NCBI RefSeq assembly: GCF_016595235.1
Contig: NZ_JAENHL010000006.1
Location: forward strand, 124,001 to 188,000
Direction: 5' to 3'
DNA from: Taklimakanibacter albus
GTDB lineage: Bacteria; Pseudomonadota; Alphaproteobacteria; Rhizobiales; Aestuariivirgaceae
DNA: 64,000 nt
The notes beneath the pieces were generated by a model. It was not told where the DNA came from. It saw only the letters and a list, made by a program, of their open reading frames with translations, and did no database searches. Numbering within the stretch: the stretch's first letter is position 1; each line of letters begins with the position of its first letter. Position numbers and translations under genes: made by a program. Of the stretch, positions 1-64,000 are shown in pieces.

Positions 1-687
1 CTCAAGATCCTGCTCGACAAGGCTGCCGAGCTCGGCCGCGACGTGTCTTCGCTGAGCAAGGCGTCTGTATCGGGCGCGGCTTTCCCGCCTTCGCTCCAGG
101 CCGAGATCAAGGCGCGCGGCATCGACGCCTATCAGGCCTATGCGACCGCCGATCTGGGCGGCGTCGCCTATGAGACATCTGGGCGCGACGGTCTGGTGCT
201 CAATGAAGACATCATTCTCGAGATTCTGCGTCCGGGCACCGGCGATCCGGTCGCCGCGGGTGAGGTCGGCGAGATCGCCGTGACGTTGCTCGATCCGCGC
301 CGGCCGCTGATCCGTTTCGCGCTTGGCGACATGACGGCGGTGCTGCCGGGTGTGAGTTCCTGCGGGCGCAGCAATACGCGCATCAAGGGCTGGATGGGCC
401 GTGCCGACCAGACGGCGAAGATCCGCGGCATGTTCGTGCGCCCGGAGCAGATCGCCCAGATCGCCAGGCGCCATCCCGAGGTTGCGCGTCTGCGGCTGGT
501 GGTCGGGCGTGAGAATGAGCAGGACCAGGCCGTGCTCAAGGCCGAGACGGCGCATGCCTCGGAAACCTTGCGGCAGGCGCTGGCCGAAAGTGCCGCCGCG
601 GCGTTGAATCTTAGATGTGAGATTGCGCTCTGCGCAATCGCCAGCTTGCCCAATGACGGCAAGGTCATCGCCGATGAACGCCATTGA
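1..687 (+). CDS. Phenylacetate-CoA ligase-like adenylate-forming enzyme, C-terminal part
   Basis: The frame is open from base 1, so the N-terminus lies outside the window. About 228 residues are visible. They correspond to the end of the large domain and the C-terminal swivelling domain of PaaK-type acyl-CoA ligases. The hinge and C-domain signature GWMGRADQTAKIRGMFVRP is visible around residues 130-149, and IKARGIDAYQAYATADLG looks like the segment before the adenylate-binding site. Such enzymes activate aromatic or related carboxylic acids to CoA thioesters through an acyl-AMP. The gene precedes a Liv-type importer on the same strand with a 64-bp gap, so transported acid and ligase are probably one pathway. 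The exact substrate cannot be read from the sequence. Confidence 0.85.
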   Translation, partial: LKILLDKAAELGRDVSSLSKASVSGAAFPPSLQAEIKARGIDAYQAYATADLGGVAYETSGRDGLVLNEDIILEILRPGTGDPVAAGEVGEIAVTLLDPRRPLIRFALGDMTAVLPGVSSCGRSNTRIKGWMGRADQTAKIRGMFVRPEQIAQIARRHPEVARLRLVVGRENEQDQAVLKAETAHASETLRQALAESAAAALNLRCEIALCAIASLPNDGKVIADERH

Positions 688-751
688 GCTTAAGGGCGAC
701 TTTCAGTTAAGATTCGTACAGATCATCAGAAACACTTCAGGGAGCGAAATA

Positions 752-1891
752 ATGAAAAAGATACTGGCCGCGGCGTTGTTCGGATGCGCCATGATGGCGG
801 CGAACGCCGCTTTTGCCGATCCGGTCAAGATCGGCATGATCACCACTCTGTCGGGCGGCGGCGCTGGGCTCGGCGTCGATGTGCGCGACGGTTTCATGCT
901 CGCCCTCAAGCAGTCGGGCAACCAGGACGTGACCGTCATCATCAAGGACGATGCGCAGAAGCCCGAGCTCGCGGTGCAGATCGCCGACGAGATGATTCAG
1001 AGCGACAAGGTGCAGATTCTCACCGGCATCATCTGGTCGAACCTTGCCATGGCGGTGGTGCCCAATGCCGTGGGCCAGGACATCTTCTATCTTTCGCCCA
1101 ATGCCGGACCCTCGGCGCTCGCCGGGGCCAAATGCAACAAGAATTATTTCAACGTCGCCTGGCAGAACGACAATCTGCATGAGGCGATGGGCAGCTACGC
1201 CAGTGAAGCCGGCTTCAAGAAGACCTTCATCCTGGCGCCCAACTATCCGGCCGGCACCGACGCGCTCACCGGCTTCAAGCGCTTTTACAAGGGTGAGCTG
1301 GCGGGCGAGCTCTTCACCAAGATCGGCCAGACCGATTACGCCGCCGAGATCGCCCAGATCCGCGCCTCGGGAGCGGATTCGGTGTTCTTCTTCCTGCCGG
1401 GCGGCATGGGCATCGCCTTCATGAAGCAATATGCCCAGTCGGGCATCAAGATCCCGGTGATGGGACCGGGCTTCTCCTTCGACCAGGACGTGCTGGGCGC
1501 CATCGGCGATGCGGCGATCGGCGTCAAGAACTCCTCGCAATGGTCGAGGGATCTCGACAACGAGGCGAACAAGAAATTCGTCGAGAGCTTCCAAGCCGAA
1601 TATAACCGCCTGCCGTCGCTCTATGCGAGCCAGGGGTTCGACACCGCCAATCTGATCCTGTCGGCGCTCGCCAAGGCCAAGGTGACCGATGCCGACGCTT
1701 TCCGCGCCGCCCTCAAAGCCGCCGACTTCGCCTCGGTGCGCGGCAAGTTCAAATTCGGCAACAACAACCACCCGATCCAGGACATCTATGTCCGCGAAGT
1801 GGTGAAGGATGCCGGCACGCTCACCAACAAGATCATCGGCGTCGCCTTCAAGGACCACCAGGACGCCTATGCGGCGCAATGCAAGATGTGA
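752..1891 (+). CDS. ABC transporter periplasmic substrate-binding protein (Liv/HAAT family)
   Basis: This is a 379-residue type I periplasmic binding protein of the branched-chain amino-acid/aromatic acid class. A Sec signal peptide covers residues 1-22 (MKKILAAALFGCAMMAANAAFA, likely cleavage AFA|D), and the mature protein opens with the usual strand PVKIGMITTLSGGGAG. I chose ATG 752 because GGGAG stands just upstream at 740-744 and the signal peptide starts there. The open frame back to 617 lacks those features. It is first of five importer genes (binding protein, two permeases, two ATPases). Next to a CoA ligase, the ligand may be an aromatic or other organic acid rather than an amino acid; this is inference. 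Confidence 0.9.
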   Translation: MKKILAAALFGCAMMAANAAFADPVKIGMITTLSGGGAGLGVDVRDGFMLALKQSGNQDVTVIIKDDAQKPELAVQIADEMIQSDKVQILTGIIWSNLAMAVVPNAVGQDIFYLSPNAGPSALAGAKCNKNYFNVAWQNDNLHEAMGSYASEAGFKKTFILAPNYPAGTDALTGFKRFYKGELAGELFTKIGQTDYAAEIAQIRASGADSVFFFLPGGMGIAFMKQYAQSGIKIPVMGPGFSFDQDVLGAIGDAAIGVKNSSQWSRDLDNEANKKFVESFQAEYNRLPSLYASQGFDTANLILSALAKAKVTDADAFRAALKAADFASVRGKFKFGNNNHPIQDIYVREVVKDAGTLTNKIIGVAFKDHQDAYAAQCKM

Positions 1892-1949
1892 GCAGGGGGA
1901 TGCGTGGTTTCGTCATGGCCGACCTTGTGCATGACGGGTTGAAGTTGAG

Positions 1950-2867
1950 GTGACCTTCGCTCTCTTCGCCGAGCAGCTCCTGAACGGCCTGCAGTTCGGC
2001 GTGACGCTGTTCCTGATGGCGGCGGGCCTCACCCTCATCTTCGGCGTCATGGGCCTCATCAACCTCGCCCATGGCTCGCTGTACATGGTGGGGGCGTTTG
2101 CCTGTGCCGCCGTCGCGGCCTGGACCGGCTCCTTCTGGCTGGGCCTCGTCGCAAGCCTTGCCGCGGCGGCGGGAGCAGGGGCGCTGGTCGAGCTTCTCGT
2201 CGTTCGCAGGCTCTATGACCGCGATCATCTCGATCAGGTGCTCGCCACCTTCGCGCTGATCCTGATCTTCTCGGAAGCCATGCGCTGGCTGTTCGGCCCG
2301 TTTCCGCTCTATCTCGACATGCCGGCGCTGCTGCAAGGTGCGGTCACCTTGCCGGGCGGCATCGACTATCCGCTCTATCGCCTCGCCATCATCGTCGTCG
2401 GCATCGCGGTGGCGGTCGGGCTCCATCTGCTGATCGCGCGGACGCGCATCGGCATGCGCATCCGGGCCGGCTCATCCGATCGCGAGATGATTGCCGCTCT
2501 GGGCGTCGATATCGGCAAGCTCTACACCATCGTCTTCGCTTTGGGTGCTGCGCTCGCCGGTTTCGCCGGTGCGCTGGTCGGCGTCAACCAGTCGGTGCAG
2601 GTCGGCATGGGCGAGCCGGTGCTGATCCTCGCTTTCGTCGTCATCGTCATCGGCGGCATCGGCTCGTTGCGCGGCGCCTTGATCGGCGCGCTGCTGGTCG
2701 GCGTCATCGACACGATGGGGCGCTTCCTGCTGCCGCAAGCTTTCACGCTCGTCATGGAGCCGTCCGCCGCCGCGACCACCGGCGCCTCGCTCGCCTCGAT
2801 GCTGATCTATATCGTGATGGCCCTCATATTAGCGTTCAGGCCGCGCGGCCTGTTCGCTCCCGCCTGA
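1950..2867 (+). CDS. livH: Branched-chain amino acid-type ABC transporter permease (LivH family)
   Basis: 305-residue integral membrane permease with about eight hydrophobic helices. The LivH-type motif GLTLIFGVMGLINLAHGSLY sits near residues 26-45, and the cytoplasmic coupling region around RAGSSDREMIAALGVD near residues 173-188 contacts the ATPases. The start is GTG 1950: the ATG upstream at 1931 runs straight into a stop, and a weak AG-rich stretch precedes the GTG. It belongs to the importer operon, with 58 bp after the binding-protein gene and a 10-bp gap to the second permease. Confidence 0.92.
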   Translation: MTFALFAEQLLNGLQFGVTLFLMAAGLTLIFGVMGLINLAHGSLYMVGAFACAAVAAWTGSFWLGLVASLAAAAGAGALVELLVVRRLYDRDHLDQVLATFALILIFSEAMRWLFGPFPLYLDMPALLQGAVTLPGGIDYPLYRLAIIVVGIAVAVGLHLLIARTRIGMRIRAGSSDREMIAALGVDIGKLYTIVFALGAALAGFAGALVGVNQSVQVGMGEPVLILAFVVIVIGGIGSLRGALIGALLVGVIDTMGRFLLPQAFTLVMEPSAAATTGASLASMLIYIVMALILAFRPRGLFAPA

Positions 2868-2877
2868 GGCCGCCTCG

Positions 2878-3813
2878 ATGACCCGCGAATTCTGGATCAA
2901 TGGAGTTCTGGCACTCTTGCTCCTCGCCGCCCCCTTCATCGCGCTGGCCTTCGGCGAAAGCTTCTATGTGACGCTCGCCACCCGCGTCGCCATCCTGGCG
3001 CTCGCCGCGGTCGGGCTCAATCTGGCGCTCGGGCTCGGCGGCCTCGTCTCCTTCGGCCACGCCGCTTTCTTCGGCATTGGCGGGTATGCCGCGGGCCTTC
3101 TCGCCGCCGAAGGGTTCACCAGCATGCCAGTGATCTGGCTCATTGGAGCTGTGGTGGCTGGACTCGTGGCGCTGGCGACGGGTGCTGTGAGCCTCAGGAC
3201 GTCCGGTGTCTATTTCATCATGATCACCTTGGCCTTCGCTCAGATGATCTATTATTTCGTCATCTCCTGGCCGACGCTCGGCGGCGAGGACGGGCTGTCG
3301 CTCGCCTTGCGCAACGAATTTCCCTTCGTGAACACGCTGAAGCCTCTCGACTTCTTCCTCATCGCTTATGGGCTTCTGCTCCTGGCGCTGTTTATTTTCG
3401 CGCGATTGCGCGCCGCGCGCTTCGGCGCGGCTCTCGAAGGGGCGCGGCAGAATGAGACGCGTCTCGCGAGCCTCGGCATCGAAGTCTTTCCGGTGCGGCT
3501 CTGGGCTTTCGTTCTCTCCGCCATGATCACCAGCGTGGCGGGCGCGCTTTATGCCGATCTCAACCGCTTCGTCAGCCCATCCATGCTCTCCTGGCACATG
3601 TCGGGCGAATTGATCGTCATCGTCCTTCTGGGCGGCGTCGGCCGCCTCTTCGGCCCCGTCGCGGGGGCGGCCGTTTTCGTGCTGCTCGAATTCGCGCTCG
3701 GCGGCTTGACCGAGCACTGGCAGTTCTTCTTAGGACTCATTCTGCTTGGCACCGTGCTGTTCGCCAGAGGCGGGCTCCTGGCGCTCTTCGCCGGAAAGGC
3801 GCACCATGGCTGA
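2878..3813 (+). CDS. livM: Branched-chain amino acid-type ABC transporter permease (LivM family)
   Basis: 311-residue second membrane subunit of the importer. Recognisable LivM features are AAVGLNLALGLGGLVSFGHA near residues 42-61, the GGEDGL segment near residue 137, and the coupling-helix region EGARQNETRLASLGIEVFP. It contains about nine or ten hydrophobic stretches. The end of the gene overlaps the start of the first ATPase gene by 8 bp, which points to translational coupling. It would form the transmembrane heterodimer with the preceding LivH-type protein. Confidence 0.92.
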   Translation: MTREFWINGVLALLLLAAPFIALAFGESFYVTLATRVAILALAAVGLNLALGLGGLVSFGHAAFFGIGGYAAGLLAAEGFTSMPVIWLIGAVVAGLVALATGAVSLRTSGVYFIMITLAFAQMIYYFVISWPTLGGEDGLSLALRNEFPFVNTLKPLDFFLIAYGLLLLALFIFARLRAARFGAALEGARQNETRLASLGIEVFPVRLWAFVLSAMITSVAGALYADLNRFVSPSMLSWHMSGELIVIVLLGGVGRLFGPVAGAAVFVLLEFALGGLTEHWQFFLGLILLGTVLFARGGLLALFAGKAHHG

Positions 3814-4551
3814 GCCCGTTCTCGCCCTTGTCCGTCTCGCCAAGTCCTTCGGCGCTCTGAAGGTCACCGACGGTGTGTCCCTCGATCTGCGGCCCGGCGA
3901 GGTACATGCCTTGATCGGCCCCAACGGCGCCGGCAAATCGACGCTCATCCATCAGATCGCCGGCAGCATCCGCCCTGATGCGGGTGCGATCCATTTTCTC
4001 GGCCATGATGTCGGCCAGCTGAGTGTCGCGAAACGGGCGCGCCTCGGCCTTGCCCGCAGCTTCCAGGTCTCCTCGCTGCTGCTCGACTTCTCCGCCTTGC
4101 GCAATGTGATGCTGGCGCTCCAGGCGCGGCAGGGCTCGAGCTTCCGCTTCTGGCGCCCGGTGATGCGGGACAAGGCCTTGACCGACCGGGCCATGGCGAT
4201 GCTGGAGCGTGTCGGACTGGCGGCACGCGCCGATATCGCGGCCGGCGCCCTGTCGCATGGCGAAAGGCGCCGGCTCGAGATCGCCGTCGCTTTGGGCCTC
4301 GAGCCCAAAGCCTTCCTTCTCGATGAGCCGATGGCCGGCATGGGGCCGGAAGGCTCGAAGGAGCTCACCCGCTTTCTCGATGGATTGCGCCAGGAAGCGC
4401 CGATCCTGCTTGTCGAGCATGACATGGACGCCGTCTTCGCGCTCGCCGATCGCATCTCGGTGCTGTTCTATGGCCGCATCATCGCCAGCGGCAGCCCCGC
4501 CGAGATCCGCGCCGACGCGGAGGTGCGCAAGGCCTATCTGGGAGAGCCGCA

Positions 4552-4555
<4 letters not shown>
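3806..4555 (+). CDS. livG: ABC transporter ATP-binding protein (LivG family)
   Basis: 249-residue ATPase. Walker A is GPNGAGKST, the LivG-type signature is LSHGERRRLEIAVALGLEPK (LSHGE replacing LSGGQ, common in this branch), Walker B is AFLLDEPMAGMG, and the switch histidine lies in VEHDMD. ATG 3806 gives the normal LivG N-terminus. The frame remains open for 20 further codons upstream, inside livM, and those residues resemble nothing. The stop overlaps the next start as ATGA, so the two ATPases are translationally coupled and presumably form the nucleotide-binding heterodimer. Confidence 0.93.
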
Positions 4556-5238
<683 letters not shown>

Positions 5239-5412
5239 CCGGCAGCCGCTGCCGGGGCATTTTTGCAACCGGGGCTGGCATAATATTCGAGTGGAATTCG
5301 TCGTTCCGCATTTACCTTCTTGGAGTAGCGTCGCAATCGCCGTTTTCTCGAATCGGCGCGAGTTGTAAGCTTTTGCCATCTGGGGCCTGATGCATTCCGT
5401 GAGCCGTATGTG

Positions 5413-6570
5413 ATGAACAAGTGCCGGACGGGCGCTCTGGCGGCGTTGCTTTGGCTGGTCGCGACCGCGGCGGGCGCGCAAACGCCTGGCGTGACGGCCG
5501 ATCGCATCCTGTTCGGCCAGTCGGCGGCCTTGGGCGGACCCACCGCCGATCTCGGCAATGAAATGCGCCGCGGCATTCTGGCCGCCTTCGAGGAAGTGAA
5601 CCGGGCAGGGGGCGTCAAGGGCCGCCGCCTGGAGCTGCGCTCCTATGACGACCGCTACGAGCCCGAGCTCGCCATCGCCAATACCCGCCGGCTCATCAAG
5701 GATGACGGCGTCTTCGCGCTGATCGGCGAGGTCGGCACGACCACATCGGCCGCCAGCGAGCCGATCGCGCGCGCCGCCGGCGTTCCCTTCATTGCGCCCT
5801 TCACCGGCGCCGAGTTCCTGCGCGATCCCGCACTCACCCATGTCGTGAATGTCCGCGCCTCCTATTTCGAGGAGACCGAGGCGATGGTCGAGCGCCTGAC
5901 CACCGATCTCGGCATCACCCGCATCGGTGTCCTCTATCAGGACGATTCCTATGGCCGCACCGGCCTGGCGGGCGTTCGCCGGGCGCTCGACCGGCGCGGT
6001 CTCGAGCTCGTCGGCACCGGCACCTATATGCGCAATACCAGCGCGGTGAAGACCGCCGTCCTGGGCCTCAACCAGCGCAATCCCGACGCCATCATCATCA
6101 TCGGCGCCTATATGCCGAGCGCCGTCTTCACCCAATGGGCCCGCAAGCTCGGCGTCAAAGCCCGCATCCTGAACATCTCCTTCGTCGGCAGCGATGCGCT
6201 CGCCTCGGCGCTCGGGCAGGCCGGCGACGGTGTCTATATCACCCAGGTCGTGCCCTTTCCCGAAGGCGGATCGCTGCCGCTGCTGAGCGACTACCGCAAG
6301 GCCCTCGTCGCCAATGACGCCTCCGCCAAGCCGTCCTTCGTCTCGCTCGAAGGCTACATCGCCGGCCGCCTGACGGCCGAGGTGCTTGCCCGGGCGGGTG
6401 ACCTGCCCAGCCGCGAGAGCTTCCTTTCCGCCCTCACCACGACCGGCAAATTCGATATCGGCGGCTTCGTGCTGAATTACGGCCCGGGCGACAACCGGGG
6501 GTCCGAGCAGGTGTTCCTGACGATGATCCAGAAGGGCGACATCTATTCCGCCACGCGGCTCGCGCCATGA
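5413..6570 (+). CDS. Second Liv-type periplasmic binding protein, coupled to a nucleotide cyclase
   Basis: 385 residues. A signal peptide (MNKCRTGALAALLWLVATAA, cleavage after AGAQ or nearby) precedes a type I binding-protein fold starting VTADRILFGQSAALGGPT. Internal motifs such as LRSYDDRYEPELAIANT and LIGEVGTTTSAASEPIARAA are typical of HAAT-family proteins. GTG 5410 and ATG 5413 are adjacent possible starts; ATG is preferred. It follows a complete importer, but its stop overlaps the start of a membrane adenylate/guanylate cyclase (ATGA, 6567-6570). That arrangement suggests a ligand-sensing partner of the cyclase as much as an alternative transport receptor. The role is inference. Confidence 0.88.
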   Translation: MNKCRTGALAALLWLVATAAGAQTPGVTADRILFGQSAALGGPTADLGNEMRRGILAAFEEVNRAGGVKGRRLELRSYDDRYEPELAIANTRRLIKDDGVFALIGEVGTTTSAASEPIARAAGVPFIAPFTGAEFLRDPALTHVVNVRASYFEETEAMVERLTTDLGITRIGVLYQDDSYGRTGLAGVRRALDRRGLELVGTGTYMRNTSAVKTAVLGLNQRNPDAIIIIGAYMPSAVFTQWARKLGVKARILNISFVGSDALASALGQAGDGVYITQVVPFPEGGSLPLLSDYRKALVANDASAKPSFVSLEGYIAGRLTAEVLARAGDLPSRESFLSALTTTGKFDIGGFVLNYGPGDNRGSEQVFLTMIQKGDIYSATRLAP

Positions 6571-8702
6571 ATACCGCCGCGGCCGCGCCTGAGATCCGGC
6601 CCCGGCGGCGTCTCGGCCTGTCCGTCAAGCTCTATCTGGCGATCGCCGGCGCGGTGGCGCTGATCCTCGCGGCGAGCGTCGTCGCCTGGATCTCCTTCGT
6701 CGAGCTGGGCCAGCTGCAGCGCCGCATCACCCGCGAGCATATCCCGTCGATGACCGACTCATTGCGGCTGGCGCAAAGGAGCGCGCTCATCGCCGCGACC
6801 GCGCCGGCGCTCATCTCGGCCGCCGATGAGGCGGAGCGCGAGCGCCTGATGACCGCCATGCGCGATCATCAGCAGATGATCGTCACGCTGATCGACGATC
6901 TCGAAAGGCAGAGCGCCAATGCCACCGATCCCGGCAATCCCAAGGAGCTGATCACCGGCATCAGGCAGGCGACGAGTGAGCTCGCCACCGTCCTCGACCG
7001 GCTCGATGAATCGGTCGGCCGCCAGCTTCTCCTGCGCAGCGAGCTCGCCGAGCGCCGCGACCGGGCGGTCGAATTGCATCGCCGCCTGATCGAGCGCCTG
7101 ACGCCGCTTCTCGACGATGCGACGCTGTATCTGGTCACCGGCTATCGCAGCATCGACGATGTGGCGCCGGTCGCCGCGGACCGCCGCCTGTCGCCTGAAG
7201 CGCTGCTCGATTATACCGCCACCGCTCAGCTCGGCATCGAGGGCAATCTGATCGGCGGCTTCCTGGCCGAGGCCGCCAACACGCCCGATGCCAGCCTGCT
7301 GCCGCCCTTGCTCGAACGTTTCGAGGCGGCGGCCGACCGGTTCCGCACCGCGCTCGCCACCGTGAGGGGCAATGACGCGGAGGTGCTGCGCGTCATCGCT
7401 GACGGTCTGATCAATCTGGGCGAGGGGGCGAGCGGCATCTTCGCGCCCCGCCACGCGCTGCTTGTCGAGACCGACACCGCCAACGGGCTGACCGGCCAGG
7501 CGCGCACGATCGCCTCACGGCTCACCGGCGAGGTCGACCGGCTCGTCGCCAGCGTCCAGGCGCGCACCGACGAGGCGGTCGTCGCCTCCAACCGCGCCAT
7601 CGATGTCGGCAGCAGCCTGCTTTTCGCGCTCAACGCCTTCAGCATCGGCGGTGCGCTGCTGATCGGCTGGTGGTATGTGGCGCGCCAGATCACCGAGCCC
7701 GTGGTGCGTATCACCGATGCCGCCGCCGCCTTCGAGGAACGGCGCTTCGACCCTGAAAGTCTCGTCCGGGTGCGCAAGCGCACCGACGAATTGGGCGATC
7801 TCGCCCGCACCTTCACCCGCATGGCGGGTGAGGTTCAGACCCGCACCGACACGCTCGACCGGTTGGTGTCGGAGCGCACCCGCGAATTGGAGAATGTCGC
7901 CAACCGCCTCGCCAAATATCTCTCGCCCCAGATCTACAATTCGATCTTTTCGGCCAAGGGCGAGGCGACCGGCAAGCTGGCGCGCAAGAACCTCACCATC
8001 TTCTTCTCCGACATTGCCGGCTTCACCGACATCAGCGACGGCATGGAGCCCGAGCGGCTCGCCTTCTTCATCAACACCTATTTGAGCGAGATGTCGAAGA
8101 TCGCCATCGAGCATGGCGGCACCATCGACAAATTCGTCGGCGATGCGATCCTGGTGTTCTTCGGCGACCCGGAGACCGAGGGCGACCGCAATGATGCGTT
8201 GCGCTGTGCCCGCATGGCGCTCGCCATGCGCGACAGGGTGCTCCAGCTCGACAAGATCTGGCATGAGAACGGCATCTCGAAGTCCCTGCGCACCCGCATG
8301 GGCATCACCACCGGCTATTGCACGGTCGGCAATTTCGGCTCCGAGCACCGCCTCGATTACACGGTGCTCGGCGGCACGGTTAACCTCGCCGCGCGGCTCG
8401 AAACCACGGCGGAGCCCGGCACCATCCTGATGGCCGATTCCACCTGGCTTCTCATCCGCGACGTCGTCGATGCAACACCGATGGGCGAGATCACGCCCAA
8501 GGGCTTCGCGCGTCCGGTCGGCTGCTATCGCTTGAACAGCCTGAGCGCGACAGTCGCCGCGGCGGGTGATGCCGTCACGCTGGCCGGCCGTCATGTGTCG
8601 GTGAATGTCGCGACCGGCGGCGAGATCAAGGACGCGATCGATGAGTTGCGCCGCATGCAGGATGACCTGGAGCGGCGCCTGCCGGCCGATCCGCCGCGAT
8701 GA
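6567..8702 (+). CDS. Membrane class III adenylate/guanylate cyclase with periplasmic domain and HAMP
   Basis: 711 residues. Transmembrane helix 1 is at about 22-46, followed by a roughly 300-residue, mainly helical periplasmic region. Helix 2 is at about 349-372, a HAMP linker at about 373-430, a short coiled coil (RLVSERTRELENVANRL), then a class III cyclase domain. Metal-binding aspartates are in FSDIAGFTDISD (about 481) and FVGDAILVF (about 526). The transition-state region is LDYTVLGGTVNLAARLE (about 595). A Lys precedes the second Asp (DKFVGDA), as in purine-selective adenylate cyclases, but ATP versus GTP preference is not proven. It would make cAMP or cGMP in response to a periplasmic ligand, plausibly presented by the coupled binding protein. 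Confidence 0.92.
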   Translation: MNTAAAAPEIRPRRRLGLSVKLYLAIAGAVALILAASVVAWISFVELGQLQRRITREHIPSMTDSLRLAQRSALIAATAPALISAADEAERERLMTAMRDHQQMIVTLIDDLERQSANATDPGNPKELITGIRQATSELATVLDRLDESVGRQLLLRSELAERRDRAVELHRRLIERLTPLLDDATLYLVTGYRSIDDVAPVAADRRLSPEALLDYTATAQLGIEGNLIGGFLAEAANTPDASLLPPLLERFEAAADRFRTALATVRGNDAEVLRVIADGLINLGEGASGIFAPRHALLVETDTANGLTGQARTIASRLTGEVDRLVASVQARTDEAVVASNRAIDVGSSLLFALNAFSIGGALLIGWWYVARQITEPVVRITDAAAAFEERRFDPESLVRVRKRTDELGDLARTFTRMAGEVQTRTDTLDRLVSERTRELENVANRLAKYLSPQIYNSIFSAKGEATGKLARKNLTIFFSDIAGFTDISDGMEPERLAFFINTYLSEMSKIAIEHGGTIDKFVGDAILVFFGDPETEGDRNDALRCARMALAMRDRVLQLDKIWHENGISKSLRTRMGITTGYCTVGNFGSEHRLDYTVLGGTVNLAARLETTAEPGTILMADSTWLLIRDVVDATPMGEITPKGFARPVGCYRLNSLSATVAAAGDAVTLAGRHVSVNVATGGEIKDAIDELRRMQDDLERRLPADPPR

Positions 8703-8828
8703 CGGTCGACGCGAAGGCGAGGGCGCTCTCCGTCTGTTCCGAATCTCGATGACTTTTTGATTCGGCGTATTTGCTTACCCTAAGACACGGTCTGAATTTG
8801 CCGCGGGAAAGCTCCCATAATGCGCGCG

Positions 8829-8843
8829 TTAATCTTCCATTAA
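8829..8843 (+). promoter_or_regulatory. CtrA-type box 1 upstream of minC
   Basis: The sequence is TTAA, seven bases, TTAA, an exact match to the full CtrA recognition motif of alphaproteobacteria. It lies 53 bp before the minC start in a conspicuously AT-rich stretch of an otherwise GC-rich region. Confidence 0.6.
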
Positions 8844-8867
8844 CCATAGGTCTACAGGTTCTGCAGG

Positions 8868-8882
8868 TTAATGAAGTTTTAA
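8868..8882 (+). promoter_or_regulatory. CtrA-type box 2 upstream of minC
   Basis: A second exact TTAA-N7-TTAA, centred 39 bp downstream of the first and ending 13 bp before the GTG start of minC. The paired arrangement so close to the start would suit direct control of the min operon by CtrA. Confidence 0.6.
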
Positions 8883-8895
8883 ACGTGCAGGAACA

Positions 8896-9606
8896 GTGCC
8901 GACCATGCCGATCGCCAGCCAACGAACGATGCGCTTTCTTGGGCGATCCTACATGGCCTTCGTCTTCACGCCGGAGGAGCCCCTTATCGAGTGGCTGGCG
9001 CAGCTGGACAGCTGGCTCGCGCGCTCGCCGGGCTTTTTTGGCGGCCGGCCGGTCGTGCTCGATCTGGTGAATGTGAAGCTGCACAAGCCGGGCATGGTCC
9101 ATCTTGTCGCCTGCCTGCTTGAGCGGGGCATCCGCGTCATCGGCCTCGAAGGCGCCGATCCCGCGCAGCTTGGCCCCGATCTTCCGCCGCTGCTCTCTGG
9201 GCGCGCCGTGAATTCCAATGAGCTCATTGCGCTGGCGCGGCCCGAGCAGCCGCCGGCCGCGCCGCCGAAACAGCAGCCTGCGTCGCTGCTGGTCGATCGC
9301 CCGGTTCGCTCCGGCCAGTCGATCATCCATCCGGAAGGCGATGTGAGCGTGCTGGGTTCCGTCGGATCGGGTGCCGAGATCGTGGCAGGGGGCTCCATTC
9401 ACATTTACGGGACGCTGCGTGGCCGCGCCATGGCGGGTCATATGGGCAATTCGCGCGCGCGCATTTTCTGCCAGAAGATCGAAGCCGAGCTCCTGGCGAT
9501 CAACGGCTATTACCGGACCGCCGAGGAAATCGACGCTTCGTATCGCGGCCGGCCGATGCAGGCGTGGCTGAACGACAATGTGATGATGATCACGGCACTG
9601 AATTGA
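8896..9606 (+). CDS. minC: Septum site-determining protein MinC
   Basis: 236 residues. The weakly conserved N-terminal FtsZ-inhibiting domain (about 10-110) is followed by a proline-rich linker (QPPAAPPKQQP) and the MinC C-terminal beta-helix. The beta-helix shows VRSGQSIIHPEGDVSVLGSV, GAEIVAGGSIHIYGTLRGRA and GNSRARIFCQKIEAELLAI, the canonical MinC signature. MinC inhibits FtsZ polymerisation at the poles and is recruited by MinD. The start could be GTG 8896 or ATG 8905; an AGGA lies only a few bases before the GTG. It leads the minCDE operon and is preceded by two CtrA-type boxes. Confidence 0.93.
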   Translation: MPTMPIASQRTMRFLGRSYMAFVFTPEEPLIEWLAQLDSWLARSPGFFGGRPVVLDLVNVKLHKPGMVHLVACLLERGIRVIGLEGADPAQLGPDLPPLLSGRAVNSNELIALARPEQPPAAPPKQQPASLLVDRPVRSGQSIIHPEGDVSVLGSVGSGAEIVAGGSIHIYGTLRGRAMAGHMGNSRARIFCQKIEAELLAINGYYRTAEEIDASYRGRPMQAWLNDNVMMITALN

Positions 9607-9628
9607 ATTGTGAGAGGAGGGTGTGAGA

Positions 9629-10444
9629 ATGGGTAAAGTCCTGGTCGTGACATCTGGCAAGGGAGGCGTCGGCAAGACCACGACGACCGCTGCGCTCGGC
9701 GCGGCACTTGCACAGGCAGGCGAAACGGTTGTCGTCGTCGATTTCGACGTGGGGCTCCGCAACCTTGATCTGGTCATGGGCGCCGAACGGCGTGTCGTCT
9801 TCGACCTGATCAACGTGATCCAGGGCGTGGCGAAGCTCTCGCAGGCGCTCATTCGCGACAAGCGGCTCGAGACGCTCTGGCTGTTGCCCGCCTCGCAGAC
9901 GCGTGACAAGGACGCGCTGACCGAGGAAGGGGTCCGGCAGGTCATTGCCGAGCTGCGCGAGAGATTCGACTGGGTGATCTGCGACAGCCCGGCCGGCATC
10001 GAGCGCGGCGCCATCCTGGCCATGCGCTATGCCGATGCGGCGATCATCGTCACCAATCCTGAAGTGTCGTCGGTTCGCGATTCCGATCGCATCATCGGCA
10101 TGCTCGATTCGAAAACCGAGCGGGCGGAAAACGGCAGCCGCATCGACAAGCATCTGCTCATCACGCGGTATGACGCGGGGCGTGCGCAGCGGGGCGAGAT
10201 GCTCTCGATCGACGATGTGCTCGAAATTCTCTCCACACCGCTCCTCGGCATCATCCCGGAGAGCCAGGACGTCCTGCGCGCCTCCAATGTCGGCGCGCCG
10301 GTCACGCTCGCCAACCAGCTGAGCGGCGCCGGTCGTGCCTATGCCGAGGCTGCCAGAAGGCTCCAGGGCGAAAGTATCGCCATGACCGTCCCGAACCAGA
10401 AAAGGGGCCTGTTCGACAAACTCTTCGGACGGAGGGCTGCATGA
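9629..10444 (+). CDS. minD: Septum site-determining ATPase MinD
   Basis: 271-residue deviant Walker A ATPase. It starts [20 protein letters not shown] and carries [29 protein letters not shown] and CDSPAGIE, all MinD hallmarks. The C-terminal amphipathic membrane-targeting helix is [12 protein letters not shown]. MinD binds the membrane as an ATP dimer, recruits MinC, and is released by MinE. ATG 9629 is preferred over GTG 9623 because AGGAGG ends 8 bp before it. The 3' end overlaps the minE start by 4 bp (ATGA). Confidence 0.97.
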
Positions 10445-10713
10445 ACGTGTTCAAGTTCTTTCGCCGCGGGGGATCGGCGCCGGTGGCGCGCGAGCGCCTG
10501 CAGATCCTGCTCGCCCACGAGCGCAAGGCATCGGGCCAGCCCGATTTGCTGAACATCCTGCGCGAGGAAATCCTCGCCGTGGTCGCCAAGCACATATCGC
10601 TCGATCCGGACCGGGTGCGCATCAGCATGGACCGCGGTGATCCGGTTTCGGTCCTCGAGGTCGATATCGAGATCCCCAACAAATTCGATATGCCGAAATC
10701 CGGGGCGGCATAA
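10441..10713 (+). CDS. minE: Cell division topological specificity factor MinE
   Basis: 90 residues, the normal MinE length. The N-terminal membrane-binding/anti-MinCD segment (MNVFKFFRR) is followed by [17 protein letters not shown], the typical start of the MinD-interacting region. The C-terminal topological specificity domain is [19 protein letters not shown] and VLEVDIEIP. MinE stimulates the MinD ATPase and drives pole-to-pole oscillation. It is translationally coupled to minD and is the last gene of the operon; a strong hairpin follows 16 bp after the stop. Confidence 0.97.
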
Positions 10714-10729
10714 CGCGGGACGCGATTTT

Positions 10730-10756
10730 TCTGGCGCGAAGCTTCTTCGCGCCAGA
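10730..10756 (+). terminator. Perfect 12-bp stem hairpin after minE
   Basis: A 12-bp inverted repeat with a 3-base loop (arms 10730-10741 and 10745-10756) follows minE closely. No run of T follows on the plus strand, so it is not a textbook intrinsic terminator. It may stabilise the 3' end or act with Rho. Confidence 0.5.
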
Positions 10757-11087
10757 CACGCCAGGGCTGAGACTCAAATCGAACGCTTCCTGATTTCGGC
10801 CCCCGGCTGGTGCACCTCTGCGGGCGCATTTTCGTTCGCGGGCTTCGGTATCTCGCGCGGCCTGTGCTCGGGGCCGAGAAATTCAGGCAGCAGCCCGTCG
10901 GGTCTGCAAAGCGCGGAACAGCAACAGCATGGAACGTCCTCCTTATGTCGAGGTTCACAGTGCCTCGCGGAGGGAGGCGTCGCCACCGGTTCTTGCTCGC
11001 GCAGCCGGCGCCCATCAGGAAGCGCCGATTGCAGTTGTTCGAGGAGGCTGTAGATTTACTCTTCACGGATTGAAGAGGAGGCGCGGA
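10757..11087. other. Intergenic region with no confident gene
   Basis: No supported protein-coding gene was found between the min hairpin and the GFA-family gene. On the minus strand a 15-codon frame (10930 to 10883) is preceded by a consensus AAGGAGG at good spacing, but the encoded peptide is unremarkable. Longer open frames here look like chance frames in GC-rich DNA. Confidence 0.4.
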
Positions 11088-11480
11088 ATGGACCAATTCA
11101 CCGGAGGGTGCTTGTGCGGCAAAGTCAGGTTCGTGGCATCGGGACGTCCATACCGCGTCGGCCTTTGCCATTGCCTCGACTGCCGCAAGCACCATGGCGC
11201 GCTTTTTCACGCCTCAGCGATTTTCCCTGAAGCGGCGGTGACGATCGAGGGTGAAACCCGCGACTATGCCGGCCGCCATTTCTGCCCGCGCTGCGGCTCG
11301 TCCGTATTCGCCCGCACCGGAGACGAGGTCGAAGTGAATCTGGGGTCACTGGACGCCCCTGATCAGCTGACGCCGACCTACGAGAGCTGGATCATCCGCC
11401 GCGAGTCCTGGCTGCCGATATTCCCGCTCACGCGGCGATATGAGCGCGACCGTGACCATTCGGGTCGCTTTGAAGGGTAG
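11088..11480 (+). CDS. GFA/CENP-V family zinc-binding protein
   Basis: 130 residues. It carries the GFA-fold zinc ligands: GGCLCGKVRF near the N-terminus, LCHCLDCRKHHGALFHA, and FCPRCGSSVF. The family includes glutathione-dependent formaldehyde-activating enzyme and many members of unknown substrate, so only the fold is assigned. ATG 11088 is chosen because GAGGAGG lies about 6 bp upstream and the conserved domain begins immediately; the frame stays open to 10929 without similarity. It is transcribed alone, toward the tRNA-Gln on the opposite strand. Confidence 0.88.
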   Translation: MDQFTGGCLCGKVRFVASGRPYRVGLCHCLDCRKHHGALFHASAIFPEAAVTIEGETRDYAGRHFCPRCGSSVFARTGDEVEVNLGSLDAPDQLTPTYESWIIRRESWLPIFPLTRRYERDRDHSGRFEG

Positions 11481-11552
11481 TCGCAGCGCTCGAGCGCAAA
11501 CGACGAGATTGGCGTGGCTTAGGGGAAAGCGACCATCGGAAAGGTTCAGAAG

Positions 11553-11626
11553 TGGCTGGGGAACTAGGATTCGAACCTAGACTGGCGGAGTCAGAGTCCG
11601 CTGTCCTACCGTTAGACGATTCCCCA
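11553..11626 (-). tRNA. tRNA-Gln (anticodon CTG)
   Basis: The minus strand folds as a complete tRNA. The acceptor 5' side is TGGGGAA paired with TTCCCCA. A D-arm precedes an anticodon stem GCGGA/TCCGC enclosing loop CTCTGAC (anticodon CTG, reading CAG). The T-arm contains GGTTCGAATCC. CCA is encoded at the 3' end (11553-11555). Length is 74 nt including CCA. It lies downstream of the HerA-like gene on the same strand. Confidence 0.96.
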
Positions 11627-11811
11627 AGCATGAACCGGAATAGTCCGGGCGCTTCATAGCCCCGACCTCTCGACTGGTCAACACACAGCATGAAACTACC
11701 TGAAAACTGCCTCCGAGGTAACCTTCGCTCGACTCCTGGCCTGATCGCGATCGAATATTCCGGCAGGCTGGAAATAGGTCATTTTCCGGAAATCGTCGCA
11801 GGACGCAGCGA

Positions 11812-11866
11812 CTTCTCCCTCCCCGCCTTGCGGGGAGGGTGGCGCGAGAGCGCCGGGTGGGGAGCT
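11812..11866. repeat. GC-rich palindromic repeat 3' of the HerA-like gene
   Basis: Two adjoining hairpins (CTCCCCGCCTTGCGGGGAG and GGCGCGAGAGCGCC) of the same CCCTCCCC/GGGGAGGG type found at other intergenic sites in this window. It sits at the 3' end of the leftward ATPase gene and may act as a transcript end. Confidence 0.6.
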
Positions 11867-13833
11867 TAAGCCCTGAACTGCTTGAGCAGGCTCGAAATGC
11901 TGGTCTGCTTGTTGCCCGCATCCGCCGGCTGTTGCGGCGGCGGCGCGGCGGGTGTCTCGCCCGGGGTCAAAGGCGGCAGCGTACGGCGCAGCCGCGACTG
12001 GATGCCCTGCAGCTCGTTGGGCGTGATCGGCGGCGGGGTTGCGCCCGATGGCGCGAAGGCTGCCGCCGCCGGCTGGCGCAGAGGCGCCGTCGGCCGCTGC
12101 AGCGGATCGGGCATGGCGGGGGCAGGTGCCGGCTCCGGCTCGGTGGCGTAGGTGCCGAAGGACTGCTGGCGCCAGCGTGACACCACATCCTGCAGGAAGG
12201 TCTCGCTGGGGGCTTCCCTCGCCCAGCCTTCGGTGAAGGAGGCGGTGTTGCTCCTGGGCCACGCATGAGCCGGCAGCATGTCGAATTTGACGCGGGTCGG
12301 CAGCGCCACGCCTTCCCCGAATGTGATGGCGTCGCCGGTGCCCATGGTCGACATGAATTCGAGCAGGCTGCGCGCCGCATCGGAAATGCCGGCCTTCAGG
12401 ATCTCCTGGTCGCGCTCATTGGAGAGGCGGAAGGAGAAGATCGTGCTGCACTGGGACAGGATGGTCGGGTCGAGCTCGGCCGGGCGCTGGGTGACGAGGC
12501 AGAGCGACACGCCGTATTTGCGGCCTTCCTTGGCGATGCGCGAGATCGCCCTTTTGGTCGGCTCGAAGCCCAAGGTGCGGTCGATCGGCACATAGCGGTG
12601 CGCTTCCTCGCACACGAAGGTGATCGGAATCTGGCCGCCGCTCCACAGGCCGAAATCGAAAGCGAGCCTGGCCAGCACCGAGACGACGACATTGATGATC
12701 TCGGAGGGCAGGCCGCCGAGCTCGAGGATCGAGATCGGCTTGCCGGCGACCGGAATGCGGAAGATGCGCGACAGGGTCTGCGCCATCGTGTCCTGGACGG
12801 TGAGATTGCCGAACATGAAGGCATAACGCGGATCGCGCGAGATCGTCTCGACGCGGGATTTCAGCCGCTTATAGGGGGCGAGCTCGCCTCTCAGATCGAG
12901 CTTGCCGATCTGCTCGTCGAGCAGCGCCAGAAGGTCGGAGGCGCGATAAGGCACCGGCGTGTCGACGCCGACATTGGTGCCGTCGAGATCGCGCTGGCGC
13001 AGCACATTCGACTTGTCCTTGCGCTGATTGTGCATGTAGCGCTGCTTGGCGATCGGGATCAGCTCGCGCAGGATCTCGATGTCAGCCTCGCGATGCGCCT
13101 GGGTGCCGATCAGGATCTCGACGATCTCCTCGAAATTGAGCAGCCAGAAGGGCAGCGTCATGTTTTCGGGCGTGATGACTTCCGACCATTCGTTGAACGA
13201 CTGCTCATATTCGCGATGCACGTCGAGCAGCACGATATGGGCTTGCGGGTTCTTCTCGAGGATGCGCCGGAGGATCAGCGCCACCGAGCAGGACTTGCCG
13301 GTGCCGGTGGTGCCGAGCACGGCGAAATGCTTGCCCAGCAGCTCGTCGATCTTCACCATCGCCGGGATCGACGCATCCTGCTGGATATGGCCGATGCGGA
13401 TGGCGGTATCGGTGTCGCAGGCATAGGCCTTGGAGAGTTCTTCCTTGCTCGCCCGGAACACCACATTGCCGAGCGAGGGATAGGTCGAGATGCCGCGCCG
13501 GAACGATTTCGGCCGGCCATGCTCGTCCTTCGGCAATTCGCCGATGAACTCGACCTCGATGATGCGCAGCTCCTGGTCGCTCTGGCCATGTGACGGCATC
13601 GGCGAGCTCAAGGCCGAGACCAGCGCCAGCGTGACGGAGGTCGACGTATCCACCTTGAGCAGCGTGCCGATCTCCGGGCAGTGGCTGGAGGAATGCTGGT
13701 CCTGGCCGTCGGCGGTGTCGAGCAGGATGATGGCGTGGCCGCCGGTCACCGCGACGATGCGCCCGATGCGGTCGACGCTGTCGATGGCGGGCGCCTTCGT
13801 CCGTGTCATTGCCTGAGCCTGGGCCGCTTGCAT
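11866..13833 (-). CDS. HerA/FtsK-superfamily ATPase (DUF87-type)
   Basis: 655 residues. An N-terminal HAS-barrel-like region (about 20-150) precedes a HerA-type ATPase core with Walker A GTTGTGKSCS near residue 176, LLDVHREYEQ (HerA-typical) and Walker B FVCEEAHRYVP near 406. A sensor segment VTQRPAELDPTILSQC and a family motif GDAITFGEGVALPTRVKF follow. The last 90 residues are Pro/Ala/Gln-rich and probably disordered. HerA ATPases pump or translocate DNA, usually with NurA nuclease, but no NurA gene is visible here. It lies 10 bp downstream of a histidine kinase gene and is probably cotranscribed with it. Role: DNA processing, unproven. Confidence 0.85.
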   Translation of the reverse strand: MQAAQAQAMTRTKAPAIDSVDRIGRIVAVTGGHAIILLDTADGQDQHSSSHCPEIGTLLKVDTSTSVTLALVSALSSPMPSHGQSDQELRIIEVEFIGELPKDEHGRPKSFRRGISTYPSLGNVVFRASKEELSKAYACDTDTAIRIGHIQQDASIPAMVKIDELLGKHFAVLGTTGTGKSCSVALILRRILEKNPQAHIVLLDVHREYEQSFNEWSEVITPENMTLPFWLLNFEEIVEILIGTQAHREADIEILRELIPIAKQRYMHNQRKDKSNVLRQRDLDGTNVGVDTPVPYRASDLLALLDEQIGKLDLRGELAPYKRLKSRVETISRDPRYAFMFGNLTVQDTMAQTLSRIFRIPVAGKPISILELGGLPSEIINVVVSVLARLAFDFGLWSGGQIPITFVCEEAHRYVPIDRTLGFEPTKRAISRIAKEGRKYGVSLCLVTQRPAELDPTILSQCSTIFSFRLSNERDQEILKAGISDAARSLLEFMSTMGTGDAITFGEGVALPTRVKFDMLPAHAWPRSNTASFTEGWAREAPSETFLQDVVSRWRQQSFGTYATEPEPAPAPAMPDPLQRPTAPLRQPAAAAFAPSGATPPPITPNELQGIQSRLRRTLPPLTPGETPAAPPPQQPADAGNKQTSISSLLKQFRA

Positions 13834-13843
13834 GGTGTCTCTT

Positions 13844-14707
13844 TCAATAACGCCGCTTGGCGCTTGGGGGTGGGATCTGGGTCAAATCATGCACGGGCAG
13901 GAACACATGCACGCGCGTGCCTTTGCCCTTTTCCGAATCGATGGTGAGGCTGCCGCCATGGAGCTTGGCCAGCGCCGCCGAGATCGGCAGGCCGAGGCCG
14001 GTGCCCTCATGCCGCTTGTTGAAGCCGGCATCCACTTGGCCGAAGGGGCGCATCGCGGTTTCGATGTCGGACACCGACATGCCACCGCCATTGTCGGTGA
14101 TGGTGAGGCGCACGAAGCCGTTGCTGGCCGGGCTCGCATGGAAGGAGACGCGGCCTTTGTCGGGCGTGAACTTCACCGCATTGCCGAGGAGATTGATGAG
14201 GATCTGCTTGATGCGGAGCGGATCGGCATAGAGCCGGGGCATCTCGGGGTCGATCTCGCTCGCCACCATGATGTCCTTTTCCTTGGCCTTGGCCTCGACG
14301 ATGAGGAGGCAGGACTGGACGATGGGGGTGATATCCATGGGCTCACGCTCGATCGTCATGGTGCCGGCCTGGATCTTGGTCACGTCCAGAATGCCGTTGA
14401 TCAGCGCCAGAAGGTGGTCGGCCGCCTGCTTGATATAACCCGAATACTGGTTGACCCGCTTCGGTTCCGAGATGTTGAGGGTGCCCAGCATGTCAGAAAA
14501 GCCGATGATGGCGTTGAGCGGCGTCCTGAGCTCATGGCTCATATTGGCGATGAATTCCGACTTGGCCTTGGAGGCGAGCTCGGCCTCGACCTTGGCGGCA
14601 TTGAGGGCGAGCGTCTGCTTCTGGCGGGTCACCGCCTGGCCGAAATGATCGGAATACTCCGCGATAAGGGAGTCGCTCCTGAACCATCTCGGGCCGAAAG
14701 TACGCAT
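13844..14707 (-). CDS. Soluble sensor histidine kinase
   Basis: 287 residues with no transmembrane helix. A short N-terminal coiled segment precedes the dimerisation helix, with H-box FIANMSHELRTPLNAIIGFS (His near residue 58). The HATPase domain has N-box ILINLLGNAVKFTP, G1 DNGGGMS and G2 GTGLGLPISAALAKLHGG. It is the PleC/DivJ-like H-box type common in alphaproteobacteria. No response regulator is adjacent. The gene is first of a two-gene unit with the HerA-type ATPase. The input signal is unknown because there is no recognisable sensor domain. Confidence 0.9.
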   Translation of the reverse strand: MRTFGPRWFRSDSLIAEYSDHFGQAVTRQKQTLALNAAKVEAELASKAKSEFIANMSHELRTPLNAIIGFSDMLGTLNISEPKRVNQYSGYIKQAADHLLALINGILDVTKIQAGTMTIEREPMDITPIVQSCLLIVEAKAKEKDIMVASEIDPEMPRLYADPLRIKQILINLLGNAVKFTPDKGRVSFHASPASNGFVRLTITDNGGGMSVSDIETAMRPFGQVDAGFNKRHEGTGLGLPISAALAKLHGGSLTIDSEKGKGTRVHVFLPVHDLTQIPPPSAKRRY

Positions 14708-14916
14708 AACTGATTGCCTCTAAACGGCGGAAAATACGGCGCAAACGGATAATTTGCCGTTAACAAACAGTTCCGCTTTGTCGCTTTGTGGGCCGATCTT
14801 TGACTAGGCTGCCCAAGCTGTTAATCTGAAGCCAACATAAGGATTGCCGGTAAGGGCGGATTTCGGCGGAATTGACCGCCTGGAGAGCCGCCCGGGACCG
14901 GCGAAAGGTTTGACAG

Positions 14917-16014
14917 GTGGATGCCAGAAGCGGCGCGGGCGGGTCCCGGGCCCGGCGGCACGACAGCCCTCCCGGGAGCCATGGCTCCCCGAGGGGTGAT
15001 CATCGTGGCTCGCCGAAACAGCGGCCGGAGCGGGGCGATGCCTTTTATGGCGCCCTCGATCTCGGCACGAATAATTGCCGGCTGTTGATCGCCGCGCCGA
15101 ACCCGCAAGGTTTCGGCGTGGTCGATGCGTTTTCGCGCATCGTCCGGCTGGGCGAGGGGCTGACCGCCTCCGGCGCCTTGAGCGAGGCGGCGATGAAGCG
15201 CACCGTCGAGGCGCTGCGCATCTGTGCCAACAAGCTGACCTGGCACCGGGTCGTGCATCGTCGCCTGGTGGCGACGGAGGCCTGCCGCATGGCCGCCAAT
15301 GGGGCGGAGTTCATCGCCAGGGTCAAGGACGAGGTCGGCCTCGAGCTCGAGATCATCGGGCGCGAGATGGAGGCGAAGCTCGCCGCCGTCGGCGCCGAGC
15401 CCTTGATGGAGGAGGGGGCGGCCGACGCTCTCGTCTTCGACATTGGCGGCGGCTCGACCGAACTGATGTGGCTCGACAACCGGAACGGCAGGCCCGAAAT
15501 CGCCGCCTGGGTATCGCTGGCGGCCGGCGTGGTGACGGTGTCGGAGCGCTTCGGCGGCATCGAGGTCGACGCCAGGAACTACACGGCGATGCGCGAGTAT
15601 CTGCGGCCGATGATCGGCGAATTCGCCGAGCGGGTGCGCCGGGGCATGGGCGGCGCGCTGCCGGCGCATCTTCTCGGCACCTCCGGCACGGTGACGACCA
15701 TCGCCGGCGTGCAACTGGGCTTGCGGCGTTATGACCGCGCCCGGGTCGATGGCTGCTGGCTCGCCCGCGAGGAGATCGCCAGGGTCTGTCTCGAACTCCA
15801 GGCGATGAGTTATGCCGAGCGTATGGACAATGCCTGTATCGGGCGTGATCGCGCCGATCTCGTGCTTGCCGGCTGCGCCATTCTGGAAGAAATCTGCCAT
15901 GCCTTTCCGACGCCGCGCGTCCGCGTCGCCGACCGGGGCCTGCGCGAAGGGATATTGACGTTGATGATGAAGACCGACGGCACATATGGGACCGACCCGG
16001 GGAGCTTGAAATGA
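14917..16014 (+). CDS. Ppx/GppA family phosphatase
   Basis: 365 residues. A basic, low-complexity N-terminal extension (about 40 residues) precedes the ASKHA fold: [15 protein letters not shown] (phosphate-binding 1), [33 protein letters not shown] and [12 protein letters not shown]. This matches the short rhizobial exopolyphosphatase/pppGpp phosphatase type without the C-terminal HD domain. It would hydrolyse polyphosphate or (p)ppGpp; which one is not decidable here. The GTG 14917 start is uncertain and may lie downstream near the conserved domain. Its stop overlaps the rlmE start (ATGA). Confidence 0.88.
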
Positions 16015-16712
16015 CGCGTCCGGGCGGCACCACGATCAAGAATTCCAGGCGCCTGAAGGTCAGGGTGAAGACCGGCAAGGGCCGCACCGTCTCGCAGAAG
16101 ACCTGGCTCGAGCGCCAGTTGAACGACCCTTATGTCGCCGAAGCGCGCAAGCTCGGCTACCGCTCCCGCGCCGCCTTCAAATTGAGCGAGATCGACGACA
16201 AGTTCCGCTTTCTCAAGCCCGGCGGCCGGGTGGTCGATCTGGGCGCCGCACCCGGCGGCTGGTCGCAAGTGGCGGTTCAGCGGGTGAAGGCGACGGAAGG
16301 CAAGGGCAAGGTCATCGCCATCGACATGCATGGCATGGACCCCATTCCGGGTGTCGTCATCTTCCACAAGGATTTCTATGACGAGGACGCGCCGCAGCTC
16401 CTCATCGAGGCGCTGGGTGGTGAGAAGGCCGATGTGGTGATGTCCGACATGGCGGCGCATGCGACCGGCCATCGCCAGACCGATCACCTCAAGATCATGG
16501 CGCTCGCCGAAGCCGGTTTCGCTTTCGCCACCGACGTGCTCAAGCCCGGCGGCACCTTTCTCGCCAAGGTCCTGCGCGGCGGCACCGAGGGCGAGATGCT
16601 GAAGATGATGAAGCGGCATTTCGAGAGCGTCCGCCACGTGAAGCCCGACGCCAGCCGCAGCGACTCCGCCGAGCTCTTCGTGCTGGCCATGGGGTTCAGG
16701 CCAATCGACTAA
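16011..16712 (+). CDS. rlmE: 23S rRNA (uridine-2'-O)-methyltransferase RlmE (FtsJ)
   Basis: 233 residues. The family core starts at [23 protein letters not shown] motif I is [15 protein letters not shown], motif IV is [19 protein letters not shown], and the C-terminal catalytic Lys lies in [15 protein letters not shown]. The K-D-K-E catalytic tetrad of FtsJ is readable. It methylates U2552 in the ribosomal A-loop. It is translationally coupled to the preceding Ppx/GppA gene, a pairing often seen in alphaproteobacteria. A palindromic repeat follows. Confidence 0.96.
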
Positions 16713-16815
16713 GATTCCCCTCCCCCTTGTGGGGGCGAGGCGCGGCGGCGCAGCCGACAAAAAGGTCCAGTGGACCTTTTTGAGCGACGAGCGCCCACAA
16801 GGGGGAGGGGAAATC
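16713..16815. repeat. Nested palindromic repeat, likely bidirectional terminator
   Basis: The outer arms are GATTCCCCTCCCCCTTGTGG and its inverse at the right end. Inside lies a 23-bp palindrome, AAAAAGGTCCA-G-TGGACCTTTTT (16759-16781), which ends in T5 on either strand. It separates the rightward rlmE from a leftward gene, as a bidirectional transcript end should. Confidence 0.7.
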
Positions 16816-16840
16816 ATTCTATTCGCCTCCTAAAGTGAAA

Positions 16841-16861
16841 GCGGGGCCATCACGGCCCCGC
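16841..16861 (-). terminator. Hairpin downstream of the BA14K-type gene
   Basis: An 8-bp GC-only stem (GCGGGGCC/GGCCCCGC) with a 5-base loop lies 24 bp past the stop of the leftward gene. On that strand it is followed by TTTCACTTT. Confidence 0.6.
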
Positions 16862-16885
16862 TTCCGTTAAAACCGCGACTTGAGA

Positions 16886-17320
16886 TCAGTAGCGGTACGG
16901 GCTTCTGCACCGATGGCGATAGCCATCGTAACCGAGGAAAGAGTTGCTGCGCGGGTCGTAGGAGCGGTAGCGGTCGAGGCACCAGCGCACATGCGCGCCG
17001 CCGACCGGCGCGTAAACGGGGCGATAGGGCCGGTAGTAATAAGGGCCGCCGCCATAATAATAGGGGGCGATACCGAAGCCGAGCCCCAGACCGACGCCCG
17101 GGCCCCAATAACGCCGGCCGCCGCGCCAATAACGATTACGGTGGCCGCGCCAATAGCGCTTGCGGTGCGAGGCCGGCTGGATATTCGACTCCTGCGCCTT
17201 CTGGATCGCCGGGAGCGGTGCGCTGCCGGTCGCCACATTGGCGGCCTGGGCGCCGCCGAGGCTCAGAAAGCCCGCAACCGTAACCGCCGCCATGAATGCA
17301 AGGGGTTTGGAAATTTTCAT
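16886..17320 (-). CDS. BA14K-like secreted protein
   Basis: 144 residues. A signal peptide (MKISKPLAFMAAVTVAGFLS, cleavage near AQA|A) is followed by an Arg/Tyr/Gly-rich segment with RYWRGHRNRYWRGGRRYW and a hydrophobic Gly stretch. The protein ends with the BA14K signature VRWCLDRYRSYDPRSNSFLG and a C-terminal Cys. The family was first described as Brucella 14-kDa immunoreactive protein and is widespread in Hyphomicrobiales; its biochemical role is unknown. ATG 17320 is favoured because AAGGAG stands 8 bp upstream; the GTG three codons earlier overlaps that site. Confidence 0.85.
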   Translation of the reverse strand: MKISKPLAFMAAVTVAGFLSLGGAQAANVATGSAPLPAIQKAQESNIQPASHRKRYWRGHRNRYWRGGRRYWGPGVGLGLGFGIAPYYYGGGPYYYRPYRPVYAPVGGAHVRWCLDRYRSYDPRSNSFLGYDGYRHRCRSPYRY

Positions 17321-17560
17321 AGAAAGCACTCCTTCGCCGTCGCGGCGCGCTTTCTGGCACCAATGCCGCGCGCCCGAATTCGTTCCTTCACGATGGGATC
17401 ACGGCAGGGCCGGCCCATCGGTCCAGCACCGTTTTGCCTCCGGTTGGTGGACATCAGCTAAGACGGATGGCGGCCGGCACTTCCGTCGCTGTCGGATTTT
17501 TGCCCGTCATGGAACCTGACAGGAAGCGGGGCGGGAGGCCCCGCCGCCTGCTCGCGCGCA

Positions 17561-19560
<2,000 letters not shown>

Positions 19561-19561
<1 letters not shown>

Positions 19562-19768
19562 TGAGCCTGCAGCAAGATCTCTTGCTGCCGGTATTCCTGC
19601 ATGTGCTGATGACCATCGGGCTGGGCATCGCCTCGGCGATGGCGCGCCGGCCATAGTTTCGTTCATGTCGGGCGCAATCAGCTGGTCCGGCGTTTTTATG
19701 TGTTCACCGCCGGCGCCGTCGTCCTGACGGTCTACTGGCTGTGGCTGGCTTACAAGGTGTTTGTCTGA
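19561..19768 (+). pseudogene. Remnant of a MAPEG-family membrane protein gene (internally deleted and frameshifted)
   Basis: The first 31 codons from ATG 19561 read as a typical MAPEG N-terminus (MSLQQDLLLPVFLHVLMTIG) and then hit TAG at 19654-19656. In the +1 frame the DNA continues with the family C-terminus, GHSFVHVGRNQLVRRFYVFT followed by a hydrophobic helix ending YWLWLAYKVFV, stop at 19766-19768. About 60 middle codons are missing compared with a normal 130-residue protein. The gene overlaps the guaB stop (TGATG). Confidence 0.8.
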
Positions 19769-19770
19769 TC

Positions 19771-21063
19771 ATGCGTGAAGGTGGTCGAATATCGGCGGCG
19801 ATCGAGGTTCTGGCGGAGATCGCATCGCGCCACCGCCCGGCGGCGGAAGCGTTGAAGGACTGGGGCAAGGCGCATCGTTTCGCCGGCGCCGGCGACCGTC
19901 ACGCCATCGGCACGCTGGTTTATGACGTGCTGCGCCGGAAGAACTCGCTGGCGCGGCGGATGGGCAGCGATGAGCCCCGCGCGGTCGTGCTCGCCGCCCT
20001 GCACGACATCTGGAAGCGCTCGCCCGACGACATCGCACGCGCATCCGCGGAAGAGCATGGCCCGGGCCCGCTCACCGACGACGAGCGCGCGCTTCTGGCG
20101 GCGGCGCCGGCGGAAGAGGGGTCGGCTCATATTGCCGGCGACTATCCCGAATGGCTGAGCGCGTCGCTTTCCCGCGTCTTCGGCGACCGTGCCGCCGAGG
20201 AAGGCCGGGCGCTTGCCGAGCGCGCGCCGGTCGATCTGCGCGTCAACATTCTGAAGAGCGATCGCCCGAAGCTCCTCAAGGCGCTGGAGAAGTTCAATGC
20301 GGTGTCGGGGCCTCTGTCGCCCTGGTGCGTGCGCATCGCTTCGGCAGGTCCCGACAAGCGCAACCCGCATGTCGAGGCCGAGCCGGCGCATGGCAAGGGC
20401 TGGTTCGAGGTGCAGGACGCGGCCTCGCAATTGGCGGCCCTGATGTCGGGTGCCAAGGCCGGCGAGCAGGTGGCCGATATCTGCGCCGGCGCCGGCGGCA
20501 AGACCCTGGCGCTGGCGGCGCTGATGGGCAACAAGGGCCAGATCCACGCCTATGACAGCGACAAGCACCGCCTGCGTCCGATCTTCGAGCGGCTGCAGCG
20601 GGCGGGTGCGCGCAATGTTCAGGTATTGGGTTCGGATGAGTCCGTAAGACTCGATACTCTCGCGGGAAAAGTCGATTGCGTTTTGGTCGATGCGCCCTGT
20701 TCGGGGTCGGGCGCCTGGCGGCGCAACCCGGATTCGAAATGGCGCCTCACCGAAAGACAGCTCGATATCCGTCTCGGCGATCAGAAGGCTGTGCTGGAGC
20801 GCGGCGCCAAGCTGGTGAAAGCGGGCGGCCGGATGCTCTACATCACCTGCTCGGTATTGCCTGAGGAGAATGACGACCAGGTCGCCGCCTTCCTCGCGAG
20901 CCATCCCGATTTCACGCTTCAGCCCTATCGAGAGCACTGGCGTCAGGCGATCGGCACCGAGCCCCCGGAGTCCGCCGGCCAGGCCAAGGACACGCTGCTG
21001 CTCACTCCCCACAGCCACGCCACCGACGGTTTCTTCATGGCGCTCCTGAAAAAGAAGTCGTGA
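19771..21063 (+). CDS. RsmB/NOP-family RNA (cytosine-5) methyltransferase
   Basis: 430 residues. An N-terminal NusB-like helical region (about 1-150) precedes a Rossmann methyltransferase domain. SAM motif I is VADICAGAGGKTLALAAL. The motif IV catalytic region is LVDAPCSGSGAWRRNP, and the second conserved Cys, the nucleophile in this family, is in YITCSVLPEEN. Probable substrate is 16S rRNA, as for RsmB, but the exact position is not inferable. ATG 19771 is the first good start after the MAPEG remnant, which ends 3 bp upstream. Confidence 0.9.
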   Translation: MREGGRISAAIEVLAEIASRHRPAAEALKDWGKAHRFAGAGDRHAIGTLVYDVLRRKNSLARRMGSDEPRAVVLAALHDIWKRSPDDIARASAEEHGPGPLTDDERALLAAAPAEEGSAHIAGDYPEWLSASLSRVFGDRAAEEGRALAERAPVDLRVNILKSDRPKLLKALEKFNAVSGPLSPWCVRIASAGPDKRNPHVEAEPAHGKGWFEVQDAASQLAALMSGAKAGEQVADICAGAGGKTLALAALMGNKGQIHAYDSDKHRLRPIFERLQRAGARNVQVLGSDESVRLDTLAGKVDCVLVDAPCSGSGAWRRNPDSKWRLTERQLDIRLGDQKAVLERGAKLVKAGGRMLYITCSVLPEENDDQVAAFLASHPDFTLQPYREHWRQAIGTEPPESAGQAKDTLLLTPHSHATDGFFMALLKKKS

Positions 21064-21100
21064 TGATTTACCCTCCCCACAAGGGGGAGGGGAATCATCA
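21061..21100. terminator. Inverted repeat between convergent genes
   Basis: Arms TGATGATT and AATCATCA enclose a CCCTCCCC/GGGGAGGG stem. It overlaps the methyltransferase stop and precedes the end of the leftward DUF2239 gene, so it probably ends transcripts from both sides. It is a short member of the same repeat type as 16713-16815. Confidence 0.6.
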
Positions 21101-21101
21101 C

Positions 21102-21677
21102 TCACCCCCAGGCGAGCTTCTGCACATGGTCGCGGATATCCTCGGGCCATGATGCGCTCTGCTCGCCGAAGCGTGCCGCGTCGCCGGCGAAGAGCGCGCG
21201 TGACGCCTCCTCGAAACCTGACAGGTTTCCCGCCATCGCCGACATGAAGCGATAGGCGGCATCGCGCCGCGCGCTGGCTTCGCTCGCTCCCTGATCGGCG
21301 CGCCGTGCGTCATCGACGAGACGGCGCAGCGCATGCGAGGCGCCGCCGCGCTGGGTGCCGAGCCATTCCCAATGGCGCGGCAAGAGCGTGACCTCGCGCG
21401 CGATGACGCCGAGCTTCGGCCGGCCAGGCCCGCGCGGCGCCTCGCTTTCCATCTCGTCGGGGCCTTGCGGAAACCGCTCGTCCAGCCGCGCGGCGATCTC
21501 GTCGCGACCACCTCGAAGATCGAGATCGACCACCGCGCCCGTCGCGTCGTTGAATGTGAGGACGGGGGCCTCCGGATCCATGGCGAGCGCGGCTTTGACC
21601 GCCAGTGCCACATCGAGGATTGCCCCGCCGGCGAGGCGATGGGGACCGGTGAAAGCGGTGAAGGAGAGGGCAGGCAT
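21102..21677 (-). CDS. DUF2239 family protein
   Basis: 191 residues. The family pattern is clear: SFTAFTGPHRLAGG at the N-terminus, PVLTFNDATGAVVDLDLRG, the GRPKLGVIAREVTLLPRHWE block, GGASHALRRLVDDARR, and a helical C-terminus with YRFMSAMAGNL. Function is unknown. Start 21677 is preferred to 21704 because GGAG stands 7 bp before it and the conserved N-terminus begins there. Its upstream region holds a perfect TTACCCGGGTAA palindrome and a second partial copy, possible operator sites. Confidence 0.85.
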   Translation of the reverse strand: MPALSFTAFTGPHRLAGGAILDVALAVKAALAMDPEAPVLTFNDATGAVVDLDLRGGRDEIAARLDERFPQGPDEMESEAPRGPGRPKLGVIAREVTLLPRHWEWLGTQRGGASHALRRLVDDARRADQGASEASARRDAAYRFMSAMAGNLSGFEEASRALFAGDAARFGEQSASWPEDIRDHVQKLAWG

Positions 21678-21709
21678 ATGAAAACTCCGAAAATCAAACT
21701 TCACCTGAA

Positions 21710-21750
21710 TTACCCGGGTAAAATAGTTTCGTCAATATCATCCGGGTAAA
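21710..21750. promoter_or_regulatory. Palindrome TTACCCGGGTAA and a second CCGGGTAA half-copy
   Basis: A perfect 12-bp palindrome lies at 21710-21721, and a degenerate copy ending CCGGGTAA at 21743-21750, about 29 bp apart on the same DNA face within two to three helical turns. They lie just upstream of the DUF2239 start and about 65-100 bp upstream of mntH. They look like a regulator-binding pair; the regulator is unknown. Confidence 0.4.
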
Positions 21751-21767
21751 ATAAAAATCAGTATTTT

Positions 21768-21795
21768 TGACTTAGTCCATTGTCACGAATATAGC
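21768..21795 (+). promoter_or_regulatory. Predicted mntH promoter
   Basis: TTGACT (21768-21773) and TATAGC (21790-21795) are separated by 16 bp. The implied start of transcription is about 10 bp before ATG 21814, so the mRNA would have almost no leader. Confidence 0.5.
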
Positions 21796-21806
21796 CTATG
21801 CTATAT
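21789..21806. promoter_or_regulatory. MntR-like operator overlapping the mntH -10 element
   Basis: ATATAGC-CTAT-GCTATAT is a perfect inverted repeat with a 4-bp centre. It closely resembles the proteobacterial MntR box (ATAGC-N4-GCTAT core). It overlaps the predicted -10 box of an NRAMP Mn transporter, the expected place for Mn-dependent repression. Confidence 0.7.
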
Positions 21807-21813
21807 CTGAGCT

Positions 21814-23166
21814 ATGGATGACCAGGCAGCAACCTCGATCGACCGTTTGATGGGATGGAGCCGCGACCGCGGCGAGGCGTCCTTGAGCGATGTTCATCGC
21901 AGCATTCCCGTTCACGCCAACGCTTCGACATGGCGGCGCGCCATGGCTTTCGTCGGGCCGGGCTATCTTGTTTCCGTCGGTTACATGGACCCCGGCAACT
22001 GGGCCACCTCGATCGCCGGCGGTGCCCAATTCGGCTACACGCTGCTCGTCATCGCGCTGATGTCCAACATCATGGCGATCATCCTGCAGTCGCTCTGCGC
22101 CCGCCTCGCCATCGCCTCCGGCCGAGATCTCGCGCAAGCCTGCCGCGACGCGTTCCCGAAACCCGTCGCCTGGATTCTGTGGCTCTTCGCCGAGATCGCC
22201 ATCATCGCCACCGACATCGCCGAGGTGGTGGGCACCGCCATCGGCCTCAATCTGCTGTTCGGCATTCCGCTCGAGATCGGCGTCGTCATCACCGCCCTCG
22301 ACGTCTTCCTCATCCTCTATCTGCAGAAGCTCGGTTTCCGCTGGATCGAGGCTTTCATCATCGTGCTTCTCGGCGTGATCGCGGTGTGTTTCGCGGTGCA
22401 GATCGCCATGGCGGATCCGGAATGGGGCGCGGTCATCAAGGGCTTCGCGCCGACCACCGAGATCGTCACCAACCCGGCGATGCTGTATCTGGCGCTCGGC
22501 ATCATCGGCGCCACCGTGATGCCGCATAATCTCTATCTCCATTCGGGCGTGGTGCAGACGCGCGCCTATGGCCGCTCCGACCCCGAGAAGCGCGAGGCGC
22601 TGAAATTCGCCACCATCGACTCGACCGTCGCCTTGATGTTCGCGCTTCTCGTCAATGCCTCGATCCTGATCCTCGCGGCAGCGACCTTCAACAAGACCGG
22701 CAATGCGCAAGTGGCCGAACTGGGTGACGCCCATTCGATGCTGGCGCCGTTGCTCGGCTCCATGCTGGCGCCCAAGCTTTTCGCCATTGCGCTTTTATGC
22801 TGCGGCCTCAATTCGACGGTGACGGCGACGCTCGCCGGCCAGATCGTCATGGAAGGGTTCCTGCGCATCAAACTGCCGCCCTGGCTGCGCCGCCTCATCA
22901 CCCGCATGTTCGCCATCATCCCGGCGGCGGCGGTGACGATCCTCTATGGCGAGAGCGGCACCGGCATGCTGCTCATCCTGAGTCAGGTGATCCTCGCCTT
23001 CCAGCTGCCCTTCGCCATCGTGCCTTTGGTGATGTTCACCCGCGACCGCGCCAAGATGGGAGCCCTGGTGGCCCCTGCCTGGCTCACCGTCGTGTCGGCG
23101 GTCATCGCCGCCATCATTATCGCGCTCAATATGAAGATGCTTTACGACATTATGGTCGGCGCTTGA
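21814..23166 (+). CDS. mntH: NRAMP divalent metal (Mn2+) transporter
   Basis: 450 residues with about 11 hydrophobic helices. The metal-site motifs of the family are intact: DPGN in [11 protein letters not shown] (helix 1) and MPH in [12 protein letters not shown] (helix 6). It should import Mn2+ (possibly Fe2+) with protons. ATG 21814 lies only 8 bp after the MntR-like operator, with no ribosome-binding site, so translation is either leaderless or starts at ATG 21850, 12 codons on. The conserved fold begins after residue 30, so either start is compatible. Confidence 0.94.
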
Positions 23167-23281
23167 GGCCCTCACCCTGAGGCGCTCGCCGCAGGCGAGC
23201 CTCGAAGGGTGGCGAGCGGCAAGTCCGTGCACCTGGATCATGCTTCGAGGCTCGCTTCGCTCGCACCTCAGCATGAGGGTT
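23167..23281. repeat. REP/RIME-like intergenic palindromic element
   Basis: CCCTCACCCTGAGG...CCTCGAAGGGTGGC on the left and CATGCTTCGAGGCTCGCTTC...CCTCAGCATGAGGGT on the right form an imperfect long inverted repeat. This CTCA(C/T)CCTGAGG...CTTCGAG pattern is a familiar rhizobial extragenic repeat. It separates convergent genes. Confidence 0.7.
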
Positions 23282-23284
23282 TTG

Positions 23285-24988
23285 TCAGCCGCGCTTCAAA
23301 CCATCGGCGATCTTTTCCGCCATCATGATCGTCGGCAGGTTGGTATTGGCGCACGGGATCGTCGGCATGATCGAGGCATCGCTGATATAGAGCCCGTCGA
23401 GCTTGCGCACCTTGCCGCGCGCATCGGTCACTGCGAGCTTGTCGCTCTCCGGTCCCATGCGGCAGGTGCAGGTCGGATGCCACACACCGCCGACCGTCTC
23501 CGAAATATAGGCTTCGAGCTCGGCGCGGTTGCCGGCGAGACGCTTGGGATCGTTGAAGTTCGACAGCATATGCGGGAAGGCCTTGTCGCGATATTTGCCG
23601 ATCATGTCGAGGCCCAGCGCGCCGATGCCGGTGACCACCGCGCCGAGCCGCGACTGCGTCGAGAAGAGCTTGCCGAATTCCGACATGCCGCCGGCATAGA
23701 GGCCCGACACGACCGATGACAGGCGCGGATCGGTGCCGAGGCTGACGGCGCGCTCGAAGGCATCCGCCAGCCGCACCAGATCGCGCCGGTCCGAGAGCAG
23801 GCGGAAGTCGATGCGCGGCGGACCGTCGGGCGCTGCGGGATCGAGCAGCAGCTGGCCTTTCGAATAGGATTTGTTGACCCAGAAGAACAACGCGCCGAGC
23901 TGGCCGCCGACGGAATGCCAGGCGGCGCGGGTGACGAAATTCATATGCATGTCGCCCGGCGCACAGCCTTCGACGCCCGACGAGAAGCGGTAGCCGATCG
24001 GGATGTGGTAATCGAGCGGTCCTTTCTGGCGCGCCGACGGTTTCAGGAACGGCACCAGGCCGGAGGAAGGATGCTCCATCAGATTCTGGCCCACCCCCGG
24101 CAGATCCTGCACCGTTTCGATGCCGCAATCGCCGAGATGCGGCGCCGGCCCGACCCCTGAGCGCATCAGGATCGCCGGCGTCGCCAGCGCCCCGGCGCAG
24201 ACGACGACACGGTGCGCTGCGAGTTTTTCCTGCACATTGCCGCGCCGGGCGATGACCCCTTTGGCCCGGCCTTCGGAGATGAGAAGACGTGACACCGTCG
24301 TCTCGGTGCGGATCTCCAGATTAGGCCTGCGTCGCACTTCCGGCGTCAGATAAGCCCAGGCGGTGCTGACGCGCCGTTTCTGCTCGTCCATATTGACGGC
24401 CATCTCGAAGATGCCGTCCTCCCATTTGCCGTTCTGGTCGGGCAGGAAGGGAATGCCACGCTCGGCGCACAGCGCCAGCATCGCATGGGTGAACGGCGTC
24501 CAGATTTCCGCACCGCGCCGCCTGATCGGAAAAGGCCCCGTCTTGCCATGCAGCTCGTCGTCGATATCGAGGTCGCGCTCGAGCTTCTTGAAATAGGGCA
24601 GGCATTCCGCAAACGACCAGCCTTCGACGCCGAGGTCGCGCCATTCGTCATAATCATGCGGCGAGCCGCGATTGGCGCCGATACCGTTGATCGCCGACCC
24701 GCCGCCCAAGAGGCGCGCCTGCTCATAACGTTTGGCGCGGGCCTCCGGCTGGTTTGAGCCTTGATAAGGCCCCGACGCCTTGAGGTCCTTCCAGGTATAG
24801 CGCGGATTGGAATAGGCGATGCCCGGATAGGAGCTGGCGAGGTCAGGGAAATCCTCCGGCCGCACCGCGTCCATGCCCGCTTCCAGCAGGATCACTTTGA
24901 CGGCCGGATTTTCGGAGAGCCGCGCCGCCACGATGCAGCCCGACGATCCGCCGCCCACGATGATGTAATCGACCTCGCCTGCACTCAT
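23285..24988 (-). CDS. GMC-family FAD oxidoreductase (choline dehydrogenase-like)
   Basis: 567 residues. The N-terminal FAD-binding motif is DYIIVGGGSSGCIVAARLSE, followed by GMC signature 1 (LLGGGSAINGIGANRG) and signature 2 (GALATPAILMRSGVGP). The C-terminal catalytic region includes WHPTCTCRMG and the closing ANTNLPTIMMAEKIAD; the usual catalytic His is in VWHPT. It would oxidise an alcohol or polyol with FAD. It is last in a leftward operon with an ABC importer, so it probably acts on the imported compound. Its start overlaps the end of the dehydratase gene by 4 bp. Confidence 0.9.
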   Translation of the reverse strand: MSAGEVDYIIVGGGSSGCIVAARLSENPAVKVILLEAGMDAVRPEDFPDLASSYPGIAYSNPRYTWKDLKASGPYQGSNQPEARAKRYEQARLLGGGSAINGIGANRGSPHDYDEWRDLGVEGWSFAECLPYFKKLERDLDIDDELHGKTGPFPIRRRGAEIWTPFTHAMLALCAERGIPFLPDQNGKWEDGIFEMAVNMDEQKRRVSTAWAYLTPEVRRRPNLEIRTETTVSRLLISEGRAKGVIARRGNVQEKLAAHRVVVCAGALATPAILMRSGVGPAPHLGDCGIETVQDLPGVGQNLMEHPSSGLVPFLKPSARQKGPLDYHIPIGYRFSSGVEGCAPGDMHMNFVTRAAWHSVGGQLGALFFWVNKSYSKGQLLLDPAAPDGPPRIDFRLLSDRRDLVRLADAFERAVSLGTDPRLSSVVSGLYAGGMSEFGKLFSTQSRLGAVVTGIGALGLDMIGKYRDKAFPHMLSNFNDPKRLAGNRAELEAYISETVGGVWHPTCTCRMGPESDKLAVTDARGKVRKLDGLYISDASIMPTIPCANTNLPTIMMAEKIADGLKRG

Positions 24989-25953
24989 ATTGCTGTTCCT
25001 TGTGTTCCGAGCGCCGCATCGTCGGCGCCGCAGATCAGGGTGCTGATACGTTCATGGGGCGCCAGCCTGATCTTGCCGAGGCGCAGAGCGGCGATCGCCG
25101 CCGCCGCTGAGAGATCGGCGCGGATCGCGAGCTCGGCCAGGATCCAGCGCGCCGCGTCGATGAGATGTTCGTCCTCGACGAGGACGATCTCCTCCACATG
25201 TTTGGCGACGATGTCGTAGATCAAGGGTGCCGTCATGCCGCAGGACATGGTGGCGACACGTGTCCATTGGCGCTCGAGCCGGACCGGGCCGCCGGCCGCG
25301 AGCGCCGCATGCAGCGTCGGGCTGCCGACGGGTTCGATGCCGATGATACGCGCTTTCGGGTTGCGCGCATGGACGACGGTGGCGAGGCTGGCGATCAGCC
25401 CACCGCCGCCGATCGCAACCAGATAGACGTCAGCCTCGGGAACGGCGCTGAGCATTTCGAGCGCCACGGTTCCCTGGCCGATGACGACGTCGGGATCCTT
25501 GAACGGGTGGAAATAGATGGCGCCTTTGCTCTCCGCATGATCGCGCGCCGCGGCGTCCGCATCATCCCATGTCTCGCCCACGACATGCACCGTCGCATCC
25601 CACCCGGCGAGCGCCCTGATCTTGGCCGGCGAGGCGTTGGGCGGCAGATAGATGGTGGTGGGGACCTGGGCGATGAGGCCGGCGCGCGCCACCGCCATGC
25701 CGTGATTGCCGCCCGAAGCAGTGACGATCCCGTTCTGCAAGGACTCGCGCGGCGTGGTGAGGAGGCGGTTGATGGCGCCGCGCGCCTTGAACGCGCCCGT
25801 CACCTGAAGATTCTCGAGCTTGAGGAACAGCCGGTTGGCCACCGGGCGGTTGCGGACCTGGGCGAGCTCGATCATCGGCGTCGGGCGGATATGGCCGGCG
25901 ATGCGCGCCGCGGCCGCTTCGACGGCCGCGAGGGTGATGGCGGATGTGGTCAT
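24985..25953 (-). CDS. PLP-dependent serine/threonine dehydratase-type enzyme
   Basis: 322-residue fold-type II PLP enzyme. The Schiff-base Lys is in TGAFKARGAINRL, the substrate loop is ASGGNHGMAVA, and the phosphate-binding Gly loop is VAIGGGGLIASL. It resembles threonine dehydratase and serine/threonine racemase-type proteins without an ACT regulatory domain. It would eliminate the hydroxyl of a beta-hydroxy amino acid or a related substrate. It is sandwiched, with 4-bp overlaps, between a Gfo/Idh/MocA dehydrogenase and a GMC oxidoreductase, which implies one catabolic route, substrate unknown. Confidence 0.88.
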   Translation of the reverse strand: MTTSAITLAAVEAAAARIAGHIRPTPMIELAQVRNRPVANRLFLKLENLQVTGAFKARGAINRLLTTPRESLQNGIVTASGGNHGMAVARAGLIAQVPTTIYLPPNASPAKIRALAGWDATVHVVGETWDDADAAARDHAESKGAIYFHPFKDPDVVIGQGTVALEMLSAVPEADVYLVAIGGGGLIASLATVVHARNPKARIIGIEPVGSPTLHAALAAGGPVRLERQWTRVATMSCGMTAPLIYDIVAKHVEEIVLVEDEHLIDAARWILAELAIRADLSAAAAIAALRLGKIRLAPHERISTLICGADDAALGTQGTAI

Positions 25954-27008
25954 GGCAGGGACACCGGCCGGCCGGTCCGCGCCGCCTCATCGCAGGCGAA
26001 CAGCACGCGGTGCATCTCGAAGGCCGCGTTGAAGCCCGAATAGGGCATCGGCTCGTCATGCCGCAGATTGGCGAGGATGCGCTCGAACATCGGCCTGAAC
26101 ATGTCCGGCGTGACCGTGCCCGCATCGTTGATCGAGCGCGTCGCCAGCTGCTGCCAGCCCTTGGTGTCGAGGCCGGGCAGCATGACGCGGCTCATGATCT
26201 TCGTATCGATCAGGGTGCCTTCCGACCCGATCAGCGTGTTGCGCCAATAATAGGGATTGAGGCTGTCGAGGCAGGACGTGACCTTGCCGAGCCGGCCGTC
26301 TGCGAAGCGGATGAGATTGACCTGGGTGGTAGGATATTCGAAATCCGCAAAATCGGGCGCGGCGGTTTTGGTGGCGAAGGCTTCGACCTCGGCCACTTTC
26401 ACACCCTTCATCACCAGCATCAGCATCATGAGGGGATGGCACCCGCAGAACAGCATGGAGGAGCGGCCGATCTTCCGGGTGCGGGCCCACCAATGCTGCG
26501 GCACCCACGGACCGATGCCGTTGTAATAGTCGATCTCGGCCAGATGCACGCGGCCGAGCCAGCCTTTGTCGACCGCTTCGATCGTCGCCTGGAGCTGGCC
26601 GTAGTGGAATTCCTGGAAGCCGACGAAAGCCCGCACACCGGAACTGTCGACCGCGCGCCGCACCGCCAGGAGATCCTCGGGCGTCAGGCAGATCGGCTTC
26701 TCGACGATGAAATGTTTGCCGTGTTTCGCCGCGGCGATCGCTTCCGCCGCATGTGTGTCATGCAGCGTGCAGATCGAGACGAAGTCGCAGCCGCTTTCCG
26801 CGAGCATGCGTTCATAGTCGGAATAGACCGGCACATGCGGACCGCAGACATTTGCGATGTCAGTGGCTTCGACGTCAGGGCGCAGTGAATAGACGCCCGT
26901 AATAATCGCGCCCGGCATGGTCGCCCAGGTCTCGGCATGGCAGCGGCCGGCCTGGCCGAAGCCCGCTAGGGCGACCCGGAGCGGGTGGTTCACGTCGATA
27001 GCAGGCAT
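25950..27008 (-). CDS. Gfo/Idh/MocA family oxidoreductase
   Basis: 352 residues. The N-terminal Rossmann domain has RVALAGFGQAGRCHAETWAT, with HAAEAIAAAKHGKHFIVEKP carrying the EKP signature. The C-terminal alpha/beta substrate domain contains a GCHPLMMLMLVM segment, with the family His after YYNGIGPWVPQHWW. It would oxidise or reduce a sugar, inositol-like or amino-sugar substrate with NAD(P). It follows the transporter ATPase gene directly: the ATPase stop and this gene's start share base 27008. Confidence 0.9.
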   Translation of the reverse strand: MPAIDVNHPLRVALAGFGQAGRCHAETWATMPGAIITGVYSLRPDVEATDIANVCGPHVPVYSDYERMLAESGCDFVSICTLHDTHAAEAIAAAKHGKHFIVEKPICLTPEDLLAVRRAVDSSGVRAFVGFQEFHYGQLQATIEAVDKGWLGRVHLAEIDYYNGIGPWVPQHWWARTRKIGRSSMLFCGCHPLMMLMLVMKGVKVAEVEAFATKTAAPDFADFEYPTTQVNLIRFADGRLGKVTSCLDSLNPYYWRNTLIGSEGTLIDTKIMSRVMLPGLDTKGWQQLATRSINDAGTVTPDMFRPMFERILANLRHDEPMPYSGFNAAFEMHRVLFACDEAARTGRPVSLP

Positions 27009-28102
27009 CAGGCTTTTCCGGTGACCGCGAGGACCCGTTCGCTGGCGGGATCGTAGAGACGCGCCGCGGCGCTGTCGAAGGTCGCATCGAGACGGGCGCC
27101 GACGGGCGCGGTGAAGCCGGCGGGCGCCACGACGCGGATTTTCCCGCCATCGGGCCCGTCGCAGATCACGATGGCTTCATTGCCGAGCTGCTCGATCGCA
27201 TAGACGGTCAAGGGCAGGGCTGAAGCGCCCGCCTCGGTCAGCCGCATCAGATGCGGCCGGATGCCGAGAATGACTTCCTTCTGCGGCGCCGCATTTGCGA
27301 ATTCGCCTTTGATCTCCATCTTGAGCGACGGATTGGTGAGCCACAGCCTGCCATCCGCCTTTTCAAGCGCGCCTTTGAGGAAATTCATCGGCGGCACCCC
27401 GACGAAGCCGGCGACGAACAGGGTGGCAGGCCGGTTATAGATGTCGGTCGGCGTGCCGATCTGCTCCAGCCGGCCCTTGCGCATCACGCCGATGCGGTCG
27501 CCCATCGTCATCGCCTCGACCTGGTCATGGGTGACGAAGATCATCGTGGTGCGGATGCGTTTCTGCAGATTGACGAGCTCGGCGCGCAGCGACAGCCGCA
27601 GCGAGGCATCGAGCGCCGACAGCGGTTCATCGAGGAGGAATCCGGCAGGCTCGCGCACGATCGCCTTGGCGGTGGCGACGCGCTGGCGCTCGCCGCCCGA
27701 CAGCTGCGACGGCATCTTGTCGAGAAGGCGCGTCACATCCACCGTCTCGGCGGCATGGGCGATGCGCGCATTGATCTCCTGCTTGGATAACCCTGAGCGC
27801 TTCAGGCTCATATAGATATTGTCGCGCGCGGAGAGATGCGGATAGAGCAGCGACGACTGGAACACCATCGCGATATTGCGCTGATGCGGCGAGTGGCTGG
27901 TCACGTCGGCGCCGTCGAACAGGATTTTCCCCGATGTCGGCTCGGTCAGCCCGGCGATCATGTTCATCGTCGTCGACTTGCCGCAGCCTGACGGCCCGAG
28001 CAGCACCAGGAGCTCGCCATCCTCGATGGTCATGTCGAGATTCTCGACGGCGTGGTGGCTGCCATAGGTCTTGACGATGTTATGCAGGTCGATGCGGGCC
28101 AT
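27008..28102 (-). CDS. Carbohydrate ABC transporter ATP-binding protein (UgpC/MalK type)
   Basis: 364 residues. Walker A is LGPSGCGKSTT, the Q-loop is MVFQSSLLYPH, the signature is LSGGERQRVATAKAIVREP, Walker B is GFLLDEPLSALDA, and the switch His is in FVTHDQVEAMT. A C-terminal OB/TOBE domain (about 235-364) is typical of CUT1 sugar importers. It energises the two permeases encoded just upstream. The neighbouring dehydrogenase genes are in the same leftward unit, so uptake and oxidation of one substrate are probably linked. Confidence 0.93.
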   Translation of the reverse strand: MARIDLHNIVKTYGSHHAVENLDMTIEDGELLVLLGPSGCGKSTTMNMIAGLTEPTSGKILFDGADVTSHSPHQRNIAMVFQSSLLYPHLSARDNIYMSLKRSGLSKQEINARIAHAAETVDVTRLLDKMPSQLSGGERQRVATAKAIVREPAGFLLDEPLSALDASLRLSLRAELVNLQKRIRTTMIFVTHDQVEAMTMGDRIGVMRKGRLEQIGTPTDIYNRPATLFVAGFVGVPPMNFLKGALEKADGRLWLTNPSLKMEIKGEFANAAPQKEVILGIRPHLMRLTEAGASALPLTVYAIEQLGNEAIVICDGPDGGKIRVVAPAGFTAPVGARLDATFDSAAARLYDPASERVLAVTGKA

Positions 28103-28126
28103 AGGCGGGAAGGCTCCTTGACGGTC

Positions 28127-28984
28127 TCAGGCGATATGCATTTCGGCGATGTGTTTTTGTAGGAAGAAGGCGATGCAGAAGGGCGGCAGCAGGCTGAGCA
28201 GCAGGCTCGCCGCGAGCTGCGCCGGCTCCGGCACCTGGAAGAGGAAGCCCGACATCGCCGCCGGCAGCGTCACCGCGTTCGACCCGGTCACCAGGATCTG
28301 CGCATAGACATATTCGTTCCACGAGAACAGGAAGGCGATGACCGCCGCCACCATGATGCCGCTCCGCGCCATCGGCACGATGATGCGGGTCAGGGTGTAG
28401 AGCCGGCTGAAGCCGTCGACGCGGGCTAGGAGCTCGACCGGCGGCAGGTTGCGGAAGAAGCCGATGAGCATCCAGGCGACGATCGGAATGGTGATGGTCA
28501 GCGTCACGACGATGAGGCCGAAGAGCGTGCCGGTGAGGCCCAGCTGCACATAAAGCGTATAGAAGGGAATGAGCGTCGAGACCGGCGGCAGCGACACCGA
28601 CAGCAGGATCGCCGCCAGGAGCTTGCCCTTGAACGGAAACTGCAGCCTGGCGAAGACATAAGACAGCGGCACCACGACGAGGGTGGTGATGGCGGTGACG
28701 ACGAGGGCGACGATGAGGCTGTTGCGCAGGCCGAGGATGATCTGCCGGGCCTGGCCGGACGCCTTGAACACCGTGCCTTCAGCCGTGGTGTAGTCGAAGC
28801 CGAAAATATTGAAGAACGAGGCGAGCATCGGGTCGGGCGGATAGAGCATCGGCGGGAAGCGGGCGATTTCGGTCTTGGTCATGAAGGCATATTTCACCAC
28901 CCAGTACATGGGCAGGAACGTCCACAGGAGCGCCACCGCGACGGCGAGGGCGAGCCACAGGGTCTTGGTGTTGCGTCCGGTCAT
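28127..28984 (-). CDS. Carbohydrate ABC transporter permease (MalG/UgpE type)
   Basis: 285 residues with six hydrophobic helices. The EAA-type loop is readable as ELLARVDGFSRLYTLTRIIV; the first two residues usual there (EAA) are degenerate. It pairs with the next upstream permease, with a 4-bp overlap of the two genes. It belongs to the CUT1 importer of unknown sugar or polyol. Confidence 0.92.
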   Translation of the reverse strand: MTGRNTKTLWLALAVAVALLWTFLPMYWVVKYAFMTKTEIARFPPMLYPPDPMLASFFNIFGFDYTTAEGTVFKASGQARQIILGLRNSLIVALVVTAITTLVVVPLSYVFARLQFPFKGKLLAAILLSVSLPPVSTLIPFYTLYVQLGLTGTLFGLIVVTLTITIPIVAWMLIGFFRNLPPVELLARVDGFSRLYTLTRIIVPMARSGIMVAAVIAFLFSWNEYVYAQILVTGSNAVTLPAAMSGFLFQVPEPAQLAASLLLSLLPPFCIAFFLQKHIAEMHIA

Positions 28985-29901
28985 TGGCGTTCCTCCTTGC
29001 GGCCCCAGAGGAGGTAGAGAAGGCCCGTCGCACCCAGGATCACGGCGAGCAGGAAGAACGACATGGCGGCGCCATAGCCGAGATCGAGATTGACGAAGCT
29101 GATCTTGTAGAGCGTGTAGGTGAGCACCGCCGAGGCGCCGCCGGGCCCGCCCTGCGTCGCGGTAAAGATATAGTCGAAGGTCTTCATCGCAAGCACCGTG
29201 GTGATGCAGCTGAAGACGAAGAGGGTGAAGCGCAGCGGCGGCAGCGTGACATGCCAGAAGGTCTCGAGCCTCGACATCTGGTCGATCTTGGCGAGGTCAT
29301 AGAGCCGCGCCGGCGTCGTCAGCATATTGGCGAGGAGGAAGAAGGCGACGAGCGGCGCCATGTTCCACGCGGCTCCCACCGCCAGATATTCGACGACGAA
29401 GCGGGCCGAGATCAGGTTGACCGTGTGGTCGGAGCCGAACCAGCCGGCGACCGCCGTGCCGATGCCGGTCTGGCCGCGCCCGAGATAGGTGAAGAAGATG
29501 CCGGCGCCATAGGGCGACACCGCCCAGGGCAGGATGATCAGCGCGCGCAGCCAGCGCCATTTGGCCGGCAGATGTTTCAGGATCAAAGCGAGGCCGAGGC
29601 CCACGGCAAGCGTGAGGATCACCGTCTCGACGGTGAAGCGCAAGGTTCGCCCGAGCGAGCTCCAGAAGCTCTGATCGGAAAACACCTTGGAATAGTTGGC
29701 GAGCCCGTTCCAGGTCGCCGAATAACCGCCGAAGAAGCGGATCTCATGGAAGCTCAGATAGAAGGCGTAAGCGAGCGGGTAGGCGACGACGACGAGGAGG
29801 AAGATGAGAACCGGCACCGAGATGATGAGCGCGAAGCTGAGCGTGCTGATCTCAGCCGTGCGCGGCGGCGGGGAAGGGGCGGAACGAGCGGTGTCAGCCA
29901 T
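28981..29901 (-). CDS. Carbohydrate ABC transporter permease (MalF/UgpA type)
   Basis: 306 residues. A hydrophilic N-terminus of about 20 residues leads into six helices. The EAA-type loop reads LYDLAKIDQMSRLETFWHVT with LPPL following. It forms the transmembrane pair with the following gene. A 237-bp gap holding two inverted repeat copies separates it from the solute-binding gene, possibly lowering expression of the downstream genes relative to the binding protein. Confidence 0.92.
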   Translation of the reverse strand: MADTARSAPSPPPRTAEISTLSFALIISVPVLIFLLVVVAYPLAYAFYLSFHEIRFFGGYSATWNGLANYSKVFSDQSFWSSLGRTLRFTVETVILTLAVGLGLALILKHLPAKWRWLRALIILPWAVSPYGAGIFFTYLGRGQTGIGTAVAGWFGSDHTVNLISARFVVEYLAVGAAWNMAPLVAFFLLANMLTTPARLYDLAKIDQMSRLETFWHVTLPPLRFTLFVFSCITTVLAMKTFDYIFTATQGGPGGASAVLTYTLYKISFVNLDLGYGAAMSFFLLAVILGATGLLYLLWGRKEERQ

Positions 29902-29920
29902 AAGCGATAGCTTCCTTCTT

Positions 29921-29986
29921 TCCCTCGCCCCGCTTCAGCGTGGAGAGGGAGGGGCCCAACGCGCCAGCGTTGGGAGGGTGAGGGGC
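29921..29986. repeat. Intergenic repeat, copy A of an inverted pair
   Basis: It contains TCCCTCGCCCC...GGAGAGGGAGGGGCCCAACG then an internal hairpin CCAACGCGCCAGCGTTGG and GGAGGGTGAGGGGC. The reverse complement of 30064-30131 matches it well. Confidence 0.7.
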
Positions 29987-30063
29987 ATCCCTGTTACCCT
30001 TCTTCCCTGCCAGCGCGGCAGTCGCGATAGATTCGTTCATCATGATTGCACCAAGAGATCAGG

Positions 30064-30131
30064 CGCCCCTCACCCTCCCATTGCTGCGCAATGGGCCCCT
30101 TCCTCTCCCCGCTGCGCGGGGAGAGGCAAGG
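30064..30131. repeat. Intergenic repeat, copy B of an inverted pair
   Basis: An inverted copy of 29921-29986, separated from it by 77 bp. It has its own hairpins (CCATTGCTGCGCAATGG and CTCTCCCCGCTGCGCGGGGAGAG). The last hairpin lies just downstream of the solute-binding gene and could reduce readthrough into the permease genes. Confidence 0.7.
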
Positions 30132-30138
30132 CTTGGCA

Positions 30139-31512
30139 TCAGATCTTATACCGCTCGTTGAGCTCGGTGATCTTCGCATTGGCCTCGTTGATCACCGCTT
30201 CCGCCTCGAGATCCTGCTGCAGGAAGGCGAACAGCTTCTCGCGGAGCCAGAAGTTGAATTCTTCCGACCACACGACATTCCAGATGCCTTTCGGATAAGG
30301 CGTCTTGGAATAGACCTCGAGCACCCGGTCGTAATCTTCCGGCCGCATCAGCGACGTCGACACCGCGGTGCGCGCTTCCTCGCTTTCCATCACCGCCTTG
30401 TAGGCGGAGAACAGCATGTTCTCCTTCAGCCAGCGGCTGGCCACGGCGTATTTGCCGTTCTCGTCCTTGTAGCCATACCAGCTGACGAACTTCTTCACGT
30501 CGTCGGTGAGCGGATCCGAGCGGCCCTTGCGCGCCGTCATGACATAAAGGGCGGAGTCGATCAGGCCCCAGCTCTGCTCCTTGCCGGGCAAGAGGCTGAC
30601 ATGGCCGGCGACATCGCCCGACTGCGCCTTGTCGTTGAAGGTTTTCAGATCATAGAGCTGCTGCGGCGAGAAGATGTAGCGCCCGGAGCGGAAGGCGTCG
30701 ATGTAACCGGCTTCGTTGTAGGAGAACACCTCTTCCGGAACGAGGCCGGACTTCCACAGCTTCTTCCATGCGGCGAGCGTCTTGCCGGCGGGGCCGTCGA
30801 GGGTAAGCGCCGGCTTGTGGGTCGCCGGATCCGCGACCTGGCCGCCGCGATTCATCACCTCGAACACGAAACCCCAGGAGATGCCGAAATATTCACCGAA
30901 CCAGTGCGGCAGGATCGGCGTCGCCACACCCTTTTCTTTCAGCGCATAGACCATGTCATAGAGCGCGTCCCAATTGGTCGGCAGCTGCTCCTCGGTGTAG
31001 CCGGCGGCGAGATAGGGCTTGGTGAAGACATGCAGCGCGCCGCGCGTCGTCACGAAATAGGAGAGGCCGAGCAGCTTGCCGTCGACCGACCACGCCTCGC
31101 GGATATTGGGATACATGCCGTCGGCGATTTCCTGGCCGTCCGGCAGCTCGGAGGCGGGCAGCACCCAGCCGCCGCCATTGTAGCGCACCGCGCTCGAGGG
31201 ATTGGCATAGAGCACGTCGAGCTGCTCATTGGCGATGAGCGCCTTTTCCATGACCGCCGGATAATCGCCGGTCACCGTGGCGTAGTCGACCTTGGCCTCG
31301 AAGGCCTTGTTGTAGGTGTCGACATTGTTCTGGACGACATCGGTGCGGAACTGCCAGCCGCGGAAATAGACCGTTTCGCCCGAGGCCGGTTTGAACTCGG
31401 TCGCTAGAGCGAAGGGGATGTGCACGAGACTGGAACCCAGGGCCGTAGCCCCCAAAAGCGCTGTGCTACGCAGAAAGGCACGCCTGTTCATCGTCGTAAA
31501 ATCACTGCTCAT
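30139..31512 (-). CDS. Extracellular solute-binding protein, family 1, with Tat-type signal
   Basis: 457 residues. The N-terminus MSSDFTTMNRRAFLRSTALL carries a twin-arginine motif (NRRAFLRS) before a hydrophobic core ending near ALA, so export by Tat is likely. The mature protein is a type 1 sugar-binding fold with TYNKAFEAKVDYATVTGDYP and a Trp/Tyr-rich binding region. It is the first gene of the leftward operon. GGGAG lies 7 bp before ATG 31512; the internal ATG at 31491 also keeps the Tat motif. The ligand is unknown. Confidence 0.9.
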   Translation of the reverse strand: MSSDFTTMNRRAFLRSTALLGATALGSSLVHIPFALATEFKPASGETVYFRGWQFRTDVVQNNVDTYNKAFEAKVDYATVTGDYPAVMEKALIANEQLDVLYANPSSAVRYNGGGWVLPASELPDGQEIADGMYPNIREAWSVDGKLLGLSYFVTTRGALHVFTKPYLAAGYTEEQLPTNWDALYDMVYALKEKGVATPILPHWFGEYFGISWGFVFEVMNRGGQVADPATHKPALTLDGPAGKTLAAWKKLWKSGLVPEEVFSYNEAGYIDAFRSGRYIFSPQQLYDLKTFNDKAQSGDVAGHVSLLPGKEQSWGLIDSALYVMTARKGRSDPLTDDVKKFVSWYGYKDENGKYAVASRWLKENMLFSAYKAVMESEEARTAVSTSLMRPEDYDRVLEVYSKTPYPKGIWNVVWSEEFNFWLREKLFAFLQQDLEAEAVINEANAKITELNERYKI

Positions 31513-31600
31513 GATTCACTCCCCGTGTTTTGAGTCTGTCGTCTGCTGGCTTGGAAAGGCTCCCGGATCCCAGACATGATCTGGAATGTTCAAATTCTAG

Positions 31601-31746
31601 TGATTGTGTTCGAGTGTGTCAGATTGAGTGTTCGGGTCAAGCGGATTTTGTCACCTGTGCAAAGGAAAATCATAACGGTAACGTCAAATTCCCGTGTTCC
31701 GGCCGCCTTCAGGCGAATGATGTGCGATTTTGGGTGATTGTGTTCG
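31601..31746. promoter_or_regulatory. Repeated TGATTGTGTTCG motifs upstream of the sugar ABC operon
   Basis: An exact 12-mer TGATTGTGTTCG occurs at 31601-31612 and 31735-31746, with a related GATTGAGTGTTCG near 31623-31635. They lie 90-235 bp before the solute-binding gene start. Repeated TTCG-containing words are reminiscent of DeoR-type operators; no regulator gene is adjacent. Confidence 0.35.
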
Positions 31747-31753
31747 CCCGAAA

Positions 31754-31943
31754 CCTCCCTCCGCCGCGCGAAGCGCGGGGAGGGTGGACGCCCGTTAGGG
31801 CGGACGGGTGGGGTGCCTCCGGCTGGTGGTCTTTCGCGATCGTTCTGCCCGGCAAATGCTTGAGAGATCAGACTTTGTGGCGGCACCCCACCCGTCGCGC
31901 GTTGCGCGCGCCACCCTCCCCGCCTTCGGCGGCGGAGGGAGAA
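31754..31943. repeat. Pair of inverted palindromic repeats between the ABC operon and guaA
   Basis: The left copy (31754-31817) reads CCTCCCTCCGCC...GGGGAGGGTGG...GACGGGTGGGGTGCC. The right copy (31881-31943) is its inverse, starting CGGCACCCCACCCGTC and ending GGCGGAGGGAG. About 60 bp separate them. No gene is seen in 31513-32022. Confidence 0.7.
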
Positions 31944-32022
31944 ATCCCTCGCTTTTCCTCTGTCCGATCAGCCGCTTGCCGACGGCCTTGCGGACTCAAG
32001 CGCTATCCCTTAAGCGCTCGCC

Positions 32023-33570
32023 ATGACAGACCGTATTCTCATCATCGATTTCGGCTCGCAGGTCACCCAACTCATCGCCAGGCGGGTGCGCGAGGCCGGT
32101 GTCTACTCGGAAATCGTTCCCTTTCAGTCGGCTGAAAAAGCGCTCGACTGGCCGGGCCTCAAGGGCGTCATCCTCTCGGGCAGCCCCGCCAGCGTCACCG
32201 AGGGCGAGAGCCCCCGGGCGCCCGAACGTGTCTTCAAAATGGGCCTGCCGGTGCTCGGCATCTGCTATGGCGAGCAGGCGATGTGCGCGCAATTGGGCGG
32301 CAAGGTCGAAACCTCCGATCACCGCGAATTCGGCCGCGCTTTCCTGCAGGTGAAAAGCGACAACCCGTTGTTCGACGGCGTGTGGTCGGAAGGCGAGAGC
32401 CACCAGGTATGGATGAGCCATGGCGACCGCGTCACCGCCATCCCGCCGGGCTTCCGCGTCGTCGGCACCTCGGAGGGGGCACCCTATGCGGCGATCGCCG
32501 ATGAGAAGCGGCAGTTCTACGCGGTGCAGTTCCACCCCGAGGTGGTGCACACGCCGGACGGCGCCAGGCTCTATCGCAATTTCGTCATCGACATCTGCGG
32601 CTGCCGCGGCAACTGGACGATGGCGTCCTTCAAGGACGACGCGATCCAGCGCATCAAGAAGAAGGTCGGCTTCGACCGCGTCATCTGCGGCCTGTCGGGC
32701 GGCGTCGATTCCGCCGTCACCGCCGTCCTCATCCATGAGGCGATCGGCGAGCAGCTGACCTGCATCTTCGTCGATCACGGCCTGATGCGCGCCGGCGAGG
32801 CGGATGAGGTGGTGCGCCTGTTCCGGGAATCCTACAACATCCCGCTCGTCCATGTGGACGCGTCTAAAATGTTCTTAGGCGCACTCGAGGGCGTGAGCGA
32901 CCCGGAAGTGAAGCGCAAGACCATCGGCAAGCTGTTCATCGACGTCTTCGAAGCGGAAGCCAAGAAGATCGGCGGCGCCGCCTTCCTGGCGCAGGGCACG
33001 CTTTATCCGGATGTGATCGAAAGCGTCTCCTTCACCGGCGGCCCGTCGGTGACGATCAAGTCGCATCACAATGTCGGCGGCCTGCCCGAGCGCATGAACA
33101 TGAAGCTCGTCGAGCCGTTGCGCGAATTGTTCAAGGACGAGGTTCGCGCCTTGGGCCGTGAGCTGGGCCTCCCGGCGCATTTCGTCGGCCGCCATCCGTT
33201 CCCGGGCCCGGGCCTCGCCATCCGCATTCCCGGCGCCATCTCCAGGGACAAGCTCGACATCCTGCGCAAGGCCGACGTCGTCTATCTCGACGAGATCCGC
33301 AAGGCCGGCCTCTATGACGCCATCTGGCAGGCCTTCGCGGTTCTGCTCCCCGTCCAGACGGTGGGCGTCATGGGCGACGGCCGCACCTATGACTTCGTCT
33401 GCGCGCTCAGGGCCGTCACCTCGACCGACGGCATGACCGCCGATTATTATCATTTCGACCACGACTTCCTCGCCCGCACCGCGACCCGCATCATCAACGA
33501 GGTCCGCGGCATCAACCGGGTGGTCTACGACATCACGTCGAAGCCGCCTGGGACGATCGAGTGGGAGTGA
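32023..33570 (+). CDS. guaA: GMP synthase (glutamine-hydrolysing)
   Basis: 515 residues. A class I glutamine amidotransferase domain ([20 protein letters not shown]; nucleophile Cys in [10 protein letters not shown] near residue 83; VQFHPEV) is followed by the ATP pyrophosphatase domain with P-loop [11 protein letters not shown] near residue 224. The C-terminal dimerisation/XMP-binding region contains [14 protein letters not shown]. It converts XMP to GMP. The residue before Gly in the Cys motif is as usual, although many homologues have GICYGMQ rather than GEQ. The 3' end borders an accessory island; guaA 3' ends are known integration sites. Confidence 0.97.
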
Positions 33571-33877
33571 TCTAAGGTCGTTTGAGACATCTCGCTCCGT
33601 GCCAGGAGTCGCACGATCCCCTTGGCTGACAAGGACTATTTTCTCAACCCGTATCGCTGCATGTCCCCCCAACCCGGCCACTTTGCTCGCCCGCGGTCCC
33701 GCCAGCACTCGACCATCTCCGTGCGGTTCCCTCGGCCATGATAGCGAACGGGCGGCGCAAAGCTCCCACATAGCGCAGCGATGCCCTCTTGCAGGATTCT
33801 GCCACGGCCAACCTTACCATTGCCACAAGGACCTACTTTGTCCTAAACGGAGTAACAGAAATGCGACGGGACGGGCT
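33571..33877. other. Junction region between guaA and the defence island
   Basis: No gene is supported. A short inverted repeat, AGGAC-CTACTTT-GTCCT (33828-33844), lies about 34 bp before the Phd-like gene and could be its autoregulatory site. No integrase and no clear duplicated guaA end was found. Confidence 0.35.
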
Positions 33878-34075
33878 ATGAAAACCATGTCGGGGCGGGA
33901 GATAAAGAACGCTTTCGGCCTGATGATTGACACCGCGCGAGCCGAACCTGTTCGGATCGAGAAGCATGGATCCGGCGTCCTGATGATCGTGTCCGTGGAG
34001 GAGTATGAACGTCTTTCCGCGCGGCCGGACAGTGAGCGGCCGAAGGCCATTTCAGCCAGCCAAACGGAAAGCTGA
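33878..34075 (+). CDS. Phd/YefM-type antitoxin-like regulator heading the defence operon
   Basis: 65 residues. The N-terminal DNA-binding Phd fold reads MSGREIKNAFGLMIDTARAE followed by PVRIEKHGSGVLMIVSVEEYERL, a standard Phd/YefM pattern. No Doc, YoeB, PIN or other partner toxin follows. Instead the methyltransferase gene starts 2 bp after its stop. It is therefore probably an autoregulator or control protein of the restriction-like operon; this is inference. ATG 33878 is used; the ATG at 33861 is out of frame. Confidence 0.8.
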   Translation: MKTMSGREIKNAFGLMIDTARAEPVRIEKHGSGVLMIVSVEEYERLSARPDSERPKAISASQTES

Positions 34076-34077
34076 GT

Positions 34078-35634
34078 ATGGCCGTACCAAGTGAACCATA
34101 TCCGGTGGTGGATGTGTTTGCCGGGCCTGGCGGTCTCGGTGAAGGCTTCGCCGCGCTTCGGGGTAAAGGCTACTCCGCCAGGTTCGACAGCGTCGTCTCA
34201 ATCGAGCGAGACGAGTCGGCCCACCAGACCTTGCTTCTGCGCCATTTCCTGCGGCGCTTTCCCTACCGGCAGTTTCCCGACGACTACTATCGCTACCTTC
34301 GCGCCGACATTGACCGCGACGAGCTTTATCGGAACCACCGTGAGGAGTTCCTGGAGGCGAAGAAGAGCGCCCTGAAAATATCCCTCGGCCCGGACTCCCA
34401 CGCCGAGGTGAAGTTGATCATCAGCCGGAAGCTGAAGGGTCAGCAGAAATGGGCGCTCGTCGGTGGACCGCCGTGTCAAGCCTACTCGATTGTTGGCCGC
34501 TCACGAATGATGGGCGACCCGGACTTCGAGGAGGATGAACGCCACACGCTCTATCTCGAATATCTCAAGATCATCATCGACCACCAGCCGCCATTGTTCG
34601 TTATGGAGAATGTGAAGGGCCTACTCTCGGCGAGGATCAACGGCAAGCCGGCGATCACCCGCATCGTTCGCGACCTATCGCACCCTAAAACCGCCGTGCG
34701 TGATGGGTCCAACGGGCTCGCTTACAAGCTCTATTCGCTCTCCGAGGAGGAGCTTGCGGACGAAGAGGTGGACCCACGCCTGTTCCTTGTGAAGGCCGAG
34801 GAATACGGGGTGCCCCAGGCCCGGCACCGCATGTTCATCGTCGGCATCCGGGAGGACATCAAGGTCCGCCCGGGCCTGCTGAAACCCCAAAAGGCGCCGA
34901 CCGTGCGCCAGACCATCGGTGGCCTGCCTCCGATAAGGAGCAGCTTGTCGCAGATGAAGGATACTCTGGAGAATTGGCAACAGGAGATCGCGCGGATTGC
35001 AGAACTCCCCATCCGCCGGCAGCTCAACGGAGCGTCCTACGCGGGGGCCGTCGCGAACGGCATCTCTCTCCCGTCGATCCTGAACCTCGACAGCCCCACG
35101 GAGAGTTCGTCCAGCCGCTACTTGAAGGGCTCCATCGGGCGGCACGATACCCTTCGGGAACTCTACGATCCACGCCTGCCGGTTCTGACAAGCCATGAGT
35201 CCCGCAAGCACATGCCGTCCGACTTGAGGCGGTACATGTTCGCCTCGGTGTTCGCGCGGGAGGCGGGTCGAACTCCGAAACTCCGGGATTTCCCCGAAGC
35301 CCTTCTGCCCGATCATCAGAATGTAGAACTCGCCCGCACCGGGCAGATGTTCAATGACCGCTTCCGGGTTCAGCTTCCTGACCAGGTCGCGACCACGATC
35401 ACGTCGCATATCTGCAAGGATGGCCACTACTTCATCCACTACGACCCGTCGCAGTGCCGGAGCCTCACGGTTCGGGAGGTCGCGCGGCTCCAGACCTTCC
35501 CTGATAACTACAAGTTCGAAGGAAACAGGACCGCGCAGTATCATCAAGTGGGCAACGCGGTACCGCCCTATCTCGCAACGCAGATCGCGGCGGTCATTGC
35601 TGAGGTGCTCGACGCGATGAAGGTCGACCGATGA
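34078..35634 (+). CDS. DNA (cytosine-5) methyltransferase
   Basis: 518 residues. Motif I is VVDVFAGPGGLGEGFAAL. Motif IV with catalytic Cys is GGPPCQAYSIVGRSRMMGD (about 130-148), motif VI is FVMENVKGLLS, motif VIII is QARHRMFIVGIRED, and motif X is YHQVGNAVPPYLATQIAAVI. The target-recognition region between VIII and IX is about 190 residues long. It would protect a host sequence by m5C methylation; the site cannot be read. It sits between the Phd-like gene (2 bp gap) and a Vsr gene that overlaps its stop, as in m5C restriction-modification loci. Confidence 0.95.
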   Translation: MAVPSEPYPVVDVFAGPGGLGEGFAALRGKGYSARFDSVVSIERDESAHQTLLLRHFLRRFPYRQFPDDYYRYLRADIDRDELYRNHREEFLEAKKSALKISLGPDSHAEVKLIISRKLKGQQKWALVGGPPCQAYSIVGRSRMMGDPDFEEDERHTLYLEYLKIIIDHQPPLFVMENVKGLLSARINGKPAITRIVRDLSHPKTAVRDGSNGLAYKLYSLSEEELADEEVDPRLFLVKAEEYGVPQARHRMFIVGIREDIKVRPGLLKPQKAPTVRQTIGGLPPIRSSLSQMKDTLENWQQEIARIAELPIRRQLNGASYAGAVANGISLPSILNLDSPTESSSSRYLKGSIGRHDTLRELYDPRLPVLTSHESRKHMPSDLRRYMFASVFAREAGRTPKLRDFPEALLPDHQNVELARTGQMFNDRFRVQLPDQVATTITSHICKDGHYFIHYDPSQCRSLTVREVARLQTFPDNYKFEGNRTAQYHQVGNAVPPYLATQIAAVIAEVLDAMKVDR

Positions 35635-36053
35635 TGGCCGACACGGTCAGCACCACGCATCGAAGCTGGAACATGTCGCGTATCAGAGGACGCGACACAG
35701 AACCGGAAGTGAAGCTCCGATCGCTGCTGCATCGCGCCGGCTATCGTTTCCGCCTTCACGACCGGAAGCTACCTGGACGACCCGATATTGTGCTTCCGAA
35801 GTACTGGGCGACGATATTCGTGCATGGATGCTTCTGGCACCGCCACGAAGGATGCAGCAACGCGACGACCCCATCGACGCGGCCGGAATTCTGGGTGGCA
35901 AAGTTCGAGGGGAATGTTGCTCGTGATCGCTCCAACGCCGAGCGCCTCTCAGACCTCGGCTGGCGGGTGATTGTCGTCTGGGAGTGCGATCTGATGAAGG
36001 ACCCTGGAGGGATTCTTTCGACGATCAACAGTACCCTTCGCGGAGACCACTGA
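35631..36053 (+). CDS. vsr: Very short patch repair endonuclease (Vsr)
   Basis: 140 residues, the normal Vsr length. The sequence shows the Vsr pattern RSWNMSRIRGRDTEPEVKLR, FRLHDRKLPGRPDIVLPKY with the catalytic Asp, the zinc/active-site segment VHGCFWHRHEGC, and the closing LGWRVIVVWECDL. Vsr nicks T:G mismatches arising from deamination of 5-methylcytosine. The start overlaps the methyltransferase stop (ATGATGG; 35631 or 35634), and its stop overlaps the next start. Confidence 0.94.
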   Translation: MMADTVSTTHRSWNMSRIRGRDTEPEVKLRSLLHRAGYRFRLHDRKLPGRPDIVLPKYWATIFVHGCFWHRHEGCSNATTPSTRPEFWVAKFEGNVARDRSNAERLSDLGWRVIVVWECDLMKDPGGILSTINSTLRGDH

Positions 36054-37531
36054 TGGCTGAGGATCACCGTCTCCCGCCAAGCGCAGCGTGTCTCTCCGCA
36101 TCCATGCGGGACCTGGGCTATTCGCTGGAGACGGCAGTCGCCGACCTCATCGACAACAGCATTTCGGCCGAGGCCACAAAGGTCGATATCGTATGCGAGA
36201 TCGCGGCGGTGTCCCCCTATCTCGCGATCATCGACAACGGCCGGGGTATGTCGCGTTCTGAGCTAATCGAGGCGATGAAGCACGGAAGCGCCAGCCCGAA
36301 GACGAAGCGCGGAGCGCATGATCTTGGCCGGTTCGGACTTGGCCTGAAGACTGCCTCATTCTCTCAATGCCGGAGCCTCACCGTCATCAGCCTGAAGAAG
36401 GGCGAACTCAGCAGTGCGGAATGGAACCTCGACCGCATCGACCGCGAGGACGACTGGATTCTATCGATCCTCAACGATCAGGATATCGCCGACCTGCCGC
36501 ACGTTGATCAGCTAGCGGATCACGGCACGGTGGTCATTTGGCGCGAACTCGACCGGCTGTCTGAGGATGAGAGCGGAAGCCGCCGCGATGAAATCGTCAA
36601 CGAGAAGCTCGACATTGTGGAAAGGCACCTCGCGCTGGTTTTCCACCGCTTCTTATCCGGTGAGGTGAAGGGCCGGAAACGCATCGCGATCACTCTCAAC
36701 GGGCATGTCGTTCAACCGTTCGATCCGTTCTGTCGTAAGAACATGGCGACCCGTCACCTCCCCGAGGATTACGTAACTGTCGATGGCGAGACAGTAACGT
36801 TGCAGCCGTACATTCTACCCCACCACAGCAATCTCACGGCGTCCGAGTACGACTTCTATCAGAGCCGCAGCGATTTCATCTCCAACCAGGGGGCCTACAT
36901 CTACCGAAACGGGCGTCTCATGGCTTGGGGCGACTGGTTCCGCCTGATTCCTAAGGGCGAAGCGACCAAGCTGGCCCGCGTTCAGATCGACTTCCCGAAC
37001 AGCCTTGATGAGTCGTGGACCATCGACATTAAGAAGTCTCGAGCCCGCCCGCCGCTGGCGGTGCGCGAGCGTCTGAAGCAGATCATCGGCCTGGTGACTG
37101 GGGCAAGCACGACGGTTCATCGTGGCCGTGGACAGAAGCTGTTCGATGAAGTCGCCGCTCCTGTGTGGGAACGCTACGCGGATCATGCCCGCATCCGTTA
37201 CGCAGTGAACTCAGGTCATCCACTTATAGAGCAACTGAGGTCACGGCTCGGCGCCGAGGACGCAAAGCTACTCGGCCTCGTGATCGACGCCGTCGGGTCC
37301 TCCATCCCGGTCGAGATGATCTATTCGGACTACTCACTCCACCCGCGCGAAGTATCCCAGACCCAGGACGAAGAGGTTGTAGTGCTGGAGCGTCTGCGCG
37401 CACTCAGGGATGCGTTTTCTGATACCACTACCATCGGGGCCGGGGGATTCCGCGAAATAGTGCGTTCGACGCACCTGTTCGATTCCCACATGAACCTCGC
37501 CGAGAAATTCATCGCCGAGGAGTTTGTATGA
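36053..37531 (+). CDS. MORC/MutL-like GHKL ATPase of the defence operon
   Basis: 492 residues. Bergerat-fold motifs are complete: N-box ETAVADLIDNSIS (about 27-39), G1 IIDNGRGMSRSELIEAMKHG (about 58-77), and G2 DLGRFGLGLKTASFSQC (about 88-104). A second domain with a conserved IDIKKSRARPP (S5-like fold with a Lys that contacts ATP in this group) follows. GHKL ATPases of this type clamp DNA on ATP binding. Prokaryotic MORC-like members occur in operons with Z1 and PD-(D/E)XK proteins. ATG 36053 overlaps the Vsr TGA, and the stop overlaps the Z1 start by 4 bp. Confidence 0.88.
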   Translation: MAEDHRLPPSAACLSASMRDLGYSLETAVADLIDNSISAEATKVDIVCEIAAVSPYLAIIDNGRGMSRSELIEAMKHGSASPKTKRGAHDLGRFGLGLKTASFSQCRSLTVISLKKGELSSAEWNLDRIDREDDWILSILNDQDIADLPHVDQLADHGTVVIWRELDRLSEDESGSRRDEIVNEKLDIVERHLALVFHRFLSGEVKGRKRIAITLNGHVVQPFDPFCRKNMATRHLPEDYVTVDGETVTLQPYILPHHSNLTASEYDFYQSRSDFISNQGAYIYRNGRLMAWGDWFRLIPKGEATKLARVQIDFPNSLDESWTIDIKKSRARPPLAVRERLKQIIGLVTGASTTVHRGRGQKLFDEVAAPVWERYADHARIRYAVNSGHPLIEQLRSRLGAEDAKLLGLVIDAVGSSIPVEMIYSDYSLHPREVSQTQDEEVVVLERLRALRDAFSDTTTIGAGGFREIVRSTHLFDSHMNLAEKFIAEEFV

Positions 37532-40200
37532 GTGTGAGCCAGGCTGAGCTGGAAAAGGACATCCTGGTCTCGCTGATCCGCAGCTTGGCGAGTCTCACCG
37601 AACCGCCGACGTGCGAAATGGTGGAGAAGAAGGCCCGGCAGATGGCGGCGGTCTTCGACTATGACGGTGACCTCTCCAACATCATCGAAGAGGCGTTGAT
37701 CGCGGTCGACACCCGCATGGGCGCCGGCGTCTCGCTCGTGGATGACGAGGCGAGACACGACGAGGACTGGGTCCGCAAGCGCGAGATCCCGACGATGTAT
37801 TCCGACGCCTACGAGGGACACCTCAAGGACGATGGTTGGCACTCGACGATGGTCAGGTCGCTCGGCGACGTATGCACGCGCATCCTCGGACATCTCCAGG
37901 ACCCGAAAAGTGAGGGGGCGTGGAACAGGCGCGGGTTGGTAATCGGTCACGTGCAATCCGGCAAGACGGCGAACTTCACCGGCGTGATCGCGAAGGCGGC
38001 TGATGCCGGTTATAAGTTCATCATCGTCAGCGCCGGCATTCACAACAATCTGCGCCGGCAGACGCAGGAGCGTCTCGAAGAGGCGTTCATCGGGCGGTCC
38101 AGCGATCCCAACAATCGTGTGAGCATCGGCGTCGGCCTGATCGACGGCTACAAGCATCCTGCGACGCTCACCACGATCCACAGCGACTTCAGCAAAAAGA
38201 CCGCCGAGGCGAGCTGGAAGATCAACGACTTCAGCGTGCCGATCATCCTCGTCATCAAGAAAAACGTTCGCACCCTGGACTCGCTCTTCAAATGGCTGAG
38301 GGAGCTGAACGCGAAGGACGGTCGCATCGGCGACGTGCCGATGCTCTTCATCGACGACGAGGCCGACAACGCATCGATAAACACGAACAAGGAGGATATC
38401 AACCCTACGCGGACCAATTCCATGATCCGCCGCATTCTCCGCCTGTTCTCAAAGTCGTGCTACGTCGGTTACACGGCGACCCCGTTCGCGAACATATTCA
38501 TCAACCCCGACGCCTATGACGAGGACGTTCGGGAGGAGCTGTTCCCCCGGCATTTCATTTACAGCCTCGACCCGCCGAATTCGTATTTCGGCCCGCACAA
38601 GGTATTCGTTGACGACAGCAGCAGTGAGCGCATCGTTCGGGAGATCGACGACTGCGAGGACTACATCCCATCCTCGCACAAGAACGGCGACACGGTTCCC
38701 GAACTGCCGCCTAGCCTCTACCGCGCGTTGGATGATTTTATTGTCGCACGCACGATCCGCAATCTGCGTGGCCAAGCCGCGAAGCACTGCTCGATGCTGA
38801 TCAATGTGTCTCGCTTCGTCTCCGTCCAGAAGCAGGTCCGCGACTTCGTCAGTGAGCGCCAGAACAAGATCATGCTCGCAGTGAAGGCGAACTACGCAAA
38901 AGCGCTGCCGGCGGTTGAGACCGACGAATACATGGGGCGGCTGAAGGATGCCTATGAGCGCGAATTCAGTGACTGCGGCTTCGCTTGGTCGGAAGTCCGG
39001 GGGGCGCTCTTCGGCGCCTTCGACCATATGCGGCTCTTGGTCGTGAACAGTAAGACCGAAGACGTGCTCGACTACGGCAAGTACGAGAAGGAAGGTGTCG
39101 GCCTGACCGCGATCACTATCGGCGGTCTCAGCCTGTCGCGCGGTCTGACCGTCGAAGGTCTTACCATCAGCTATATGTACCGCAATACCCGTATGTACGA
39201 CACGCTGCTCCAGATGGGCCGTTGGTTCGGCTACCGGCCGAACTTCGAGGACCTGTGCCGTGTCTGGCTTTCGGACGACTCGATCAACTGGTACAGCCAC
39301 ATCGCCAGCGCGACCGAGGAGCTTCGCGAACAAATCAGGCGCATGCGTCGCGCGAAGATGACGCCGGAGCAGTTCGGCCTCTATGTCCAGTTGCACCCCG
39401 ACGCTCTCCTCATCACCGCCGCGAACAAGATGCGAACGGGACAGCAGGTGACGGTCAGCCAAAGCTTCAATGCACAGTTAAAGGAGAGTTCCAGGCTCCC
39501 GCTGTCGCCTGAGACCAGCAATGAAAATGAGGTCCTGATCGCGGAATACTGGACGGACGGCTTTGGCGGAAAGCCAGCAGAACCCACCGGTAAAGGCTGG
39601 GTCTTCAAGGGTGTCGACCAGGAGGTGGCGCTGGACTTCCTCGGGGGCTTCAAAGTCCACAAGGACTTCGCGCCGATGAAGGGGGCGCTGATGGCCTACC
39701 TCGATAAGATCAAGGCGGCGCACCCCGTGGTGGACGTGTTGCTAATCTCGCTTCAGAGCGGTGGTGAGGATGAGGCGGCATTCAAACTCGGCGTCCAGCA
39801 GCGCGACGCCTCGGTGGCCGCCGAACGGATCAAGGACGGCGGGTGGTTGTTGAGCAAGCATCGTGTCGCCAGCCGTGGCGACGAGAAGCTCGGCCTCACC
39901 GATGTCCAGATCGAACGTGCGAAGGAGCGGGCACGCGAAGACCCGGAGAACGAGAGCATGGACAAGTTGGCGTCGGACCTGCATTACCGGCGCGAGCGCA
40001 ACCGCCCGCTCGTCATGGTTCATGTGCTGGAGCCGACGAACAACGATGACCTCAAGGGACGGCGCATCCCGGCCTTCGGCGTGAGCTTCCCGGAGGGCGA
40101 CTACTCGACCACTGTCGAGATCGTCGCAAACAAGGTCTGGATCGAGCACATGTATGGATCGCTGACAGATGACCCGGATGAGGAGGACGATGATGAGTGA
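37528..40200 (+). CDS. Z1-domain superfamily II helicase-like protein
   Basis: 890 residues. It has Walker A GHVQSGKTANFTG near residue 141, Walker B FIDDEADNASIN near 275, and VGYTATPFANIFINP near 313. The late helicase-type motif is SRGLTVEGLTISYMYRNTR with QMGRWFGYR near 561, the defining Z1 block. The C-terminal third (about 640-890) is unassigned and ends in an acidic tail (DDPDEEDDDE). Z1 proteins are predicted ATP-driven motors in restriction-like systems together with MORC-type ATPases. Start ATG 37528 overlaps the previous stop (ATGA). Confidence 0.88.
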   Translation: MSVSQAELEKDILVSLIRSLASLTEPPTCEMVEKKARQMAAVFDYDGDLSNIIEEALIAVDTRMGAGVSLVDDEARHDEDWVRKREIPTMYSDAYEGHLKDDGWHSTMVRSLGDVCTRILGHLQDPKSEGAWNRRGLVIGHVQSGKTANFTGVIAKAADAGYKFIIVSAGIHNNLRRQTQERLEEAFIGRSSDPNNRVSIGVGLIDGYKHPATLTTIHSDFSKKTAEASWKINDFSVPIILVIKKNVRTLDSLFKWLRELNAKDGRIGDVPMLFIDDEADNASINTNKEDINPTRTNSMIRRILRLFSKSCYVGYTATPFANIFINPDAYDEDVREELFPRHFIYSLDPPNSYFGPHKVFVDDSSSERIVREIDDCEDYIPSSHKNGDTVPELPPSLYRALDDFIVARTIRNLRGQAAKHCSMLINVSRFVSVQKQVRDFVSERQNKIMLAVKANYAKALPAVETDEYMGRLKDAYEREFSDCGFAWSEVRGALFGAFDHMRLLVVNSKTEDVLDYGKYEKEGVGLTAITIGGLSLSRGLTVEGLTISYMYRNTRMYDTLLQMGRWFGYRPNFEDLCRVWLSDDSINWYSHIASATEELREQIRRMRRAKMTPEQFGLYVQLHPDALLITAANKMRTGQQVTVSQSFNAQLKESSRLPLSPETSNENEVLIAEYWTDGFGGKPAEPTGKGWVFKGVDQEVALDFLGGFKVHKDFAPMKGALMAYLDKIKAAHPVVDVLLISLQSGGEDEAAFKLGVQQRDASVAAERIKDGGWLLSKHRVASRGDEKLGLTDVQIERAKERAREDPENESMDKLASDLHYRRERNRPLVMVHVLEPTNNDDLKGRRIPAFGVSFPEGDYSTTVEIVANKVWIEHMYGSLTDDPDEEDDDE

Positions 40201-41164
40201 TCGTCTTCCCTGGGATGACATCGGCGTTCCGACACGCGACTACACCGTGCGCAAGATTGCAGCGGCCAGCTCGATACCGCTCTTCTGGGGACGCGACACC
40301 TTGGGTCGTTGCCTCATCATTATTGAGCTTGAGGGCGATTTCGCGGAGGACTTCCGGCGCGGCGTCGTCGAATTTCACGGCATCAATGTCGATCTGCGTG
40401 ATAGTGACGCCCCACAGCAGCAGCGCCTTGTTCTTACCCTTGACCGCACGGTCGATCAGGACCTCTTCTTTGGTCTCTGTCAGACGCTCATCAACACCCT
40501 TGCACCAGCAACTACCTCCGTTCAGGCGCTCGCGATGGCGCTGGCGCATATCCGGCGGTGGCGGGCATTCCTGGCTGCGCGCAAATCGCGCCATCTGTCC
40601 GATGAGGAGGTTCGCGGCCTCTGGGCCGAACTCCAGTATATGCGCGCGCTGTATGCCGGACGGCTGACGACGGCGGAGACCGTAGATGGCTGGACCGGTG
40701 CCGATATGCGTCAGCAGGACTTCATCTTCGACAACATCGCCGTCGAGGTGAAATCGCTACATGGTCGCGACCGCAACTCCGTGCGGATTTCCTCAGAAGA
40801 TCAGCTCGCGACGGTCGTCGATGACCTGTTCCTGGTCACTCACCGGCTCACCGTTGCGGCGGACACCGCCGGTGCGGTGTCGCTGAACGCGCTGGTGGAG
40901 CTGGTCGAAGGTGAACTCGGCGACGCCGATGTGCTGGAGCAGTTCTCCCAGAAACTCGCCGATTTCGGCTACCTGCCGATCGCCGCCTACGATACGCCCG
41001 AATTTGTCGTAGCCGACCGCCAGACCTACCGCGTCGAAGGTGATTTCCCGCGCCTGGTGCGTGCGGAGCTGCCTTCGGGCATCGTGCGGGTTTCATACGA
41101 AATCGAACTCGAAGCGATGAAGGACTTTCAGGTGAGCAACGACGAGGTGTTGAAGGGGGATTAA
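40193..41164 (+). CDS. PD-(D/E)XK motif nuclease-like protein (DUF4420 family)
   Basis: 323 residues. The nuclease core is LWAELQYMRALYAG (helix with conserved Glu) then QDFIFDNIAVEVKSLHG, giving D...E-x-K of a PD-(D/E)XK active site near residues 178-190. The family commonly accompanies Z1 and AIPR proteins. It would be the DNA-cutting subunit of this system. ATG 40193 is preferred to 40190 because AGGAGG ends 6 bp before it. It overlaps the Z1 stop by 8 bp, and the next gene begins on the base after its stop. Confidence 0.85.
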   Translation: MSDRLPWDDIGVPTRDYTVRKIAAASSIPLFWGRDTLGRCLIIIELEGDFAEDFRRGVVEFHGINVDLRDSDAPQQQRLVLTLDRTVDQDLFFGLCQTLINTLAPATTSVQALAMALAHIRRWRAFLAARKSRHLSDEEVRGLWAELQYMRALYAGRLTTAETVDGWTGADMRQQDFIFDNIAVEVKSLHGRDRNSVRISSEDQLATVVDDLFLVTHRLTVAADTAGAVSLNALVELVEGELGDADVLEQFSQKLADFGYLPIAAYDTPEFVVADRQTYRVEGDFPRLVRAELPSGIVRVSYEIELEAMKDFQVSNDEVLKGD

Positions 41165-43228
41165 GTGGAACTGACGGCGGAGGATTTCTTTCATGACTTC
41201 CGGCAGGAGATACTCGCCGGGGCGGAGGCGAACAGCGCCTTTCAACTCACCGCCTTCATGGAAGGCGTCGGTAACGAACTGGTCGAAACCGGCTTCGTCG
41301 AGGGCTTCGAGTTCTGCCACTACCGCGCCCAGCGAGGCATGCGTGTCGATGGCTATTGGTTCGACGACGAGGGAGGCCTTGACCTGTTCGTGGCCGATTT
41401 CGAGTGCAGGCAGGAGCTTGCCTCGCTTACCCGCACTGACGTCGAGGCGGCCTTCAAACGTCTCACCTCCTTCTTTGAAGCCTCCCTCCGAAAGGATTTG
41501 GCGAAGGACCTGGAAGTCACGTCGCCGGAATATGGCCTCGCCCGCCAGATAGCAGACCGAAAGGGGCAGCTCCGGCGGATCAATCTGATCCTCGTTTCGG
41601 AACGCACGCTCAGCGACCGGCTTCAGAGCATGCCCGATGGTGAAGTCTGCGGCGTACCTGCCAGTTATCACATCTGGGACATCTCAAGGCTCTTCCGCCA
41701 GCGCAGCTCACGCAGCCACAAGGAGGCGCTCGATCTGGACTTCGAGGCGATGTTCGGTGCGGGAATCTCCTGTCTGCCGGCGCACCTGGGGTCCGACGCC
41801 TATCCGTCGTATCTCATCGTCATGCCGGCCGACGTTCTGGCGACGCTCTATGGAAAATTCGGCGCTCAGCTTCTTGAGCAGAATGTGCGCTGTTTTCTCC
41901 AGGCCAGGGGTAAGGTCAACCAGGGCATCCGGGCGACGATCATCAACGAGCCTTCAATGTTCTTTGCCTACAACAACGGCATCACCGCCACGGCGCAGAG
42001 CGTCGAGACGAAGAGGGGGGTAGAGGGCCTCGCCATCACCCGGATCGTTGATCTCCAGATAGTCAATGGCGGCCAGACGACGGCGTCTCTCTTCCACACG
42101 AAGCGCCGCGACGAGGCGAAGCTCAACGGTATCTTCGTGCAGATGAAGTTGTCGGTGATTGACAGCGAGGAGAGCGACACGGTCGTTCCACTTATTTCGG
42201 AGTATGCCAACACCCAGAACCGGGTGAACGCGGCGGACTTCTTCTCCAACAGCCCGTTCCACGTGCGCATGCAGGACTTCTCGCGCCGTCTCTGGGCACC
42301 CGCGCAGCAGGGAGTGCAGCGCGAGACGAAGTGGTTCTACGAGCGTGCGCGCGGGCAGTATGCCGATGCGCAGTCGAAGCTGACGCCTGCCGAGCAGCGG
42401 CGCTTCAAGGCTGAGAATCCCAAACCTCAGATGTTTACGAAGACGGACCTCGCGAAGTTCGAGAACGTCTGGGATGACCATCCGAAATGGGTGAACCTGG
42501 GCGCTCAGAAGAACTTTGCCCGCTACGCCGCACGGATTGGCGCGGAATGGAAAAAGTCGTCGGACGGCTTCAACGAGTTTTACTTCAAGCGGATCGTTGC
42601 CCGTGCGCTAATTTTCCGGGCCTGCGAGAAGCTCGTCTCCGCTCAGTCTTGGTACAACGGCGGCTACCGCGCCAACATTGTCGCCTACACGCTGGCCGTC
42701 ATCAGCGAGATTGTGCGCCGTCAGGGCAAGGCCATTGACTACGGCCGTGTCTGGAACGCTCAGGGCATCAACGGCACCTTTGAACAGGCGCTGGCCGACA
42801 TCTCCAAGGCGGTGAACGAGGAAATCATTCGGCCGCCTGCGGGCATCTCCAACATCTCCGAATGGTGCAAAAGGGATGCTTGCTGGACCGGTCTTCAGGG
42901 TAACCTCGAAAAATTCGAGCAGCTCCTGTCAGAGGAATTCAACGGCGACCTGCTGTCGGCGGAGGATCGTGCCTCGGAGGCTCAGAGCGCGAAGAAGACC
43001 CAGAAGATCGACAATGGCATCGAGGCCCAGCGGCGCGTTCTCGGCATTGCGGCGGATGAATGGGCCAAGGTTCGCAAGGTGCTTTCAACCCGCAAACTGC
43101 TCTCGACCAAGGAAGCGGGAATCCTCGACATAGCCATGCAGATGCCCGCCAAAATCCCGACCGAGAAGCAGTGCGCCGTGCTTATCGAGACGATCGAGAA
43201 GGCGCGCCTTGAAGGGGTGCTGCTATAA
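41165..43228 (+). CDS. AIPR family protein (abortive infection phage resistance type)
   Basis: 687 residues. Family motifs are FFAYNNGITATAQSVE near 267-282 and RIVDLQIVNGGQTTASLFHT near 292-311. An N-terminal region (about 1-200) has alternating strands and helices with an E-x-D/E-rich stretch. The AIPR name comes from lactococcal abortive infection proteins. GTG 41165 follows the PD-(D/E)XK stop with no gap, so translational coupling is likely. It ends the tightly packed operon. Its biochemical activity is not established from sequence. Confidence 0.88.
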   Translation: MELTAEDFFHDFRQEILAGAEANSAFQLTAFMEGVGNELVETGFVEGFEFCHYRAQRGMRVDGYWFDDEGGLDLFVADFECRQELASLTRTDVEAAFKRLTSFFEASLRKDLAKDLEVTSPEYGLARQIADRKGQLRRINLILVSERTLSDRLQSMPDGEVCGVPASYHIWDISRLFRQRSSRSHKEALDLDFEAMFGAGISCLPAHLGSDAYPSYLIVMPADVLATLYGKFGAQLLEQNVRCFLQARGKVNQGIRATIINEPSMFFAYNNGITATAQSVETKRGVEGLAITRIVDLQIVNGGQTTASLFHTKRRDEAKLNGIFVQMKLSVIDSEESDTVVPLISEYANTQNRVNAADFFSNSPFHVRMQDFSRRLWAPAQQGVQRETKWFYERARGQYADAQSKLTPAEQRRFKAENPKPQMFTKTDLAKFENVWDDHPKWVNLGAQKNFARYAARIGAEWKKSSDGFNEFYFKRIVARALIFRACEKLVSAQSWYNGGYRANIVAYTLAVISEIVRRQGKAIDYGRVWNAQGINGTFEQALADISKAVNEEIIRPPAGISNISEWCKRDACWTGLQGNLEKFEQLLSEEFNGDLLSAEDRASEAQSAKKTQKIDNGIEAQRRVLGIAADEWAKVRKVLSTRKLLSTKEAGILDIAMQMPAKIPTEKQCAVLIETIEKARLEGVLL

Positions 43229-44007
43229 GAGCGCAACATCGCACACGCAGAGCGCCCAGTTCAAACGTCCCATGGACCGACGGGGAACTGGCCGATGCCG
43301 TCGAGGCATACGTCTTCCTGCTCCGAGCACAGGCCGTAAGCCTGCCGTTCCGAAGCGAAGCGGCTGCTCTGGCTCTCCTCGACGAGGGGCTTCCGGATCG
43401 CAACGATGCATCTTTGCGATACCGGTTCCGAAATATCTCTGCGGTCGTTAGTGAACTGGGAGGGCCCATTCTCACCGGCTATTCGCCGGCCGAACAAGTC
43501 GGCGCTGGAGTGCGACCGAGGATCAGGGCGTTACTGCTGGGGAGTCCGGAGTTTCGGAAAATCCTCGCTCGTATGCAAACGCTGGGCACAGATATCCCTA
43601 TCGTTCGTCCTGGCGACCGGCAGTATGCACTCGAAGCCCTCGCACGACTCCGGCAAAGCCTTGATGACGTTGAGCGGGAAGTTCTCGGCATCGGCCACAA
43701 CAATCCGCCCGAGCCATTGTCCTCAGAAGGGCTCAGGCGCGAGGCATTCAACGAGGTCCGACAACATATTGAAGCTCTTGAGTCGGAGATGGAGAAGCCG
43801 TCCCCGGACCAAGCATCTGTCGCAGCTAATTCCGAGGGGCTCGTCCAGTTCGGCGTAAAAATGGCCGCTTGGGCAGGCCAGCGGACCACGAAGTTCGTGG
43901 ACGCAGCACTGGCAGTTCTGGCACCGGCAATTGTTTTGAAAGTAACAGGCCTGCTTCCAGTCCTTCTGGAGGCGCTTGAGGCTGTGGCTCGGGTTCTAAC
44001 GCATTGA
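43225..44007 (+). CDS. Unknown protein: head-like N-terminal domain plus hydrophobic C-terminus, start unclear
   Basis: The frame is open from 43213 to 44007. The first canonical start is TTG 43414 (197 residues). Upstream the same frame still reads like a protein, with PWTDGELADAVEAYVFLLR then AALALLDEGLPDRNDASLRY running into RNISAVVSELGGPILTGYSP. This resembles, from memory, N-terminal head domains of McrA/HNH-type restriction proteins. An ATA at 43225, overlapping the AIPR stop, has AAGGGG 7 bp upstream. The C-terminus (about 35 residues) is strongly hydrophobic, two possible helices. It could be a membrane-acting partner of the defence operon. A true ATA start, a sequencing error or a pseudogene are all possible. 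Confidence 0.55.
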   Translation: MRAQHRTRRAPSSNVPWTDGELADAVEAYVFLLRAQAVSLPFRSEAAALALLDEGLPDRNDASLRYRFRNISAVVSELGGPILTGYSPAEQVGAGVRPRIRALLLGSPEFRKILARMQTLGTDIPIVRPGDRQYALEALARLRQSLDDVEREVLGIGHNNPPEPLSSEGLRREAFNEVRQHIEALESEMEKPSPDQASVAANSEGLVQFGVKMAAWAGQRTTKFVDAALAVLAPAIVLKVTGLLPVLLEALEAVARVLTH

Positions 44008-44291
44008 GGTCGTGCGCTGGCAGAGATTCTTTGGCCTGCATTCTCGTGGCGCTCGTTTATGATACGAGCACGTCTATGGCGGGGAGGACCATCACATAGA
44101 ATCCGCGAAACCAGCGCCCTTACCCTGGTCGTATCGCAGTTGGTATGGACTTGGGGTCTGAGCGGAAAGCTCAATAGTTACAATGCGAACTCAAATCGAG
44201 TGAGAGTAGGCAGGGAGACCACGCCGGCGCATGATTTACCGTTTTTTAGCGACTAGCCTCGAAGACCAAGAAAGGCTTTGCCGATCGAGCC

Positions 44292-45194
44292 ATGGGACTG
44301 GGAGTCTTCATTCATCGCCTGGACTCGATCTATGAGGACAGTCCAGCCGAACAATATCAATTTCCCAGCCAGTACTTGAGTCGTGTGGAAGCCTGTGTCG
44401 GCGATTGGATAATCTACTACGAACCGCGCAAGGTTGGGCAGACGCGGGGCTATTTCGCGCTCGCAAGGGTCCAGCAGGTTATTCCGGACCCCGGCGTGCC
44501 TGGGATGTACCTGGCGCTGATTGAGCCCGGAAGCTATCTCGACTTTGCCAATCCGGTTCCCTTCACTGAAGCGAACGGACGGCCGATAGAACGAGGCGTT
44601 CTCAACGACGAGGGGCGGATTTCAGGACGCGCTCAATCGGCAGTGCGGCCGATCTCTCGTGAAGATTTCAGTAGAATTGTTGGGCTCGGCCTCGATGAAC
44701 AGATTCCGTTACTGCCTCGGGTCGATGATGAAATGCCGCAGTCTTCTCTTGCAGAGGAGCAGGCGCCTTTCACCTATGACGAACAGCGCGATCGCGTCAG
44801 CATCACCATATCGAGGGTCATGCGCGATCGGGTCTTTCGACGTGTCGTCCTGCGCGCCTATGACGAGCGATGCGCCATCACGGGGCTAAAGCTCATCAAC
44901 GGAAGAGGGCGGGCGGAGGTCGCTGCCGCGCACATTCGGCCGGTTGAAGCAAGCGGACCTGATATTGTCGGCAACGGGATAGCGCTTTCGGGCACGGCGC
45001 ATTGGATGTTTGATCGCGGCTTGATCAGCCTGGCCGACAATCTGGAAATACTGATCTCGCGGCAAGCGAACGATCCGCAAGGAATCCGATCGATAGTCAA
45101 CAAATCGGGTTACGCGCTTTCACCCAAACGCATGTCGGACCGTCCGCATCCGCATTTTCTAAGATGGCATCGTGAGAGCTGCTTCAAGCAATGA
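44292..45194 (+). CDS. HNH endonuclease with N-terminal EVE/PUA-like domain
   Basis: 300 residues. The N-terminal domain (about 1-115) begins MGLGVFIHRLDSIYEDSPAE and has VGDWIIYYEPRKVGQTRGYF, resembling EVE/PUA-type modified-base readers. The C-terminal HNH nuclease (about 185-260) has CAITGLKL, AAHIRPVEASG and NGIALSGTAHWMFDRGLISL, which supply the His/Asn/His site of the HNH_2 type. Such fusions are predicted modification-dependent (type IV) restriction enzymes. It stands alone, 284 bp after the orphan gene, on the same strand as the defence operon. Ribosome-binding site is weak. Confidence 0.85.
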   Translation: MGLGVFIHRLDSIYEDSPAEQYQFPSQYLSRVEACVGDWIIYYEPRKVGQTRGYFALARVQQVIPDPGVPGMYLALIEPGSYLDFANPVPFTEANGRPIERGVLNDEGRISGRAQSAVRPISREDFSRIVGLGLDEQIPLLPRVDDEMPQSSLAEEQAPFTYDEQRDRVSITISRVMRDRVFRRVVLRAYDERCAITGLKLINGRGRAEVAAAHIRPVEASGPDIVGNGIALSGTAHWMFDRGLISLADNLEILISRQANDPQGIRSIVNKSGYALSPKRMSDRPHPHFLRWHRESCFKQ

Positions 45195-45435
45195 GCGGAT
45201 GGCGTCGCTGATAGGCAAATCTCGCCGCTCTCCATTTTAGATTTTGTCCGCTTCGTTTGCTCTCACCCGCAGGTTGATAAACCGGAATCAGAAATTGTAC
45301 GACGCAGCGCCGACACGCTGAACGGAGCACCGTCCATTAAGTCTGTTTGAGAACCGATACGGATTCTCGCTTGTCAAAAAACGCAAATCGATATCATTTG
45401 TCGCTTCTGATGCGGCACATACGGGGGCATGGAAT
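45195..45435. other. Intergenic region ending the first accessory block
   Basis: No gene is seen. Composition drops in GC compared with the flanks. No tRNA, integrase or convincing direct repeat marking an island edge was found. Confidence 0.3.
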
Positions 45436-48294
45436 ATGCGTACACGCTCGGGCGGGAGCGCTTCCGACAGAAAATCCAACAAGAAGTTCGAGCTTGCCGG
45501 GGGCGTCTGCATAGCTGCCCTGGCGCTGGGCTTCACGGCTTCCTCGGCGCTGGCGGCGAATTTCGAGGCCTCCAATCAGACCGAGCTCTACCAGGCGATC
45601 GCCGATGCCCAGGCCAGCCCGGATGCCGCATCGACGATCACGCTGACCGGCAGCTTTCAGATCACCAGCTCGCTTCCGCCGATTGCCGGAAAAGCTATCA
45701 CGATCGATACGGGCGTCCACACTCTGGCTTATAACGCGGCGGCGCCTTTTGATATCGCCGGCGATGCAAGCCTGACTCTGTCTGGCCAGATCCTGGGTAC
45801 CGGCGGCCTGAATGCAGGCCAGTTGAGCAAGATTGGCGCGGGCCAGCTCATCATCGACGGTGCAACCGGTTCCGGCATCACCAGAATCGGCCTTAACGCC
45901 GGTCACACCCTGATCACCGGCGGCAGCGAAGTCACATTCGGGACCTCTGCCGGCGGCTCACTGGCCCAATTGAGCATTGCGACGGCGGCCAATTCGCAGG
46001 CGAGCCTGACGATATCCGGCCAAGGCACAAGGCTGGTCGCCACGGGCACCGACTCGACCGACCTCAGCGCCGGCGGCGGAAGCCAGTCGACGCTGACCAT
46101 CGAGAAAGGCGGCGTATACACGACATCGACCGGCATAAGAGTTCACACACCGGGTTCACAAGGCATCGCCAATATCAACGTCCTGGACGAAGGCTCCACG
46201 CTGGAGGCCGGCGGCTTTGTGTCGGCCAACGGCACCACCAACATCAAGGTGCGGGCTGGCGGCGTGGTCGACATCAGCGGCGCCACCTCGTTCGGCGGCG
46301 CCGGAAACGTTGCCTATGCCGGCGCTCTGGTCACGGCCGAGGTGTCGGGCGATGGGTCCCGCTGGGACTCGGGCACGACAATGGCCATGTATCGAGGCTC
46401 GCTTTCAGTCCTGGATGGCGGCGTGGTTTCGGCCGGAACGACGATGAACATCGCCACCGTTTCGGGCAACGTCGTCCCCAATTTCAGTGTCCTGGTTTCG
46501 GGCGCCGGGTCGGAGCTCAGCGCGACGACGATGAATCTCGGCACCACGGGCACCGGCATCCTCACCATCGCCGATCGCGGCCGCGTCGTGGTGAATGGCG
46601 GCAACTCGGCCCTCACCGTCGGCGGTGTCGATCCCGACAGCGACGCCGCGCTGAATATCGGCGGGGTTGCGGGCCAGGCCGCGGCGGCCGCCGGAACGCT
46701 CGCAGCATCCGCCGTCACGCTCGCGGCCAGCGCCGAGATCAATTTCAACCACACCGAAACCGCTTATGTCTTCGACATTCCGATCAACGGCAGCGGCGCC
46801 ATCAACCAACTGGCCGGACGCACCATCTTCAATGCCGACCAGTTGGGCTTCCTCGGCCTCGCCAGCATCTATGGCGGCGTGCTCGAGGTCAACGGCGCGC
46901 TCGGCGGCACCATGGATGTGCGCGGCGGCACGCTTGCCGGCACCGGCTCGGTCGGCAACACCGCGAACTATGCCGGCGGCGCCATCGCGCCCGGCAGCAA
47001 CGGCATCGGCACGCTCACCATCGACGGCAACTACACCAGCAATGGCGGCGCTCTCAGGATCGAGTCTGTGCTCGGTAACGATGCTTCGCCGACCGACCTT
47101 CTGGTCGTCACCGGTGACTCCATCCTCGGCAGCGGCGCGACGCAGGTCTTCGTCACCAATCTCGGCGGCGCCGGCGCCGCAACGACGGGCGACGGCATCA
47201 AGATCGTCGATGTGGCAGGTACATCCGCCGCCGACGCCTTCGTGCTGGGCGCCCCGGCGATCGGCGGCGCGCATCTCTACGGTCTCTTCCAGAATGGCAT
47301 CGCCGATCCGGCCGACGGTGACTGGTATCTGCGTTTGACCGATATCCTGGCCCCGACGGTGCCCACTTACGAAAACTATCCCGTCGTGCTGCTCCAGTTG
47401 ACCGAGCTGCCGACCTTGCGCCAGCGCGTCGGCGATCGATATCTCCCGGGCGCCGGCCAGGCCGATGATGGAAATTATCCCGGTCCCCGCAACTTCTGGA
47501 CCCGCATCGAAGGCGCCTATGGTCATGTCGAGGGGGATTCGGCCAGCGGCACGTCCTATGACAGCCACCGTTATCTCGTGCAGGTCGGCATCGACGGCCG
47601 GCTCGCCGGGGACGCGTCGGGGATGCTCGTCGGCGGCCTCAACGCGCAATATGGCAAGGTCGACGCCGACATCGAGTCGCGCCTCGGCGATGGCGACAAT
47701 TCGACCGACAGCTATGGCCTCGGCGCCACGCTGACCTGGTATGGCAGCGACGGCATTTATGTCGACGGGCAGGCCTCGATCGCCTGGCTGTCGAGCGATC
47801 TTTCTGCCGACGCTGTCGGCGATCTCGTCGACGGTAATGACGGCTTCGGCTATGCCTTCAGTCTCGAGGCCGGCCGCAAGATGCCTGTCGGCGGCAACTG
47901 GTCGCTCACCCCGCAGGCGCAGCTTGCCTATACGTCGGTCGATTTCGACGACTTCACCGACCAGTTCGGCGCCGATGTGACGCTGGAGAGCGGCGACAGC
48001 CTGAAAGGCCGCATCGGCGTGGCGCTCGACTATGACGGGGGAACCGGCGACAGCCCCACCCACGTCTACGGCATCGCCAATATCACCTACGAGTTCCTCG
48101 ACGGGACCGCGGTTGACGTAGCGGGCACCGAAGTCGGCTTCGAGCCCGACTCTTTCGGTGCCGAGCTCGGCCTCGGTGGCGCCTATCGCTGGGGCGGCGG
48201 CCGGCACTCTTTATATGGCGAGGCGCTCGGCACCACGAGCTTCGAGGGCAGCTACGGCATCAAGGGCACGGTTGGCCTGAGCACGGCATTTTAG
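45436..48294 (+). CDS. Autotransporter (type Va) with C-terminal beta-barrel
   Basis: 952 residues. A long signal peptide (about 40 residues, basic region then GGVCIAALALGFTASSALA) precedes a passenger of repetitive beta-helix sequence, roughly 41-650, rich in Gly, Ala, Thr and Asn. The C-terminal barrel (about 682-952) starts near FWTRIEGAYGHVEGDS and ends in Phe (GTVGLSTAF), the outer-membrane insertion signal. No protease or adhesin signature is evident in the passenger, so its role (adhesion, surface layer) is open. A terminator follows. Confidence 0.9.
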   Translation: MRTRSGGSASDRKSNKKFELAGGVCIAALALGFTASSALAANFEASNQTELYQAIADAQASPDAASTITLTGSFQITSSLPPIAGKAITIDTGVHTLAYNAAAPFDIAGDASLTLSGQILGTGGLNAGQLSKIGAGQLIIDGATGSGITRIGLNAGHTLITGGSEVTFGTSAGGSLAQLSIATAANSQASLTISGQGTRLVATGTDSTDLSAGGGSQSTLTIEKGGVYTTSTGIRVHTPGSQGIANINVLDEGSTLEAGGFVSANGTTNIKVRAGGVVDISGATSFGGAGNVAYAGALVTAEVSGDGSRWDSGTTMAMYRGSLSVLDGGVVSAGTTMNIATVSGNVVPNFSVLVSGAGSELSATTMNLGTTGTGILTIADRGRVVVNGGNSALTVGGVDPDSDAALNIGGVAGQAAAAAGTLAASAVTLAASAEINFNHTETAYVFDIPINGSGAINQLAGRTIFNADQLGFLGLASIYGGVLEVNGALGGTMDVRGGTLAGTGSVGNTANYAGGAIAPGSNGIGTLTIDGNYTSNGGALRIESVLGNDASPTDLLVVTGDSILGSGATQVFVTNLGGAGAATTGDGIKIVDVAGTSAADAFVLGAPAIGGAHLYGLFQNGIADPADGDWYLRLTDILAPTVPTYENYPVVLLQLTELPTLRQRVGDRYLPGAGQADDGNYPGPRNFWTRIEGAYGHVEGDSASGTSYDSHRYLVQVGIDGRLAGDASGMLVGGLNAQYGKVDADIESRLGDGDNSTDSYGLGATLTWYGSDGIYVDGQASIAWLSSDLSADAVGDLVDGNDGFGYAFSLEAGRKMPVGGNWSLTPQAQLAYTSVDFDDFTDQFGADVTLESGDSLKGRIGVALDYDGGTGDSPTHVYGIANITYEFLDGTAVDVAGTEVGFEPDSFGAELGLGGAYRWGGGRHSLYGEALGTTSFEGSYGIKGTVGLSTAF

Positions 48295-48350
48295 CTCTAA
48301 AAGCCTTCAAATTTGGCGGGATATGCTCTAGAACCCGCCACAACCAATCC

Positions 48351-48379
48351 CGGCTCGCCACTCATCGTGGCGGGCTTTT
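48351..48379 (+). terminator. Intrinsic terminator after the autotransporter gene
   Basis: GCTCGCCAC-TCATC-GTGGCGGGC forms a 9-bp stem (one G:T pair) followed by T5. A weaker GGCGGG...CCCGCC stem lies just upstream. It ends 24 bp before the next start. Confidence 0.75.
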
Positions 48380-48402
48380 TCGTTACTCCAGCCAGCAAGA
48401 CC

Positions 48403-50031
48403 ATGATTCGCCTCGACAATATCAGCAAGCAGCACGGCCACCAGATCCTGTTCATCGACGCCTCGATGGGCCTCCAAAAGGGGGAGAAGGTGGGACTTGT
48501 CGGGCCCAACGGCGCCGGCAAGTCGACGCTTTTCCGCATGATCAAAGGCGAGGACAAGCCCGACGACGGCCTGGTGACGATCGATCCCGGCATGACCATC
48601 GGCTATTTCAGCCAGGATGTCGGCGAGATGTCGGGCCAGAGCGCGGTCGCCGCGGTGATGGACGGCATCGGCCCGGTGAGCGCGCTCGTCGCCGAGATGG
48701 CGCAGCTCGAGGCCGCGATGGTCGACCCCGACCAGGCCGACGACATGGAAGCCCTCGTCGAGCGCTATGGCGAGGTGCAGCACCGTTTCGAGGAGCTCGA
48801 CGGTTATGCGCTCGACGCCCGGGCGCGCGAGGTGCTGGCGGGCTTAAGCTTCAGCCAGGAGCGCATGGACGGCGATGTCGGTCTTCTCTCCGGCGGTTGG
48901 AAGATGCGTGTGGCGCTCGCCCGCATCCTGCTGATGCGGCCCGACGGCATGCTGCTCGACGAGCCGAGCAACCATCTCGATCTCGAAAGCCTGATCTGGC
49001 TGGAAGCCTTCCTCAAGAACTATGAGGGCGCCCTGCTGATGACGTCGCATGACCGCGCCTTCATGAACCGCATCATCGGCAAGGTCGTGGAGATCGACGG
49101 CGGCGCGCTCACCACCTATTCGGGCGATCTCGATTTCTACGATCAGCAGCGCGCGCTCAGCGAAAAGCAGCGCCAGGCGCAGTTCGAGCGCCAGCAGGCG
49201 ATGCTCGCCAAGGAGATCAAGTTCATCGAGCGTTTCAAGGCGCGCGCCTCGCATGCGGCGCAGGTGCAGAGCCGGGTGAAGAAGCTCGACAAGATCGAAA
49301 AAGTGGAGCCGCCGCGGCGCCGCCAGGCCGTCCAGTTCGAATTCCGCAGCCCGCCACGCTCAGGCGACGACGTGGCGAGCTTCAGGAATGTTCACAAGGG
49401 TTATGGCAGCCAGCCGATCTATCAGGGCCTCGATTTCCAGGTGCGCCGCAAGGAGCGCTGGTGCGTGCTGGGCGCCAATGGCGCGGGTAAATCCACGCTG
49501 CTGAAGTTGGTGGCGGGCGCCACGGAGCCGGACGCGGGCGCGGTGACGGTCGGCGCCAATGTCAGGATGGGCTATTTCGCCCAGCACTCCATGGACCTGT
49601 TGGACGGTGACGACACAGTCTTCGAGTCACTCGACCAGTCTTTCCCGCATGCCGGGCAGGGCGCGCTGCGCACGCTGGCCGGCTGCTTCGGCTTCTCGGG
49701 CGATGATGTCGAAAAACCCTGCCGGGTGCTGTCCGGCGGCGAGAAGGCGCGCCTCGTGATGGCCAAGATGCTGTTCGACCCGCCGAATTTCCTGGTCCTC
49801 GACGAGCCGACCAACCATCTCGACATGGCGACGAAGGAGATGCTGGTAGGCGCGCTGGCCGACTTCGAAGGCACCATGCTGTTCGTGTCGCATGACCGCC
49901 ATTTCCTGGCCAAGCTCTCCAACCGCGTGCTGGAGCTGACGCCCGACGGTGTTCATCAATATGGCGGGGGGTACACGGAATATGTGGCCAGGACCGGCCA
50001 GGAAGCGCCGGGGCTGCATCCGGGCGGGTAA
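48403..50031 (+). CDS. ABC-F family ATPase
   Basis: 542 residues, two ABC domains in tandem and no membrane segment. The first Walker A is GPNGAGKSTLFRMI near 36, with signature LSGGWKMRVALARILL and Walker B MLLDEPSNHLDLES. The linker is helical and charged (KQRQAQFERQQAMLAKEIKF). The second Walker A is GANGAGKSTLLKLV, with signature LSGGEKARLVMAKMLF and LVLDEPTNHLDMAT. ABC-F proteins act on ribosomes (translation factors or resistance proteins); which subtype cannot be decided. ATG 48403 gives the normal N-terminus; the frame upstream runs through the terminator. Confidence 0.92.
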   Translation: MIRLDNISKQHGHQILFIDASMGLQKGEKVGLVGPNGAGKSTLFRMIKGEDKPDDGLVTIDPGMTIGYFSQDVGEMSGQSAVAAVMDGIGPVSALVAEMAQLEAAMVDPDQADDMEALVERYGEVQHRFEELDGYALDARAREVLAGLSFSQERMDGDVGLLSGGWKMRVALARILLMRPDGMLLDEPSNHLDLESLIWLEAFLKNYEGALLMTSHDRAFMNRIIGKVVEIDGGALTTYSGDLDFYDQQRALSEKQRQAQFERQQAMLAKEIKFIERFKARASHAAQVQSRVKKLDKIEKVEPPRRRQAVQFEFRSPPRSGDDVASFRNVHKGYGSQPIYQGLDFQVRRKERWCVLGANGAGKSTLLKLVAGATEPDAGAVTVGANVRMGYFAQHSMDLLDGDDTVFESLDQSFPHAGQGALRTLAGCFGFSGDDVEKPCRVLSGGEKARLVMAKMLFDPPNFLVLDEPTNHLDMATKEMLVGALADFEGTMLFVSHDRHFLAKLSNRVLELTPDGVHQYGGGYTEYVARTGQEAPGLHPGG

Positions 50032-50630
50032 GCGTGATGGCCAGGCTTCGGTGCCATAGCCACGAGGTGGTGGGTGCCACGTTGCCAGCCGCGACGGGAT
50101 ACTTAAGGAGGCCCCAAGTTGGATCGTTGATGCATCGAACTGCCACCTAAGTGGAAGCAGGAAATACGCTGTCTCCGCCTTTCGGTGGAACCTAGGGTAG
50201 TGGCGCCGATACTCGGCGGAGTTTTGGCCTCGCGGTCCATGCGAGCAAAGCGGACGTTGTCCGGCCAGAGGGACATCCGCAGGTCCGGCCTCAATTCCGC
50301 AATCTGACAGGCCTTTGTAGGCCGCTCATCGCCCAGACCGCCAGCGTCTTGATTAAAATCATGATTTATCAAGTGAAATGAACCTTCAGAAGCTCGTTAC
50401 CTGAGATAGCCTCGCATCCGGTATGACGATGCTTCTTGTCGCGATTGCGAAACGCGTATACCGTCGTACGCCAGGTGAAGTTTTTCCAAAGGTTTGGACT
50501 TGTCGAATTGATCGATGCGGTGTTTCTGAAGCGCTTTCCGGAAAGGTGATCCAGTTCGCCGCACTTTCAATGTCTGTTGCAAGTCTACCGATCTGATAAC
50601 AGCTTGATTGTCGCCAAAAGGAGTAGGGCG
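50032..50630. other. Region without confident gene at the edge of the AT-rich island
   Basis: About 600 bp. A minus-strand frame of 89 codons (50103-50372) shows no recognised domain and may be a degraded remnant. From about 50350 the GC content falls sharply and stays low to about 55.3 kb. No integrase, tRNA or clear terminal repeat was found. Confidence 0.4.
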
Positions 50631-51341
50631 GTGCCTACGTACGAACTAGTAATCACCGATGTTACTCGGTACGGCTCGTTGTTCTGCGTCGCAGGCTGGG
50701 ATTTGAAGAATGGTGGGATGATACGTCCGGAGCCCTCGACGGCGAATGCCAGTGTCGAGGCATCGCGGTTCTGGGGGGAGAAAGACGCTGGACCTGGCAA
50801 GTTCTTCGCGGTTGGTAATATCGTGAAATTCGACGCGGTATCCGCACCCGCCAATTTCCCTTTTCCTCACGCGACCGAAGATCGCATTTTTGTCGCTGGG
50901 AACAACTCCGCGATCTTGGCTCAAAAGTCTAATGCTCAAGTTGCGCAGCTAGTGGTTGCAGGGGTTTCTAGCTCCGTGAACGAAGCATTTGGAGGCCATC
51001 TTCACCGAGCTCATTCAGGCAAAGCATATGTAATGGCTGGTCAGCAGACACATTCGTTAGGTGCGATTGAGATCGCACCGGGGTTAATCTCATTTTATGA
51101 GGATAATTCATCTCCCGGCAAACGACGGCTCCGGGCCTTAATTAGGACGAACGGTATTGAGTATGACCTTTCGGTTCCCGCAGATGCGGCCAGAGAGCGT
51201 TTCTTGGCAAGTGGGGTTGCTGCACTAAGAACTGATGCACAAGCAAGTAAGCAATTGCATATTCGTCTTGGGCTGTGCCGTCCATTCGCCGCAATGCCAA
51301 ATTTTTGTTATGCGCAAGTGAATGGCGTCTATTTTTTATAG
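50631..51341 (+). CDS. Dual OB-like domain protein
   Basis: 236 residues. It starts VPTYELVITDVTRYGSLFC and continues AGWDLKNGGMIRPEPS, with VGNIVKFDAVSAP and a C-terminal RLGLCRPFAAMPNFCYAQVN. The pattern resembles the dual-OB nucleic-acid-binding proteins found next to DUF488 genes; this is recognised from memory and is moderately sure. GTG 50631 is chosen because AGGAG stands 7 bp upstream; the frame continues to 50577 without similarity. It is first in the plus-strand arm of an AT-rich island, followed by two DUF488 genes. Confidence 0.7.
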   Translation: MPTYELVITDVTRYGSLFCVAGWDLKNGGMIRPEPSTANASVEASRFWGEKDAGPGKFFAVGNIVKFDAVSAPANFPFPHATEDRIFVAGNNSAILAQKSNAQVAQLVVAGVSSSVNEAFGGHLHRAHSGKAYVMAGQQTHSLGAIEIAPGLISFYEDNSSPGKRRLRALIRTNGIEYDLSVPADAARERFLASGVAALRTDAQASKQLHIRLGLCRPFAAMPNFCYAQVNGVYFL

Positions 51342-51462
51342 GAATCTATTGGAGCGAAGCGCGGGCGTTAGGAACTTCAGCCGGGTGGCGCTTTGAGGGA
51401 AGTTGGCATTCTTCAGCATGGGATTGTAAGGTATACTTCTGTTGGGATCGAGATCGAGTCAG

Positions 51463-52113
51463 ATGAGCGGCAGTTGCGAGCAAGAGGCGTGGGCGGATTC
51501 GGCCATTGAGGTTTTAACGATTGGACATTCTACGCTGTCGTATGAGGAGTTCTTAGGACTCCTGCGTCAAGCTTCTGTCACAGCGATCGCGGATGTGAGG
51601 AGTGCGCCATTTTCACGTCATTTTCCGCATTTCAATCGCGACTGGCTCCGTAGTGAACTTCGCCTAGACCAAATTGCTTACGTCTTCCTTGGTGAGGAAC
51701 TAGGGGGGCGCCCTAAGGGCGGGAAGTTCTTTGACAATGGGATAGCGAATTATGAAAGAATGGCCGAGACTGAGGTGTTTGCGGATGGACTAAAACGTAT
51801 CGTCGACGGCGCAAAGAAATACCGAATCGCTCTCATGTGTTCGGAGCATGATCCACTCGATTGTCACCGTTGCCTTTTGGTCGGTCGTGCGCTTCACGAG
51901 CGTGGAGTTGTAGTACGGCATATTCTAAACGATGGACAGATTATCAGTCATCGGCAGATCGAGGCGCGGCTAATGAAAGTATCGGGCAAGAGTGATGTTG
52001 ATCTCTTTGAATCTCCGGCGAAACGGCTTGCTGCCGCGTATCGTGATCGAGCGACTAGGGTGGCATTTGTCGAGCGCAAGGACGAGCCTTCCAAATCTGC
52101 AATTCTGGAGTAA
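51463..52113 (+). CDS. DUF488 family protein, first copy
   Basis: 216 residues. The DUF488 core is LTIGHSTLSYEEFLGLL, AIADVRSAPFSRHFPHFN, YVFLGEELGGRPKGGKFF and the Cys motif LMCSEHDPLDCHRCLLVGRA. The C-terminus past about 190 is unassigned. Biochemical function is unknown. Low GC and codon use set it apart from the flanking chromosome. ATG 51463 gives the domain with a 20-residue leader; it is 121 bp after the dual-OB-like gene and 5 bp before the second DUF488 gene. Confidence 0.88.
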   Translation: MSGSCEQEAWADSAIEVLTIGHSTLSYEEFLGLLRQASVTAIADVRSAPFSRHFPHFNRDWLRSELRLDQIAYVFLGEELGGRPKGGKFFDNGIANYERMAETEVFADGLKRIVDGAKKYRIALMCSEHDPLDCHRCLLVGRALHERGVVVRHILNDGQIISHRQIEARLMKVSGKSDVDLFESPAKRLAAAYRDRATRVAFVERKDEPSKSAILE

Positions 52114-52118
52114 ACCGC

Positions 52119-52565
52119 TTGGATAGAACAAATTTGGCGACAATTGGTTTTACCAAAACAACAGCCGCCCGATTTTTCGAACGAATAAAGAAAGCTGGGG
52201 TGAAGAAGGTTATTGATGTTCGATTGCACAACACGTCGCAATTGGCTGGCTTTGCAAAAGCAGAAGATCTGGCGTATTTTCTGAGAGAGATCTGTGGTGC
52301 TGAATATGTCCATCAACCGCTTTTGGCACCTACAGACAACATTCTAAAAGCATTCAAGAGAGATAAGGGTGACTGGGATGTTTACCAGAAAGCTTTCCTT
52401 GGGCTGATGGAAGAACGCCAAGTGGAGGCAGCGTTGAATCCGACAATGTTTGAGAATGCATGCTTGCTGTGCTCCGAGGCTGCGCCCCACCATTGTCATC
52501 GACGACTTGTATGCGATTATCTCAATATTAGGTGGTCAGGAATTTTGAGTATTCGTCATCTGTAA
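52119..52565 (+). CDS. DUF488 family protein, second copy
   Basis: 148 residues, shorter than its neighbour and diverged. It opens LATIGFTKTTAARFFERIKK, has KKVIDVRLHNTSQLAGFAK, and ends with the Cys motif CLLCSEAAPHHCHRRLVCDYL. TTG 52119 is the apparent start, 5 bp after the first copy's stop. Having two unlike DUF488 proteins side by side suggests a heterodimer rather than a recent duplication. It ends the plus-strand arm; the minus-strand arm ends 56 bp further on. Confidence 0.85.
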   Translation: MDRTNLATIGFTKTTAARFFERIKKAGVKKVIDVRLHNTSQLAGFAKAEDLAYFLREICGAEYVHQPLLAPTDNILKAFKRDKGDWDVYQKAFLGLMEERQVEAALNPTMFENACLLCSEAAPHHCHRRLVCDYLNIRWSGILSIRHL

Positions 52566-52621
52566 GAGTTCTGTCCGAGATTGACTTGATTAAAGTCGCG
52601 GATGATCTTTGCTAGGTTCGT

Positions 52622-53176
52622 TTAATGTAGTTCCTCTTCCGCCAAGGCCTTGTCCAGTGCAGTCAGCAATGCTTCCCTCGAATTCATTGCGTGTTGAGCC
52701 TGATCGGATAACGCATGGAACCAAACCCACAGTGATCCAGTCATTTCATTGAAGTTGTCCAGCTTAAAGCGTACAGGTGTTAACACAAATTGGATCTTCC
52801 AGTTATAGTCTCTTGATTTTGCCCTGAGCCGTTTTGCAATTGCGAATGCAAATCGCGTATAATCATCGGGGGTACAACTTGCGTATTTCGTGCTCATAAC
52901 TTGAATATAGCCGCCAGCAGTATGGAGAGTTGCATCGTGATCCGGTGCCTTTGCGCCAAGATCGCAGCCTATTGTGAAAAGAGGCGATTTGAGGCCCGAT
53001 AGATTCCCAAGGAGTTTTCCCATCGCAGAAGATTTGCTTCCTTCAGGAATTTTGGCAGCAAGATCAGGGCGTCCACGAACATCGACAAAGCCGTAATTTC
53101 TGCGAATTTCGTCAAAAATAGGGGCGTATGGAACAGTCATTCCTTCCCTGCTCATCTCGACATCGAACTCGAGCAT
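52622..53176 (-). CDS. Hypothetical protein in the TcmP/DUF5131 arm
   Basis: 184 residues, no recognised family. Predicted mixed alpha/beta, without signal peptide or membrane helix. Notable stretches are DEIRRNYGFVDVRGRPDLAA and the polar middle GGYIQVMSTKYASCTPDDYT. It is last of three leftward genes, 2 bp after TcmP, so it is very probably part of the same system. The low GC matches the rest of the island. Confidence 0.65.
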   Translation of the reverse strand: MLEFDVEMSREGMTVPYAPIFDEIRRNYGFVDVRGRPDLAAKIPEGSKSSAMGKLLGNLSGLKSPLFTIGCDLGAKAPDHDATLHTAGGYIQVMSTKYASCTPDDYTRFAFAIAKRLRAKSRDYNWKIQFVLTPVRFKLDNFNEMTGSLWVWFHALSDQAQHAMNSREALLTALDKALAEEELH

Positions 53177-53178
53177 GA

Positions 53179-54351
53179 CTAAGTCGCAGGTGTCTTGAGT
53201 TTGATCACGCTTTCATCGCGTGGCTTGCGGTTGCCGGTGCCCCAGGAATTCTCGATCTTTCCTATTCTGGCTAGTGAAACGCAAATGTCCTTAATGTTGG
53301 TCTCACGCAGCATAAAGGGCTGTAACAAGTGACCGAGGACGTTTGTGAAGGACATTGGATTGCCTGTTGAGAGTGTTCTCAATAATTCGCTTGATGCCAG
53401 TCTCATCTGCTCTTCGACAATGTCGTCAATCGTTGATTCTTGCATTGTGGCCTGGTACCCCGAGAATAGATCTTGTATAAGTGTCTGGTCCTCTCTTTTT
53501 CTTTCTTTGGCGTTCGCCCGATTTTTCTCGTGTTGGCGAAGTGCTGCGTACTCCGTCTCTCGAAAGGTCTTTAGCCCCTGAATGCTCTTGGTACCGTAAG
53601 CAATAAAGAAATGAGGGCGGTCAGTGGTTGCTTTGTCAATCTTGGTGGAAATCACAAACTGAAAATTTCCAGTAGATTTAAGAGTTTCACGAAATAGTTT
53701 TTCTGTAGCAATCCCGCGATCAAGATGAGGATCGAGTCGGTCGCGCCACCCTGGGCCGCCCAAGATTGGTTCAAGAGACGCGATTGTGTTTTCGTCGTCG
53801 CTGTGAACGAAGCGATCAACAAAGGCATACATGAAGTTGATTAGCACCTCACATTTGGATCGCGTAAACAGAGGTCTGATTTTATTGAGGGGGTAACCTG
53901 TCCAGCCGGTTGGATCGATAAAGATCAAAGGGAATGAGCTTCCTATGTAGGATTGTATTTCGCTAACGGCGTCCTCAAAATTTCCATAATAGGTTCTAAT
54001 CTCAAAGCCTTGGTCCGGTCTATGATAAGATGCCACTGCCTGTCTGAGTTGCGCAAATGCTCTAGAATTATTTTCGGAGAAGAAGCAGCGGATTTTCCGA
54101 AGCACTCCAGTACGCTCAAAATGCTGCTTCTGAGCGTCGAGCAAAACTGAGATAGCAATCATAAAAGAGGAGTCGCTGAAATCTACGGTGGCTGATTCCC
54201 AAGGGCCGGAAAAGCCATCAACGTACGTGATATCCTGAAAGGATAGAACTTTAAACGCGAGCGCCTGAAGGTACCGCTTCAGGATGAAGTGTTTTGCTTG
54301 CGTCTGTTCGCGACCTAAGTAGGGGGCGACCACGTCGTGTCTCGTTTTCAC
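53179..54351 (-). CDS. tcmP: Three-Cys-motif partner protein TcmP
   Basis: 390 residues. The family pattern starts QTQAKHFILKRYLQALAFKV with YVDGFSGPWES, the first being the conserved lead-in. It continues with a Rossmann-like segment IRCFFSENNSRAFAQL and LIFIDPTGWTGYPL, which carries an IDP motif reminiscent of methyltransferases. A region near residue 300 is helical and charged. TcmP is named for its steady association with the three-Cys protein encoded just upstream here. The genes overlap by 4 bp. Activity is unknown. Confidence 0.88.
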   Translation of the reverse strand: MKTRHDVVAPYLGREQTQAKHFILKRYLQALAFKVLSFQDITYVDGFSGPWESATVDFSDSSFMIAISVLLDAQKQHFERTGVLRKIRCFFSENNSRAFAQLRQAVASYHRPDQGFEIRTYYGNFEDAVSEIQSYIGSSFPLIFIDPTGWTGYPLNKIRPLFTRSKCEVLINFMYAFVDRFVHSDDENTIASLEPILGGPGWRDRLDPHLDRGIATEKLFRETLKSTGNFQFVISTKIDKATTDRPHFFIAYGTKSIQGLKTFRETEYAALRQHEKNRANAKERKREDQTLIQDLFSGYQATMQESTIDDIVEEQMRLASSELLRTLSTGNPMSFTNVLGHLLQPFMLRETNIKDICVSLARIGKIENSWGTGNRKPRDESVIKLKTPAT

Positions 54352-55109
54352 TCAGTACGGACCGCCTCGCTTGTCGGAGTGGCAGCGGCTATGTGTGGAT
54401 ATTGGTTCCACTCGCGTCCTTTTAGGAGGCGCCCACCCGATTTAGGGCGAATGCCGCCCCATTGCTTGAAAAAGAATGCCACTTGTGAAGCACGACATTG
54501 GTCACGTATCTCAATAGCCCATTCCTCTGCCATTGGACGCGCATGCGGTCCACTTTCGCCTCCCACAATCGCCCAATCGATACCCGTTAAATCAACTTCA
54601 CCAACCGGACCAAGGAGAGGCTCGAAAGATACGAATTTAACGGAAGCTTGAGCTTTCTGTAGGTGCCTTAGTCGAACAAGATTTTTTTCATCTTCAACTG
54701 AAACACCCAACCACAAATGTTTTGGAGCTAGACCGTTTCCGTATCGATGGCGGAGGTATTTTACCAGGAGCGAACTTCGCTTGGTTAAGATCTGGTAGGT
54801 ATGCCAGTTAGCCCCTTCCATGGTATCAAAGACAGCATCAATGAACGGGAGTGGAATTTCCTTGTGAAAAAGGTCGCTCATTGAATTAACGAAGATGCGA
54901 CGCGGTGTGCGCCACGAAAGTGGTTGCCTTAGTCTCTCAGGGCGCAGGGTAAGGTCAAAGCCACTCTCGAACGGATGACCGGGAACCCCGCGAAAGCGTT
55001 CAGAGAAGCGCTCGGCGTAACAGAAGTCGCAACCACGGGTAAGTTTGGAGCACCCAGTAACGGGGTTCCAGGTCGCGTCTGTCCATTCGATTTGCGTAGA
55101 AGCCGCCAT
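54348..55109 (-). CDS. DUF5131 (phage Gp37/Gp68-like) three-Cys protein
   Basis: 253 residues. It starts QIEWTDATWNPVTGCSKLTR and continues GCDFCYAERFSERF, giving a C-x6-C-x2-C cluster like a radical-SAM iron-sulphur site. A TIM-barrel-like series follows with FVNSMSDLFHKEIP, LTKRSSLLVKYL, LWLGVSVED, and WAIVGGESGPHARPM. The family is common in phages and defence islands. It is the first gene of the leftward arm with TcmP. The start is close to the island's right edge. Confidence 0.9.
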   Translation of the reverse strand: MAASTQIEWTDATWNPVTGCSKLTRGCDFCYAERFSERFRGVPGHPFESGFDLTLRPERLRQPLSWRTPRRIFVNSMSDLFHKEIPLPFIDAVFDTMEGANWHTYQILTKRSSLLVKYLRHRYGNGLAPKHLWLGVSVEDEKNLVRLRHLQKAQASVKFVSFEPLLGPVGEVDLTGIDWAIVGGESGPHARPMAEEWAIEIRDQCRASQVAFFFKQWGGIRPKSGGRLLKGREWNQYPHIAAATPTSEAVRTE

Positions 55110-55437
55110 AAACTGATCCTAGAACAGAAATAGAACATTTGCGAGGGAAAAAATGAGTCTATGCCCAAAAAACCGTCGCGTATCATTTCCTTGCCGAGGC
55201 GTGATCGCGTCTCAAAACTGGGCCAATCGAAGACTTAGTTGATTTTCAATGTTGCACGAACAAGTTCTAACTATTGGTAAAGTTCAGAGACAATCTACAC
55301 GACGCTGATGAACACTTTTTGATCCCCGGTTCAGGCCCGCGATACCACGCAGAGTCGCCCAATCCCCCTCATGATCGCGCATCTGACGAGCAGCTCGGAC
55401 GCTCTGTGGCCGACTAGGATATAGGGGCCTCGCGCTT
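55110..55437. other. Right margin of the AT-rich island
   Basis: No gene is supported. GC content rises back toward the chromosomal level near 55.3 kb. No attachment-site repeat was identified. Confidence 0.3.
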
Positions 55438-55586
55438 CATGATCGCGGCCGCGGATCACGTCTTGTAGCTCTTGTGCTGTTCATGCATCGCGGCTTCGCC
55501 CGCGTCCGACGCCGCGACCCATTCGGGATCGGGCGCGGCGTCCGACACGTAGCTGTCGTTCCAGTTCCACCATGTATAGGGGCGGG
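55438..55586 (-). pseudogene. 3' fragment of a DUF899-type gene
   Basis: About 150 bp closely match the 3' end of the intact DUF899 gene at 61112-61915, including its last 40 or so codons (ending in a Lys-Ser-Tyr-Lys-type tail) and the stop at 55456-55458. The similarity stops abruptly near 55586, so the rest of the copy is missing. Confidence 0.8.
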
Positions 55587-55787
55587 AATTACTGGGACAG
55601 TGCACTAAACCGACCGGGCGACACACTGGCCGTTGTTGCAGCCATTGAGCTCACTGTCACCATGATCGAAGCATCATGATCATCACTGCCGCACCGGCTC
55701 GATGACCGGAAATGCCCCTCGGAATGACGGTATTCTTGGCACGGTCACTCGACTTGGTTGCCGCAAGGCATGCCGACGCGCCGGATG

Positions 55788-56181
55788 TCAATTATACCAC
55801 CCGCGCTCCGCGCTATAGAGAAAGACCTGCTTTCCCTTCCCGTTGAGGGGGAACTTTATCCCCCGCTTGCGGTCTTTGAAGCAAGCGATGCCGAATTCGT
55901 ATTTCAGGAATTCTCCGGGCTTCGAGGGGGGCGGCTCCGGCCTTGCGCATCTTCTCCCAGTCGGCCGCGGTCGGCTCCAGCGTGGTCGCCATTTCGCGGG
56001 CCTAGGCTATGAACTTCTTCCAATCCGCCTCGGTGCATTTTTTCGTGTCCTTGACGTTCTTCATGACGGCCAAGGCGAGCTGGACATTCATGCCCCAGAG
56101 CTTCGTATCGACGAAACGGGATTGCGCCAGCGCCGGTTTTGATCCGAGCACAAGCAAGAGTGCTGCTGCCAGTAATCTCAT
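55788..56181 (-). pseudogene. Disrupted copy of the 130-residue secreted protein gene at 57704-58096
   Basis: Nucleotide similarity runs over the whole length, including the upstream region. The signal peptide (MRLLAAALLLVLGSKPALAQ) and SRFVDTKLWGMNVQLALAVM remain. An AAG codon has become TAG within the KFIA*AREMA stretch near 56001-56003. A one-base insertion in a G run near 55925-55930 shifts the rest. The intact paralogue has neither lesion. Confidence 0.85.
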
Positions 56182-56365
56182 CGGTGCTGATCTTCCGGGC
56201 CGCGATCGGAAACAGTTCATGCTGGCATCGTTGTGCCGCCCTGTTGCCACCCGCTTGAGAGGTGCGCCGGCGCGCATGGGGAGGGCCCTCGACGGACTGA
56301 CGGGATCGGCTACACTCCGTGTGTGGAAATCGAATTCCGGAATCGCTTGTCAGGGAGGGAGACCC

Positions 56366-56767
56366 ATGTCGGGAAAATTCGTCATCGCCAAGGAGGTCGA
56401 GGCTCAGGTCGAGGATTGGGGCACGCTCCGCTGGCTCAGCAATCCGCCCGGCACCGGCGCCCGCCAGCTCACCGTCATCTATGTCGGCCTCGCGCCCGGC
56501 AAGGGGCACAATTTCCATAAGCACCCCGATCAGGAGGAGGTGATCCTCGTCGTCGCCGGAACGGTCGAGCAGTGGGTCGATCGCGAAAAACGCATCCTCG
56601 GCCCCGGCGACTCCGCTTTCATTCCGGCCGGCGTCGTGCATGCCTCGTTCAATGTCGGCCAGAGTGATGCGAAGATCGTCGCCATCTTAGGTCCATGCGT
56701 CGGACCGGTCGGCTATGAGCTGGTCGATGTCGCCAGTGATGCGCCGTGGAAGACGCTACGTGCATGA
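56366..56767 (+). CDS. Cupin-domain protein
   Basis: 133 residues. The beta-barrel cupin motif 1 is APGKGHNFHKHPDQEEVILV with G-x5-H-x-H-x(n)-E metal ligands. Motif 2 is GDSAFIPAGVVHASFN with the second His. It probably binds a divalent metal; no catalytic assignment is possible. AGGGAGGG lies 6-8 bp before ATG 56366. It stands between the disrupted paralogue and a convergent methyltransferase gene. Confidence 0.87.
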   Translation: MSGKFVIAKEVEAQVEDWGTLRWLSNPPGTGARQLTVIYVGLAPGKGHNFHKHPDQEEVILVVAGTVEQWVDREKRILGPGDSAFIPAGVVHASFNVGQSDAKIVAILGPCVGPVGYELVDVASDAPWKTLRA

Positions 56768-56775
56768 AGGTTGTA

Positions 56776-57564
56776 TCAGGCCGGTAGGCGCCCCTTGATG
56801 GCATTGGCGCGGGCTTCATAGGTGATCCGCCCGTCACTGTCCGTCGGCAGGCGCGCTTGCACGCCACGCTTGAGTGTCAGGGCGTCGGCGGAGGAGAGCG
56901 CGGAGATCGTGGGCCCGAGCGACGGCGACTTCATGCTCGTCCGCCACCAGTCGTCGAAATCGGCAAAGGTCCGGTGTACGGTGATCTCGCGCGTCTCGAT
57001 GTCCGCCAATCCGGCACCTCGCCACAGATCGAGCATGGCGTCCCGGCGTGACGCCTCCCTTTGCGGCGGGCGCGGCGCGTTCAACCCCATGGCGCGCATC
57101 TGGATGAGGAGCGGCTCGAGCGGAAAGCCGCCGCCCGGCATGTCCCACATATAAGCGGCGACGATGCCGCCCGGCCGCACCACGCGAACCATTTCCGCCA
57201 CACCTTTGACGGGTTCCGGGACGAAGACGAGGACGAGCGCCATGATGGCGGCGTCGAATCTGTCGGCCGGGAAGGGAAGCGCCATCGCATCGCCCAGGCG
57301 GAATTCCGTCCCGCGCGCGGCGGGCCGCGTGCGGGCAAAAGCGAGCTGCCCTTCGGAGGGATCGATGCCGTGAACCTCCGCCGGAGCGCAGCGCTCGACC
57401 AGGAGCTCGGTGAAGGCACCATTGCCGCAGCCGACATCGATCCAGCGCAAGGCCACGGGCGGCGCCAGCCAGTCGAGGAAGATCGCGCCGGCGGACCGGC
57501 TCCAGACCCCCATCATCTGCTCATAAGCGGCGCCGTCATCGAAACGGATCGTTTGTTCGCTCAT
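56776..57564 (-). CDS. Class I SAM-dependent methyltransferase (Methyltransf_11 type)
   Basis: 262 residues. Motif I is WIDVGCGNGAFTELL, motif II acidic residue is in VHGIDPSEGQLAFA, then GDAMALPFPADRFDAAIMAL and EMVRVVRPGGIVAAYMWDMP. The substrate (small molecule likely) is unknown. ATG 57564 starts the conserved MSEQTIRFDDGAAYE segment; the frame is open to 57720 without similarity. Upstream lies the 138-bp gap to the secreted-protein gene on the same strand. Confidence 0.9.
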   Translation of the reverse strand: MSEQTIRFDDGAAYEQMMGVWSRSAGAIFLDWLAPPVALRWIDVGCGNGAFTELLVERCAPAEVHGIDPSEGQLAFARTRPAARGTEFRLGDAMALPFPADRFDAAIMALVLVFVPEPVKGVAEMVRVVRPGGIVAAYMWDMPGGGFPLEPLLIQMRAMGLNAPRPPQREASRRDAMLDLWRGAGLADIETREITVHRTFADFDDWWRTSMKSPSLGPTISALSSADALTLKRGVQARLPTDSDGRITYEARANAIKGRLPA

Positions 57565-57703
57565 CGGTGGAGTCCTGCGATGGCCTGTCGGTTTCCTCAT
57601 CGCACTGTAGGACAGCATAGGCATGCCGGGAAGCCGGAGAAATCCGGCGCTGCGGTGGCTCAGGGGACGATCCGGGAACCGGTGTGATGGTTCCCGACGG
57701 ATG

Positions 57704-58096
57704 TCAACTATACCATCCACGCTCCGCGCTATAGAGATAGATCTGCTTCCCCTTGCCGTTGAGCGGGAATTTTATCCCCAGCTTGCGGTCTTTGAAGCAG
57801 GCGACACCGAATTCAAATCTCAGGAATTCTCCGGGCTTCGAGGGGTCGGCTCCCGCCTTGCGCATCTTCTCCCAGTCGGCCGCGGTCGGCTCCAGCGTGG
57901 TCGCCATTTCGCGAGCCTTGGCGATGAACTTCTTCCAATCCGCCTCGGTGCATTTTTTCGTGTCCTTGACGTTCTTCATGACGGCCAAGGCGAGCTGGAC
58001 ATTCACCCCCCAGAGCTTCGTGTCGACGAAGCGCGATTGCGCCATTGCCGGCGCAGACGCCAGCACGAACAAGAGTGCCAATGCCAGTATTCTCAT
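57704..58096 (-). CDS. Small secreted protein, intact paralogue
   Basis: 130 residues. Signal peptide MRILALALLFVLASAPAMAQ with cleavage near AMA|Q, then a short domain with WGVNVQLALAVMKNVKDTKK, CTEADWKKFIAKAREMAT and a C-terminal basic-aromatic end. Two Cys residues may form a disulphide. No family is recognised. The disrupted copy 1.5 kb to the left shares its coding region and upstream segment, so the pair arose by duplication. Confidence 0.75.
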   Translation of the reverse strand: MRILALALLFVLASAPAMAQSRFVDTKLWGVNVQLALAVMKNVKDTKKCTEADWKKFIAKAREMATTLEPTAADWEKMRKAGADPSKPGEFLRFEFGVACFKDRKLGIKFPLNGKGKQIYLYSAERGWYS

Positions 58097-58340
58097 CGGT
58101 GCTGATCCTCCGGGCCGCGAACGGAAACAGTTCATGCTGGCATCGTTGCGCTGGCCTGTCGCCACCCGCATGGGAGGTGGGGGCGCGGTTTATCGGATAG
58201 GGCCGGGAGGCGCACCGGGGCTTCGGTGAGGGTACAGTTGTTGCCACGGCGACCGGCCCGCCTTCAGGAAGGCACGCGCAGACCAGTTGGCGCATTTCGC
58301 TGCGGCCGACGAGGGGAGACCGGCCGTCGGCTAGTCGGGG

Positions 58341-59399
58341 TTGGGGCACGACTTGCAACTCCGCCTCGGTGCGGCCTGCTGGCCAAGACGCAGACTTCGC
58401 GATAATGTCGCCGGGATAAGGGAGGGGACGGCCATTCAATCTCTGCCCCTGGCACATCCGGACGAAACGGCGCCCAAGGCGGAGACGGCGACACCGCTCG
58501 CTTACGCCATAGCGGTGTTCGGCTGGCTGCTGTCGGCCGGCGTCTATATCGCCGCGAAATGGGCCGGCCCTGAAATGCCGCCCTGGACGCTCTGCTTCTC
58601 ACGGCTGGCACTCGCCTGCCTCATCCTTCTGCCGATCGTGCGCCCGCATCACGGCAGGATGGTCGCTTTGCTGCGCTCGCGGGCGGTCGAGGTGCTCATC
58701 ATCGGCGCCATCGGCCTCGCCTTCTGCCAGGGCACGATCTATGTCGGCCTCAACTACACCGATGCCACGACCGCCGGCATCGTCATGGCGCTGTCGCCGG
58801 TCATGACGGTGGTGCTGGCCCATTTTGTGCTCGGCGAGCCGCTCGGCCTGTGGAAAACCCTAGGCGCGCTCATCGCCCTTATTGGGATGCTGGTGATCGT
58901 AGCGCATGGCGACCTCGCCGCGCTGCTCGGCTTGCGGTTCAATATCGGTGAGCTGTGGATCGTCGGCGCAGCTTTATGCTGGGCCGTCTATACGGTGCTG
59001 CTGCGCCGGGCCAAATTCGGCCTCGAGCTCTTGCCGACGGTCGTCCTGCTGCTGGGGGCAGGGGCGCTGGGCGCCCTGCCTCTCGCTCTATGGGAGCTTG
59101 CTTCCGGCAAGCACCTGGCCCTCGAGGCGACCGGACTCCTGGCGCTCGCTTATATGGCGGCACCCGGCGGCGCGCTCATGTATTACATCTACAACCGCAG
59201 CGTCGCGGCGCTGGGCGCCGGCCGCGCCGGCATGATGCTCTATCTGCAGACCGTGTTCGTGGCACTCCTCGCTTATCTGTTTCTCGGCGAGAGCCTGCAT
59301 GGCTACGACCTCGCCGGCGCCGCCTTCATCGTCGCCGGCCTGGCACTCGCCGCCATCAAGGTGAAGCCGTCCCGCGCCGAGGCGGCCGCCGCCAAGTGA
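58341..59399 (+). CDS. DMT-superfamily (EamA) transporter
   Basis: 352 residues from TTG 58341, with ten hydrophobic helices arranged as two EamA repeats, for example AGVYIAAKWAGPEMPPWTL in the first and IVGAALCWAVYTVLLRRA in the second. Likely a drug/metabolite exporter of unknown substrate. The first 30 residues from TTG are not membrane-like. An in-frame ATT at 58434 has GGGAGGGG 6 bp upstream, which suggests a non-canonical start (about 321 residues). The gene ends in TGATG shared with the cardiolipin synthase start. Confidence 0.88.
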   Translation: MGHDLQLRLGAACWPRRRLRDNVAGIREGTAIQSLPLAHPDETAPKAETATPLAYAIAVFGWLLSAGVYIAAKWAGPEMPPWTLCFSRLALACLILLPIVRPHHGRMVALLRSRAVEVLIIGAIGLAFCQGTIYVGLNYTDATTAGIVMALSPVMTVVLAHFVLGEPLGLWKTLGALIALIGMLVIVAHGDLAALLGLRFNIGELWIVGAALCWAVYTVLLRRAKFGLELLPTVVLLLGAGALGALPLALWELASGKHLALEATGLLALAYMAAPGGALMYYIYNRSVAALGAGRAGMMLYLQTVFVALLAYLFLGESLHGYDLAGAAFIVAGLALAAIKVKPSRAEAAAAK

Positions 59400-60808
59400 T
59401 GCCGACGCCGCTCAACGACCTCTATTTCCTATGGTATGTCGCCGAATGGCTGATCAGGTTCGCTGCACTCGCCGTCGTGCCCCTCAGGCGGTCACCCGCC
59501 GCGGCCGCCGGTTGGCTGCTCCTCATCTTCTTCATCCCGGGGCCTGGCCTGCTTCTCTATCTCCTGATCGGGCGGCCCCGCTTTCCCATTGCGCGGCAAC
59601 GCCGCAGCCACGAAGTGCGGCCTTTCATTGCAGATGTTACCCAGCGATTGGAGGAAAGCGGTGCCGGCCGTGACGACGACGAGGTCGCGAGATTCGCACA
59701 AAGCCTGGGCCGCCTGCCGTGCACCGGTGGCAACAGCGTCGAACTGATCGACGACTATGACGGTTTCATCGATCGCCTGACGGCGGACATCCGCCAGGCG
59801 AAGCGAACGGTCGATATCCTGGTCTACATCTTTGCCGATGACGCGGTCGGGCAACGTCTCGCCGCCGAGCTCGCCCAGGCGGTTCACCGCGGCGTGCGCT
59901 GCCGGGTGATGTTCGACGCGATAGGGTCGCATCGCTGGCGCCGCGGCACCTTGCGGCTGCTGCGCAGTGCTGGCGTCGAGGTTCGCGAGGCGCTGCCGGT
60001 CCGCTGGCTCCGGCGCCGCGACCGCGCCGATATGCGCAATCACCGCAAGCTGTTCGTCATCGACGGCGCGATCGGCTATGCGGGGTCGCAAAACCTCGTC
60101 GCCAAGGATTTCAGGCCAGGCGTCGTCAACCGTGAGCTGGTGGCGCGGGTTGGCGGCCCCGTGGTGGCCGCCATGGCCGCCGTTATTTCCGCCGACTGGT
60201 CGATGGAAGACAAGGGGCCGCCGCTTCCGTCACCGGTGGTCATTCCCGCCGCTGAGGGTGGAGCACGGTTGCAGCTTTTGCCCAGCGGGGCCGATTATCC
60301 CCTGGAGGGCTTTGAAACGCTGCTGGTCTGGCAGATCCACAGGGCGCGCCAACGGGTCGTGCTGGTGACCCCTTATTTCGTGCCCGATGAGGATGTCATC
60401 GGCGCCTTGCGCAGCGCCGCCACGCGCGGCGTGGTCGTCGATCTCGTCGTATCGGCGGTGGTCGACCAGCAGATCGTTCACCTCGCGCAATGCTCCTATT
60501 TCGAGGAGCTGCTGGTGGCGGGCATTCGCATTCACCGCTATCGCGGCTTCCTGCTTCATGCCAAGAACGCCAGCATCGATGGCGAGCTTGGCGTCGTCGG
60601 CTCCAGCAATGTCGACCTGCGCTCCTTCCAGCTCAACGAAGAGGCAAGCCTGCTTCTGTACGATGCCGACGCGATCAAGCGGCTGCAGGCCATTCAGGGC
60701 GACTATATTGCCGCCAGTGATCCGTTGCAGCTCGCGGCATGGCGCACCCGCCCGCGCCGGCAAAAGCTCCTGGAGAATATCGCCCGGATCATGAGCCCCT
60801 TGCTCTAG
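59399..60808 (+). CDS. cls: Cardiolipin synthase (phospholipase D family)
   Basis: 469 residues. Two N-terminal membrane helices (about 8-30 and 38-60) precede two PLD domains. HKD motif 1 is HRKLFVIDGAIGYAGSQN near residue 215, and motif 2 is HAKNASIDGELGVVGSSNVD near 386; both H-x-K-x4-D sets are complete. It would join phosphatidylglycerol (or CDP-DAG) into cardiolipin at the inner membrane. ATG 59399 overlaps the DMT gene stop by 1 bp, so the two are translationally coupled. Confidence 0.92.
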   Translation: MPTPLNDLYFLWYVAEWLIRFAALAVVPLRRSPAAAAGWLLLIFFIPGPGLLLYLLIGRPRFPIARQRRSHEVRPFIADVTQRLEESGAGRDDDEVARFAQSLGRLPCTGGNSVELIDDYDGFIDRLTADIRQAKRTVDILVYIFADDAVGQRLAAELAQAVHRGVRCRVMFDAIGSHRWRRGTLRLLRSAGVEVREALPVRWLRRRDRADMRNHRKLFVIDGAIGYAGSQNLVAKDFRPGVVNRELVARVGGPVVAAMAAVISADWSMEDKGPPLPSPVVIPAAEGGARLQLLPSGADYPLEGFETLLVWQIHRARQRVVLVTPYFVPDEDVIGALRSAATRGVVVDLVVSAVVDQQIVHLAQCSYFEELLVAGIRIHRYRGFLLHAKNASIDGELGVVGSSNVDLRSFQLNEEASLLLYDADAIKRLQAIQGDYIAASDPLQLAAWRTRPRRQKLLENIARIMSPLL

Positions 60809-60837
60809 CCCGATAGAGTGGGCGTGATCTCACAATC

Positions 60838-61002
60838 TTTCCCCCTCTCCCGTCCGCAGGATGGGAGAGGGTGCCCGACAGGGCGGGTGAGGGCTCTTCC
60901 TTGGCAAAGGAATATCCCTCCAAACCATCATTTGCTTCGAGAAAGAGCCCTCATCCGCCCTTCGCGCACCTTCTCCCATTGCTTCGCAACGGGCGAAGGG
61001 GA
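60838..61002. repeat. Pair of inverted palindromic repeats
   Basis: The left copy (60838-60898) has CCCTCTCCCGTCCGCAGGAT and GGGCGGGTGAGGGCTCTT. The right copy (60944-61002) is its approximate inverse, starting AGAGCCCTCATCCGCCC. About 45 bp separate them. The gap 60809-61111 has no gene. Confidence 0.65.
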
Positions 61003-61111
61003 AACGTGGAGGGAGCTCCCGGTTCTCTCATGCCTTCACAAGATCTCATATGCGATAGCCCTGGGTGGGGAGGGAGTCCTCATTCTGGCGCGCTACGATC
61101 GCGGCTGCAGG

Positions 61112-61915
61112 TCACGTCTTATAGCTCTTATGCTGCTCATGCATCGCGGCGTCGCCCGCATCCGACGCCGCGACCCATTCGGGATCGGGGGCGGCATTCG
61201 GCACATAGCTGTCGTTCCAGTTCCACCAGGTATAGGGGCGGCCCTGCGGCCAGCCGGCGGGTGACTCCTCCCACGCTTCCTGCCGGCCGAGCGGCGTCAT
61301 GTCGAGATAGCTCCACACGGTGCCCATCACCTCATCGCCGCGCCCATTGATCAGATAGGTGCGGAAGACGCGCTCGCCGTCATGGATGAACGCATTGTGG
61401 CCGTGCCATTCGCCGACCTCGAAATCGGCGTCGAAACTGTCGGTGAGCGTGTACCAGGGAATATGCTGCCACCCCATCTTCGCCTTGATCCGGGCGATGT
61501 CGGCTTGCGGTGCACGCGAAACGTAGACGAGGGTGGTGTCGCGGGCATTTATGTGGGCGAGGTTCGAGACCTGATCGGCGACCATGGAGCAGCCGACGCA
61601 GGCATGATCGGGCCAGCCATGCACGCCCGGCTCGAAGAAGGCGCGATAGACGATCAGCTGCCGCCGTCCGGCGAACAGATCGTAGAGGCCGACGCGCCCT
61701 TCCGGCCCGTCGAACTTGTAGGGCTTCGTGACTTCCATCCACGGCATGCGCCGGCGCTCGGCGACCAGCGCGTCGCGCGCTTTCATCTGTTCCTTCTCCT
61801 TGGCCAGCATCACCTTCCAGGCGCGCTCCCATTCGGCTTGCGATACGATCGGCGGCAGGGTTTCCGGCAATGCGCCGCTCTTGGTGTCGGTGTCCGATTT
61901 CGGTTTCGAGGACAT
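61112..61915 (-). CDS. DUF899 family thioredoxin-like protein
   Basis: 267 residues. The family motifs are LVAERRRMPWMEVTKPYKFD, LFAGRRQLIVYRAFFEPGVH, GWPDHACVGCSMVADQVSNL with a CxxC-like ACVGCS, and a C-terminal YTWWNWNDSYVPNA. The fold is thioredoxin-like; enzymatic function is undefined. GGAGG-like spacing is weak. Its 3' end was copied to 55438-55586. Confidence 0.87.
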   Translation of the reverse strand: MSSKPKSDTDTKSGALPETLPPIVSQAEWERAWKVMLAKEKEQMKARDALVAERRRMPWMEVTKPYKFDGPEGRVGLYDLFAGRRQLIVYRAFFEPGVHGWPDHACVGCSMVADQVSNLAHINARDTTLVYVSRAPQADIARIKAKMGWQHIPWYTLTDSFDADFEVGEWHGHNAFIHDGERVFRTYLINGRGDEVMGTVWSYLDMTPLGRQEAWEESPAGWPQGRPYTWWNWNDSYVPNAAPDPEWVAASDAGDAAMHEQHKSYKT

Positions 61916-62206
61916 GATATGACTACCTCCGGTTTGCTGTGAGCCACGAGATCATCCGGGCCTCCGGATGAGATATGAACGGGCCGTCCTGGTCTCCGGT
62001 TCCACATATGACCGCCCATTAGGCGGATCCGGCCCGGGCCGTTCTTCTGTCGACTACCCTAAGCGCATCGCGGCGGGTGAGGGGAGTAACAAGCCTGGCG
62101 GGAACTCGCGCTGGGGATGAAGTCTCCACCGCCCCCAACTAAAGCCTAATGGTGACGACGGTGCATCCGGGCCGATACTCCCGCGCGTCGTTGAAAAGGT
62201 GCCCCC

Positions 62207-62632
62207 ATGTCGCCGGATGTCGCCGCTTCATTCGCTTTGGTCATCCTGATGGCGCCGATGGCCTATTTCCTACTGGCGTCGCCGAGCTTTCTGTTCGTGA
62301 AGCTCGACATCCCGCCGGTGGCCAAGCTCTTGCGCGGCATGTTTCATGGTTATTTCATCGCGCTGGCCATTGCCGGTGTGGTCGGCACGGTGGGCCTCGC
62401 TGTGGCGGGGCGGACGGCGTTCCTCATCGGCATCGGGGTCATCGCCTTCGCGATCCTGGCGCGCCGCTGGTTCCTGCGCCGGATCGATGCTGAGCTTGGT
62501 GCAGAGCCGGCTGGCGCTGGCGGTATGGCGCGCGGGCTGCGCCGTCTGCATGTGGCCGGCATGTTGTGCAATGCGGTGCAGTTCGTCGCGGTCGTGGGAT
62601 GTATCCCTTACATCATGGGTGCGCCGGCCTGA
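62207..62632 (+). CDS. Small integral membrane protein, unknown function
   Basis: 141 residues with four hydrophobic helices (about 5-25, 45-70, 75-90, 115-135). A central loop (RRWFLRRIDAELGAEPAGAG) is charged. No family is recognised with confidence. AAGGTG stands 5-6 bp upstream of ATG 62207. It converges with the glycosylase gene, separated from it by 6 bp. Confidence 0.75.
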   Translation: MSPDVAASFALVILMAPMAYFLLASPSFLFVKLDIPPVAKLLRGMFHGYFIALAIAGVVGTVGLAVAGRTAFLIGIGVIAFAILARRWFLRRIDAELGAEPAGAGGMARGLRRLHVAGMLCNAVQFVAVVGCIPYIMGAPA

Positions 62633-62638
62633 TCGGCC

Positions 62639-63298
62639 TCATGCGTTGAGCGATCTCGGCCCGCTGACGAACGGACTGCCCTTCAGATAAAATCGTAAGA
62701 CACGGTCCGCATCCTTTGAAATGCCGATCCGCGTGCTCTTCCCGATCTTGCCGGCTTCGTCGTCGCCGTGCTCGAGCCACAACGGGCCTTTCCGGCACAG
62801 GTCGATCCCATCGAGGCGAAGATCGATCTTGAGCGCGGTGGCGAGTCGCCCAGGCCCCCGCGCCAGGTCGCGCACCCGCTCGATACCGCGATTACGCTGC
62901 ATGATCGCGATGCCGTCGACCGGCTCGAGCGCTCTGATCAGGACACCGGTGCCGGTCCCGGCCGCCTCGCTCGATACATTCAGCATGTTCGAGACGCCAT
63001 AAGCGACATAGACATAAGCATGCCCGTGTTCGAGAAACAGCGACCGGTTGCGCCGGGTCATTCCTCGAAACCCGTGCCCGGCGGCGTCGCCGACGACATA
63101 GGCCTCGGTCTCGACGATCCGGCCGCTGGCAAGGCCGTCGGGCAGGGTTCGCACCACCATCTTGCCGATGAGGTAGCGGGCGAGGGCGACGGTGTCGGTG
63201 GGCAGATCAGCGCGCGCGATCGGCAGAGGAGCCTCCTTCGGAATGATGATCGAGGATACTGTACCTGAACATGCGGCCGTGGGATCATCCGGAAACAT
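62639..63298 (-). CDS. 3-methyladenine DNA glycosylase (MPG/AAG family)
   Basis: 219 residues from ATG 63298. The catalytic region is GRIVETEAYVVGDAAGHGFR with the active Glu; HAYVYVAYGVSNMLNVSSEA and GPGRLATALKID complete the family pattern. It removes alkylated purines and starts base excision repair. The first 24 residues from ATG do not resemble the family. An in-frame CTG at 63226 is preceded by AAGGAGG with 5-bp spacing, so the natural start may be there. Confidence 0.93.
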   Translation of the reverse strand: MFPDDPTAACSGTVSSIIIPKEAPLPIARADLPTDTVALARYLIGKMVVRTLPDGLASGRIVETEAYVVGDAAGHGFRGMTRRNRSLFLEHGHAYVYVAYGVSNMLNVSSEAAGTGTGVLIRALEPVDGIAIMQRNRGIERVRDLARGPGRLATALKIDLRLDGIDLCRKGPLWLEHGDDEAGKIGKSTRIGISKDADRVLRFYLKGSPFVSGPRSLNA

Positions 63299-63334
63299 AA
63301 ACCAACGCGTGTCGGCGGGTACAGGGAGAAGAAC

Positions 63335-64000
63335 ATGCAGCTATTGGTGACGGGGGCCACCGGCAAGGTCGGCCAGGCGCTGATCGCCCGGCTAGCGCGT
63401 GGAAATGCCGCCGCGCCGGTGAAGATCCGCGCTCTGTGCCACAGCCGCACGCTGCCGGAGACGGACACCTTGTCGGTGATCAAGGGATCGATCGCCGACC
63501 GCGCTGTCTGCCGCGCCGCGCTCGAAGGCGTCACCCATGTCGTCCACCTCGCCACCTGCAAGGAAATCCCCGAGGATGTGATGGACGTGACGGTCAAGGG
63601 CCTGTTCTGGCTGCTCGAGGAATTCCGCGACAGCCCGACGGCGCAGCGTTTCGTGCTGATCGGCGGCGATGCGGCGGTCGGCCATTTCGTCTACCGCCAT
63701 GACGGTCCCGTCACCGAACATACGCCCCATATGGCCTATCCCGGCTGCTACGCGCTGTCGAAGGTGCTGGAGGAGGTGATGGTCCAGCAATATGGCATCC
63801 AATACGGCATCGACTGGTGCTGCCTCAGGGCGCCGTGGATCATGGAGAAGGACGATTTCCGCCACACGCTCTCCTTCGGCGATGATGTCTTCGGCGGCCC
63901 CGACTGGAAAACGATGGTGACGCCGGAGGAGGCGGAAGCCTGCCGCGCCGCGGGCGCCGTGCCGCTGCTTCAGGACGCCGACGGCACGCCGGTCAAGCGC
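63335..64000 (+). CDS. NAD-dependent epimerase/dehydratase (extended SDR), truncated by window end
   Basis: 222 residues are visible; the frame runs off the window. The Rossmann motif is LLVTGATGKVGQALIARL, followed by HVVHLATCKEIPEDVMDVTV and the catalytic YALSK (Tyr-x3-Lys). It would act on a nucleotide-sugar or related substrate with NAD(P). AGGGAGAAG lies just before ATG 63335. It diverges from the glycosylase gene. Confidence 0.88.
   Translation, partial: MQLLVTGATGKVGQALIARLARGNAAAPVKIRALCHSRTLPETDTLSVIKGSIADRAVCRAALEGVTHVVHLATCKEIPEDVMDVTVKGLFWLLEEFRDSPTAQRFVLIGGDAAVGHFVYRHDGPVTEHTPHMAYPGCYALSKVLEEVMVQQYGIQYGIDWCCLRAPWIMEKDDFRHTLSFGDDVFGGPDWKTMVTPEEAEACRAAGAVPLLQDADGTPVKR

Follow-up and report, generated by a model that had tools for sequence, protein, structure and literature searches.

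The seven genes at positions 33878–43228 of the window (the whole stretch of DNA analyzed, 64,000 nucleotides in length) form an operon that is a further member of an already described restriction/defense kind, and it is probably an intact restriction-modification system, m5C-based and ATP-dependent, that belongs with the MORC-Z1-DUF4420-AIPR operons, corresponding to the 'type II' of Miller et al. and related to MZA. The protein families, motifs, operon layout, conservation and island location are established at the level of sequence. This gene set is already on record from other bacteria, and the related MZA set is reported as anti-phage. As far as sequence can tell, the original prediction was right in reading the operon as a putative defense or restriction system.

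Operon Organization and Genomic Location

All seven genes were located on the forward (+) strand, with neighbors 0–2 bp apart or overlapping, as originally predicted, and the placement of the operon next to guaA (32023–33570) was likewise correct. A gene for a small Phd/YefM-like protein (33878–34075) is followed, after a gap of 2 bp, by an m5C DNA methyltransferase (MTase) of 518 aa (34078–35634), which overlaps by 4 bp with a Vsr very-short-patch-repair endonuclease (35631–36053). The MORC-family GHKL ATPase, homologous to MzaB, occupies 36053–37531 and overlaps Vsr by 1 bp if the ATG at 36053 is its start; a longer ORF opens with a GTG at 35984, and the matches of relatives start at residues 21–32 of that longer form. 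It overlaps by 4 bp with the Z1-domain SF2-type ATPase motor, an MzaC homologue of 890 aa (37528–40200), which in turn overlaps by 8–32 bp, depending on the start chosen (40169, 40190 or 40193), with the DUF4420 PD-(D/E)XK nuclease, an MzaD homologue ending at 41164. The AIPR protein, the MzaE homologue, follows with a gap of 0 bp and a GTG start (41165–43228). None of the seven genes contains an internal stop, and with catalytic motifs present and conserved the operon appears intact.

Compared with a genome of the same genus, an insertion of 14.8 kb follows guaA, and the operon lies within it. This variable island (33571–48388), flanked by guaA on one side and by the gene of an ABC-transporter-type ATPase on the other, was delimited by comparison with the same-genus genome G657 (locus L131), where guaA ends at 2550 and the counterpart of window positions 48389–50038 begins 63 bp later. 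The distribution of the core genes is patchy: at 1e-20, MORC was detected in 7 of 289 genomes of the class and MzaC in 20 of 398 genomes of the phylum, own genome included in both counts, and Z1 was found in none of the four other same-genus genomes. An HNH gene at 44292–45194 was rejected as a part of the system, its homologues occurring in 4 of 80 named and 1 of 14 further loci.

Protein Families and Conserved Motifs

The gene identities originally given (regulator, m5C MTase, Vsr, GHKL ATPase, Z1, PD-(D/E)XK nuclease and AIPR) were borne out by Pfam matches above cut-off, weakly so for the regulator, and the claim of intact motifs agrees with the catalytic residues conserved in the alignments. 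The Phd-like protein matched PhdYeFM_antitox of Pfam (3.9e-07; 30.2 bits against a cut-off of 29.8, a weak match) and phd_fam of NCBIfam (1.6e-06). No toxin partner for it was seen in the operon, and a homologue stands immediately 5′ of the MTase in 9 of 80 named loci, several loci ending at contig ends; it is a probable regulator of the operon. The MTase matched DNA_methylase of Pfam (4.3e-47) and dcm of NCBIfam (138.1 bits, cut-off 100.65), its PPC and ENV stretches are conserved, and no other PF00145 gene was found in the assembly. Its PDB matches (HaeIII, HhaI, DNMT1 and others) align best in the catalytic stretches, 126–264 or 437–515, and no target is therefore claimed. Vsr matched Pfam Vsr (5.6e-28) and NCBIfam vsr (142.9 bits, cut-off 97.85), with 1cw0, a DNA mismatch endonuclease (Vsr), as its best PDB match (1.2e-34); D51, H69, H71, C74 and C118 are conserved in 59 rows.

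In the MORC ATPase, Pfam HATPase_c_3 (7.1e-35) and MzaB (9.3e-85 in PADLOC; 310.5 bits in NCBIfam, below the cut-off of 850) were detected, and a five-row profile searched against PDB found human MORC2 best (1e-08), ahead of MutL (2e-06). The GHKL ATP-binding motifs are present, D54, D57, N58, D84, G86, G88, D113–G120 and K122 being conserved in at least 95% of 81 sequences. The S5-domain motif GhXhhpXXRhl is also present (GAYIYRNGRLM, residues 303–313), ending in M where an aliphatic residue is expected; relatives carry GTYVYRGGRLM and GFYVYRGKRLI. The Z1 protein matched Pfam Z1 (1.7e-73) and MzaC (5.8e-125 in PADLOC; 489.6 bits in NCBIfam), with GxVQSGKT, DDEAD, TATPF and QMGRWFGYR stretches conserved; K146 is the Walker A residue. 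Its SF2 part is a putative assignment based on these motifs and on a ResIII match at residues 133–320 (0.0012) that falls below the Pfam cut-off.

The DUF4420 protein matched Pfam DUF4420 (2.2e-62) and MzaD (1.1e-22 in PADLOC; 123.8 bits in NCBIfam), and E154, D184, E193 and K195 are invariant in 56 aligned sequences, the window included. The AIPR protein matched AIPR (9.3e-101) and AIPR_N (3.1e-44) of Pfam and MzaE (3e-82 in PADLOC; 351.2 bits in NCBIfam). Sequence searches of PDB returned nothing up to E 1 for AIPR or Z1, and two chance-level matches (E 0.42 and 0.44) for DUF4420. Structures were predicted for AIPR (pLDDT 86.3, pTM 0.69) and DUF4420 (pLDDT 91.7, pTM 0.72), and neither model had a Foldseek match in PDB at E 0.001 or better, the best being 0.23 and 0.014, respectively; the nuclease call for DUF4420 consequently rests on Pfam and the motif. 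The weak DUF4420 matches, mostly protein kinases, were set aside. For the AIPR model, the top matches, all weak, were 2vld (a repair endonuclease from an archaeon), HamA and EndoMS, with unrelated proteins ranking after them. The N-terminal part of AIPR is arranged as alpha-beta-beta-beta-alpha...beta and contains D62, which is nearly invariant; no nuclease role is claimed for the protein.

Gene Set in Relatives and Covariation of Subunits

A search for the gene set across genomes, proposed with the original prediction, revealed that, among the 68 named relatives whose contig continues for 6 kb or more past MORC, 67 keep the order MORC>Z1>DUF4420>AIPR, so the set is no chance grouping. Of the 56 named loci with room, 54 have an m5C MTase in the fetched flanks and 45 have Vsr nearby, Vsr being missing from the other 11. 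Among the 54, the MTase lies upstream on the same strand in 38, downstream on the opposite strand in eight, downstream on the same strand in five and upstream on the opposite strand in three. An m5C MTase was also nearby in all six class-search loci and in 13 of 14 further loci, three of these having a MORC identical to one in the named set. One locus, L061, has a complete core and no m5C MTase within the fetched 21.4 kb. Among the six non-own class-search MORC matches, L013 lacks Z1, DUF4420 and AIPR alike within 20 kb, and L014 lacks AIPR. By-eye reading of loci L108–L112 showed a long ORF with ankyrin-like repeats upstream of MORC.

Partial correlations between subunits were obtained for 24 near rows, for 47 rows and for a separate set of 12–13 rows, with many tests and uncorrected p values. 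MTase and Vsr gave 0.64, 0.23 and 0.55 (12 rows) in the three sets, and Vsr against core subunits gave −0.10 to 0.08; in the near set, the divergence of the MTase tracks no core protein. As a new lead, these values suggest that MTase and Vsr change together over evolution, for the most part independently of the core. In some relatives, such as L029, a core similar to this one stands with an MTase about 45% identical to that of the operon. A division into three modules, MTase-Vsr, Z1-DUF4420 and MORC-AIPR (near-set partials 0.64, 0.56 and 0.75), was dropped after the separate set, in which Z1-DUF4420 fell to 0.24–0.25 and MORC-AIPR to 0.26–0.34, only MTase-Vsr stayed strong, and the strongest core pair was DUF4420-AIPR (0.46–0.52). 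A 14-row MORC+AIPR clade, chosen after viewing a tree, was rejected by the MTase data (p 1e-81), and this rejection is not specific because the Z1 (4.6e-06) and DUF4420 (0.0016) data reject the clade too.

Covariation with the MTase or its TRD pointed to no target-reading subunit consistently and gives a weak lead at best. DUF4420-MTase partials were 0.00 (24 near rows), 0.16 (47 rows, p 0.003) and 0.37–0.48 (separate 12, p 0.004–0.006). Z1 against the TRD alone gave 0.15 (57 rows, nominal p 0.017), and the DUF4420 halves against the TRD gave 0.14–0.15 in 32 far rows (nominal p 0.003–0.010) and nothing in 25 near rows. Another MTase/TRD run ranged from −0.19 (AIPR) to 0.21 (MORC) for near pairs and from −0.05 to 0.18 for all pairs.

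Proposed Mechanism and Alternatives

In a restriction-modification system of this kind, the MTase would place its mark at a site in the host genome, and the T:G mismatches that arise there by deamination of the m5C would be repaired by Vsr. The Z1 motor would start on unmarked DNA and drive cutting by the DUF4420 nuclease, by analogy with the Z1-bearing N-proteins and the R-proteins of CglI/NgoAVII. The MORC ATPase may help to keep DNA in place for cleavage, as a clamp or loop-former gated by ATP. AIPR may belong to the complex as a subunit for DNA binding or for assembly, and the Phd-like protein would regulate the operon. We favor this reading because of the family and motif results, the kept gene order with its frequent MTase and Vsr, the description of the same set as putative defense (Miller et al. 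2022, PMC9523054), the CglI/NgoAVII precedent (PMC4267653), the single PF00145 gene found in the assembly and the absence of the island from the matching place of the same-genus genome. Against it stand the AIPR and DUF4420 models with their lack of PDB matches, the loci L061, L013 and L014, the citation of MZA with no MTase among its lettered genes, and the MTase-core uncoupling in the near set, which puts in question any reading of the MTase's site by the core.

The same uncoupling bears on an alternative that we rate as rather unlikely, in which MORC, Z1, DUF4420 and AIPR form an anti-phage machine that responds not to missing m5C but to another trigger, e.g., free DNA ends or an intermediate of phage replication, and that perhaps kills the cell, with MTase-Vsr as an accessory or separately selfish module. 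The varying position and strand of the MTase among the 54 loci, the full core of L061 and the name AIPR, which derives from abortive infection, agree with it, as does MZA, which is cited with no MTase among its lettered genes (PMC9523054), so the core may not need one; nevertheless, an m5C MTase in 54/56, 6/6 and 13/14 loci is too constant for a mere passenger. It is improbable, in our estimate, that the MTase-protected sequence is not read by the nuclease core itself, with MTase-Vsr cassettes being exchanged against the motor-nuclease pair and specificity either borrowed from a resident methyltransferase or resting on a generic non-self signal. If true, the core would be a plug-in restriction machine, unlike classical restriction-modification systems with their matched enzymes.

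That Vsr is part of the restriction nuclease instead of a repair enzyme for the MTase is very unlikely: its gene sits within the operon between MTase and MORC, and MORC is related to MutL, the partner of Vsr in mismatch repair (Iyer et al. 2008, PMC2292703), but its covariation is with the MTase and not with any core subunit, and it is missing from a number of loci with room. A housekeeping DNA-repair or chromosome-organizing operon is similarly far-fetched; GHKL ATPases, motors, nucleases and Vsr are known in repair too, whereas the patchy distribution and the island location speak against it. The intact-looking copy and the sole PF00145 m5C methyltransferase found in the assembly lead us to expect a simple methylome read-out. 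Since MTase-Vsr is loosely coupled to the core, how the core is told what DNA to cut is now a concrete, swap-type question.

Comparison with Known Systems

MZA (mzaABCDE) is reportedly an anti-phage system described by Gao et al. 2020. By sequence homology, the core of the operon corresponds to MzaB–MzaE, and the letter order of MZA is the gene order here, with all four proteins below the NCBIfam equivalog cut-offs (310.5/850, 489.6/1500, 123.8/420 and 351.2/1050 bits for MzaB–E). Unlike MZA, the front of the operon carries its own MTase and Vsr. Miller et al. cite MZA with a sigma factor, MzaA (PMC9523054); no sigma-factor/MzaA match was obtained among the nine proteins scanned (33890–45191) with libraries that may lack an MzaA model.

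CglI/NgoAVII, as described in PMC4267653, combine a Z1-containing SF2 ATPase, an R nuclease and an m5C MTase (GCSGC); ATPase activity is seen with unmethylated sites and ATP, and cutting requires the N-protein. The operon shares with them the m5C MTase, the SF2-Z1 motor and a separate nuclease. However, their nuclease is PLD-B3 and that of the operon DUF4420, no PLD or B3 family being among the Pfam matches of the operon proteins, and they are presented there as three-gene systems without MORC, AIPR or Vsr.

The original prediction had invoked Iyer, Abhiman and Aravind 2008 (PMC2292703), and their text and Figure 2 legend indeed name these components: the third operon type comprises MORC, a distinct SFII helicase (Z1 in the figure) and a novel nuclease of the REase fold, often with DCM, Vsr and AIPR. 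The operon fits this type, with no difference found from the passages cited here; the same source derives the eukaryotic MORC ATPases, which are chromatin proteins, from such bacterial systems. The further statement that such systems are little studied held in part, since no paper on how a bacterial MORC system works was among the matches listed in one open-access literature collection, but the homology to MZA had been missed and the gene combination is already listed as a putative, widespread defense system by Miller et al. 2022 (PMC9523054). Their type II is defined by a core of Z1 protein, DUF nuclease (printed as DUF4220) and cytosine MTase together with AIPR, with MORC and a regulator associated. 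The word Vsr is absent from the main text, where repair endonucleases are linked with type I. The Pfam, PADLOC and NCBIfam results give the operon the type II gene content, with no clear difference from the type described in those passages: in common with types II-A/II-B, it has a cytosine MTase, a Z1 protein (~925 aa in type II), a PD-(D/E)XK DUF nuclease, AIPR, a MORC-family protein and a putative transcriptional regulator.

Organization and Integrity of the Operon

The original prediction of seven co-directional genes filling positions 33878–43228 was borne out by the ORF layout of the window. The Phd-like regulator and the m5C methyltransferase (MTase) lie 2 bp apart, the MTase and Vsr genes overlap by 4 bp, Vsr and the MORC-family ATPase by 1 bp if the ATG at 36053 is the MORC start, MORC and the Z1 motor by 4 bp, and Z1 and the DUF4420 PD-(D/E)XK nuclease by 8–32 bp depending on the start chosen, with 0 bp between DUF4420 and AIPR. 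All seven parts were named by Pfam and NCBIfam and six by PADLOC, the Phd-like one being the exception; the Phd call is a weak one, at 30.2 bits with the threshold at 29.8, but in 9 of the 80 named loci (the best 80 of at least 567 relatives) a Phd homologue immediately precedes the MTase.

The motifs, predicted to be intact, proved so when the proteins were aligned with their relatives in named genomes (65 rows for AIPR, 67 for DUF4420, 81 for MORC, 70 for Z1, 70 for MTase and 59 for Vsr, window included): only Z1 150 and MTase 468 of the window depart from a residue shared by ≥95% of the rows, and both do so mildly. The GHKL residues of MORC are retained, as are GxVQSGKT, DDEAD, TATPF and QMGRWFGYR in Z1 and PPC and ENV in the MTase, while E154, D184, E193 and K195 of DUF4420 are invariant in 56 aligned sequences. 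Vsr has kept its conserved D, H and C residues and can be aligned with the solved Vsr structure 1cw0. These positions come from the alignments, and the functions of the GHKL, Z1, DUF4420, MTase and Vsr motifs are those usually ascribed to them. Judged by its sequence, the operon is intact and probably functional.

Distribution and Gene Order in Relatives

A search of the GTDB species collection with MORC yielded at least 567 confirmed relatives, and the best 80 were kept; because these were picked by likeness to the window MORC, their rates describe near kin. Among these best 80 of at least 567, the order MORC, Z1, DUF4420, AIPR, which was to be checked across genomes, held in 67 of the 68 loci with ≥6 kb after MORC, the exception (L058) having a shortened Z1 and neither DUF4420 nor AIPR. 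From the same 80, the 56 loci in which MORC is flanked by ≥2 kb upstream and ≥8.5 kb downstream harbored an m5C MTase in 54 and a Vsr in 45 of the fetched stretches, and no m5C MTase was found in those of L058 and L061. The position of the nearest MTase varies over the 54 loci: it shares the strand and lies upstream in 38 or downstream in five, and is on the other strand downstream in eight or upstream in three.

Within the class, 7 of 289 genomes, the window's own included, have a MORC match at 1e-20; all six other loci contain an MTase, five contain Z1 and DUF4420, and four contain AIPR in addition, with AIPR of one of these (L011) in two open stretches. Across the phylum, 20 of 398 genomes (again counting the window's own) have an MzaC-like protein at 1e-20, and none of these scores above the cut-off. 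A further set of 14 loci, comprising 13 of the 19 other MzaC-like phylum loci and L121, found with the window Z1, has an m5C MTase nearby in 13; the MORC of L115, L116 and L118 is identical to one of the named set. Five MzaC-like loci (L108–L112) carry upstream of MORC an ORF of ~750–930 aa that may be of the MzaA type and has ankyrin-like repeats close to its start, and an m5C MTase is nearby in L108, L109, L111 and L112, with L110 as the exception.

Coupling of the Methyltransferase and Vsr to the Core

Three groups of loci were compared: A (L015, L017, L018 and L022), B (L019, L021, L023, L024, L025, L029 and L036) and C (L028 and L030). Mean identity between B and C is 0.80 for Z1 and 0.73 for DUF4420, but 0.47 for MTase and 0.57 for Vsr; between C and A it is 0.77 for MTase and 0.80 for Vsr, but 0.62 for Z1 and 0.57 for DUF4420, with MORC and AIPR at 0.68–0.72 in both comparisons. 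In the nearest relatives MTase and Vsr move in step with each other but not with Z1 and DUF4420. The MTase tree and the tree of MORC plus AIPR (34 rows each) differ, in line with the identity comparisons; the outcome of a clade test on these trees was not specific to MTase.

Coupling was measured by rank-correlating identities while controlling for all other genes, with a permutation p. MTase–Vsr reached 0.64 in the 24 near rows, with MTase against each core protein at −0.03 to 0.04 (permutation p 0.34–0.62). Across 47 rows, MTase–Vsr was 0.23, and MTase gave 0.16 with DUF4420, 0.14 with AIPR and 0.12 with Z1 (p 0.003–0.027), and −0.21 with MORC. The separate 12 rows, left after exclusion of any whose MORC also occurs in identical form in the first set, gave 0.55 for MTase–Vsr (p 0.006), 0.37 for MTase–DUF4420 (p 0.006) and −0.22 to −0.03 for MTase with the other core proteins. 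MTase and Vsr thus behave as a single unit, in support of Vsr being the MTase's repair partner. The core (MORC, Z1, DUF4420 and AIPR) is only loosely tied to this unit, with a weak, set-dependent link via DUF4420.

Genomic Location and Neighboring Genes

In the same-genus genome G657, guaA is followed after only 63 bp by the counterpart of window positions 48389–50038, and therefore positions 33571–48388 (14.8 kb), downstream of guaA (32023–33570), are an insertion relative to G657. A second congener (G656) has 5.8 kb of other DNA at the corresponding place, a third (G655) has no match >80 bp to window 28001–64000 within 15 kb after guaA, and a Z1 match was observed in none of the four other same-genus genomes. 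The guaA gene is a common integration site. In G657, roughly the final 218 bp of guaA recur in degenerate form, 77% identical, ~1.8 kb downstream (L131:4366–4571), and the window has a degenerate 44-bp, 82% match to guaA at 50272–50315; both lie downstream of the ABC-type ATPase gene. Such partial copies are expected if the end of guaA has served elements as an attachment site, and hint at repeated integration there; the island proteins scanned included no recognisable integrase.

The island shared with the operon also encodes, all on the + strand, a 197-aa ORF (43414–44007), an HNH_2 nuclease of 300 aa (44292–45194) and an autotransporter protein of 952 aa (45436–48294). The first has a weak PADLOC PDC-S36 match (3e-06, residues 3–55) and no Pfam or NCBIfam match. 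Residues 170–299 of the HNH_2 protein resemble NCBIfam phosphorothioated-DNA-binding restriction endonucleases (96.3 bits, under the cut-off of 180) and also PADLOC HNH, and its N-terminal half drew no family assignment. It is possibly a modification-dependent restriction enzyme. A second variable stretch (50577–55109), encoding a dual-OB protein, two DUF488 proteins, two proteins without a Pfam match and one DUF5131 protein, looks like another accessory or defence cluster; the compared stretch of G657 has no match >80 bp to window 50038–56308.

Proposed Mechanism and Relation to Known Systems

In the likeliest mechanism, the MTase would mark a DNA site, Vsr would repair deamination damage at the marked site, and on DNA lacking the mark the Z1 motor would drive the DUF4420 nuclease. 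The model for this last step is CglI/NgoAVII, whose SF2 ATPase carries Z1 as does the window motor; that ATPase is described as active with unmethylated GCSGC sites and required for cutting by the R protein (PMC4267653). MORC might act in DNA looping, the role proposed by Iyer et al. 2008 (PMC2292703). Apart from the operon MTase, no PF00145 gene was found in the assembly (7.17 Mb, 98.3% complete), and therefore a methylome should read its target cleanly. It is the mechanism and the question of MTase–Vsr swapping against the core, not the locus itself, that give the operon its interest.

The nearest PDB match of the MORC profile is human MORC2 (1e-08), with MutL behind (2e-06), and its S5 motif, GAYIYRNGRLM at residues 303–313, with the final residue off by one class, is of a type given as a MORC feature by Iyer et al. 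2008 (PMC2292703). PADLOC names the four core proteins MzaB, MzaC, MzaD and MzaE, and the best NCBIfam names are the same four, every one far under its equivalog cut-off, so the operon is best classed as a relative of MZA and not MZA in the strict sense; no gene of the type of mzaA, the sigma-factor gene of that system, was recognised at the window operon. Mza has been counted in genome surveys (PMC10855318, PMC12629846), and a published island of Corynebacterium diphtheriae BH8 carries a Z1 helicase, a Dcm-like MTase and DUF4420 (PMC5379612). Miller et al. 2022 (PMC9523054) describe a Z1 protein, a PD-(D/E)XK nuclease, a cytosine MTase, AIPR, MORC and a putative regulator as a putative defence system resembling MZA at about 20% identity, and the combination, as described there, is exactly that of the window operon. 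The window operon is real, but a further copy of an already published gene set.
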